Below, piece after piece: positions 1 through 38,321 of a DNA stretch of 38,321 nt. Location: IMG/VR virus record IMGVR_UViG_3300030419_003139, positions 1 to 38,321 of that record. One strand, written 5' to 3'. How positions within the stretch are numbered: position 1 is the first letter of the stretch; each line of letters starts with the position of its first letter. This DNA comes from a virus. Below the pieces are notes generated by a model. That model was given only the letters and a program-made list of their open reading frames with translations, was not told where the DNA came from and did no database searches. The position numbers and the translations under genes are program-made.

Positions 1-1
1 A

Positions 2-1207
2 CTGGAAAATGGGTCTAAGATCCTCGCCTCTGCCACATCATCTTCTGCTGTTCGTGGTGGTTCTTTTAATATGATTTTCCTCGATGAATTCGCCTATGTC
101 CCACACGAAGTGGCTGAAGAGTTCTTCAGTTCGGTATATCCCACTATTTCATCCGGTAAGAGCACCAAAGTTCTTATAGTATCTACACCTAAGGGTCTGA
201 ATATGTTCCATAAATTATGGTCAGATTCTGTAGAGGGAAAAAACAGCTATGCCCCAGTGGAAATTCATTGGAGCGATGTACCCGGAAGAGATGAAGAATG
301 GAAAGAAGAAACGATAGCTAATACCTCTGAAGAGCAGTTTAGGGTTGAATTTGAATGTGAGTTTATTGGATCAGAAAACACTCTCATTAGACCACAGAAG
401 CTAAGAGAAATGACTTTCAAAGAACCTGTATCAACCACAGAAGAAGGTATCAGGGTTTATGAAGAACCACAAGAGGGCAGAGAGTACACAATGTGCGTCG
501 ATGTTTCCCGTGGAACGGGTGGGGATTACCATGCTTTTACAATCTTAGATGTTTCCGAATGCCCATATAGGATAGTTTGTGCCTTCACTAATAACCAAAT
601 ACCCCCAATGGTCCTTCCCAACCTTCTCTATAGACTTGGTGTTAAATACAATTATGCCCCAATGCTAGTTGAGGTGAACGATATCGGGGGTCAGGTAGCT
701 GATATTTTGCATTATGATTTAGAGTACGAAAATCTGGTTATGACGAGAACAAGAGCAGGAAAGGGTCAGGAGATTGGTTCGGGATTCGGTACAGTAAAGT
801 CCAAACTCGGCATAAAAACCTCTCAAAGTGTGAAGAAAATTGGGTGTTCAATGATAAAAGAACTGATCGAGTCGGATAGGATAATCATACCCGATTTGGA
901 TACCGTTAGAGAACTAACTACGTTTATTTCCAAAGGATCTTCCTACCAAGCAGAACCCGGACACCACGATGATTTGGTGATGACATTGGTTTTGTTCGGT
1001 TGGATGGCTACACAGGACTATTTCAAAAACCTAGTCGGTGGAGATATGAGGCAAGTATTATATTCAGATCAAATCCAGAATCTTGAAGAAAATCTGACCC
1101 CGTTTGGTATTATAAGTGATGGCACTGAAAATGAATATGAAGTAGATAATGATGGTACTATCTGGACGAGGTTTGACGAAGATAATATAAATACAACAGG
1201 CTGGTAG
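2..1207 (+). CDS. 17: Terminase large subunit gp17, 5'-truncated
   Basis: This is the packaging motor ATPase/nuclease that drives DNA into proheads and cuts concatemers. The reading frame is open from base 2 and no start is visible, so the N-terminal ATPase half lies outside the window; about 401 residues remain. Visible parts are the end of the ATPase domain, with the Walker B strand MIFLDEFA (bases 71-94), and the RNase H-like nuclease domain. The latter has the acidic triad in the contexts CVDVSRGTGGDYH, LVEVNDIGG and HHDDLVMT, matching the T4 gp17 D401/E458/D542 arrangement. It is followed by a late promoter and the sheath gene, the usual T4-like order. An internal ATG at 71 is not the true start, because the upstream codons continue the family sequence (SAVRGGSFN). 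Confidence 0.96.
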   Translation: MENGSKILASATSSSAVRGGSFNMIFLDEFAYVPHEVAEEFFSSVYPTISSGKSTKVLIVSTPKGLNMFHKLWSDSVEGKNSYAPVEIHWSDVPGRDEEWKEETIANTSEEQFRVEFECEFIGSENTLIRPQKLREMTFKEPVSTTEEGIRVYEEPQEGREYTMCVDVSRGTGGDYHAFTILDVSECPYRIVCAFTNNQIPPMVLPNLLYRLGVKYNYAPMLVEVNDIGGQVADILHYDLEYENLVMTRTRAGKGQEIGSGFGTVKSKLGIKTSQSVKKIGCSMIKELIESDRIIIPDLDTVRELTTFISKGSSYQAEPGHHDDLVMTLVLFGWMATQDYFKNLVGGDMRQVLYSDQIQNLEENLTPFGIISDGTENEYEVDNDGTIWTRFDEDNINTTGW

Positions 1208-1224
1208 TCAGAAATGGTTTTTTG

Positions 1225-1232
1225 TATAAATA
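1225..1232 (+). promoter_or_regulatory. T4-type late promoter upstream of gp18
   Basis: The octamer TATAAATA lies in the 64-base gap between gp17 and gp18 and is an exact match to the T4 late promoter box read by gp55-RNA polymerase. The gp55 gene is in this window (13982). It sits 40 bases before the gp18 ATG, leaving room for a short leader and the AGGAG ribosome-binding site before 1272. Confidence 0.85.
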
Positions 1233-1271
1233 CAGAGATGATCAGATCTTAATCTACTAGGAGTCTACGAT

Positions 1272-3455
1272 ATGGCATTTCAGGTAAGTCCCGGAGTTGT
1301 AACTAAGGAGATTGATCTTTCGACAATCATTCCTGCAGTATCCTCTACCCTAGCCGGGTATTGTGGATTGTTTGAATGGGGTCCAGCGGATAAAATCATT
1401 CGCGTGGATAGCGTTGGAAACCTTCTTAGCCTATTCGGAAAACCAAATAACAGTAATTACAAGCATTGGTTCACCGCTGCTAACTTTTTAGGCTATGGCA
1501 ACAACCTTAAATTAGTAAGGTCGATTGCTGATGATGCCAAGAATGCAGCAAATAGCGATGCCAGCACAACTTACCTGATCAAGAACAAAGACGACTACGA
1601 TGGCGATGCCATTTCAGATGCCAGCACCCAATGGGTAGCAAGATACCCCGGTGCTAGAGGTAACTCCCTGAAAGTTGCATGGCATGACGGCGGTAATGGT
1701 GCTACATACGATTATATCGTAACAGGTGTGGATATATCACTGGGTGGTACTGCCTCCGTCCTTGAGGGCTTTACCGCCGGTCAAGGTCTATCAGGTGGAT
1801 TAACATCTGGTAATCAGTTTACCTTCGGTGGTGGTATTACAGGTGCAGTCGGAACATATGTTACTTCCGCCCAGCCCACCGGAACTCTCACAAATGTAAC
1901 CATAGCCTTCAATGTTGCTAGTGGTTGGACATCTGGTATCACGTTCGTTGGCGGTGATACGATGGCTATCGATAATACGACTGGTCTTACCTTGAGTTTT
2001 GCCAGTGCAACAGTTGCTGCAACCGGCGGTTGGGGTGTAAGTGGTGGTCAATACAACAGTTGGAAGTACAAAGATCAATTCCAGACCAAGATGCCTTTCA
2101 CCTCTGAATATGCACAAGATAAAGCAGCAAGCGACACCGTTTATGATGGTGTTAATATTCTCGTGATCGACGAAGACGGAGAATTCTCCGATGTCAAGGG
2201 TACGGTCCTAGAAGTGTTTGACGGTCTGTCAAAGGCAGCAAATGCGGTTGATAGTCAAGGAAACAACATCTACTATAAGGACTACATCAACGAGAACTCC
2301 AAATATATTTACTGGGGCAACCACCCAAGAAATACTTCTTCTTTTGGTTTAACTCAAGTAAACGAAGGTGTTAATAATACAGAATTTTCCAGTGATGGAA
2401 ATGCTACAGCTACTGCCATGTCATGGGGAGCAAACTTAACGTCTTCCGGTGGCACTTTTGCTGTTCTTCATAGTGGGGGTTCTACCTTGGGATATGCTAA
2501 ATCCCTCGCAGGTGGTACTGGTGAAAGCAGAACTATTAGACCAACATCCGGTACTTCAATGGGTTATGCATTGTTCTCTGACACAGAGACAGTAGATGTC
2601 AATCTGATCCTTGGTGGTCCTGCCGGATACACAGAATCAGTTGGTCTAATCGACTTGGTTGAAGCCAGAAAAGATGCGGTGGTCTTCCTCTCACCAGATG
2701 AAACTGAGTGCCTATCTTCGAGTGGTATTCCTAGAGAGGCAAGCACTCAGACGGATAATATCGTAACCTACAGAAATGGTAAACTGACCAGATCAGGTTC
2801 GAGTCAGGGACTTAATTCCTCCTACGGATTCATGGATTCTGGTTGGAAGTACATGTACGATCAGTTCAATGATGTGTTCAGATGGGTTCCATTCAATGGT
2901 GATGTTGCAGGACTGGTAGTAAGATCCGACGAAGCAACAGAGACATGGTTCTCACCAGCAGGTTTCAACCGTGGTAAACTCAGAGGTGTGGTTAAACTAT
3001 CCCTCAACCCATCAAAAGCACAGAGAGATGATCTCTATCAGGCAAATGTCAACCCAATTGTTGCATTCCCCGGTGAAGGTACGATTCTGTTCGGTGATAA
3101 GACATTGCAGTCTAAGCCAAGTGCATTCGACAGAATCAATGTTCGAAGATTGTTCATCGTCCTAGAAAAGGCAATCTCAACTGCTGCTAAATACCAGTTG
3201 TTCGAGCAGAATGATGCGTTCACTAGAGCACAGTTTAAGAATATGGTTGAACCATTCTTAAGAGATGTTCAGTCAAGAAGGGGTGTCACTGATTTCAAGG
3301 TCGTTTGTGACGAGACAAACAACCCCGGAGAAGTGGTTGACCGCAACGAATTTGTCGCTGACATCTTCGTCAAACCCACGAGATCTATCAACTTCATCAC
3401 ACTTAACTTCGTTGCAACCAGAACGGGTGTAAGTTTCGATGAGGTCGGAGCCTGA
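1272..3455 (+). CDS. 18: Tail sheath protein gp18
   Basis: This is the contractile tail sheath subunit. The N-terminus (SPGVVTKEIDLS, then STLAGYCGLFEWGPAD) is the hallmark start of T4-like sheath proteins. The C-terminal part (around residues 600-720: IVLEKAIS, FEQNDAFTRAQF, FVADIFVKPTRSINFITLNF) is the conserved core that joins neighbouring subunits. At 727 residues it is longer than T4 gp18 (659). The extra length is consistent with a Gly/Thr/Ser-rich stretch at about residues 145-270, probably an exposed protruding domain. The start is ATG 1272, preceded by CTAGGAG. It is followed after 27 bases by the tube gene, and a late promoter lies upstream at 1225. Confidence 0.96.
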   Translation: MAFQVSPGVVTKEIDLSTIIPAVSSTLAGYCGLFEWGPADKIIRVDSVGNLLSLFGKPNNSNYKHWFTAANFLGYGNNLKLVRSIADDAKNAANSDASTTYLIKNKDDYDGDAISDASTQWVARYPGARGNSLKVAWHDGGNGATYDYIVTGVDISLGGTASVLEGFTAGQGLSGGLTSGNQFTFGGGITGAVGTYVTSAQPTGTLTNVTIAFNVASGWTSGITFVGGDTMAIDNTTGLTLSFASATVAATGGWGVSGGQYNSWKYKDQFQTKMPFTSEYAQDKAASDTVYDGVNILVIDEDGEFSDVKGTVLEVFDGLSKAANAVDSQGNNIYYKDYINENSKYIYWGNHPRNTSSFGLTQVNEGVNNTEFSSDGNATATAMSWGANLTSSGGTFAVLHSGGSTLGYAKSLAGGTGESRTIRPTSGTSMGYALFSDTETVDVNLILGGPAGYTESVGLIDLVEARKDAVVFLSPDETECLSSSGIPREASTQTDNIVTYRNGKLTRSGSSQGLNSSYGFMDSGWKYMYDQFNDVFRWVPFNGDVAGLVVRSDEATETWFSPAGFNRGKLRGVVKLSLNPSKAQRDDLYQANVNPIVAFPGEGTILFGDKTLQSKPSAFDRINVRRLFIVLEKAISTAAKYQLFEQNDAFTRAQFKNMVEPFLRDVQSRRGVTDFKVVCDETNNPGEVVDRNEFVADIFVKPTRSINFITLNFVATRTGVSFDEVGA

Positions 3456-3482
3456 GTCAATAACCAATAGGAGAAGCGACTA

Positions 3483-4052
3483 ATGTCGATGAATATTAAC
3501 AACTTCAAGAATGCCTTAGCCAAGGGTGGAGTCCGTCCCTTCCTTTTCAGGGTGCAGGGAAGCATTGGCAATTCTTCTCTTCCAACAGAGGTGGGTTATC
3601 TTTGTAAGGCTGCTCAATTACCAGCCTCAACCATTGGTGCTATTGAAGTTCCTTATAGGGGTAGAAAACTGAAACTGCCCGGAGAAAGAGAGTACGCAGA
3701 ATGGACTCTCACCTTCTTATCAGACGGCGATTTCAAACTTAGAAATGCATTTGAAAAGTGGATGGATGACATTAACCAGACAGTTTCAAATGTTTCTACT
3801 TCTGAGCACAACCTTCAGGGTGCTTTATTCCCTGATTGGAATATTGATCATCTAGACAGAAAAGGGAACCCAGTCAAGTCATACAAGTTCTTCCATTGCT
3901 GGCCATCTGAGGTTGCAGCAATCGATGTTTCTACAGATGCCTCTGACCTCGCTGAATTCTCGGTGACTTTACAGTATTCATACTTTATCACCCAAGACAC
4001 AGATGAAAGCATTCCACCCGGTCAAGCACCTGTACCCGGTTCCCAGAACTAA
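3483..4052 (+). CDS. 19: Tail tube protein gp19
   Basis: This is the inner tail tube subunit through which DNA passes, 189 residues against 163 in T4. The N-terminal MSMNINNFKNALAKGG, followed by ARPFLF-type residues (VRPFLFRV) and LCKAAQLPASTIG, is typical of the gp19 family. So are the later PYRGRKLKLPGE and the closing EFSVTLQYSYF strand. The ATG at 3483 has a GGAGAAGCG ribosome site just upstream. It lies between sheath and portal genes exactly as in T4. Confidence 0.96.
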   Translation: MSMNINNFKNALAKGGVRPFLFRVQGSIGNSSLPTEVGYLCKAAQLPASTIGAIEVPYRGRKLKLPGEREYAEWTLTFLSDGDFKLRNAFEKWMDDINQTVSNVSTSEHNLQGALFPDWNIDHLDRKGNPVKSYKFFHCWPSEVAAIDVSTDASDLAEFSVTLQYSYFITQDTDESIPPGQAPVPGSQN

Positions 4053-4081
4053 ATATAGGTAAGTGAAAATGGAGATATATA

Positions 4082-5593
4082 ATGCCTATAGAGCTGTTTG
4101 GATTTCAAATTGGAAGAAAGAAGACTAAGAAGTCTTCTACCAGAAGCAGTAACGCAACTAACAAAGCACAATCATTTGTAGCACCTGATAGAGATGAGGG
4201 TGCTACTTATGTAGAAGGCGGTGGTGGTGGATACTTCGGTGCTTATATAGATTTTGAAACCAAAGCAAAAACCGAAAAAGAATTCATTGGCAAATATAGA
4301 GAAATGGCTGTCTACCCTGAGGTAGAATCCGCTATAGAAGATATATGCAACGAGTCCATAGTTAATGACGAAAATAACAGAACCGTTGATTTAATCTTAG
4401 ATAAGACAGACCTATCCGATAATATCAAAGATAAAATCTATGAAGAGTTCGAGTATGTGTACGATCTTTTAGACTTTCATAGAAGAGGCTATGAGATCTT
4501 CCGTAAGTGGTACATTGATGGAAGACTGTACTATCACATCATTGTGGATGATTCCCAGTTAAAGAAGGGCATCCAAGAAGTGAGATATGTTGAACCCCTT
4601 AGAATCAAGAAGGTTATTGAGGTAGATAAAGAGACAAATGAGCAGGGTGTTTCCATAGTTAAAGAAGTCAAGGAATACTATGTCTATAGTGAAGACGAAT
4701 CCCAAAGAGAAGGGGTTAAGATAGCACCAGAAGCAATAAGTTATACTGTTTCGGGTCTTTATGATGCATCCAACCAGAGAGTAATATCTTACCTTCATAA
4801 ATCGATGAAACCCCTAAACCAACTGCGTATGATTGAAGACGCAGTTGTGATTTATAGGATTTCACGTGCTCCAGAAAGACGAATTTTCTACATTGATGTC
4901 GGCAACCTGCCTAAGTCCAAGGCAGAACAATATGTTAGATCCTTGATGGACAAATATAGAAATAAGCTGGTCTATGATGCTACCACTGGAGAAATCCGGG
5001 ATGATAGACGGCACATGAGCATGCTTGAAGACTATTGGTTGCCCAGAAGAGAAGGTGGAAAAGGAACCGAAATCAGCACTTTGGATGGTGGTCAGAATCT
5101 GGGAGAGATGGAAGACGTTCAGTACTTCCAGAAGAAGGTCTATCAAGCCTTAAACGTTCCTATTACCAGAATGCAGAGTGAAGAAGGGTTCAGTCTCGGT
5201 AGAGCAACTGAAATCACGAGAGATGAACTTAAGTTTCAGCGTTTCATAGATAGATTAAGAAACAAATTTAACGGCGTTTTCATTGATCTTCTCAGAACTC
5301 AATGCCTCTTAAAAGGGATCATGTCTGAGGAGGAATGGCAAGAGATTGAGCAGAATATCGGGTTTGAGTACGTTTCAGACAATCATTTCTCTGAATTGAA
5401 AGAATATGAAATTGTAAATGAAAGAATGCAAGTACTCAGAGAGGTGAATGAATACATTGGTCAGTATTATTCGGTTGAGTGGGTGAGAAAGCACATCTTG
5501 AGACAGTCTGATGAAGAAATTAAGGAAATGGACAAGCAGATTTCTAAGGAAAGAGAAGCAGGTATCATAACTGACGAACCGGGAGGATTTTGA
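4082..5593 (+). CDS. 20: Portal vertex protein gp20
   Basis: This is the dodecameric portal at the unique capsid vertex, the initiator of head assembly and the DNA channel. It has 503 residues (T4: 524). Recognisable segments include YREMAVYPEVESAIEDICNE near residues 76-95, the stretch AVVIYRISRAPERRIFYIDV near 255-275 and the YRNKLVYDATTGEI region. The MLEDYWLPRREGGKGTEI segment and VPITRMQSEEGFSLGRATEI are among the best conserved gp20 stretches. The start ATG 4082 follows GGAGATATATA. Its TGA stop (5591-5593) overlaps the ATG of the next gene, implying translational coupling. Confidence 0.97.
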   Translation: MPIELFGFQIGRKKTKKSSTRSSNATNKAQSFVAPDRDEGATYVEGGGGGYFGAYIDFETKAKTEKEFIGKYREMAVYPEVESAIEDICNESIVNDENNRTVDLILDKTDLSDNIKDKIYEEFEYVYDLLDFHRRGYEIFRKWYIDGRLYYHIIVDDSQLKKGIQEVRYVEPLRIKKVIEVDKETNEQGVSIVKEVKEYYVYSEDESQREGVKIAPEAISYTVSGLYDASNQRVISYLHKSMKPLNQLRMIEDAVVIYRISRAPERRIFYIDVGNLPKSKAEQYVRSLMDKYRNKLVYDATTGEIRDDRRHMSMLEDYWLPRREGGKGTEISTLDGGQNLGEMEDVQYFQKKVYQALNVPITRMQSEEGFSLGRATEITRDELKFQRFIDRLRNKFNGVFIDLLRTQCLLKGIMSEEEWQEIEQNIGFEYVSDNHFSELKEYEIVNERMQVLREVNEYIGQYYSVEWVRKHILRQSDEEIKEMDKQISKEREAGIITDEPGGF

Positions 5594-6330
5594 TGTCATC
5601 ACCTAAAGACAAATTAAGAGAAACGCTGGAAGAAAAGGCTTATAATTCCTTATGCCATTATTCTCTTATGGAAGTTAAAAAAGACGAAGTAATAATAGGC
5701 ACACCCGATGATACAGTCTTAGACCCTGAGTTTGATAAAGAATTTTTCCTGAAAAGCATAACTGTTGGGGAAGCCAGAGTGGTTCTGAAGACCTTAGGTG
5801 TCGGCAGGAATAAACCCGTTTCCGTTTATATAAACGATGAAAGATGGGAATTATTCCCCGGTCCCCAAAATGCAGAAAAGACCTGCCGAGAATTCATAGA
5901 GTCTGGGGAATACAGAAAATGGTTAGAAAGACGTTCTGCCAGAAAACAGGCTATGGAGCAAAAGAGTGGTGCGGGTGAAGAAGGAACGGACGAATTGGTT
6001 AATGATAGAAAAGAAAAGACTCCCGGACAAACTCCGGGAAGCACCGGTGATAATCCCGTTCCTCCCCCCAATGCAACACCCCAGACCGTTCCAGAGTCGG
6101 TCATTGACCAGTTAAAGAATATCGCGAAAAGAAGAAGACCCTCAAAAGTGGTATTCAGAGAGCATAAGGAAAAACTGATGGTAGATTCTAATACCGCCAG
6201 TATGCTTCTCGCAATTCGCGAATCGCTAAATAAAAAGAACAAGGGTGTTTATGATAGTATGCTTGAAGACTCTAGGCAGAGCTTCTTAAAAATGGTGGAT
6301 TTTGGACTAGAAAACACGATAAGGAACTGA
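5593..6330 (+). CDS. Hypothetical head-region protein between portal and prohead core
   Basis: The product has 245 residues and I cannot assign a known function. The N-terminal half (residues 1-110) looks globular. The middle (about 120-170) is rich in Pro, Gly, Thr and Asn and is probably an unstructured linker. The C-terminal 70 residues form a predicted helical segment (DQLKNIAKRRRP, then MLLAIRESLNKK and MVDFGLENTIRN). The true start is probably ATG 5593, in the overlap TGATG with gp20 and preceded by GGGAGG, not the TTG one codon earlier. Its position among gp20, prohead core and gp21 suggests a role in head assembly, but this is context only. Confidence 0.75.
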   Translation: MSSPKDKLRETLEEKAYNSLCHYSLMEVKKDEVIIGTPDDTVLDPEFDKEFFLKSITVGEARVVLKTLGVGRNKPVSVYINDERWELFPGPQNAEKTCREFIESGEYRKWLERRSARKQAMEQKSGAGEEGTDELVNDRKEKTPGQTPGSTGDNPVPPPNATPQTVPESVIDQLKNIAKRRRPSKVVFREHKEKLMVDSNTASMLLAIRESLNKKNKGVYDSMLEDSRQSFLKMVDFGLENTIRN

Positions 6331-6331
6331 A

Positions 6332-7080
6332 ATGGAACAGAATCTTATAAATTTGATCAACGATGAAAACATTTATGCTTTCAGTCAAAAACCAATGAGA
6401 AGCTCTATGCTAAATCGGCAAAGGCTCTAGAGAACCAGGCTACCATAGCCTGCGAATCAATTAGAAACGGTGATCCTCTTCAAGAGGGTTTGCTAAGGTT
6501 CATTTCAAATACTATTGATTCAATCTCAAGATCAATGAAGGCAAGGGGTTTCAGCAAGAGACTTAGATCAGTCATATCTGACACCAGATCTGAATTGAAG
6601 AGACTTGATAGGGCAGTTCGGCGAAAAGATATCGAAAAGGTTGTAACCATAACCCAGACATTGGGTAGAGATCACCTCCCCCAGATTATTTCTCATATCG
6701 AAATGCTTCAACGTTTGTCTCAGGGAGAAAATATTCCAATGGACATTCCAGCAAGACCCGGCGATGATGAAGTTGCCGGTGGCTCCACCGATCAGTCTGA
6801 CTGGCGGGACAGTTCTGCGGATGACATGGAGAGACTATTAGCAGCATCATATGATACAATGATTATGTCTATGAACTTAGTCTCTCTTCATGAGCAAGAA
6901 CTATCCCCTGAGCAAAAGGCATATCAGGATTTATTCAATAAGATAATTTCGAAATACGGTGCTGATAGCCCCAACGATTTGTCAGACGAAGAAAAGAAGA
7001 AATTCTTTAACGAATTAGAGGCAGAATGGTCCAATCATCCTGACAATAAAAAAGATAATGCTGAGGAAGAAGAAGAATGA
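6332..7080 (+). CDS. Prohead core (gp67/gp68-type) protein, apparently frameshifted
   Basis: An ATG at 6332, preceded by AAGGA, opens a 32-codon frame (MEQNLINLINDENIYAFSQK...) that ends at TAG 6430. The start resembles T4 gp67 (MEGLIEAIKSND). From 6391 the next frame continues the same kind of sequence (TNEKLYAKSAKALENQ) and stays open to 7080 through a helical and then strongly acidic C-terminus ending EEEEE. The two halves join by a -1 shift at the AAAAA run 6387-6391, giving about 249 residues. Without the shift, the downstream part would have to start at TTG 6490, after AGAGGG. Internal prohead cores direct capsid assembly and are later digested by gp21. The cause may be programmed slippage, a real mutation or a missing A in the sequence. 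It overlaps gp21 by ATGA. Confidence 0.72.
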
Positions 7081-7739
7081 AACTAATTGTAGAAACAGTA
7101 TTAGACAGCGTTCAAACAGTCTCTGAAGCAAGGGAAGACGGCAGCAAAGATTATTTCATTGAAGGCATCTTTATGCAGTCTGAGGCTCAGAACAAGAACG
7201 GTAGAATCTATCCTAAATCGGTCCTTATGAAGGAAGCGGACAGATACCAAAATGAATTTGTTTCTACTAACAGAGCACTAGGTGAACTGGGTCACCCTGA
7301 TGGTCCTACGGTTAATTTAGAAAGAGTTTCACACATCATCAAGAACCTTAGAACTGAGGGTAACAATATTGTGGGTCGTGCCAAAATCATGAACACCCCT
7401 TATGGAAATATTGTTAAAAATCTCATTGATGAAGGTGCTAAAATTGGTGTCTCCTCTAGAGGCATGGGTTCACTAAAGAAAAATAACAGCGGTATAAATG
7501 AAGTTCAATCTGATTTTATGCTAGCGGCAGTAGACATTGTTGCAGATCCTTCTGCTCCAGAAGCCTTCGTAAATGGTGTTATGGAAGGTAAAGAATGGGT
7601 CTGGAACAATGGTTGTTTTACGGAAAAGAACTTGGACTGTGCTGTTTGTGAAATAGAACAAGCAGCAGCAGAGAAAAATAAACAAATTAGAGAGCTTAAT
7701 TACATTAAGGCTTTTAATAAGCTCTTGTCAAGCCTATGA
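7077..7739 (+). CDS. 21: Prohead protease gp21
   Basis: This is the serine-type maturation protease that degrades the scaffold and trims capsid proteins. It has 220 residues (T4: 212). The family signature NGRIYPKSVL is at residues 41-50. The catalytic histidine is in LGELGHPDGP (His73). The catalytic serine is in IGVSSRGMGS (Ser126/127), matching the T4 H85/S140 spacing. The following ADPSAPEAFVNGVMEG is also family-typical. ATG 7077 overlaps the TGA of the prohead core gene, so the two are probably translationally coupled. The gp23 sequence in this window contains a matching LxE cleavage site. Confidence 0.96.
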   Translation: MKLIVETVLDSVQTVSEAREDGSKDYFIEGIFMQSEAQNKNGRIYPKSVLMKEADRYQNEFVSTNRALGELGHPDGPTVNLERVSHIIKNLRTEGNNIVGRAKIMNTPYGNIVKNLIDEGAKIGVSSRGMGSLKKNNSGINEVQSDFMLAAVDIVADPSAPEAFVNGVMEGKEWVWNNGCFTEKNLDCAVCEIEQAAAEKNKQIRELNYIKAFNKLLSSL

Positions 7740-7785
7740 AGGTTATATATAATTGGAAAAGCCTTTTATACTAGGAGATATCTAA

Positions 7786-8931
7786 ATGGCTCACAGAGAT
7801 CCAATTCAGGAAGCATACGAGGAGAGATTCCGCACGCTGGAAGCCGGGAATGACAGTGTACTTGCAGAGCAAGAAGCACCTGTTGAGGATCCCAAAAAGG
7901 CTGCCAAGGAAACTCCAGAACAGAAACCCGAACCCGAAGATTTGACTCCCGATTCAAAGCTTCCAGATGGTAAAGAATTAGACACTGATCCAGAGGACGT
8001 TCCCGGCGTTGATCTGGAGAAGCAAAATGCTCCATCAGAGGAAGATGAGGAGATGAAGAAAGTCGACGATGAGGAAGAAGAAGACGAAGACGAAGACAAA
8101 GAAGAAGATGACGAAGATATGCCATGGAAATCAAAGAAAGAATCCGTGGATTTAGATATCGATGCAATCATTTCTGAAAGTCTTAAAGATAAAGAAGATG
8201 TCTCCGCATTAGTCAACGACGACACTCTCACAGAAGAGACAAAGACCAACTTGGTTGAAGTCTTTAATGCAGCAATTCGTGCCAAGGTCACAGTAGTGTC
8301 CGAGAAGGTCGTTGAGGAAGCAAACAGTCAACTGTCAACAATCAGCGAAGAAATGAATAGGGAAATGACAGAAAATGTCGATCAGTATCTCGATTATGTT
8401 GTTTCTGAGTGGTTGAAAGAAAACAAACTCGCAGTTGATAAGGGCATCAGAACCGAAGTGACTGAAAGCTTCATGAGAGGTCTTAGAAATCTCCTCAACG
8501 AACACCACGTCATGGTTGACGAGGATAGAAGAGATCTGATCGAAGAGCTCGAAGGTAAAGTTCAATCTCTTGAAGACCAGATCAATGGTCAAATGAAGAA
8601 AGAGATGGAAATTAGAGCTGAAGTCACTGAAAGCGAATGCAAAGCAACATTTGGTGAGGTGTCACAAGGTCTGTTGGAGACTGAAATCGAGAAACTTGCC
8701 TCTCTCGCAGAGGGTCTGGAATTCGATACAGTTGATCAGTATAGAGAAAAACTGGAACTTCTCAAGAAGTCCTATTTCACTAGAAAACCATCCAACACCA
8801 AGAACTCTAATCCAGAGCCAGAATCAGTAAACGAAGATGTAACGGATGAACCAAAGATCACTTCTGAGGATCCCGTTATGAGGTCTTATCTTAGTTCAAT
8901 AAACAGACAAGTCAAATCTAAGCAGTTTTGA
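7786..8931 (+). CDS. 22: Major prohead scaffold protein gp22
   Basis: This is the main scaffolding core protein, removed by gp21 during maturation. It has 381 residues (T4: 269). Residues 25-125 are extremely acidic, with long Glu/Asp runs around 85-110. The remainder is predicted helical or coiled-coil (SQLSTISEEMNREMTENVDQ, LIEELEGKVQSLEDQING). The ending, with RSYLSSINRQVKSKQF, is typical of gp22 homologues. The ATG follows TAGGAGATATCTAA. The 46-base gap before it contains AT-rich TTATATATAATT, which is not an exact late-promoter match. Placement between protease and capsid genes fits the call. Confidence 0.92.
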   Translation: MAHRDPIQEAYEERFRTLEAGNDSVLAEQEAPVEDPKKAAKETPEQKPEPEDLTPDSKLPDGKELDTDPEDVPGVDLEKQNAPSEEDEEMKKVDDEEEEDEDEDKEEDDEDMPWKSKKESVDLDIDAIISESLKDKEDVSALVNDDTLTEETKTNLVEVFNAAIRAKVTVVSEKVVEEANSQLSTISEEMNREMTENVDQYLDYVVSEWLKENKLAVDKGIRTEVTESFMRGLRNLLNEHHVMVDEDRRDLIEELEGKVQSLEDQINGQMKKEMEIRAEVTESECKATFGEVSQGLLETEIEKLASLAEGLEFDTVDQYREKLELLKKSYFTRKPSNTKNSNPEPESVNEDVTDEPKITSEDPVMRSYLSSINRQVKSKQF

Positions 8932-8954
8932 CTTAAAACAGGAGGAGGAACATA

Positions 8955-10418
8955 ATGTTCGGAAATAACCCATCTGACAGTTCAGTGCAAATTGCTGAAC
9001 AGCTCAAGCAGAAGTGGTCGCCCATTCTGGATCATCCAGATCTTGACCCCATCTCTGAGAATTATAAAAGAAACGTAACTGCGATTCTACTCGAGAATCA
9101 AGAGCAGGCAATGAGAGAGCAGGGTCTTTACGAGGCTGCTCCAACAAACGCTATCGGTGCTCCCGCTACCACAGACGGTGCGGGCGGTATCAAGACGTTT
9201 AATCCTGTTCTCATCTCTTTAGTGCGTCGTGCTATGCCAAATCTCATTGCTTATGACATTTGTGGTGTTCAGCCCATGACCGGTCCTACCGGACTCATCT
9301 TCGCTCTTAAGAGTCGTTACGATTCACAGAGCGGCGACGAGGCACTGTTCGACGAAGCATCCACCACTTTCTCTGGTTCTGGTTCAACCGGTTATGCCGG
9401 TTCAGTCAGTGCTCCCGGTGGTGATCCGTTCAGCGGTGTTACATTCACGAATGCTGCAACTGGTGCTACTGGTAGTGATCTGCTCTCAGACTCCTACACA
9501 ACCACTGGTGGTTATTCAACGGCAAACGCAGAAGCACTCGGTGATTCCAACCCAAGCAACAAGTTTGCAGAAATGGCATTCACCATTGACCGTACATCGG
9601 TAACTGCTAAAACCCGTGCACTCAAGGCAGAGTACACCATGGAACTCGCTCAGGATCTCAAGGCTGTTCACGGTCTGGATGCTGAGACTGAGCTCGCCAA
9701 CATTCTCAGCAACGAAATTCTTGCTGAAATCAACCGCGAGGTCATTAGAACCATGAACTCCACTGCCAAGTTGGGTTGTCGTCAGACTGACCTCTATGCC
9801 CGTGCTGCTGGTGCAACATTGTTCACCACGCAAAGCGGTGTTGGTGGTATCTACAGCGTCATCCGTGACTCGGACGGTCGTTGGTCAAGCGAGAGATTTG
9901 CTGGTCTTCTCTTCCAAATCGAGAGAGAAGCAAACGTTATCGCTCGTGAAACTCGTCGCGGCAAGGGCAACATTCTTGTTTGCTCCAGTGATGTCGCTTC
10001 GGCACTCTCAATGGCAGGTCATCTGAGCATGGAGCATGGTGTCAATGGCAACATGCACGTCGATGACACTGGCAACACCTTCGTTGGTACACTTCGAGGT
10101 GGTCGCCTTAAGGTTTACATCGACCCATATGCCGATGTTAACTACTGCACATTGGGTTACAGAGGTACTAGCCCATATGATGCTGGACTCTTCTACTGCC
10201 CATACGTCCCATTACAGATGGTGCGTGCGGTTGGTGAGAACACCTTCCAGCCCAAGATCGGATTCAAGACCCGCTACGGCATGGTCAACAACCCGTTCGT
10301 TGGTGTGAACGCCTCTGACCCACAGTCAGAGAATGCTACACGCAGCAACCAGTACTACAGAATCTTCCGCGTTGATGACATCCACGGCATCAACTCTGGT
10401 TCTCAGGCATCCGGTTGA
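8955..10418 (+). CDS. 23: Major capsid protein gp23
   Basis: This is the main shell protein, 487 residues (T4: 521). It shows the conserved LISLVRRAMPNLIAYDICGV-type segment near residues 87-105, MTGPTGLIFALKSRY, AEYTMELAQDLKAVHGLDAE and a C-terminus with FQPKIGFKTRYGMVNNPF. The probable gp21 cleavage point is after Glu60 in GLYE|AAPTNA, an LxE site like that of T4 gp23. A Gly/Ser/Thr-rich stretch at about residues 125-190 is the variable surface region. The ribosome site is unusually strong (AGGAGGAGGA, 8940-8949), fitting the most abundant virion protein. Isoleucine is coded only by ATT or ATC (25 of 25 by my reading), unlike the sugar genes downstream. Confidence 0.98.
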   Translation: MFGNNPSDSSVQIAEQLKQKWSPILDHPDLDPISENYKRNVTAILLENQEQAMREQGLYEAAPTNAIGAPATTDGAGGIKTFNPVLISLVRRAMPNLIAYDICGVQPMTGPTGLIFALKSRYDSQSGDEALFDEASTTFSGSGSTGYAGSVSAPGGDPFSGVTFTNAATGATGSDLLSDSYTTTGGYSTANAEALGDSNPSNKFAEMAFTIDRTSVTAKTRALKAEYTMELAQDLKAVHGLDAETELANILSNEILAEINREVIRTMNSTAKLGCRQTDLYARAAGATLFTTQSGVGGIYSVIRDSDGRWSSERFAGLLFQIEREANVIARETRRGKGNILVCSSDVASALSMAGHLSMEHGVNGNMHVDDTGNTFVGTLRGGRLKVYIDPYADVNYCTLGYRGTSPYDAGLFYCPYVPLQMVRAVGENTFQPKIGFKTRYGMVNNPFVGVNASDPQSENATRSNQYYRIFRVDDIHGINSGSQASG

Positions 10419-10446
10419 TACTGATAGTAATCAGTGACTAATAAGA

Positions 10447-10475
10447 GGGGGAGGTCTTCGGACCTCCCCCTTTTT
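10447..10475 (+). terminator. Strong intrinsic terminator after gp23
   Basis: This is a perfect 10-bp hairpin, GGGGGAGGTC paired with GACCTCCCCC around a TTCG tetraloop, immediately followed by TTTTT. It lies 28 bases after the capsid gene stop and just before a new late promoter, so it closes the capsid transcription unit. Confidence 0.95.
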
Positions 10476-10478
10476 GTA

Positions 10479-10486
10479 TATAAATA
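10479..10486 (+). promoter_or_regulatory. T4-type late promoter upstream of the gp19-like gene
   Basis: This is an exact TATAAATA box four bases after the U-run of the capsid terminator and 18 bases before the ATG at 10505. The terminator-promoter junction restarts late transcription for the next structural gene. Confidence 0.85.
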
Positions 10487-10504
10487 CCGTGAGGAGATTC
10501 ACAC

Positions 10505-11071
10505 ATGACAATTAATCTTCATGAAGGTCTTACTGGTTCCAACCTTCCGGGTACACCTTTTGGTCTTGCTACGGATGCTGTCAATAGGCAACCAGATAGT
10601 GATAATCCCCTTTTACCCACATTTTTTAGATTCAATCTACTTAGAACACCTACAATGACTTTTTTCTGTCAGGCTACCAATCTTCCGGGAATTAATATTC
10701 CAAGTGTGGTCCAGCCTAGTGTTTTCACTCAAATAAAACATCCCGGTGGTAGAGCAGAATATGGGGATCTGACTCTTAATTTCATAGTGGATGAAAATCT
10801 TGAAAACTGGTTAGAAATCCATGATTGGATCATAGGGATCAGTACCACATATGATTTTGATCATATGATAGAACTCCCATCAGATCACTATTCAGATGGT
10901 GTCTTGGCAGTCACCAACAGTTCAATGAATCCAAAATACATTGTTAAGTTCTATAACATGTTCCCCAACAGCCTTAGCGATTTGAGTTTTGATTCTACGG
11001 CTGGTGATGTCACACCGCTTATTGCTACCGTGACTTTCTCCTATGATTATTACGAGATAGAAAAGACTTGA
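10505..11071 (+). CDS. gp19-fold tail protein, probable gp3 tail-completion protein
   Basis: The 188 residues follow the same plan as the tail tube protein: RFNLLRTP, then QATNLPGINIPSV, HPGGRAEYGDLTLNFIVDEN, then VTFSYDYYEI at the end. This is a paralogue of the T4 gp19 family. In marine T4-like phages the gene between gp23 and uvsY is usually annotated gp3, the tube terminator/sheath stabiliser, so that is the likeliest role. A gp54-like tube initiator is the alternative. It is expressed from the late box at 10479, with the GAGGAG ribosome site before ATG 10505. Its stop codon lies within the -35 element of the next promoter. Confidence 0.85.
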   Translation: MTINLHEGLTGSNLPGTPFGLATDAVNRQPDSDNPLLPTFFRFNLLRTPTMTFFCQATNLPGINIPSVVQPSVFTQIKHPGGRAEYGDLTLNFIVDENLENWLEIHDWIIGISTTYDFDHMIELPSDHYSDGVLAVTNSSMNPKYIVKFYNMFPNSLSDLSFDSTAGDVTPLIATVTFSYDYYEIEKT

Positions 11072-11096
11072 CAAAGTGTCTTAGCCATGATATAAT
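11068..11096 (+). promoter_or_regulatory. Sigma70-type promoter for uvsY
   Basis: TTGACA (11068-11073), a 17-base spacer ending in TGA, and TATAAT (11091-11096) form a full consensus promoter with an extended -10 TG. The ATG of uvsY is at 11103, seven bases after the -10 box, where transcription normally begins. The -35 element overlaps the stop codon of the upstream gene. Confidence 0.9.
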
Positions 11097-11102
11097 GTGA
11101 GC

Positions 11103-11540
11103 ATGAATTTGGATGATATCAAGAAAATGGTGGAAAAGGATTCGGTAGTCGACCAGACCCTCCTAGACCAAGAAGCACTAAAAACACCTCAGCTTCATTC
11201 GAAGTATTTAAATCTTCTGAATGATGAGATCCTAATATTCAAGAAGTTGGAAACTGAATACAAGAGACTCTACAGGCTTAAATGGGAATATTACACCGGG
11301 AAAATGGACAAAGAAGAGTTGGAAAAAATGGATTGGCAGCCTTTCCAGCACAAAATCCTTAGACAAGATGTGGGCATATACATGGAATCTGATAAGGAAC
11401 TATGCCTAGTAAGGGATCGAAAGTCCTTTTCCGAAACTAAGATCAAATATCTAGAGGATGTTATCAAGTCCATAAATAATAGGAATTGGAACATCCGTAA
11501 TGCGATCGAATGGCGGAAATTCATGCATGGTGGTCATTGA
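11103..11540 (+). CDS. uvsY: UvsY recombination mediator
   Basis: This protein loads the UvsX recombinase onto single-stranded DNA coated by gp32. It has 145 residues (T4: 137). The pattern (LDDIKKMVEKDSVVD, SKYLNLLNDEILIFKKLE, YYTGKMDKEEL, then a helical RNWNIRNAIEWRKF near the end) follows T4 UvsY throughout. ATG 11103 is preferred over GTG 11097, because the promoter places the expected transcription start at about 11103 and GTG 11097 would lie outside the RNA. The message would therefore be leaderless. The end overlaps the start of uvsW by 14 bases. Confidence 0.9.
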   Translation: MNLDDIKKMVEKDSVVDQTLLDQEALKTPQLHSKYLNLLNDEILIFKKLETEYKRLYRLKWEYYTGKMDKEELEKMDWQPFQHKILRQDVGIYMESDKELCLVRDRKSFSETKIKYLEDVIKSINNRNWNIRNAIEWRKFMHGGH

Positions 11541-13029
11541 TACAAAACCTGTTGATTCCGTCTATTTTAGCATTGAATGTGAAAGAGACACCGCCAAAGA
11601 ACTGAGCGAATTCTTCACTTTCAGCGTCCCCGGTGCTGAATATACACCAGCCTTCAAATACCGAAAATGGGACGGCAAGATCCGTCTATTTAATATGTTC
11701 AAGAGGAGACTTTATGTTGGTCTTGTACCATATTTGGTCCGCTTTTGTGAAGATAGAAATTACAAACTGAATCTGGACCCTGGAGTCCAAATCAGATCAA
11801 CGTCATCGAACTTAAAGTTAAAATCGGTTGAAGATCTGATGGAAGAATACGTTCAGCCGTGTTCGGGTGGTGTTAGGATCACCCCGCACGAACACCAACT
11901 GTCAGCAATTCATCATTGCATACAGAACGATCGTGCACTTCTTCTTAGTCCAACTGGGTCCGGCAAAAGTCTGATCATTTACTCTCTCATCCGTCACTAT
12001 CAGAACATCACCGACAAGAAGATTCTGGTCCTAGTACCGACGACGAGCCTAGTAGAGCAAATGTACACCGACTTTGAGGATTATTCATCCGAGTCAGAAG
12101 ACTGGAATGTTGCCGACAACTGCCATAGGATTTACTCCGGTAAGGAGAGAGAAGCAGACGAACAGGTGACTATCTCCACATGGCAGTCTCTGTATAAGAT
12201 GCCAAAGGAGTTCTTTGATCAGTATGGTGCGGTGTTTGGGGATGAATGCCACTTATATAAAGCAAAATCTCTGACTTCCATCATGGAGAAGTTGACAGAC
12301 TGCCCAATTCGGATAGGGACGACAGGTACTCTAGACGGTACGAAGGCTCATAAGTTGCAAATCGAAGGTTTATTCGGTGCGGTATTCAAGGCAGCATCTA
12401 CCAAGGATCTGATCAACAAGGACATCCTATCTAAGTTCGAGATTGAATCCATCCTGCTCAAGTACCCCAAGGAAGTCTGTGAGTCCTTCAAAAGGATGAC
12501 CTATATGGAGGAACTGGGTCAGCTAGTCTCTTTAGAGGCGAGGAATGATTTCATAACCAGCCTTGCGAAGAAGGCAAAAGGAAACACTCTGATCCTATTT
12601 CAGTACGTCAAGAACCACGGAATACCCCTTTACGAAGAAATGAAGTCTAAAAGCGAAGGGAAGGTATTTCTCGTGCACGGGGGAGTGTCTGCAGATGTCC
12701 GTGAAGAAATCAGACGTATCACGGAGCAAGAAGATGATGCTATTATCATAGCCTCCTACGGTACTTTCTCTACAGGTGTTTCCATCAAAAAATTGCATAA
12801 TATCATTTTCGCTTCCCCTTCTAAATCAAGGATTAGGGTGCTACAATCCATTGGTAGGCAACTGCGTAAATCCGATCAGAAGGACAAGGCTAGACTTTTC
12901 GATATAAGTGATGATCTAAGGTGGAAGAAATATGTCAACCACACATACCGTCACTATGAAGAAAGACTTGAAATATACAAATCAGAAAATTTCGACGTAA
13001 ATCAAGTCGTTATAAATATAAGTAGATAA
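11527..13029 (+). CDS. uvsW: UvsW helicase
   Basis: This is a superfamily 2 DNA/RNA helicase that unwinds R-loops and branched DNA and helps switch from origin- to recombination-dependent replication. It has 500 residues. The N-terminal UvsW domain (SIECERDTAKELSEFFTF, KWDGKIRLFN) is followed by Walker A PTGSGKS at about 142-148, a DECH box at about 239-242 and SAT-like GTTGTL. The C-terminal helicase motifs VFLVHGG and QSIGRQLRKS are present. ATG 11527 gives an N-terminus lined up with T4 UvsW; the ATG at 11500 would add nine unrelated residues. A late promoter sits inside its last codons. Confidence 0.95.
   Translation: MVVIDTKPVDSVYFSIECERDTAKELSEFFTFSVPGAEYTPAFKYRKWDGKIRLFNMFKRRLYVGLVPYLVRFCEDRNYKLNLDPGVQIRSTSSNLKLKSVEDLMEEYVQPCSGGVRITPHEHQLSAIHHCIQNDRALLLSPTGSGKSLIIYSLIRHYQNITDKKILVLVPTTSLVEQMYTDFEDYSSESEDWNVADNCHRIYSGKEREADEQVTISTWQSLYKMPKEFFDQYGAVFGDECHLYKAKSLTSIMEKLTDCPIRIGTTGTLDGTKAHKLQIEGLFGAVFKAASTKDLINKDILSKFEIESILLKYPKEVCESFKRMTYMEELGQLVSLEARNDFITSLAKKAKGNTLILFQYVKNHGIPLYEEMKSKSEGKVFLVHGGVSADVREEIRRITEQEDDAIIIASYGTFSTGVSIKKLHNIIFASPSKSRIRVLQSIGRQLRKSDQKDKARLFDISDDLRWKKYVNHTYRHYEERLEIYKSENFDVNQVVINISR
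13011..13018 (+). promoter_or_regulatory. T4-type late promoter within the end of uvsW
   Basis: An exact TATAAATA lies in the last codons of uvsW, 30 bases before the ATG of the small virion-like gene at 13048. Its position just ahead of a likely structural gene argues that it is functional rather than chance. Confidence 0.75.
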
Positions 13030-13047
13030 TTACAAGGGAGATTATCC

Positions 13048-13305
13048 ATGTCTTCAAGAACTTATGCTGGTGCTTTTGAATTTCCTGAACCCAATTCTGG
13101 TTATACCGGAGACTTCCATGGTCTGTACGTCGGAACCGGTGGTCATGTGGTGGTAAATTTTAGGGGCGGTGCAGCAGGTACTTCGGGTGATACCGGTGTT
13201 AAATTCTACAATGTTCCAAATGGTACTTTCATGGACATTGCAATTACTCACTTAGGTTCAACATCAGAAGGTACTAGTGCTACAGGGATTGTTGGTCTTC
13301 ATTGA
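13048..13305 (+). CDS. Small spike-base-like virion protein
   Basis: The product has 85 residues and is predicted to be all beta. The pattern LYVGTGGHVVVNF, then VKFYNVPNGTFMDIAITHL and SATGIVGLH at the end resembles the small spike base protein family found in gene transfer agents and phage tails (LYVG..G.V.V...GG...F.NVP.GT...I.V......T...IV.L). A structural role is supported by the late promoter at 13011 and the AAGGGAG ribosome site. The family call rests on pattern memory, without a search. It could equally be a head decoration or fibre-tip protein. Confidence 0.65.
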   Translation: MSSRTYAGAFEFPEPNSGYTGDFHGLYVGTGGHVVVNFRGGAAGTSGDTGVKFYNVPNGTFMDIAITHLGSTSEGTSATGIVGLH

Positions 13306-13306
13306 T

Positions 13307-13852
13307 ATGTCATTCAAGAAGATCAACAAAAAGAGTAACCACAACATTAGACTTCTCCGATTAAAAACCGGAGAGCAGCTTATTACTAAAATTAATAACT
13401 CTAATGAAGATAAGCTGTATCTTCATAGACCCATGAGGATAAACACCGTCATCATGGGAGAACCCGGAGATTCTACGGGTGAATCCAGAAGAGAAATTGT
13501 CTTTCTCAATAACTGGGTAGAATTCTCTGAGTCAGATAGTATTGCAATACCAAAAGATATAGTATTTGCAATATTACCACCCAACAACGACACCATTCGA
13601 GCATATGAAGCCCAGAAAAGCAAGGAAGATGACTGGGCTGATGATTTGAGTGAAACACCTATGCCGGAAGGTGAAGGTCCATCTTTCGAAGAAGTCGTTT
13701 CAGACGTGGTTGAGAAAATAATTTCATCTCATTTTGGACTCAAATTTGACGAGGAAGAAGACTGGGATGAAAGTTTGATTGATAAAGATAGAGAAGATTA
13801 TGGAAATGATCCGAGTGATTGGTCGCCTTACCTTGACGACTACTTCGGGTAA
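13307..13852 (+). CDS. Conserved hypothetical protein, possibly Sm-like, with acidic tail
   Basis: The product has 181 residues. The first 110 look like a small beta-barrel (HNIRLLRLKTGEQLITKI, KLYLHRPMRINTVI, IVFLNNWVEFSE, SIAIPKDIVFAI). This order of strands recalls Sm/Hfq-like proteins seen in T4-like marine phages, though that is only a resemblance. The last 75 residues are acidic and probably disordered (DDWADDLSE, DEEEDWDES, DKDREDYG). ATG 13307 overlaps the previous TGA closely (TGATATG), suggesting co-expression with the small virion-like protein. The function is unknown. Confidence 0.7.
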   Translation: MSFKKINKKSNHNIRLLRLKTGEQLITKINNSNEDKLYLHRPMRINTVIMGEPGDSTGESRREIVFLNNWVEFSESDSIAIPKDIVFAILPPNNDTIRAYEAQKSKEDDWADDLSETPMPEGEGPSFEEVVSDVVEKIISSHFGLKFDEEEDWDESLIDKDREDYGNDPSDWSPYLDDYFG

Positions 13853-13915
13853 ACTTTTACCCCAAAACCCTAAAAAGACTTTATATCTAGTGTAGGCTTT
13901 CTGTGCTGTCAAGTA

Positions 13916-13944
13916 TTGACTTAGAAGCATTTCTGTGGTATAAT
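13916..13944 (+). promoter_or_regulatory. Sigma70-type promoter for gp55
   Basis: TTGACT (13916-13921), a 17-base spacer ending GTGG, and TATAAT (13939-13944) match the promoters before uvsY, gp46 and the 20808 gene. Here the predicted start (about 13951, A) leaves a 31-base leader with an AAAGGTGG ribosome site, unlike the leaderless siblings. The 129-base gap 13853-13981 otherwise holds only a weak hairpin at 13847-13862 without a U-run. Confidence 0.88.
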
Positions 13945-13981
13945 GGTTATATAATTCATTAATAATAGAAAGGTGGTCAAC

Positions 13982-14524
13982 TTGTCAGAAAAAAGAAAGA
14001 AGAATCCAGCACACTACGTAGACAATAAAGATTTCTACAATGCTTTGTGTGATTGGAAGGATAAAGTTATAGAAGCAGAAGCCTCTGGAGAACCAAGACC
14101 ACCAGTAACCGATTACATTGGAAGTTGCTTCTTAAAAATTGCCGAAGGACTCTCCCGGAGATCTTGCTTCAATAATTATGAATACAAGGAAGAAATGATT
14201 GGTGATGCTGTAGAAAATGCAATACTGTATGCCCACAATTTCAAGAAGGAAGGCAAAAATCCGTTCGCATATTTCACTCAGATGATGTACTATGCATTCC
14301 TAAGAAGGATACAGAAGGAAAAAAAGCAAATGTATGTCAAATATAAACTGATGGAACAACACGAAAATTCCGCAAACTTACCTAGATGGAGTGAAGAAGA
14401 TCCCCACGAAAAATTCTCTCCCAAGGGCAGCCTTAATCTGAGTGATAAAGACATCAAAAAGTTTGAACCGAAGAAGGGTGATAAGAAGTCAAAAGGGAAT
14501 ACATTAGATAAGTTTTTAAAATGA
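13982..14524 (+). CDS. 55: Late-transcription sigma factor gp55
   Basis: This small sigma70-family factor directs host RNA polymerase to TATAAATA late promoters, in T4 together with gp33 and the clamp gp45. It has 180 residues (T4: 185). NPAHYVDNKDFYNALCDWK matches the T4 N-terminus (YNYVNNKELLQAIIDWK). The sigma core (DYIGSCFLKIAEGLS, YKEEMIGDAVENAI, FAYFTQMMYYAFLRRI) is intact. I choose TTG 13982 as start: it encodes (M)SEKRKK as in T4 (MSETKP), and AAGGTGG lies five bases upstream. The alternative GTG at 13973 overlaps that ribosome site. The stop overlaps the gp47 start by ATGA. Confidence 0.94.
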   Translation: MSEKRKKNPAHYVDNKDFYNALCDWKDKVIEAEASGEPRPPVTDYIGSCFLKIAEGLSRRSCFNNYEYKEEMIGDAVENAILYAHNFKKEGKNPFAYFTQMMYYAFLRRIQKEKKQMYVKYKLMEQHENSANLPRWSEEDPHEKFSPKGSLNLSDKDIKKFEPKKGDKKSKGNTLDKFLK

Positions 14525-15597
14525 AAATACCAATTCTAACTGATACACATTTTGGAATTAGAAACGATTCTTCTCTGTTTCTAGACTACTTCATGAGGTT
14601 TTTTAATGAGGTGTTCTTTCCATATATTGAGGAAAACAATATCAGTACCGTGATTCATGCGGGTGATATCTTAGACAGAAGAAAGTACGTCAATTTTAAT
14701 ACTTTAAATAGAGTTAGGACCGAATTCTTCCAGCAGTTGTTTGAGCATTCTTGTGGGAGTGCATTCAGTGTTGTGATGCATTGCATTCCCGGAAATCACG
14801 ACACTTACTTCAAAAATACCAATGACATTAATTGCATGGAAGAGATCTTCTCTAAGCAATATCCGAATAATTTCATTTATTATGATAAACCGGCTGTTGT
14901 TAACTTGGGAGGAATGGATATAGCACTTCTTCCATGGATAAGCAAAGATAACGAAGAAGAAAGTCTAGAATTCATTAAGACCGCATCGGCAAGTTGGTTA
15001 GTAGGTCATCTGGAACTCAAAGGCTTTGAAGTTCTGAGAGGAGTTGTCCACGATTTTGGTATGGATCATAAGATCTTTAATCGATATGAGCAGGTGCTCA
15101 GCGGTCATTACCATGTCAAAAATCAAAAAGACAATGTAAAGTACTTGGGTTCACCCTATCAGATGACATTCAATGATGCTGGTGATATTAAAGGCTTTTG
15201 GGTAATTGACACAGAAACCAGAAGTCTGGAATTCATTGAAAATCCTCTAACCATGTTTCATGTCATAAATTACGACGATTCTAACAATGACTATGAAAAC
15301 GCTAATGAGTATTGCAAGAAGTTCTCTGGAAAATATGTGAAAATAATTGTAACGGAAAAGACAAAACCACATGTGCTTGATGGTTTGGTTGATGCTATGT
15401 ATGGCGAGGGCGTACATAACCTAACCGTTATTGAAGATGTAGACAGCACCACAACTTCCGAATCTTCGGAGGGAGATCTAAATAAGTCTACAATTGAACT
15501 ACTGGTTGATGATATCAAGTCTAATACCAAAATTAAAAACCAAGAGAGAATACAAAAACTCGTGAAAGAACTTTATTTGGAGGCATTGAGGACATGA
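14521..15597 (+). CDS. 47: Recombination nuclease subunit gp47 (SbcD/Mre11-like)
   Basis: This is the metallophosphoesterase nuclease partner of gp46, needed for end resection, recombination-dependent replication and host DNA breakdown. It has 358 residues (T4: 339). The five-motif phosphoesterase site is visible: DTH (Asp8, His10), HAGDILDRR, PGNHDTY, VGHLELKG and SGHYHVK. ATG 14521 overlaps the gp55 stop, so the two are coupled. The tail end overlaps the next small gene. In T4, gp46 follows almost directly; here tRNAs and a PurB-like gene lie in between. Confidence 0.95.
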   Translation: MKIPILTDTHFGIRNDSSLFLDYFMRFFNEVFFPYIEENNISTVIHAGDILDRRKYVNFNTLNRVRTEFFQQLFEHSCGSAFSVVMHCIPGNHDTYFKNTNDINCMEEIFSKQYPNNFIYYDKPAVVNLGGMDIALLPWISKDNEEESLEFIKTASASWLVGHLELKGFEVLRGVVHDFGMDHKIFNRYEQVLSGHYHVKNQKDNVKYLGSPYQMTFNDAGDIKGFWVIDTETRSLEFIENPLTMFHVINYDDSNNDYENANEYCKKFSGKYVKIIVTEKTKPHVLDGLVDAMYGEGVHNLTVIEDVDSTTTSESSEGDLNKSTIELLVDDIKSNTKIKNQERIQKLVKELYLEALRT

Positions 15598-15857
15598 AAG
15601 GTTATAGGATACATATCGATATTCCACTGGGTGACGATGAAAAGAAATCATTCCAGAAAACCAAAAACGTTATGGGGATGTTAGAGAAAGAATTTGCTAG
15701 ATTTGCTAGCATGGGCATAGAACAGTTGAATATTAGACTGGGACATGATGATGATAGGCAGAAATCCAACTACCTAATCAAGGATGAAAATGACCATGTT
15801 AGCAATAAAAAACTAAAAATGATTGTCAAACTCGCACCCACATATGATGTTGAGTGA
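15594..15857 (+). CDS. Small hypothetical protein after gp47
   Basis: The product has 87 residues and an unknown function. It starts with a beta strand (YRIHIDIPLG), has a central helix (TKNVMGMLEKEFARFASMG) and ends with a second strand pair (LKMIVKLAPTYDVE). ATG 15594 overlaps the TGA of gp47, so it is probably coupled to it, in the position where T4 has the small gene 47.1. No catalytic motif is visible. Confidence 0.7.
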   Translation: MKGYRIHIDIPLGDDEKKSFQKTKNVMGMLEKEFARFASMGIEQLNIRLGHDDDRQKSNYLIKDENDHVSNKKLKMIVKLAPTYDVE

Positions 15858-15864
15858 TGAACAG

Positions 15865-15937
15865 GGGCTGGTAGCTCAGCGGTTAGAGCACCCGACTCAT
15901 AATCGGTAAGTCGTCAGTTCGAATCTGACCCAGCCCA
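15865..15937 (+). tRNA. tRNA with CAT anticodon (Met, or Ile2 if modified)
   Basis: The 73 bases fold as a standard cloverleaf. The acceptor GGGCTGG pairs with CCAGCCC, the D-arm is GCTC/GAGC, the anticodon loop is CTCATAA (anticodon CAT at 15898-15900) and the T-arm is GTCAG-TTCGAAT-CTGAC. The anticodon stem has a C/T mismatch at its outer pair. The CCA end is not encoded. CAT can be elongator methionine or, after lysidine modification, isoleucine tRNA reading AUA; sequence alone does not settle it. Confidence 0.93.
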
Positions 15938-15946
15938 TTTTGTTAT

Positions 15947-16019
15947 GGGACGGAAGCGGATGGCATCAGCAGCATCGCTTATAACGATGTTTTCGTGAGT
16001 TCGAGTCTCACCCGTCCTA
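15947..16019 (+). tRNA. tRNA-Ile with TAT anticodon
   Basis: This is a 73-base cloverleaf. The acceptor GGGACGG pairs with CCGTCCT (one G-T), the anticodon stem CATCG/CGATG is perfect, the loop CTTATAA gives anticodon TAT (15980-15982), and the T-arm is GTGAG-TTCGAGT-CTCAC. The D-arm is weak, with about three of four pairs. UAU reads the rare isoleucine codon AUA, which bacteria normally read with the modified CAU tRNA. It lies nine bases after the first tRNA and just before the PurB-like gene. Confidence 0.87.
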
Positions 16020-16036
16020 CTTTTATGGAGGTTTAA

Positions 16037-17386
16037 ATGCAATATAATGATCCACTGCAAGAACGATACGGAAGCGATCTGATAAGGGAAATCTGGTCCG
16101 AATCGTACAAATATTCAATATGGAAGAGACTGTGGGTATCTCTGGCAGAAGCACAGTCGTATTCTGGGATGGTTGATATTCCCAACTCCACTATCAGAAA
16201 GATGAGAGAAAACACTTTTACCACTGATAGCGAAAAAATAAAGGAGTATGAGGAAGAAACAGGTCATGATGTATACTCTGCTATTTTAGAATTCAAAGAT
16301 CAGTGCGGACCAGAATATGGCAAGTTCATCCATCTAGGTGCTACCAGTCAGTTTGTGGTCGACAATACTGATTGTATACGGTTTAGGGAGTCCATGGACA
16401 TCATTATTGACAAGATGCGTATCCTTCTTAACCACATATGCAATCGAGCCAGTAGTCTTAAAGATCAAGAATGTGTTGCTTATACCCACGGTCAAAAAGC
16501 ACAAATAACCACCATTGGGCGAAGAATTGTCATGTGGGGGGAACCCATCACCATGTGTCTTGATAACATGATCCACATGAGGGAAGAAATGAAGTGGAGG
16601 GGGGCAAAGGGTGCTGTTGGTAATCAGACAGGATACTGCTATATTGATCCAGACAAAGTTGGTATGATGGAAGAATATCTCTGTGAGAGATTCGGTTTTG
16701 CATCTTTCGATTGCACTGGACAAACTTATCACCGCACACAAGATATTTTGCTTATGTCCTCCCTAGTTGCTTGTTCGGCTGCAATGGGTAAAATGGCACA
16801 AGATATTCGACTACTCTGCTCTATGCGTGAAATGTCAGAAAAGAAGGTAGAAGTGGGTTCTTCTGCTATGCCTTATAAATCTAACCCCATAACCTCCGAA
16901 AAGGTTTGCTCCCTCTCTAGAATTGTTGGTTCTATGATGTCTGTATTCACCGATACGGCATCCAATCAGTGGTTGGAAAGATCTTTGGACGATTCTGCCA
17001 ACAGAAGAATTATTTTACCCAAGATCTTTTTGATCTTAGACGAAATGGTAGACTGCTGCATCAGGCTTATCGATGGTTCAACTTTCCACTATAGACCGGA
17101 CAAAGTGTCAGAACACCTTCCTTATGCGGTTATGGAATGGGCGGTGACTAAGGCAGTGCTAAATGGATATGACAGGGCAGACATGCATGAGAAGATGAGA
17201 AAACTCGCGGAAAAATCACTCAGTGGTGATCACCTGATTAATCATGTGTTGGCAATTCCGGAATTGGATGGTGTAGATACCGGCTCTGCCAGATGTCTAA
17301 GCACCCACATCGGCAACAGTGTTTCTCAAACGGAAAACTTTGTATTTTCTTCTTTACACAAGTCTAGAATGGAAAGCCTAGTCTGA
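16037..17386 (+). CDS. purB: Adenylosuccinate lyase (PurB-like)
   Basis: This member of the fumarase/aspartase superfamily is predicted to cleave adenylosuccinate to AMP and fumarate, and SAICAR to AICAR, in purine synthesis. It has 449 residues, close to bacterial PurB. Key segments are intact: GHDVYSAI (residues 76-83), HLGATSQFVVDNTD (99-112), YTHGQKAQITT with the catalytic-site His151, and the mobile signature loop GSSAMPYKSNP (274-284) with the catalytic serine pair. The ribosome site GGAGG lies five bases before ATG 16037. It sits as a cargo gene between gp47 and gp46. Other phage purine genes are known, but a lyase here is unusual. A modified-purine role (as with PurZ) is only a possibility; no PurZ is in the window. 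Confidence 0.92.
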   Translation: MQYNDPLQERYGSDLIREIWSESYKYSIWKRLWVSLAEAQSYSGMVDIPNSTIRKMRENTFTTDSEKIKEYEEETGHDVYSAILEFKDQCGPEYGKFIHLGATSQFVVDNTDCIRFRESMDIIIDKMRILLNHICNRASSLKDQECVAYTHGQKAQITTIGRRIVMWGEPITMCLDNMIHMREEMKWRGAKGAVGNQTGYCYIDPDKVGMMEEYLCERFGFASFDCTGQTYHRTQDILLMSSLVACSAAMGKMAQDIRLLCSMREMSEKKVEVGSSAMPYKSNPITSEKVCSLSRIVGSMMSVFTDTASNQWLERSLDDSANRRIILPKIFLILDEMVDCCIRLIDGSTFHYRPDKVSEHLPYAVMEWAVTKAVLNGYDRADMHEKMRKLAEKSLSGDHLINHVLAIPELDGVDTGSARCLSTHIGNSVSQTENFVFSSLHKSRMESLV

Positions 17387-17389
17387 CCA

Positions 17390-17418
17390 TTGACAAATGA
17401 CATTCTTCATGGTATAAT
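17390..17418 (+). promoter_or_regulatory. Sigma70-type promoter for gp46
   Basis: TTGACA (17390-17395), a 17-base spacer ending ATGG, and TATAAT (17413-17418) form a perfect consensus with an extended TGG. The gp46 ATG begins at 17425, exactly seven bases after the -10 box, so the transcript should start at or next to the A of ATG. The promoter begins three bases after the purB stop. Confidence 0.92.
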
Positions 17419-17424
17419 AATTAT

Positions 17425-19161
17425 ATGCTAGTTTTTAAGAATCTCCGGTGGAAGAATTTTCTGAGTACCGGACAATATTTCAATGAAGTATACTTAAACA
17501 AGTATGATAGAACTCTTGTATCCGGAGAGAATGGGGCGGGCAAATCGACCATCTTAGATGCTCTGACATATGCCCTTTATGGAAAGTCTTTCCGTGGAAT
17601 CAATATTAAAAGCCTCATCAACTCTATTAACGAGAAAGATTGTGTTGTAGAGGTAGAGTTCGAATCCGGGGGTCATGAATATAAAATCGTTCGTGGTATG
17701 AAACCCAAGGTTTTTGAAATTTATCGAGATGGTGATTTAGTTGATCAAGAAGCAAAGGCTGTAGACTATCAGCAAATGTTAGAAGACCAAATCCTTAGAA
17801 TGACCTACAAAGCATTTTGTCAGGTTGTGATCTTGGGGTCTTCTAATTACACACCCTTTATGAAGTTGAGCACCGGTGATAGAAGAAAGGTCGTAGAAGA
17901 CCTTTTGGATATCAATATTTTTTCTTTAATGAATGTGGTCCTGAAATCACGTTTGACTTCTGCTAAAGATAAATTAGTTCTGGTAAAGGGTGCAATTTCT
18001 GCTCTGGAAGCGAAAATAGAAGGGCATGAAAGGGTCATTTCTACTCTAGAGAAGAAAAAGAAGGAATCTGTTGATAAGTATAAGGAACAAGTAGAATCTC
18101 TTGGAGAAAGAAAGAAGAGTCTAGAAGAGGCTGCTTCCGGTTTGAAGGATATAGTCACAAAGAGAGATTCGATTAATGCCGAGATCGATAAGACAGATAG
18201 AAGTCTTCTAAAATCGGAATCTATCCATTCTGAAATGGGAAAAAAGATCAAGGGCATCAATAGAGATATGAAGTTCTTCGAAGATAATGACTGCTGTCCT
18301 ACATGTGAACAGTCAATAGATTCTGAATTCAAGGACAAAATGATCTTATCCCACAAGAAGAAGAGAGAAAAGTTTGACGAAGCAGAAAAAGAAATCAGTG
18401 AAATCATAAGGGAATTTGAGAAAAAGACTGAAAGCCTGAAAATCAAGGTTAGTGACATGCAGGAAGATGTCCAAAGATTTATGGATATCGAAAAAGAAAT
18501 CATAAGTGTAAACGGTGTCATTGATCAGTGCAATAAGATGATTCAAGAGTCATCATCTTATGGAGAAGAGTACAAGAAGGAAGAGGCACTTCTTGAGAAA
18601 ACCAAGATCGAATATGAAGAAGTCAGAGGGAAGAATGATTCTTTAGTCAATGAGAAATCTGATCTAGAAATTGTTGCTTCTTTGTTGAAAGATGGGGGGA
18701 TAAAAGCAAAAATTATTAAGCATTACCTTCCCATAATGAACAATCTGATTAATAAGTTCTTGTCTAGTATGGGTTTGTTTTGTCAGTTCACACTGGATGA
18801 GCATTTTGATGAATCCATCCTTTCTAGACACAGAGATGTATTCTCCTATAACAATTTTAGTGAAGGTGAAAGGCTCAGAATAGATTTGTCTTTCCTATTC
18901 GCATGGAGAGAAATTGCTAGACTGAAAAATTCGGTATCTTGTAATCTTCTAATTCTAGACGAAGTGTTCGATTCGAGTCTAGATAATGTTGGGACAGAAG
19001 AATTCATGAAAATTGTCCATAGCATGAGGGGGGACGCAAACGTGTTTGTAATATCTCATAAGGCTGATCAGATTTCTGATAAGTTCATTAACCACATTAC
19101 CTTTGAAAAGAAAGGTAATTTCAGCACGATGACATTTTTGGATAGGAACGATGCTGACTGA
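17425..19161 (+). CDS. 46: Recombination nuclease ATPase subunit gp46 (SbcC/Rad50-like)
   Basis: This is the SMC-like ATPase partner of gp47. It has 578 residues (T4: 560). Walker A GENGAGKST is at about 34-42, followed by the Q-loop region. Long coiled-coil arms at about 170-400 surround the zinc hook CPTC (Cys291, Cys294). The signature FSEGERLRIDLS is near residue 480, Walker B LLILDE near 510 and the H-loop VISHK near 545. ATG 17425 is immediately downstream of a consensus promoter with no ribosome-binding site, so translation is probably leaderless. The end overlaps the methyltransferase start by 11 bases. Confidence 0.96.
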   Translation: MLVFKNLRWKNFLSTGQYFNEVYLNKYDRTLVSGENGAGKSTILDALTYALYGKSFRGINIKSLINSINEKDCVVEVEFESGGHEYKIVRGMKPKVFEIYRDGDLVDQEAKAVDYQQMLEDQILRMTYKAFCQVVILGSSNYTPFMKLSTGDRRKVVEDLLDINIFSLMNVVLKSRLTSAKDKLVLVKGAISALEAKIEGHERVISTLEKKKKESVDKYKEQVESLGERKKSLEEAASGLKDIVTKRDSINAEIDKTDRSLLKSESIHSEMGKKIKGINRDMKFFEDNDCCPTCEQSIDSEFKDKMILSHKKKREKFDEAEKEISEIIREFEKKTESLKIKVSDMQEDVQRFMDIEKEIISVNGVIDQCNKMIQESSSYGEEYKKEEALLEKTKIEYEEVRGKNDSLVNEKSDLEIVASLLKDGGIKAKIIKHYLPIMNNLINKFLSSMGLFCQFTLDEHFDESILSRHRDVFSYNNFSEGERLRIDLSFLFAWREIARLKNSVSCNLLILDEVFDSSLDNVGTEEFMKIVHSMRGDANVFVISHKADQISDKFINHITFEKKGNFSTMTFLDRNDAD

Positions 19162-20776
19162 TTTAGAACAATACATTGGGAAGGACAGGGTGTACTACGA
19201 AAAGAACACCTATATTGGTGACTCTTTTATTAATATCACCTTTGATGACTTACAGGATCTCAACGATGAAGAGTTTGATCAGTGGGTCAGGGATGTTCGG
19301 TCGGAGGTTTTGAGAATCTGGGATGAGCACGACATACCACCGAGGTCAGGTGGTCGCGATGTGGATGAAATTAAAGCACAAATGAACCGGATTGTTTCTA
19401 CTCCTTCTGCCAAGATTGAAGGAATTGATGATTTGGACAACGATGGAAGACCGAATGCCGTATTGAATAGAACAGGTCTTGGTGTTGTAGCGGATCAATT
19501 CTTCCCCACAATGTATAAGACTAGGATCAACCAGAGAGAACACGATGATGGGTATTCCATTTATGATCTTTTCAAAGATGACCGCTTTGAAAAATCTATG
19601 TTACATAGGTGCAGAAGACACCATAGACGGGACGGAATGTATCATTATGCTTTTACCCTACTGAAAAATGATGATACTTATGGTAAGATCAAGACAGATT
19701 CGGCTGTAGAATGGATTAAATCTTATAAAAACAACCCTAAGGTTTTTAAGGACATTGACTTCTTCGTCGAATCCATTGATCCACCCAAGGAAGTAAATGA
19801 CGGGTATTATCAGGTAAATACCGGTGACACCTTGACAATGACATACGACGAAGTTAAGGATTTATTTAGCCAGGAATACTTGGTTGATAGAAATGTTCGG
19901 AATATAAATATTAATGAACACGAAGAGGGAAGAGTTTATCGTGTTCGGATTTACAAGAAAGGACAGCGAGTATTTCCAAGAGGATTAATACCTTTCAGAA
20001 TTGGATACACGCAGCCTGCTGTAAACTTCCCGCCTTTTACAGCGAAATATCTTTACGAACGCTTCACAGAGCATCTGAAAGACCAAGAGAGGATCGTCAT
20101 ATATGATCCGAGTTCTGGTTGGGGTGGAAGGATTCTTGGAGCAATGTCTGTCAAAGACGATAGAAAAATCCACTATGTGGGTACTGACCCCAACCCAGAT
20201 AACCATTTTCCAGACAGCAACACCAGCAGATACGAATGTCTTGCCAGATTCTTCAATTCCTGTACTATTCGCGGCAATCCCATTTTTTCTCATGCTAATA
20301 CTTATGATATCTTCAATTCGTGCTCGGAAGAGATTGACCAAGAAGAGGAATTCCAAGAATACAAGGGACAGGTTGACCTTGTGTTTACATCACCGCCTTA
20401 TTTCAACAGAGAGGCGTATAGCGAGGATTCTAAGCAGTCCTATAAAAGATACGGCTCGTCTTATGAATCGTGGAAGAGGGGGTACTTGCGACCGACGTTG
20501 AAAATCTGTTACGACTGGATGAAATCGGGAGCATACATATTATGGAACATAGCAGATCTTCAGATGGGTAAGGATTTCCTCCCCCTAGAAAAAGATTCAT
20601 GCGATATTATGGAAGAAATTGGGTTTGAAAAAGTTATGATAATTAAAATGGCTCAAGAGGGAATGCCCGGAAGCAACAGAGTGGGCGAAGATGGCGTTCC
20701 CCTCCATACACGAACATGTAAGATTGGTGACAGGCATTGGAAGTATGAGCCTGTCTTTGTGTACAAGAAACCTTGA
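19151..20776 (+). CDS. Putative DNA methyltransferase (TSPPY type)
   Basis: The product has 541 residues. The C-terminal half is an amino-methyltransferase. A SAM-binding motif I (IYDPSSGWGGRILGAMS, residues 317-333) is followed by YVGTDPN (342-348) and the catalytic TSPPYFNRE (413-421), typical of N6-adenine or N4-cytosine DNA methylases. Motif I before TSPPY fits the gamma-type order. The N-terminal 280 residues have no domain I recognise and may bind DNA. No restriction enzyme gene is adjacent. The likely job is protecting phage DNA or marking it. RNA or protein methylation is less likely given TSPPY. ATG 19151 overlaps the gp46 end. Confidence 0.82.
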   Translation: MLTDLEQYIGKDRVYYEKNTYIGDSFINITFDDLQDLNDEEFDQWVRDVRSEVLRIWDEHDIPPRSGGRDVDEIKAQMNRIVSTPSAKIEGIDDLDNDGRPNAVLNRTGLGVVADQFFPTMYKTRINQREHDDGYSIYDLFKDDRFEKSMLHRCRRHHRRDGMYHYAFTLLKNDDTYGKIKTDSAVEWIKSYKNNPKVFKDIDFFVESIDPPKEVNDGYYQVNTGDTLTMTYDEVKDLFSQEYLVDRNVRNININEHEEGRVYRVRIYKKGQRVFPRGLIPFRIGYTQPAVNFPPFTAKYLYERFTEHLKDQERIVIYDPSSGWGGRILGAMSVKDDRKIHYVGTDPNPDNHFPDSNTSRYECLARFFNSCTIRGNPIFSHANTYDIFNSCSEEIDQEEEFQEYKGQVDLVFTSPPYFNREAYSEDSKQSYKRYGSSYESWKRGYLRPTLKICYDWMKSGAYILWNIADLQMGKDFLPLEKDSCDIMEEIGFEKVMIIKMAQEGMPGSNRVGEDGVPLHTRTCKIGDRHWKYEPVFVYKKP

Positions 20777-20801
20777 CTCTCTATGTTTTTTATGGTATAA
20801 T
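20773..20801 (+). promoter_or_regulatory. Sigma70-type promoter for the replication and glycan unit
   Basis: TTGACT (20773-20778), a 17-base spacer ending ATGG, and TATAAT (20796-20801) match the other three promoters. The next ATG is at 20808, again seven bases after the -10. I saw no later consensus promoter before the window end, so it may drive the clamp, clamp loader, regA and the sugar genes. Confidence 0.88.
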
Positions 20802-20807
20802 GGAAGT

Positions 20808-21308
20808 ATGGCAAAACTAAATTCTGATTCGTATGAGACTTATTTGAAAAAGGGTCTAGCCCAAATATCCCCTAGGCTATCCCTAAGAGTCTATAAAACA
20901 GACAAAGAAAACATCGTATTCATACAGGGCGAAGACCTTAGAGTCCAAATTAGATGGGACAAGGTTAGAGTACTCGACACGTTTATCGTGGAGAAGAAAT
21001 TCTGGTATACCTCCAACAAGGAGAGAGCAGACAGAGTACACATGCGACAATGGGCTGATCTCAAACTGAACATGTTGAGAGATGCCATTAAGAGGAAACC
21101 CAAGAATACAAATGTCATTGTTAAAAGTAGTTATGATCCAGAGGATTATAAATTAGAAGATTTTGAAATTAAGTCTATGTTTGGAGCAGCAGCTCTAAAA
21201 AGACATATTAAAGAAAGGGATGGTGTCAGCAAAAAGAAGACTAGTAAAAAGAAGACTAGTAAGAAGAAAGCTGGCAAGAAGAAAAAGAGTATCAAAAATG
21301 GGACGTGA
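20808..21308 (+). CDS. Hypothetical protein with histone-like lysine-rich tail
   Basis: The product has 166 residues and the family is unknown to me. Residues 1-135 look globular, beta strands then helices (SPRLSLRVYKTDKENIVFIQ, VRVLDTFIVEKKFWYTS, WADLKLNMLRDAIKRKP). Residues 141-160 are four copies of a five-residue Lys repeat (SKKKT, SKKKT, SKKKA, GKKKK), like histone H1 or bacterial nucleoid tails, so DNA or RNA binding is plausible. The start is ATG 20808, set by the promoter (predicted leaderless); a longer frame starting at 20691 would lie inside the methyltransferase gene. Its end overlaps the next small gene by 11 bases. Confidence 0.78.
   Translation: MAKLNSDSYETYLKKGLAQISPRLSLRVYKTDKENIVFIQGEDLRVQIRWDKVRVLDTFIVEKKFWYTSNKERADRVHMRQWADLKLNMLRDAIKRKPKNTNVIVKSSYDPEDYKLEDFEIKSMFGAAALKRHIKERDGVSKKKTSKKKTSKKKAGKKKKSIKNGT
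21228..21287 (+). repeat. Four tandem 15-base units coding a lysine-rich tail
   Basis: Units AGCAAAAAGAAGACT, AGTAAAAAGAAGACT, AGTAAGAAGAAAGCT and GGCAAGAAGAAAAAG encode SKKKT, SKKKT, SKKKA and GKKKK. The first two differ by one base, indicating recent duplication; copy number may vary among relatives. Confidence 0.85.
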
Positions 21309-21477
21309 CAATAGAAGAACATTCGATAATGAAGAATATCGATTCGGTAAAGGTGATAGAAGAGAAAAGAGAAAGTCTAAAAGAAAGTACGACAAAGACC
21401 ACCTGAAGCAAGTAAAAGACAAGCATGACTGGTGGGATTATGAGAATGAAGTTGAGTGGAAACGAAAGGGAGGATGA
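21298..21477 (+). CDS. Small basic hypothetical protein
   Basis: The 59 residues are very rich in Arg, Lys and Asp (MGRDNRRTF, KGDRREKRKSKRKYDKD) and end in an aromatic/acidic segment (DWWDYENEVEWKRKGG). There is no known domain. ATG 21298 is preferred over the frame extension back to 21220, which would only read the Lys repeat of the upstream gene in another frame. Its start overlaps the upstream gene's end, so it is probably translationally coupled, and the clamp gene follows after 26 bases. Nucleic-acid binding is possible from composition only. Confidence 0.65.
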   Translation: MGRDNRRTFDNEEYRFGKGDRREKRKSKRKYDKDHLKQVKDKHDWWDYENEVEWKRKGG

Positions 21478-21503
21478 TCTCCCCTTAACAAGGATTTTTT
21501 ATT

Positions 21504-22187
21504 ATGGTGAGCACAATGAGTACAATGACTATTTCCAGACAGACCATTGATCTACTGAAGAACTTTGCGTCTATTAATTCCAATATCCTCATTAAACCGG
21601 GGAACACGATCAAGACCATTTCTACCTATAAGAATCTTATGGCAGAGGCTACGGTCGAAGAGACTTTTCCGGAGGAGTTTGGTATTTGGGATTTGAATAA
21701 ATTGCTTGGGACGGTGGGTTTATTTGATACACCGAATTTCGAATTCGGAGATAAGCACATGGTCATCTCCGGTGGTGGATCTAGGGTGAAATACTATTAT
21801 TCAGATCCAAAACTCCTTACTACAATCAACAAGGAGCTTAAGATGCCTGAGATCGTGGTGAATACGACCATGAGTGAAGATCATGTAAAGGAAATCCACA
21901 GAGCAGCATCTATCCTTCAGCTACCAGATCTTTCCATCTGCTCTGATCAGGGAAGCACCGTTATCAAGATTAACGATAGGAAAGATCCGACATCTAACAA
22001 TTTCGTTCTCGAAGTGGGAGAAACGGATAAAGAATTTGATTTTAGATTTAAGGTGGAAAATCTCAAGCTCTACCCCGGAAGTTATGATGTAGAAGTTGCA
22101 TCTGGAAGTGTTGCCAGATTCACCCATGGGAATTTGGAACTCAAGTATTTCGTAGCCATGGAACCGGATAGCAGATATGACGGATGA
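21504..22187 (+). CDS. 45: Sliding clamp gp45
   Basis: This is the trimeric DNA polymerase clamp and, in T4, the activator of late transcription through gp55/gp33. It has 227 residues (T4: 228). Residues 8-30 (TISRQTIDLLKNFASINSN) match the T4 start (KLSKDTTALLKNFATINSG). FGIWDLNKLLGTVGLF and YDVEVASGSVARFTH are family-typical. ATG 21504 has AAGGA nine bases upstream. ATG 21525 would line up exactly with the T4 N-terminus and remains possible, but its ribosome site is poor. The end overlaps the next gene by 11 bases. Confidence 0.95.
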   Translation: MVSTMSTMTISRQTIDLLKNFASINSNILIKPGNTIKTISTYKNLMAEATVEETFPEEFGIWDLNKLLGTVGLFDTPNFEFGDKHMVISGGGSRVKYYYSDPKLLTTINKELKMPEIVVNTTMSEDHVKEIHRAASILQLPDLSICSDQGSTVIKINDRKDPTSNNFVLEVGETDKEFDFRFKVENLKLYPGSYDVEVASGSVARFTHGNLELKYFVAMEPDSRYDG

Positions 22188-22620
22188 AAAGAGAACAATC
22201 TATATTGCCGGTCCAATGAGGGGTAAACCCAATTGGAATTATGATGCTTTTAATAGGGCAGAGGCTTTTCTTATTGAAAGAGGGTGGAATGTGGTCAATC
22301 CTGCTACTCTGGATACCAATTACCAAGAGACTGCAGAATTAAACACCACACCAGTCGATTTCGATCCGGATAATGATGCCAAACATAGAAGTATTAATAG
22401 ACGGATTATGAAGCGAGATTGCGATGCTATTTGTGACGAGTGCGATGCAATCTTTATGTTGAAAGGATGGCAGACCTCCCAAGGGGCTTGTGCGGAATTT
22501 TACTTGTCTTGTTCGATTGGTTTAGATATATATTATGAAACTAGTGAAGACAATGACTGTACTCTTATCCATAAAATGAATGGAACTGGAATGAAACTAT
22601 TGAAGGATATGATTGAATGA
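22177..22620 (+). CDS. DUF4406 nucleoside deoxyribosyltransferase-like protein
   Basis: The product has 147 residues. It opens with IYIAGPMRGKPNWNYDAFNRAE, the signature of DUF4406 and related nucleoside 2-deoxyribosyltransferase-like folds. The later CDAIFMLKGWQTSQGACAEFYLS is the other conserved block (GW..S.GA..E). The fold usually binds nucleotides or their analogues, so a nucleotide-scavenging or base-exchange role is plausible; the exact reaction is unknown. An acidic insert (PVDFDPDNDAKH) lies in the middle. The gene is wedged between gp45 and gp44 and overlaps both, so it belongs to the replication operon. Confidence 0.85.
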   Translation: MTDEKRTIYIAGPMRGKPNWNYDAFNRAEAFLIERGWNVVNPATLDTNYQETAELNTTPVDFDPDNDAKHRSINRRIMKRDCDAICDECDAIFMLKGWQTSQGACAEFYLSCSIGLDIYYETSEDNDCTLIHKMNGTGMKLLKDMIE

Positions 22621-23582
22621 TGACCGAGACTGTGATCCAGCAAACTGCCGATCAGTTTCTGTGGGTTGAAAAATACCGCCCGCAATCAATTGACGATTGC
22701 ATATTACCGGAAAGTCTGAAATCGACTTTTAAAGAAATGGTAGAATCGGGAGAGATGCAGAATCTCCTTCTATCTGGTGGTGCTGGTTGTGGTAAGACCA
22801 CTGTCGCCAAGGCTCTATGCAATGAGATTGGTGCAGACTGGATGATGATCAACTGCTCCGAAGATGGAAATATTGACACCTTAAGGACGAAGATTAGGAA
22901 CTTCGCTAGCACGGTTTCCTTTCATGGATCTAGAAAGGTCGTGATCCTAGACGAGTTCGACTATTCCAATGCTCAGTCTACTCAACCGGCACTTCGCGGA
23001 TTCATCGAAGAATTTGCGAACAACTGTCGGTTCATCCTTACATGTAACTTCAAAAATAGAATCATCAAACCAATTCATTCTAGATGCACCTGCATTCATT
23101 TCAATTTCAGCAAGAAAGACATTACCAAGATGTGCGGGTCTTTTTTGGAAAGAATCAAGAGCATTTTAGACAATGAAGAAATCTCTTATGATGATAAAAT
23201 CCTTGCTAAACTGATACTTAAACACTCTCCCGATTTCAGGAGAGTAATCAATGAACTGCAAAGGTACTCAGTATCGGGAACAATCGATGTCGGTATCTTA
23301 GCCGAAATTGATAATATCCGGGTTAAGGATCTAATGACCGGGATGAAGGCAAAGAATTTCGGAGATGTAAGACAATGGGTGGTGGATAATTTAGACAACG
23401 ATCCCAGTCAGTTGTATAGAAAAATCTACGATAGTCTTTACGATTACTTGGACTCCCAGAGCATCCCCACCTGCATTCTGATACTAGCAGAATATCAGTA
23501 TAAGTCTGCCTTCGCTAACGATCAAGAAATTAATACTACTGCTTGTTTAGTCCAGATAATGATGGAGTGCACTTTCAAATGA
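22617..23582 (+). CDS. 44: Clamp loader large subunit gp44
   Basis: This AAA+ ATPase, with gp62, opens and loads the gp45 clamp onto primer-template DNA. It has 321 residues (T4: 319). The RFC-like start WVEKYRPQSIDDCILPE is followed by Walker A SGGAGCGKTT (about 53-62) and Walker B VVILDEFDYSN (108-118). Sensor 1 is in FILTCNFKNRI, then SRC (the arginine-finger motif) in IHSRCTCIHF. ATG 22617 overlaps the preceding TGA; the stop overlaps the cochaperonin ATG at 23579. Confidence 0.96.
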   Translation: MMTETVIQQTADQFLWVEKYRPQSIDDCILPESLKSTFKEMVESGEMQNLLLSGGAGCGKTTVAKALCNEIGADWMMINCSEDGNIDTLRTKIRNFASTVSFHGSRKVVILDEFDYSNAQSTQPALRGFIEEFANNCRFILTCNFKNRIIKPIHSRCTCIHFNFSKKDITKMCGSFLERIKSILDNEEISYDDKILAKLILKHSPDFRRVINELQRYSVSGTIDVGILAEIDNIRVKDLMTGMKAKNFGDVRQWVVDNLDNDPSQLYRKIYDSLYDYLDSQSIPTCILILAEYQYKSAFANDQEINTTACLVQIMMECTFK

Positions 23583-23875
23583 ATAATAATTTAGATCCAG
23601 ACAAAATCAAGCCTTATGGAGAACTGGTAAGCATAAGGAAAGAATGGGGCAAAGAAAAGACGACCGAAGAAGGTATCATTTATACAGAAAAAGGTCAAGG
23701 AGGTCTTCACAAAGCCTATATTGTGAGGGTCGGAGAGAAAGTCACCAGAGATGTGAAACCGGGTGATGTTATTATGGTAGAGCCTCAGGGGAATATGAGA
23801 GGACAAATCAAAGATGTCTACTTCATGCATGAGGATGGCATTGTTATGATAGTGGATGAGGAAGATGCCGTCTAA
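23579..23875 (+). CDS. GroES/gp31-like cochaperonin
   Basis: The 98 residues follow the GroES plan. IKPYGELVSIRKE resembles the GroES start (IRPLHDRVIVKR). EEGIIYTEK holds the position of the mobile loop whose hydrophobic triplet binds GroEL. Then come AYIVRVGEKV, DVKPGDVIMVEP and the closing GIVMIVDEED. T4 gp31 replaces GroES so that host GroEL can fold the capsid protein gp23; the same role is likely here. ATG 23579 overlaps gp44's TGA. The placement between the two clamp-loader genes is unlike T4, where gene 31 is far away. Confidence 0.85.
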   Translation: MNNNLDPDKIKPYGELVSIRKEWGKEKTTEEGIIYTEKGQGGLHKAYIVRVGEKVTRDVKPGDVIMVEPQGNMRGQIKDVYFMHEDGIVMIVDEEDAV

Positions 23876-24257
23876 GTTATCTGATTTCATTAAGTCGATC
23901 AATTCTACCAAGAAGAAAATGGAAGAATTGGATGAAGACTTTGAAACGACAGAGAAGGAATATTATCCTTTTGTCGTGAATAGATGCTTATCATATTTCC
24001 CCGATACTATCATGCAGGTTAATGCAATGAACACCAATGGTCATCTGTCCAAGAAAATGCAGTATGACTTTTTGGTTGGTTCTATCAGAAAACGTTCCAG
24101 ATTTCACAAGTGGGCAAAGAAAGATAAAGACAAGAGACTGTCTGCTATTTGTGAGTATTATCAGATATCATCTCGTAAAGCCTCAGAAGTCATAAATATT
24201 CTGACAACAGATCAAATACTGACTATTCAGAATGCTTGTGAGAAAGGTGGAAATTAG
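23856..24257 (+). CDS. 62: Clamp loader small subunit gp62
   Basis: This is the non-ATPase subunit that completes the gp44/gp62 loader. It has about 133 residues, shorter than T4 gp62 (187). NRCLSYFPDTIMQVNAMN lines up with T4 ENALSQFPECMPAVYAMN, and YDFLVGSIRKRSRFHKWAKK with NYLMAAVPRGKRYGKWAK. Two in-frame ATGs (23856, 23865) are possible; neither has a well-spaced ribosome site, and coupling from the overlapping cochaperonin gene is likely. The C-terminus ends early compared with T4. Confidence 0.9.
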   Translation: MRKMPSKLSDFIKSINSTKKKMEELDEDFETTEKEYYPFVVNRCLSYFPDTIMQVNAMNTNGHLSKKMQYDFLVGSIRKRSRFHKWAKKDKDKRLSAICEYYQISSRKASEVINILTTDQILTIQNACEKGGN

Positions 24258-24261
24258 TGAG

Positions 24262-24666
24262 ATGGATGATAATAGTAAAGTTCAGGATTTAATAGAAGTC
24301 AAACTCAAATCAGAAGAAGACTTCCTCAAAATTAGAGAAACCCTCACCAGAATAGGTGTTTCTTCAAGAAAAGAAAACAAACTATACCAGTCTTGCCACA
24401 TTTTGCATAAAAGAGGCAAGTATTATATAGTGCATTTCAAAGAACTGTTCAAACTAGACGGTCTTCCTTCTGATATCTCAGAAGGGGATCTAGCAAGAAG
24501 GAACGCAATTGCTTGCCTGCTGGAAGAATGGGGATTAGTTGAAATTATGAGTGAAGATAAGGTAGAAGAGCCTATGGCATCTATATCTCAGATTAAAATT
24601 TTACCTTATAAGGAAAAGGATGATTGGGAACTAATTCCTAAATACCATATAGGCAGGAGAAAATAA
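24262..24666 (+). CDS. regA: Translational repressor RegA
   Basis: This is an RNA-binding protein that represses translation of early mRNAs by covering their start regions. It has 134 residues (T4: 122). LIEVKLKSEEDFLKIRETLTRIG, followed by LYQSCHILHKRGKYYIVHFKE, is nearly the T4 sequence, so the call is firm. ATG 24262 leaves 11 extra N-terminal residues before the T4-equivalent start, with AAAGGTGG 11 bases upstream; ATG 24232 inside gp62 is less likely. In T4 the next gene is DNA polymerase 43; here the sugar cassette begins directly afterwards. Confidence 0.95.
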   Translation: MDDNSKVQDLIEVKLKSEEDFLKIRETLTRIGVSSRKENKLYQSCHILHKRGKYYIVHFKELFKLDGLPSDISEGDLARRNAIACLLEEWGLVEIMSEDKVEEPMASISQIKILPYKEKDDWELIPKYHIGRRK

Positions 24667-25338
24667 GTGAATCTTCGTGATATTGATACAGTATGGATAA
24701 ATCTAGATGAAGCTACGGAAAATGCAAAAAGGATGGAAGACCTTTTTGACCGTTTAAGTCTATCTAAGACTCATAGAATATCTGCTATAAAGAAACCCAG
24801 TCCTCCCGGTACTAGACCATCAGAGGTCCATTATGTGGGTGTGGGGGAATCCCATATAAAGTGCTTGGAATTCATAAGAGACAAGCTACCAGCGGTCATT
24901 TTTGAGGATGATGTAGAAATAACTGAGGCATTTCCTTTAGATGGTGAGATTCCGGATTTCCCGGAAGGAACAGATGCAATATATCTTGGCACTTCACACG
25001 GCGACAACAATTACGAGGCTGTAGACATTGGTGGTGGATATGCTAAGATAAAGAGAATGTTAGCAGCCCATGCCATTCTTTACTTGACACCCAGATATGT
25101 AGATGCTGTTATTGACATTGCTAAAAAGGCTATGTATGAATGGAAAAGACCATTCGACCTAGGGACTTATTCAATAGTAGAGAACTATAATGTCATTACT
25201 CCCCATGTCCCATGGTTTTACCAGAAGGCAGCACCAGACGCTTTGAACAACTGGGAAGAAATCACTAGGACACCTTTAAGAATACTTGGTCAGAAGAGCA
25301 TGATCAGCACCATTGGACCAAAGGGGATGAATCTATGA
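24667..25338 (+). CDS. Glycosyltransferase, GT25/LPS-like
   Basis: The product has 223 residues. The N-terminus IDTVWINLDEATENAKRME is typical of GT25 enzymes (..VINLD....R...). SHIKCLEFIRDK, then VIFEDDVEI (78-86) with the acidic nucleotide-sugar/metal site, and AAHAILYLTPRYVDAV complete the pattern. Sugar donor and acceptor are unknown. The start is GTG 24667, one base after the regA TAA, with AGGAGA seven bases upstream. It is the first gene of the sugar cassette and overlaps the fucose synthase by four bases. Confidence 0.82.
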   Translation: MNLRDIDTVWINLDEATENAKRMEDLFDRLSLSKTHRISAIKKPSPPGTRPSEVHYVGVGESHIKCLEFIRDKLPAVIFEDDVEITEAFPLDGEIPDFPEGTDAIYLGTSHGDNNYEAVDIGGGYAKIKRMLAAHAILYLTPRYVDAVIDIAKKAMYEWKRPFDLGTYSIVENYNVITPHVPWFYQKAAPDALNNWEEITRTPLRILGQKSMISTIGPKGMNL

Positions 25339-26228
25339 GGTTAGTGACAGGTGGAAGCGGTCTAGTTGGTTATTCAATTGATGCTGATCTAAAACCTACT
25401 AGCAAGGAACTCAATCTTTTATGGGGCAGCGAAGAAATTGCTGAATATCTAAGAAAGAATGAGGTAAGTGAGGTTATCCACTGTGCAGGAAAAATCGGTG
25501 GAGTTCTTACCAATTCTGAAAATCAGGCATCCTTCTTAGTAGACAACACGAAAATGAACATCAATATTCTGGAAGCCTGCAGACTGTCTGGTGTTGAAAA
25601 GGTAGTATGTTTTGCTTCCACTTGTGTTTTTCCGGCGAAGGCAGAATATCCTTTAACCGTTAAGGGGATGCAGTCGGGTCCACCGCATCATACTAATTAT
25701 GGTTATGCCTATTCTAAGAGGCTGATGCTGGAACAGTGTAATGCATATAAAGAACAATATGGATTGAACTACAATGTTTTGATCCCATGCAACATTTATG
25801 GTCCCAATGATAATTATGATCTTTACGAGAGTCATGTTATCCCTGCCCTAATTCACAAAGCATACCACGCAAAATGGAGCAACACCCCTCTAAAAGTTTG
25901 GGGTGATGGGACACCACTTAGGGAATTCATTTATTCTAAGGATGTGGCAGACATAGCGGTTAAAATGCTGGATTACGAGGGAGAGCCTATCATTGCTTCT
26001 CCCGACGAAGAACATAGCATTGGAGAAGCGGCAGAAATAATTGCTGAATACTATGAAATTGATGAAGTAATTTATGAGACTGATAAACCCTCCGGGATTC
26101 ACAGGAAGCCTTCTGACAATTCATCATTAAAGGACTTCTTGCCAGATATAACTTTTACCCCTCTGAAAGAAGGACTATATAAAGCGATGGAGTGGTTTGA
26201 TAATAATTATGAGGTGGCAAGGCGATGA
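25335..26228 (+). CDS. fcl: GDP-L-fucose synthase
   Basis: This is a short-chain dehydrogenase that epimerises and reduces GDP-4-keto-6-deoxymannose to GDP-L-fucose with NADPH. It has 297 residues (E. coli WcaG: 321). It shows GGSGLVG (6-12) for cofactor binding, CAGKIGGV, the catalytic Ser-Thr-Cys (95-97, in FASTCVFP) and Tyr124/Lys128 in YAYSK. NIYGPNDNY with SHVIPAL (His168) matches the E. coli active-site pattern Ser107/Cys109/Tyr136/Lys140/His179. A GDP-colitose synthase (ColC) is the main alternative, since it is a close relative. The next gene makes its substrate; they overlap by ATGA. Confidence 0.9.
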   Translation: MRLVTGGSGLVGYSIDADLKPTSKELNLLWGSEEIAEYLRKNEVSEVIHCAGKIGGVLTNSENQASFLVDNTKMNINILEACRLSGVEKVVCFASTCVFPAKAEYPLTVKGMQSGPPHHTNYGYAYSKRLMLEQCNAYKEQYGLNYNVLIPCNIYGPNDNYDLYESHVIPALIHKAYHAKWSNTPLKVWGDGTPLREFIYSKDVADIAVKMLDYEGEPIIASPDEEHSIGEAAEIIAEYYEIDEVIYETDKPSGIHRKPSDNSSLKDFLPDITFTPLKEGLYKAMEWFDNNYEVARR

Positions 26229-27217
26229 AAGTAGCAATAATCAGTGGTATATGCGGGCAAGATGGTTCTTATCTAGCGGAGCATCTACTAAGTCAGAGAT
26301 ATAAAGTAATTGGTTTGAAAAGACGCACCAGTGTTATTAACACTGAGAGAGTCGACCATATTTACAACAATCCCAACTTTGAGATGAGGTATTACGATCT
26401 CAATGATGCCTCATCAGTCTATAGATATATGATAGAATACCATCCGGATGAGGTTTATAACCTCGCTGCACAGTCTCATGTCAAGGTATCTTTTGATATC
26501 CCTTATAATACAATAGAGGGTATATGCATGGGTACTCTTCACTGGTTAGAGGCTATTAAAGCGGTTAACCCCGAATGCAGATTTTATCAGGCATCCTCTT
26601 CAGAAATGTTTGGTGATAATCCGGATGTGCCAGAAAAAGGATATAATGAAGATAGTAGGTTAATGCCAGCATCCCCGTATGCATGTGCCAAGGTTTTTGC
26701 ACACAATCTGGTTAGAAATTACAGAGAGTCCTACGGTCTTCATGCTTCCGGAGGAATTTTGTTCAACCATGAAAGTCCAAGAAGAGGTGAGACTTTTGTT
26801 ACGAGAAAGATTACCATTGCCGCTAGCAAGATAAAACTTGGTTTGCAGGATAGGCTCAGCCTAGGTAATCTGTCCGCTAAGAGAGACTGGGGTTATGCCG
26901 GGGATTATGTGAAGGCTATGCATTTAATGATGCAGCAAGACAAAGCAGATGATTACGTTATTTCCACCGGCGAGACTTACTCAGTGGAGGATTTCTTAAA
27001 GAGAGTCTTCGAATATATGGAATTGGGGGATTGGAGAGACTATGTTGATATAGATCCCAAATTCTTTAGACCCCAAGAAGTCCCCTATCTCTTGGGAGAT
27101 TGCTCTAAGGCAAAAGAAGTTCTGGGATGGGAAGTAGAAACGAATATAGACGGTTTGGTCAAAATGATGTGTGATGAAGACCTGAAGAAGTGTAAGTTGC
27201 ATCACGAGAATACCTGA
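26225..27217 (+). CDS. gmd: GDP-mannose 4,6-dehydratase
   Basis: It converts GDP-mannose to GDP-4-keto-6-deoxymannose. It has 330 residues, a little short for the family. Visible motifs are the cofactor loop GICGQDGSYLAEHLL, AAQSHVKVSF, SSSEMFG with catalytic Glu127, YACAK (Tyr152/Lys156), NHESPRRGETFVTRKI and LGNLSAKRDWGYAGDYV, all hallmark GMD segments. Isoleucine uses AUA in 8 of 18 positions, unlike the capsid gene. Neighbouring genes provide three enzymes that could use its product. It overlaps the fucose synthase before it and the fucosyltransferase after it. Confidence 0.96.
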   Translation: MKVAIISGICGQDGSYLAEHLLSQRYKVIGLKRRTSVINTERVDHIYNNPNFEMRYYDLNDASSVYRYMIEYHPDEVYNLAAQSHVKVSFDIPYNTIEGICMGTLHWLEAIKAVNPECRFYQASSSEMFGDNPDVPEKGYNEDSRLMPASPYACAKVFAHNLVRNYRESYGLHASGGILFNHESPRRGETFVTRKITIAASKIKLGLQDRLSLGNLSAKRDWGYAGDYVKAMHLMMQQDKADDYVISTGETYSVEDFLKRVFEYMELGDWRDYVDIDPKFFRPQEVPYLLGDCSKAKEVLGWEVETNIDGLVKMMCDEDLKKCKLHHENT

Positions 27218-28014
27218 TGATTTCTTGCCTCTGGGCTGGTCATTATGGAAGGCTTGGGAATGCCATGTTCCAATATGCTGCTCTGGTGGGTGCATCCCAT
27301 AAGACTGGGCATGAGTGTGTATTTGACTATCAGAATCCCGGAAGTCTAGGATCTTACTTCAATCTATCAATACCCACCAATATGAGCAGGGAAGAAATCA
27401 ACCAAAATATCCACAATGTCTATGACCAGCCTAAATTCTGCTATGATCAGTCTTTTGAGGAAATCGAAGACAGTACTGATATCAGAGGTTACTTTCAGTC
27501 TTCTAAGTTTTTTGAAGGAGTGGAAGATGAAATCAGAAAAGAATTCACTCCAATAGATGAGGTCATTGATAGTTGTTCCACGATAGAGTCTTCTTTAAGA
27601 GAGAAATCTGGTGGGAAAAGGCTAGTGTCTATCCATGTTAGAAGGGGTGACTACATGATGCTAAAAGATCACCATCCCCCCTGTGAAGTATCTTATTACA
27701 AAAATGCTATATCACAGTTTGACATCAATAATAGTGTTTTTGTGGTTTTTTCAGATGATATGAACTGGTGTAAGAAAGTATTTGAAGAGAATGTGATTTA
27801 TGTCGATGGTGGTGCACCCGTACAAGACATGTATATGATGTCCAAATGTGATGACAACATTATTGCTAATAGTTCATTTAGTTGGTGGGGTGCGTGGTTG
27901 AATAGTAATCAGGACCGAAAGGTAGTTGCTCCCTCCGTCTGGTTTGGACCAGCAAAGGATCCAGCCGAGCATCCGATGCACGACCTTTATGAAGAAGGGT
28001 GGATAGTAGTATGA
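27217..28014 (+). CDS. Alpha-1,2-fucosyltransferase-like (GT11)
   Basis: The product has 265 residues. GRLGNAMFQYAAL (11-23) begins the GT11 pattern. HVRRGDYM (140-147) is the GDP-fucose binding motif of alpha-1,2 and alpha-1,6 fucosyltransferases. VVFSDDMNWCKKVF and IIANSSFSWWGAWLN (215-229) complete the three family motifs. The enzyme should transfer L-fucose from GDP-fucose made by the two preceding genes. It is cytoplasmic or peripheral at the membrane, with no transmembrane segment visible. The acceptor is unknown. Confidence 0.94.
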   Translation: MISCLWAGHYGRLGNAMFQYAALVGASHKTGHECVFDYQNPGSLGSYFNLSIPTNMSREEINQNIHNVYDQPKFCYDQSFEEIEDSTDIRGYFQSSKFFEGVEDEIRKEFTPIDEVIDSCSTIESSLREKSGGKRLVSIHVRRGDYMMLKDHHPPCEVSYYKNAISQFDINNSVFVVFSDDMNWCKKVFEENVIYVDGGAPVQDMYMMSKCDDNIIANSSFSWWGAWLNSNQDRKVVAPSVWFGPAKDPAEHPMHDLYEEGWIVV

Positions 28015-28865
28015 TTATAAAAACATATGGTTGTCCGTTCAGTCATGATGTTTCATCTTGTGTTGGTAAAGTTCCTTCTAACCATACATGGCATCACACC
28101 CAAAGTCTAGGAGAAACCGACGAAAGCAAAATTGCACTTTATTGTGATTTTGATATATCTGGTGCTCTAAATGACACCACAAATGAATATAAGTTTTTGT
28201 GGCTATCAGAGTCAAGAGCAATTGCTTATGATCAGAACAAATACTTCTGCAAGAACTTCGATGCCATGTGTGACGCATACGATGCCATATTTACTCATGA
28301 TAGAAAATACTTGTGCTCTATGCTAAGTAAGAAAAATATCAGATACATTCCACCTGCCTCCAACCTAACTTGGATAAAAGATCCCGGAATAAGGGAAAAA
28401 TCTAAGATCTGCTCCTTCATTTGTTCTGGAAAGGAGCAATGCCCCGGTCACAGAATTAGGAATGAAACGGCTAAAAAGGTGGCACATGGAAATAATGTCG
28501 ACCTATATGGAAGATTTTTCGGCAGTCCCATAGAGAAAAAAGAAGAAGCACTGGACCATTATATGTTTTCTTTTACTTTTGAAAATGCAGCATATGATGA
28601 CTATTACACAGAGAAAATCATGGATTGTTTTGCCACGGGAACCATTCCGGTCTACTATGGGATGCCGGGAATAGGAAAGTTCTTCAATGAAGATGGCATT
28701 ATAAGAGTAGACTATAATACAAATCTGGAAGAACTGCTACAGAGTCTAACACCAGAATTGTATGAGTCCAAAATGGATGCCGTGAGGGAGAACTATGAAA
28801 AGTGCATTAGCACAGAATTGGCAGATGATATGATTTATAGAGAGATAAAGGATATTGTGGGATGA
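28011..28865 (+). CDS. Alpha-1,3/1,4-fucosyltransferase-like (GT10)
   Basis: The product has 284 residues. The conserved GT10 core is FSFTFENAA (186-194), YYTEKIMDCFATGTIPVYYG (198-217) and FFNEDGII, close to the family pattern FENS...YVTEKI.D....G.VP.YWG. GT10 enzymes add fucose to GlcNAc or glucose in Lewis-type structures. Upstream, ICSGKEQCPGHRIRNETA is the usual Rossmann-fold junction. ATG 28011 overlaps the TGA of the GT11 gene, so it is co-expressed with it. The heptad-repeat tail of Helicobacter enzymes is missing. Confidence 0.93.
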   Translation: MIIKTYGCPFSHDVSSCVGKVPSNHTWHHTQSLGETDESKIALYCDFDISGALNDTTNEYKFLWLSESRAIAYDQNKYFCKNFDAMCDAYDAIFTHDRKYLCSMLSKKNIRYIPPASNLTWIKDPGIREKSKICSFICSGKEQCPGHRIRNETAKKVAHGNNVDLYGRFFGSPIEKKEEALDHYMFSFTFENAAYDDYYTEKIMDCFATGTIPVYYGMPGIGKFFNEDGIIRVDYNTNLEELLQSLTPELYESKMDAVRENYEKCISTELADDMIYREIKDIVG

Positions 28866-29785
28866 CAGTAAAACCATACAACAACGTAATATTTTTCAAT
28901 TATTTCCATAGGGGTGACATCCACATGGGAAGGAACTTCATCAAGAAAATGATGGACCTCATTCCTTCAAATAATTATTTTTCCTCTCATAGTAATGACC
29001 CATACATCTTATCGGATGTTGAAGGCTTGACCCACATTCCATTTAGTGAATTTGAAAAGTTTGGAATACCACATGTGGTTCCCTTCGCCAAAGATAATAA
29101 TGGCAACTTATTCGTTAACACTTGGATAGGGCAGTCATGTGGGGACAAGGCGGACTGCTGTTCTTTCCCAAATTATATAAAGGTGTTTAATCAGACATTA
29201 TCCCAGTTGGGACTAGAAGAGATGGAAGGCGGGGAAGAAATATTCCCTTCTATTGATTATTCTTACTTTGATATAAATGGAGAAGTGGATCTTTTCTTCG
29301 ACACTATTGGCGATAACGTCGTTTTAATTAGTAATGGAGATGTGCTATCTGGTCAGTGTGAAAATTTCGACTTCAATCCTATCATAAAAAAGTTGTCAGA
29401 GAATCACAGTGATTTGGATTTTATTATAACCAATTCTGGATCAGAGAAGATCGACGGAAATTTATATGACAATGTTTTCTATGCAGAAGACCTGATAAAA
29501 AAAGATGGATGTGATCTTAATGAAATATCTTATATTAGCACCAAATGTCGGGCAATAGTGGGAAGGAATTCTGGTCCCCATACTTTTTGCTTGACCAAGG
29601 AAAATATAACTAACGAGGACATGATTAATATAGTAATCTGTGAGAAGGAAAAAGAGGCTGACTATAGTGCACACATTTATCCTGAATGCAAAATGAAGAC
29701 AGTGTGGGCATCCTATGAGGACACTGATCAAGTTTATGATTTAATCAGTGGTTGTCTTGCCAAGATAGGAGAGGTGGTGCGATGA
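28862..29785 (+). CDS. Glycosyltransferase-like protein (heptosyltransferase-type fold?)
   Basis: The product has 307 residues and no firm family. FFNYFHRGDIHMGRNFIKKM near the N-terminus, LISNGDVLSG mid-way and the late block YISTKCRAIVGRNSGPHTF recall GT9/GT-B proteins, where a similar S.C...VG..SGP segment binds the donor. It is a neighbour of a DUF6165 gene and sits amid transferases, so a role in sugar transfer or glycan recognition is inferred. ATG 28862 overlaps the GT10 stop. Confidence 0.6.
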   Translation: MTVKPYNNVIFFNYFHRGDIHMGRNFIKKMMDLIPSNNYFSSHSNDPYILSDVEGLTHIPFSEFEKFGIPHVVPFAKDNNGNLFVNTWIGQSCGDKADCCSFPNYIKVFNQTLSQLGLEEMEGGEEIFPSIDYSYFDINGEVDLFFDTIGDNVVLISNGDVLSGQCENFDFNPIIKKLSENHSDLDFIITNSGSEKIDGNLYDNVFYAEDLIKKDGCDLNEISYISTKCRAIVGRNSGPHTFCLTKENITNEDMINIVICEKEKEADYSAHIYPECKMKTVWASYEDTDQVYDLISGCLAKIGEVVR

Positions 29786-30168
29786 AAGTAGAAGTGGCAA
29801 TCGGTGAAGTTCTTGATAAAATAACCATATTGGATATCAAGTTAGAAAGAATAGATGATGAAGACAGGCTCAGATATATCAGAACGGAAAGAGCAGTTCT
29901 GATAGAGGCACTAAATAGTGAAGGGTTGGAAATTGATTCTGAACTCTATTCTGAACTGAAGGACATAAACACCAAGATATGGGACACGGAAGCAGGATTT
30001 AGAGAAAAAGAAGAATCCCAACAGTTTGATGATGAATTCGTTCAGTTTGCCAGACTGAACGCAAAATATAATGATGAAAGATTTTTGGTTAAAAATAGAA
30101 TTAACGAACATTATGATTCCCATGTGAGAGAACAAAAATCGTATGACAGGCTCTATAATACAAATTGA
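29782..30168 (+). CDS. DUF6165 family protein
   Basis: The product has 128 residues, almost all helical. VEVAIGEVLDKITILDIKLERI is the signature opening of DUF6165, and LKDINTKIWDTEAGFREKEE and DERFLVKNRINEHYDS follow the same family. These proteins are often seen beside glycosyltransferases in surface-polysaccharide clusters; the biochemical role is unknown. ATG 29782 is preferred to the TTG at 29752, since GAGGTGGTGCG precedes it. The end overlaps the next gene by 26 bases. Confidence 0.82.
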   Translation: MKVEVAIGEVLDKITILDIKLERIDDEDRLRYIRTERAVLIEALNSEGLEIDSELYSELKDINTKIWDTEAGFREKEESQQFDDEFVQFARLNAKYNDERFLVKNRINEHYDSHVREQKSYDRLYNTN

Positions 30169-31276
30169 ACCATGGATCGACTACCGAGAACTAGATGAAC
30201 TAAAGAGGGTGGTTGAATCCACTTATGTTGTAGAACACGATCTGACCAAAGAATTTGAAGGAATGATTTGTGATCTAACCGGGTCGAAGTATGCAGTAGC
30301 AATGACCAACGGCACTGCGGCTCTTTTTTGCTGTCTGAAAGCACTGGGTATAGGGGAAGGGGATGAAGTTATTGTCCCCAATATGACCTTTATTGCAAGT
30401 TCCAATTCTGTTCTGATGGCAGGTGCTACCCCGGTGCTTTGTGAGGTAGATAAAGACACATTCTGTATTGATGTGAAAGAAGCAGAAAAATGTGTAACTG
30501 ATAAAACTAAGGCTATAATGCCGGTTCACCTTTACGGTCAAAGTGCGGATATGGATTCCATTATGGAATTCGCCAAGAAGCACAATATAAGGGTAATAGA
30601 AGATGCTGCCCAAGGTGTCGGAGTCTCATTTAAGGACCAACATGTGGGTACATTTGGTGATGTAGGTGTTCTATCCTTTTATGGGAACAAAACAATAACC
30701 TGCGGAGAAGGTGGTGTTGTCCTAACTGATGACAAAAATATCAGGGACGAGTGTTATCGGCTTAAGAATCATGGAAGAGATGGAAAAGGTGTTTTTAAGC
30801 ACTACCATATAGGCTATAATTTTTGCTTTACCGAGATGCAAGCAGCGATTGGTATATCTCAACTGAAAAAATTACCTGAGATAATCAAGAGGAAGAAAGA
30901 GATACACGATCTGTATTATGAAAAACTGGATGATGCATTTTGCCAAGCAGAGGGTCTTGTTGCTGTCAGAAATTCTGACCATTGCACACCCGTGCACTGG
31001 TTTACCTCTTTCTTATATCCATACCCGAAGTCGCTTGAAGACCATCTTTTAGAAAATGGCATCCAGACCAGAAAATTCTTTTATCCATTGGATAAACAGC
31101 CTTGTTATGAATCAAATGATGATATAGTGAAACAAGGGGACTATTCAATTAGTAATGATATATACAAGAGAGGAATATCCCTTCCTTCTGCATATAATTT
31201 GACTGAGGAAGACCAAGAGAAAGTCATATATCATATAAAAGAATGGTTGTTTTGGAAGAATTGTGATGTACATTGA
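30143..31276 (+). CDS. Sugar aminotransferase, GDP-perosamine synthase-like
   Basis: This PLP-dependent DegT/DnrJ/EryC1 aminotransferase has 377 residues. TNGTAALFCCLKALGIGEGD (55-74), EDAAQGVG and LSFYGNKTITCGEGG with the PLP lysine (Lys183) are present. The FFYPLDKQPCYE region and RGISLPS near the C-terminus parallel Vibrio RfbE perosamine synthase (FFGNKTITSGEGG, FFYP...P.YE, RGINLPS). Because GMD in this cassette makes GDP-4-keto-6-deoxymannose, transfer of an amino group at C4 to give GDP-perosamine is the likeliest reaction. Other 4-amino sugars are possible, since the substrate cannot be read from motifs alone. Confidence 0.78.
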   Translation: MTGSIIQIEPWIDYRELDELKRVVESTYVVEHDLTKEFEGMICDLTGSKYAVAMTNGTAALFCCLKALGIGEGDEVIVPNMTFIASSNSVLMAGATPVLCEVDKDTFCIDVKEAEKCVTDKTKAIMPVHLYGQSADMDSIMEFAKKHNIRVIEDAAQGVGVSFKDQHVGTFGDVGVLSFYGNKTITCGEGGVVLTDDKNIRDECYRLKNHGRDGKGVFKHYHIGYNFCFTEMQAAIGISQLKKLPEIIKRKKEIHDLYYEKLDDAFCQAEGLVAVRNSDHCTPVHWFTSFLYPYPKSLEDHLLENGIQTRKFFYPLDKQPCYESNDDIVKQGDYSISNDIYKRGISLPSAYNLTEEDQEKVIYHIKEWLFWKNCDVH

Positions 31277-31285
31277 GGTGACGAT

Positions 31286-32410
31286 ATGTGGAAATTGATG
31301 ACAGATAATGCCATAAGCAAAGTTGAAAGAAGTAAACTGGGTGCTTTTGTAATGCAATCCAGTAGGCTTACTCAAGGAAGAATGGTCAAACAGTTTGAAG
31401 AGGCATGGTCTAGATGGTTGGGTTGCAAGTATTCTGTATTTGTTAATTCAGGTTCTTCTGCTAACCTCCTTATGGTCAGAGCACTTTCCGGGAAAGACGA
31501 CATTTGGGTAGCACAGGCTTGCACTTGGTCGACCGCAGTCTCTCCAATCATGCAACTGTCTAACTTGCAATTGTGTGATGTGGATCTGAACAATTTCGGA
31601 CCAGATTTAGAGAATCTAGAACACATCTTCAAAACAGTACAACCAAAGTTCATACATCTGACTCATTTGTTGGGATTCCCTGCTATTACTGATGAGCTGT
31701 TAGACCTCTGCGAGAAATATAATGTCTCGATAGTTGAAGATTGTTGTGAGTCTCATGGTGCTAGTTTCAATGGCAAGAAGGTTGGAACTCATGGTTTAGC
31801 ATCTTCATTTTCCTTTTATTATGGTCATCACATGACCACCATTGAGGGTGGAATGGTGTGTACTGATGATGAAGACCTCTACCACGAGTTACTGCTTCTC
31901 AGATCCCATGGTCTTCTCAGAGAACTGCCAGAAAAAGAGCAGAATAAGAGAAAGTCGGAAAAAGTAGACCCATTATTCACCTTCGTCCGGGACGGCTTTA
32001 ATGTAAGAGGAACTGATATCCATGCCTATCTGGGTTTATTGCAACTTCCACAATTGGATGACTCTATAGAATTGAGGAATGAAAATTTCAACGCTTTCAT
32101 CCAAAATATAGATCCAGACAAGTATCACAGTGATTTCAATCTGGATGGCATTAGCAATTTCGCCTTCCCCATTTTTTCTAAATCGGTTGATATAGGTGAG
32201 GTAAAAGAATTGCTATCGCTAATGGATGTGGAATATAGACCCTGTATAGCGGGAAATCTATATGAACATCCCTTCATGGAGTGCATAGATCAGGAAAGAT
32301 ATGATGTCAACTCTCAGAAGATACATGACAATTGTGTGTACGTTGGAAATCATAAAGATGTCTCACCTCAGATGGTAAAAGAACTTTGTGAAGGATTGAA
32401 CTCGCTATGA
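31286..32410 (+). CDS. DegT-family 3-dehydratase, ColD-like (PLP lysine replaced by His)
   Basis: The product has 374 residues and the same fold as the previous gene but a different active site. SFYYGHHMTTIEGGMV (175-190) has His181-His182 where the aminotransferase Lys sits. ColD (GDP-4-keto-6-deoxymannose 3-dehydratase) and RfbH-type E1 dehydratases use a histidine there to remove the C3 hydroxyl. NSGSSANLLMVRAL (54-67), EDCCESHGASFNGKKVGTHG and the LLLLRSHGLLREL segment also fit this branch. With GMD present, the product may be a 3,6-dideoxy sugar nucleotide on the route to colitose. The specific sugar is inferred. Confidence 0.78.
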   Translation: MWKLMTDNAISKVERSKLGAFVMQSSRLTQGRMVKQFEEAWSRWLGCKYSVFVNSGSSANLLMVRALSGKDDIWVAQACTWSTAVSPIMQLSNLQLCDVDLNNFGPDLENLEHIFKTVQPKFIHLTHLLGFPAITDELLDLCEKYNVSIVEDCCESHGASFNGKKVGTHGLASSFSFYYGHHMTTIEGGMVCTDDEDLYHELLLLRSHGLLRELPEKEQNKRKSEKVDPLFTFVRDGFNVRGTDIHAYLGLLQLPQLDDSIELRNENFNAFIQNIDPDKYHSDFNLDGISNFAFPIFSKSVDIGEVKELLSLMDVEYRPCIAGNLYEHPFMECIDQERYDVNSQKIHDNCVYVGNHKDVSPQMVKELCEGLNSL

Positions 32411-33408
32411 TCTTCAATTTTAGCGATAGGAAATTAGAAGAGGACCACATCCATAGTTCCATTTATAGGGATCTGGCACACATCGATATTGACAATGCGA
32501 TGGGGGACAACCAGTATTCAGTGCAGAAAGATCCGGATTCTTCCCCCAAGACATCAGATGGTAAGAAGAAAATTATACTTTGTACCAGGCTAGACTGGGA
32601 AACCAACTGTGGTAATTTGGTCAATTGCTTTGACTTTATGAATGGTCATGAGAATGACTGCAAGTTTATATTGATTACCTACGGATCTTACATCTCTCCT
32701 CCCCAGAGGTTCATAGACAATATGCCAGCCTCCATGCATAAGTGGTATGCTGTGAATGCAGAAACAGACCACGAGAGAATAGTTGGAATACCATTAGGAA
32801 TAGCAAAACCCATATGGGAAAACGGTCAGATACGTTCAGCCATCATAGAAAACACTTCCGATACAAAGGAAGACCTCCTGTACATTAATCATAATGTCAG
32901 GACAGATGAAAGGACTCCTAGAAGGGGTATTAGAAAGTCGATATATGATAGGTTCGAGTCAGAACAGGGAGATTGGTTCACCATCAAAGAGCCATCTGGG
33001 GGCTGTAACTTTTATGGTGTGGATGCATCTGAAATATCCAATAGTGTCCAAGAGAGGGGAGACAGGATATTCAAAGACGGAGAAAAAGAGGTAAGTCAGT
33101 CGACTAAGGACTTCATCAGAGAAATGAGTTCCCATAAATTCGTTTTGTCCCCCTCTGGGATGGGTCTAGAAACCATGAGAACATGGGAAGCATTATACAG
33201 CAGAACAATACCAGTGATCCAGAGATGTAAGTCATTGGATCGGTTCTCCGATCTACCGGTCCTATACACAGATGATTATTCTGAAATTTCAGAAGACTAT
33301 CTGAACAGAGTGTATGAGGAGTACTCTAGTAGAGAGTGGGATCTATCTAAGATGTTCTTCTCCTATTGGAAAGATCTGATCATGGAAGATTATGAAGGAA
33401 TGGATTGA
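32407..33408 (+). CDS. Exostosin-like glycosyltransferase
   Basis: The product has 333 residues. The C-terminal block SSHKFVLSPSGMGLETMRTWEALYSRTIPVI... SDLPVLYTDDYSEI (split around residues 240-290) is the exostosin/GT47-like pattern: conserved S.G.G.D..R.WEAL..G.IPV. and the later LPVL..DD. The N-terminal half (KIILCTRLDWETNCGN, VGIPLGIAKPIW) is divergent. Donor and acceptor are unknown. ATG 32407 overlaps the preceding TGA, and the stop overlaps the next ATG (33408). Confidence 0.7.
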   Translation: MIFNFSDRKLEEDHIHSSIYRDLAHIDIDNAMGDNQYSVQKDPDSSPKTSDGKKKIILCTRLDWETNCGNLVNCFDFMNGHENDCKFILITYGSYISPPQRFIDNMPASMHKWYAVNAETDHERIVGIPLGIAKPIWENGQIRSAIIENTSDTKEDLLYINHNVRTDERTPRRGIRKSIYDRFESEQGDWFTIKEPSGGCNFYGVDASEISNSVQERGDRIFKDGEKEVSQSTKDFIREMSSHKFVLSPSGMGLETMRTWEALYSRTIPVIQRCKSLDRFSDLPVLYTDDYSEISEDYLNRVYEEYSSREWDLSKMFFSYWKDLIMEDYEGMD

Positions 33409-34196
33409 TGTCGGTTCTCATAGACAGATGGGCTGGTAGACTTGGGAATAACATAATGCAAATAAGCAATGCCTCGGCAATTGCTAAAAGGCATGGCACT
33501 TTTGTAGAGTACCCAGACCACAAAATCCTCAACAAAGTAGAAATAAAATTCGGGGATTCTGACTATTGTTGTTCGGGGTCTTTTTTTGGGGTGGACCAAG
33601 ACAGAGACTATGTAATACAAAACCGTTTTAAAATCATGAAAGAAATCGGAAGAGATTTAGTACCTCATAGAGAAATGGACTTGGGTGACACTTTAGTGTT
33701 CCACTTTAGGGGAGGAGACATTTTCAGACAGCCTTGTCCTGAATCTGGTTATGTTCAATGCCCAATGTCCTATTATGACTTAATTATGGAGAGAGAGCAA
33801 CCCAAGAATGTGCTTTTGGTATGTGAAGATGACAGCAATGAAATAATAGGGAGATTTTCTGAGAAGTATGAGGCAGAGTTATCAATTGGTGATTCTTTAG
33901 AGAACGACATAAGCAAAATAATGAGTGCTAAGACACTGGTATGCTGTGGTATGGGTAGTTTTATTCCGGCATTAGCAGCCTGCTCACAAAAAGTGAAAAA
34001 GATGTATTGCCCCATGTTTGAGATTCCCTCTGGTGGTCATTTCGACGGTCTTGTGGAAGAATATGAAGCCATTTGTGGGGAATTATGCCATATCCAACAT
34101 AGTGACTATATAAAGGTAGGAGAATGGTCAGCGAGTGATGACCAAAGGAATTTGATGATGGTTCATTCCACAGATGGATTGAAAGTGATTTGTTAA
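33408..34196 (+). CDS. Divergent fucosyltransferase-like protein (GT11-like fold)
   Basis: The product has 262 residues. It starts DRWAGRLGNNIMQISNASAIA, like the GRLGN.MFQ opening of GT11, and later has VFHFRGGDIFRQP, in the place of the H.RRGDY motif. VLLVCEDDSNEI and VCCGMGSFIPALAAC fill the remaining motifs (compare FSDD and NSSFSWW). The donor may therefore be GDP-fucose, but the motifs differ enough that another sugar is possible. ATG 33408 is chosen over TTG 33405; it overlaps the TGA (TGATG). Confidence 0.7.
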   Translation: MSVLIDRWAGRLGNNIMQISNASAIAKRHGTFVEYPDHKILNKVEIKFGDSDYCCSGSFFGVDQDRDYVIQNRFKIMKEIGRDLVPHREMDLGDTLVFHFRGGDIFRQPCPESGYVQCPMSYYDLIMEREQPKNVLLVCEDDSNEIIGRFSEKYEAELSIGDSLENDISKIMSAKTLVCCGMGSFIPALAACSQKVKKMYCPMFEIPSGGHFDGLVEEYEAICGELCHIQHSDYIKVGEWSASDDQRNLMMVHSTDGLKVIC

Positions 34197-34897
34197 TGAA
34201 GACTGCATTATGTTTCGCCTGCACGGGCAGATCGATAGTACATACTTTTGACAACATTAAGGGGAATCTGATTGATCCTCTCGAAGGCTGCGATATATAT
34301 TTGAATCTTGTTCAAGGCTCAAATGCAGTGGATACGGTTGTATTATTTGAGAAAGAAAATGTTGTTAATACCAGCATTTCTTTTGAAAAACCAGTAGACA
34401 TAAAAGAATATAATTTCAGAAACAACTGGCCATATGGGGAAAACCGACCCAATGTCGATGTTGGAAGAGAAATCTTTATTAATATGATCAAGGCTAGGTC
34501 CAAATTCAACCACATGATCGATGAGATGGGAACAGAATATGACAGGGTTATATTCTCTAGGCTGGATGTTCTATATGACAAGAAAGTGGACTACTTAGAC
34601 GGCTTAGATCTTTCTAAAATCAATATACCCGATTTTCATAACTGGGGTGGATACAACGATAGATTCGCTGTTAGTTCTAGGGAAAATATGAGGAATTATT
34701 TCTCTCTTTATGACAATGTGGACGATTATGTAAAAGAGGGTCATGAATTACACGCCGAGAGTAGTTTGAAACATCACTTGGACAAATTTAATTCCGATAT
34801 TGAACATATCCCCATGAGATTCATTAGAGTAAGGTCAAATGGTAATCTTGAAGAGACAGTCGATGATTTAGACAAAGAATGGAATGGCATAGCATGA
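34196..34897 (+). CDS. Putative glycosyltransferase-like hypothetical protein
   Basis: The product has 233 residues. The core YDRVIFSRLDVLYDKKVDYL (about 117-137) followed by NIPDFHNWGGYNDRFAVSSREN has the feel of surface-glycan transferases (R.D..Y...... GGYNDRFA) seen in marine virus and bacterial clusters. HELHAESSLKHHLDK follows. I cannot name a family with confidence. ATG 34196 shares one base with the previous TAA; the stop overlaps the next gene's ATG at 34894. Confidence 0.6.
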   Translation: MKTALCFACTGRSIVHTFDNIKGNLIDPLEGCDIYLNLVQGSNAVDTVVLFEKENVVNTSISFEKPVDIKEYNFRNNWPYGENRPNVDVGREIFINMIKARSKFNHMIDEMGTEYDRVIFSRLDVLYDKKVDYLDGLDLSKINIPDFHNWGGYNDRFAVSSRENMRNYFSLYDNVDDYVKEGHELHAESSLKHHLDKFNSDIEHIPMRFIRVRSNGNLEETVDDLDKEWNGIA

Positions 34898-35715
34898 AAT
34901 ATCTAATATTAGGCTCAGAAGGTCAAGTGGGCAGTCATTTAACCAAATTCCTAGAAAAAGAAGGTCATGAAGTAATACCATGGGATATATTGAATTGTTT
35001 AAGTGAAGACTTGAGAGATCAGACTAACAACATTCTATTGCGGAATGCCATGGAGGAGTGTGATTTTGTTTTCTTCTTGGCATTTGATGTAGGAGGCTCA
35101 AGATACCTTAACCAGTATCAGCACACTTACGATTTCATGTACAACAACATGGCGATCATGAATAACACATTTAAAATCCTGAACGAAACCAAAAAACCGT
35201 TCATTTTTACTTCTACTCAGATGAGCAAAATGGATTTTTCTCCTTATGGCAAACAAAAGCAGATAGGAGAGGAATACACAAAACTACTTAACGGGGTGGT
35301 TGTTAGTTTGTGGAATGTCTATGGGGTGGAAAAAGACGCAGAGAAGTCGCATGTTATAACTGACTTCATTAAGAAGGCTAAGACAGGAAAGATAGACATG
35401 TACACCGATGGTCAGGAATCCAGAGATTTGCTGCACGCGGATGATTGTAGTCGAGCCTTAAAGATACTGTCTGACAATCACGACGAGTTAGATAGGGACG
35501 AAGACCTCCACATATATTATGGCGAGTGGACTAAGATAATCGATGTTGCTAGGATGGTCCAAGATATCATACCTTGCGAAATAGAACCGTCAGAAAGAAA
35601 GGACACCGTTCAAAATTCGGTCAAAATACCGCAGAGCGACTACATTAGGAATTTCTGGAAGCCTGAAATTCCTCTGAGAGAAGGCATAAAGGATATGTGC
35701 GATGCCTACTCTTGA
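34894..35715 (+). CDS. NAD-dependent sugar epimerase/dehydratase (extended SDR)
   Basis: The product has 273 residues. MKYLILGSEGQVGSHL carries the G..G..G cofactor loop. FIFTSTQMSKMDFSPYGKQK has the catalytic Thr/Ser and Tyr-xxx-Lys (YGKQK). WNVYGVE and SRDLLHADDC are typical of nucleotide-sugar epimerases or dehydratases. The substrate is not evident. It could complete the ColD-like branch (a ColC-type role), or act on the sugar later transferred by its neighbours. ATG 34894 is preferred over ATG 34879 because the family starts at MKYLILG and the former overlaps the upstream TGA. Confidence 0.8.
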   Translation: MKYLILGSEGQVGSHLTKFLEKEGHEVIPWDILNCLSEDLRDQTNNILLRNAMEECDFVFFLAFDVGGSRYLNQYQHTYDFMYNNMAIMNNTFKILNETKKPFIFTSTQMSKMDFSPYGKQKQIGEEYTKLLNGVVVSLWNVYGVEKDAEKSHVITDFIKKAKTGKIDMYTDGQESRDLLHADDCSRALKILSDNHDELDRDEDLHIYYGEWTKIIDVARMVQDIIPCEIEPSERKDTVQNSVKIPQSDYIRNFWKPEIPLREGIKDMCDAYS

Positions 35716-36457
35716 AATAGCATGCAATCCGGGATTGAATGGCTTAATCTGCGATAAAAGAGTAGCAATAGTAGGACCATCGCCCCACTTGGTAGATAAA
35801 GGGATTGGTTCTGTGATTGATGAATATGATGTGGTTTGTCGCGTAAATGACATCATTCCCCTCCCACATTTGAGAAAGGACTATGGTAGCAGGACTGATA
35901 TCCTTTTTCACAATATGGGAACGGTTTGGATGGATGGATTGAGAGAGAAGATAGAAACAGGTGATACAAAATCTCATTGGGAAGACCTAAAAATGGTGGT
36001 CTGTCCGACAATAAAGGCTCTTGGTGAGCAGTGGGATTATCTTGGTTGGTCAGACGATTATGTCAGTGATGTGGTAAAGAACTTTGAGTCGGTGAATCAT
36101 TGTAACATACCTTTCTACTGGGTGGGAGTGAGAGACTATAAGTCTTTGTGGTCCATGGTCGGTGTAGAGCCTAACTGCGGAATACTTGCAATAATGATCT
36201 CTTTGTGTTATAATGTACAGGAACTGTTTGTCACTGGATTTTCGTTTTACCAGCAAGGGACGCAAGAGATGGATGTATACTGTGAAGGACACTGGCCCGA
36301 TGCCGCTCCCAGATCAGACAATTTCAGTGGGGGGCATCAGCAGGAAAGACAGCTGGCATTATTCAAGAATCTTTGTTCTTCCGATAAGAGATTGTGCATC
36401 GACTCGTACATGAATGATCTGCTGGGTCTGGAACATGAGAACATAGTGAAAATATGA
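35702..36457 (+). CDS. Sialyltransferase-like protein (GT29)
   Basis: The product has 251 residues. The large sialylmotif is clear: VAIVGPSPHLVDKGIGSVID, then YDVVCRVND and YGSRTDILFHN (residues 21-71). The small motif has GVEPNCGILAI...ELFVTGFSF (154-182), and GGHQQERQL (210-218) holds the His of motif VS. This is the GT29 family best known from animals. With NeuA- and NeuB-like genes next to it, transfer of a nonulosonic acid from the CMP-activated form is expected. No transmembrane anchor is visible, unlike Golgi enzymes. It overlaps its two neighbours. Confidence 0.88.
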   Translation: MPTLEIACNPGLNGLICDKRVAIVGPSPHLVDKGIGSVIDEYDVVCRVNDIIPLPHLRKDYGSRTDILFHNMGTVWMDGLREKIETGDTKSHWEDLKMVVCPTIKALGEQWDYLGWSDDYVSDVVKNFESVNHCNIPFYWVGVRDYKSLWSMVGVEPNCGILAIMISLCYNVQELFVTGFSFYQQGTQEMDVYCEGHWPDAAPRSDNFSGGHQQERQLALFKNLCSSDKRLCIDSYMNDLLGLEHENIVKI

Positions 36458-37170
36458 TAACTGCCATAATACCAGCTAGAGGTGGAAGCAAGAGCATTCC
36501 GAGAAAGAATATAGCAGACGTTGGGGGATACCCCTTAATAGCGTACAGTATTGCTGCATGTAGGGTTTCCAAGAATATAGACAGGGTGGTGGTGTCTACT
36601 GAGGATGAAGAAATAGCGGAGATTAGCGAAAAATTCGGGGCTGAAGTTCCCTTTATTAGACCTGAAGAGCATTCCGCCGATGACAGCACTGATTTGGGAT
36701 TTTTGACACATTTCTTCGAAAATATTAGTGTCGATCATGTAGCATTGATAAGACCCACAACTCCCTTTAGAAACCCGGAATATATGGACAAAGTGATAAA
36801 TATGTATTTCGAAATCGAGAAAGACTTCTCTGGTTTGAGAACTGTGGAAGAAATCAACGAGAATCCTTATAAGGTGTATCGAATTGAAGGCAATGTTTGT
36901 AGAGGATTTTTTAATGAGTATGAAGGAAAAGAAGACTACACCAATCTTCCCAGACAAACCTTCCCCAAGGCTTTTGTGGGGAACGGTCACATAGACATTA
37001 TAAAGAGAGAAACGGTTTATTCCGGTTCTTCTTTCGGTGATAAAATTTATGGGTACATTTCAGATAAAATGATAGATATAGATTCTGAATTTGACTTAGA
37101 AATGGCAAGACTTAGTATTTTGACGGGAAATATCCCACTTTTAGATTTTTTGAAGGAAACAGCAAAATGA
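36454..37170 (+). CDS. neuA: CMP-sialic acid synthetase (NeuA-like)
   Basis: The product has 238 residues. It opens with IIPARGGSKSIPRKNI, the CTP-binding signature of the cytidylyltransferase family. VVVSTEDEEIAEI, LIRPTTPFRNPEYMD, RQTFPKAFVGNGHIDII and the metal-binding IDSEFDLEMA (about 208-217) are all present. It should activate a nonulosonic acid (neuraminic, legionaminic or related) with CTP. It lacks the C-terminal phosphatase domain of animal NeuA. It is coupled by ATGA overlaps to the GT29 gene before it and the NeuB-like gene after it. Confidence 0.92.
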   Translation: MITAIIPARGGSKSIPRKNIADVGGYPLIAYSIAACRVSKNIDRVVVSTEDEEIAEISEKFGAEVPFIRPEEHSADDSTDLGFLTHFFENISVDHVALIRPTTPFRNPEYMDKVINMYFEIEKDFSGLRTVEEINENPYKVYRIEGNVCRGFFNEYEGKEDYTNLPRQTFPKAFVGNGHIDIIKRETVYSGSSFGDKIYGYISDKMIDIDSEFDLEMARLSILTGNIPLLDFLKETAK

Positions 37171-38009
37171 ATAATCGTACTTTTGTAATCGCGGAAATAG
37201 GAATCAATCACAATGGCGATCTTGAAATTGCTAAAAAGTTGATTGATGGTGCTGTTGAAGCAGGATGTAATGCAGTTAAATTCCAAAAGAGAACGGTCGA
37301 AGAAGTATATTCTTCGGAAGAATTAGACAAGTACAGGGAAAGTCCTTGGGGGACCACCAATAGAGAGCAGAAGATGGGTCTTGAATTTGGTGAAGATGCA
37401 TACAATGAAATTGATAGGTACTGCAAGGAAAAAGGGATCTTCTGGTTTGCTTCCGCTTGGGATGTTGAAAGTCAAAAATGGTTAAGAAAGTATGACTGTA
37501 AATATAACAAGGTAGCATCCGCCATGTTAACCAATCGTGAGCTCTTAGAAGAGATTGCGAAAGAAGGTAAGCACACTTTCATATCTACGGGTATGAGTGA
37601 CATGACACAAATTGGGAAAGCATTGGATATCTTTGATTCCCATGAGTGTTCTTTCGAACTAATGCACTGCTGTAGCACTTATCCAATGGATCCATCCGAT
37701 GCTAATTTGAATGTAATGTTTGAACTTGCAGAGATTTTTAACTGCCATGTTGGGTACAGTGGTCATGAAACGGGAGTAGCCGTAAGTGTAGCAGCGGTTG
37801 CAATGGGTGCGACATCCTTAGAGAGACATATTACACTTGACAGGTCAATGTATGGATCTGATCAGTCTGCTTCTCTAGAAATGCCTGGCTTGAACAAACT
37901 GGTGAAATATGTGCGGACAGTAGAGGATGCCATGGGAGATGGAGTCAAGGTTGTTACGGAAAAAGAAATGGAAATTGCTTCCAAGTTGAGAAAAGTGGAT
38001 ACCTTATGA
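37167..38009 (+). CDS. neuB: Nonulosonic (sialic) acid synthase, NeuB-like, without SAF domain
   Basis: The product has 280 residues. VIAEIGINHNGDLEIAKKL at the start, GCNAVKFQKRTVEEVYS, PWGTTNREQKMGLEFG, the FISTGMSD strand and ERHITLDRSMYGSDQSASLE are the hallmarks of the NeuB/LegI/PseI condensation enzyme (PEP plus an N-acetyl sugar). Typical NeuB proteins have about 340 residues, the last 60-70 forming a SAF (antifreeze-like) domain that contributes an active-site arginine in the dimer. This gene stops after the barrel (RKVDTL). Activity or a partner for that domain is therefore an open question. The VOC gene follows, with overlap. Confidence 0.9.
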   Translation: MNNRTFVIAEIGINHNGDLEIAKKLIDGAVEAGCNAVKFQKRTVEEVYSSEELDKYRESPWGTTNREQKMGLEFGEDAYNEIDRYCKEKGIFWFASAWDVESQKWLRKYDCKYNKVASAMLTNRELLEEIAKEGKHTFISTGMSDMTQIGKALDIFDSHECSFELMHCCSTYPMDPSDANLNVMFELAEIFNCHVGYSGHETGVAVSVAAVAMGATSLERHITLDRSMYGSDQSASLEMPGLNKLVKYVRTVEDAMGDGVKVVTEKEMEIASKLRKVDTL

Positions 38010-38321
38010 ACTTAAGACATGTGGGTATCACAGTAACTGATATGGATGCATCTATTGATTTTTATAGAGACATCTTTGGGTTTACCATACAAAGAGAAAT
38101 GAATGAGTCAGGGAAGCACATTGATAATTTCTCTGGGCTAGATTCGGTTGATGTTAGAACTGTGAAAATGTCTGCTGATGACGGAAGTCTAATAGAACTG
38201 TTACACTACAATTCCCACCCAATGAGCGAAAATCTTACCGAGAACATTACCTACATTGGGTGCTCTCATTTTGCCATCACGGTTGATGATCTCGACAAGA
38301 CTTATGGAATGCTGAGCGATA
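38006..38321 (+). CDS. VOC/glyoxalase-family protein, cut by window end
   Basis: About 105 codons are visible. LRHVGITVTDMDASIDFYRD and a later GCSHFAITVDDLDKTYGML are the paired metal-site segments of the vicinal-oxygen-chelate fold (glyoxalase I, isomerases, epimerases; first His at residue 5). The 3' end is outside the window. ATG 38006 overlaps the NeuB-like TGA. In a sugar cluster it could act on a keto-sugar intermediate, but substrate and full length are unknown. Confidence 0.85.
   Translation, partial: MNLRHVGITVTDMDASIDFYRDIFGFTIQREMNESGKHIDNFSGLDSVDVRTVKMSADDGSLIELLHYNSHPMSENLTENITYIGCSHFAITVDDLDKTYGMLSD

Follow-up and report, generated by a model that had tools for sequence, protein, structure and literature searches.

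A PurB-like lyase gene in the gp47–gp46 slot of T4-like viruses, with a probable role in finishing an unusual DNA base

Introduction

Among the closest described systems for the gene reported here are the 2-aminoadenine (Z) pathways of phiVC8 and S-2L, two phages that use the host lyase according to the relevant passages of PMC8342488, in which the structure 6FM1 is given as phiVC8 PurZ. An excerpt of the 2021 S-2L paper states that the lyase step from dSMP to dZMP was not found on phage genomes. Another phage of interest is Ghobes, which is handled as one of the PurZ0 phages by a 2026 paper on Z-phage nucleotide enzymes (PMC12884076); a term search showed that PurB, lyase, myovir-, gp43 and family B are all absent from that paper. 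On the enzyme side, the reference is human adenylosuccinate lyase (ADSL), with His159, Ser289/Ser290 and Arg396/His400 named as catalytic residues and Arg303 as contacting the substrate phosphate in the sections seen of PMC6301967; a reference on R303C is given in a passage of PMC4341013. The carboxymethylcytosine paper PMC12783734 was dropped as a source, since PurB is mentioned only in the introduction in the portion at hand. In the titles and abstract openings of the open-licence literature, neither a phage lyase in Z synthesis nor a PurZ in a T4-like phage was found.

Here, a lyase gene is described in a virus record of 38,321 bases (the window, meaning the whole stretch of DNA analysed), which is probably a fragment. 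The gene probably serves to complete an unusual DNA base, a step for which other phages depend on a host enzyme, since its sequenced relatives pair the lyase with a synthetase of the 2-aminoadenine precursor.

Results

The window and the gp47–gp46 slot

The gene content of the window is T4-like, with terminase, sheath, tube, portal, gp21, gp22, gp23-like, UvsY, UvsW and gp55 genes, in addition to gp47, gp46, gp45, gp44, gp62 and RegA. The nearest cultured phages by capsid protein are Pelagibacter phage HTVC008M and the Methylophilales phages Melnitz (55.6% identity), and a DNA-level near-search with 15 kb of the window against phages gave matches to major capsid genes only. Directly after gp46, a 541-aa protein (19151-20776) carries a C-terminal N6/N4 DNA methyltransferase domain. 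A large sugar cassette fills 24667-38321, with GDP-mannose dehydratase and epimerase types, GT11 and GT10 fucosyltransferase types, two DegT aminotransferases, a GT29 sialyltransferase-like protein, a CMP-sugar transferase and NeuB. This cassette points to phage-made fucose and sialic-acid-like glycans.

Table 1. Position of the lyase gene, its neighbours and the DUF4406 locus in the window
Feature	Position	Strand	Evidence
gp47 (SbcD-like), upstream flank of the lyase slot	14521..15597	+	phrog_100, E 9.7e-100
87-aa ORF between gp47 and the lyase	15594..15857	+	45% / 58% identity to G001 / G005 ORFs
tRNA-Met (cat)	15865..15937	+	ARAGORN
tRNA-Ile (tat)	15947..16020	+	ARAGORN
PurB/ADSL-type lyase, proposed dSMP (N6-succino-2-amino-dAMP) lyase	16037..17386	+	TIGR00928, PDB, AF2/Foldseek, catalytic residues
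gp46 (SbcC-like), downstream flank of the lyase slot	17425..19161	+	phrog_77, E 5.5e-162
gp45 sliding clamp, flank of the DUF4406 gene	21504..22187	+	PF09116, phrog_223
DUF4406 / nucleoside-deoxyribosyltransferase-like protein, between gp45 and gp44	22177..22620	+	PF14359, 70.5 bits (cut-off 22)
gp44 clamp loader, flank of the DUF4406 gene	22617..23582	+	phrog_168, E 5.8e-124

The original prediction placed the lyase between gp47 and gp46 and regarded it as splitting a tight recombination gene pair. The position is correct, although the lyase shares the gap with the 87-aa ORF, which had no Pfam match, and with two tRNA genes (Table 1). The pair is not always tight. Among 80 related loci, gp47 and gp46 can both be seen in 40; the gap between them ranges there from 16 to 2133 nt, and in the 36 of these 40 that lack the lyase it spans 16 to 1102 nt; in HTVC008M the slot is occupied by a 2OG-Fe(II) oxygenase. 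The slot is therefore variable, with the lyase among the genes that can fill it. Its placement is nevertheless not a matter of chance, since all ten T4-like records in which the lyase was found (window, G001-G005, G008, G014, G018 and G042) have it in this same slot.

Identity, fold and active site of the lyase

The lyase ORF begins with ATG and encodes 449 aa with no internal stops. It matches TIGR00928 (purB) over residues 7-432 with an E-value of 8.7e-86, the score of 288.4 bits being below the curated equivalog cut-off of 326.2, and it matches Pfam Lyase_1 with 92.6 bits (cut-off 27). Two of the relatives' lyases exceed the TIGR00928 cut-off (G001 with 331.4 bits and G008 with 340.4), and that of G005 is below it (284.2). 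The PHROG family that holds relatives of the window lyase, phrog_1703, has no named function. The best PDB sequence match was human ADSL (4ffx, E 2.9e-78). Its AlphaFold2 model (pLDDT 84.2) was used for a Foldseek search, and the top matches were all solved ADSLs (E 3.3e-25, TM ~0.8), as expected of an ADSL fold.

His151 of the window lyase aligns with His159 of the human enzyme, the SSAMPYKSNP loop with Ser289/Ser290 of the C3 loop, and Arg380/His384 with Arg396/His400. The catalytic His, the Ser-Ser loop, the Lys and the Glu (H151, S275/S276, K281 and E288) are present in 8/8 T4-like lyases. The claim of an intact full-length lyase with His151 and the SSAMPYKSNP loop was thus borne out by the ORF, the family models, the PDB alignment and the AlphaFold2 model, and from sequence and model the gene is predicted to encode a catalytically intact-looking lyase of the adenylosuccinate lyase fold.

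Lyase-bearing relatives and their synthetases

A scan of viral records with the single window lyase sequence returned 15 stretches, none of them a confirmed relative. A loop-pattern scan found four lyase records, and an alignment of five lyases as query found 16, seven of them longer than 100 kb. The PurZ model matched six of these seven (G001, G005, G008, G015, G023 and G021) and gave no match in G016 (113 kb). No PurZ was found in the other nine lyase records (<83 kb), where G002-G004 were searched with PF00709 only.

The original prediction had proposed a search for PurZ in the rest of the genome. No purZ was found among the window ORFs put through family searches in this 38-kb fragment; in the relatives, the search gave a PurZ-type synthetase in all three syntenic T4-like lyase records >100 kb (G001, G005 and G008). 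A scan for close relatives of the G001 PurZ yielded ten records, and the lyase was present in three of them, exactly those >100 kb. The nearest lyase records, L002 (8.6 kb) and L003 (10.4 kb), showed no purZ. Within viral_contigs, exact copies of the window lyase's THGQKAQIT motif were confined to these two short records, and no long contig with a lyase of this type was found there, so the window lyase's own branch has never been seen with purZ. The tetranucleotide usage of the window is nearest to G001 and G005 (r 0.78), a measure that is silent on whether the window's phage has purZ.

The synthetase of G001 (136,240 bases) has 357 aa, and its best solved match was 6tnh/6fko/6fm1 with E 6.8e-55, followed by S-2L PurZ at 2.3e-29, the best PurA being at 8.3e-24. 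It scored 211.7 bits with the PurZ model versus at most 137 with the PurA models; the PurZ proteins of this clade fall short of the 300 bits that the PurZ model requires (0/20 records above). In 11/11 phage synthetases (alignment A3), a Ser stands at the position of an Asp of E. coli PurA, which we take to be Asp13. The same alignment shows this PurZ signature in the relatives' synthetase and also in phiVC8, S-2L, SH-Ab 15497, Ghobes and Galactica. The motifs of the T4-like clade, TTVT and FLNFVNY, closely resemble the TTVT and FLNFCNY of phiVC8. The AlphaFold2 model of PurZ was unusable (pLDDT 41).

Outside the T4-like clade, PurZ and PurB are paired in G015, G023, Ghobes, Galactica and MaF61. 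G015 (L055, L069; 341 kb) and G023 (L066, L068; 395 kb) have the lyase together with a PurZ-type synthetase bearing the Ser signature, and they are possibly jumbo phages with Z-DNA. In the phage collection, the 60 top-scoring PurZ matches fall on records of 38 to 67 kb, and a spread sample of 60 of the 210 PurZ-matching records adds two larger ones, MaF61 (168 kb) and a 735-kb phage without annotation. In G021 (L063, L067, L076; 128 kb), the lyase is accompanied by IMP dehydrogenase (IMPDH) and by a synthetase that is PurA-type both by motif (GDSGKGK) and by score (PF00709 2.2e-42 vs PurZ model 2.5e-35), i.e., by AMP-branch and GMP-branch genes. The purB of Microcystis phage MaAM05 was dropped as a phage example, as it sits among metG, proS, lepA, ftsH and glgX (L240, 182712-207680) and these neighbours make the region look like bacterial host DNA.

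Companion genes

IMPDH was found in G001, G005 and G008. The 371-aa enzyme of G001 aligned end to end with constructs of similar length, presumably lacking the CBS part, and in two pieces on full-length IMPDHs, so that it appears to be devoid of the CBS part itself. Directly after purZ, G001 carries a gene of the adenylate kinase (ADK) family (33.1 bits, cut-off 26.8). Counterparts were detected by tblastn in 7/9 other purZ loci, and in the remaining two (L018 and L025) the contigs end inside purZ. This kinase gene overlaps or abuts purZ. In addition, G001 encodes the glutamine synthetase GlnII (34082-35179), a class II (adenosylcobalamin) ribonucleotide reductase (RNR, 36000-37937), the CBS-free IMPDH (44858-45973), ThyX, a family B polymerase (gp43 homologue) and a dUTPase-like protein, the last being found in G008 and not in G005.

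SAICAR synthetase, the AIRS family and GMP synthetase were each found in 0/6 records. BLASTP and phmmer searches with S-2L, phiVC8 and SH-Ab 15497 queries gave no DatZ or MazZ homologues in G001, G005, G008, G010 and the window. The DatZ and MazZ (or DUF550/DUF5664) companions of Z phages were therefore not seen, and a rough HD/MazG motif scan gave only noise. The polymerase of G001 is of family B and not a DpoZ-type DNA polymerase I or a PrimPol.

Co-occurrence and controls

Relatives of the 541-aa methyltransferase that lies beside gp46 are encoded by at least 555 viral loci, so that this protein was rejected as a marker for lyase-bearing viruses; the best 80 of these loci were used as controls instead. 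In the lyase-free control records drawn from these best 80 loci (39 to 135 kb), PurZ and PurB were each found in 0/18, and none of the seven lyase-free relatives of at least 84 kb had PurZ. Among the records of at least 84 kb, three had both lyase and PurZ and seven had neither (Fisher p = 0.008, with kinship ignored). The suggestion that the lyase processes a precursor of PurZ type thus gains indirect support from the relatives, with no PurZ found in the window itself.

Presence of the DUF4406 gene, which lies between gp45 and gp44, goes with that of the lyase. Of 82 loci given, among them the window and G008, 43 show both slots; the two genes occur together in five of these, neither occurs in 37, DUF4406 alone in one and the lyase alone in none. 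The sole locus with DUF4406 and no lyase is L154 (14529-14915), a 21.5-kb contig too short to exclude purZ. The DUF4406 protein reached 20.1 bits with Nuc_deoxyrib_tr, which is below the cut-off. The PHROG label 'MazG-like' was rejected because Pfam assigns it to DUF4406. As a DmtZ, it lacks the conserved Asp12 and reads YIAGPMRG versus YFARPVD of Ghobes gp53 by eye, gp53 being used as DmtZ reference on motif alone.

Divergence of the lyases

In a tree of 49 lyases, for which 35 of the 80 bacterial loci were given and one (L207) was skipped for length, the eight T4-like lyases form one group (95/82), separate from those of bacteria and of other phages. Two of the eight, from the window and L002, share a stem of 2.3 changes per site, and the remaining six, which come from the same slot, have diverged less. 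Residues were counted in the 76 of 80 bacterial homologues that passed the length filter. Residues invariant in these 76 are lost in the window lyase (His82, Leu147, Thr196, Leu203 and Gln272) and also in that of L002, and both lyases have the motif THGQKAQ in place of THFQPAQ. At position 289, Lys is found in 8/8 T4-like lyases and Arg in 76/76 bacterial and 7/7 other viral ones, with Gln in Ghobes and Galactica.

Given the score below the purB cut-off, the long stem and the lost invariant residues, the substrate of the window lyase may have drifted. Lys289 and the lost residues are compatible with a changed substrate, but Lys289 as a substrate mark is countered by G015 and G023, which have PurZ yet keep Arg.

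Discussion

Proposed pathway and alternatives

The window provides the lyase family, fold and catalytic residues, and its relatives provide the PurZ-type, kinase-like, IMPDH and RNR genes. On this basis, the window lyase likely works in a phage 2-aminoadenine pathway, converting dSMP into dZMP. In this scheme, IMP would be converted into GMP by a phage IMPDH without CBS domains, as encoded by the relatives, and by the host GMP synthetase. Reduction to the deoxy level by a class II RNR like that of G001 would then lead to dGMP. The PurZ-type synthetase would combine dGMP and aspartate into dSMP, from which the window lyase would release dZMP and fumarate. The adenylate-kinase-like enzyme encoded beside purZ would phosphorylate dZMP, and the T4-like family B polymerase would incorporate dZTP. 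We infer in this way a purZ in the window's phage, the substrates of the lyase and the kinase, and Z in the DNA. A broader proposal, which we advance tentatively and hold to be somewhat less than an even bet, is that 2-aminoadenine takes the place of adenine in a lineage of T4-like myoviruses that has a family B polymerase but no DatZ/MazZ, with its own specialised dSMP lyase in the gp47–gp46 slot, a dZMP kinase beside purZ and a CBS-free IMPDH.

The main alternative is ordinary auxiliary metabolism, in which the lyase would convert S-AMP to AMP (or SAICAR to AICAR) for host purine supply and the relatives' PurZ would be unrelated. The full ADSL active site is kept and ADSLs perform both reactions, G021 does pair a lyase with a true PurA-type synthetase and IMPDH, and a viral adenylosuccinate lyase has been described as metabolic compensation in vent viromes in part of PMC5513705. 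However, the partner synthetase in the T4-like clade is PurZ-type and not PurA, the presence of the lyase tracks PurZ, and an IMPDH would pull IMP away from AMP. The AMP supply envisaged by the original prediction is weakened in the relatives by the Ser in place of the PurA Asp and by the absence of SAICAR synthetase, AIRS family and GMP synthetase genes, and we regard auxiliary metabolism as unlikely.

Two further readings start from the divergence of the window and L002 lyases. The lyase could act on another succino-compound, for instance to complete the transfer of an amine from aspartate to some other base, nucleotide or sugar; the altered THGQKAQ motif, the lost invariant residues and the long stem would suit it, as would the large sugar cassette of the window with its two aminotransferases. 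Divergence is weaker, however, in the six remaining T4-like lyases of the tree, which occupy this slot too and whose long records carry PurZ, and family searches revealed no other aspartate-ligating partner in the window, which leaves this with little probability. Smaller still is the chance of a dead or decaying passenger gene with no current role: a long branch and the loss of some conserved residues would fit decay, against which stand the full-length frame, the catalytic residues kept throughout the T4-like lyases and the constant slot. A role in 2-aminoadenine synthesis is thus the reading we prefer. If true, the range of Z-DNA takes in large T4-like viruses whose replisome is of family B, a Z phage can do without the host lyase, and the question is raised of how the nucleotide pool is controlled without DatZ and MazZ.

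Comparison with known systems

The window lyase resembles human ADSL (4ffx/2j91/2vd6/5nx9), an enzyme of eukaryote type, in fold, length, catalytic His, Ser-Ser loop, Lys, Glu and the lid Arg/His, but with ~32% identity. Arg303 of the human enzyme corresponds to position 289 of the window lyase, which is Lys in the T4-like lyases.

The PurZ0-type actinophages Ghobes and Galactica are alike in having an annotated adenylosuccinate lyase and a PurA-like synthetase with the Ser signature. They differ in genome size (45 and 81 kb), are not T4-like, and carry DNA polymerase I and dUTPase-like genes; their lyases are 24-28% identical to that of the window.

Flavobacterium phage MaF61 is a cultured phage, which makes the preferred reading testable. 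It has a PurZ-type synthetase (GSSGKGK, MNFVNY), a lyase, an annotated guanylate kinase and an RNR (loci L241 and L242), and a contractile tail is reported in PMC13269007, where no mention of succinate, aminoadenine or purine was found in the text available. Its lyase is distant from that of the window (24% identity over 55% of the query) and adjoins hypothetical genes, without being annotated between gp47 and gp46.

With respect to phiVC8 and S-2L, these two phages carry datZ and mazZ, whereas the T4-like relatives combine IMPDH with a kinase-like gene and a lyase of their own, with no datZ or mazZ found, in a T4-like genome with a family B polymerase. The likeness to the phiVC8/S-2L Z pathway lies in the relatives' PurZ, which has the Ser signature, the FLNFxNY motif and 38% identity to phiVC8 PurZ.
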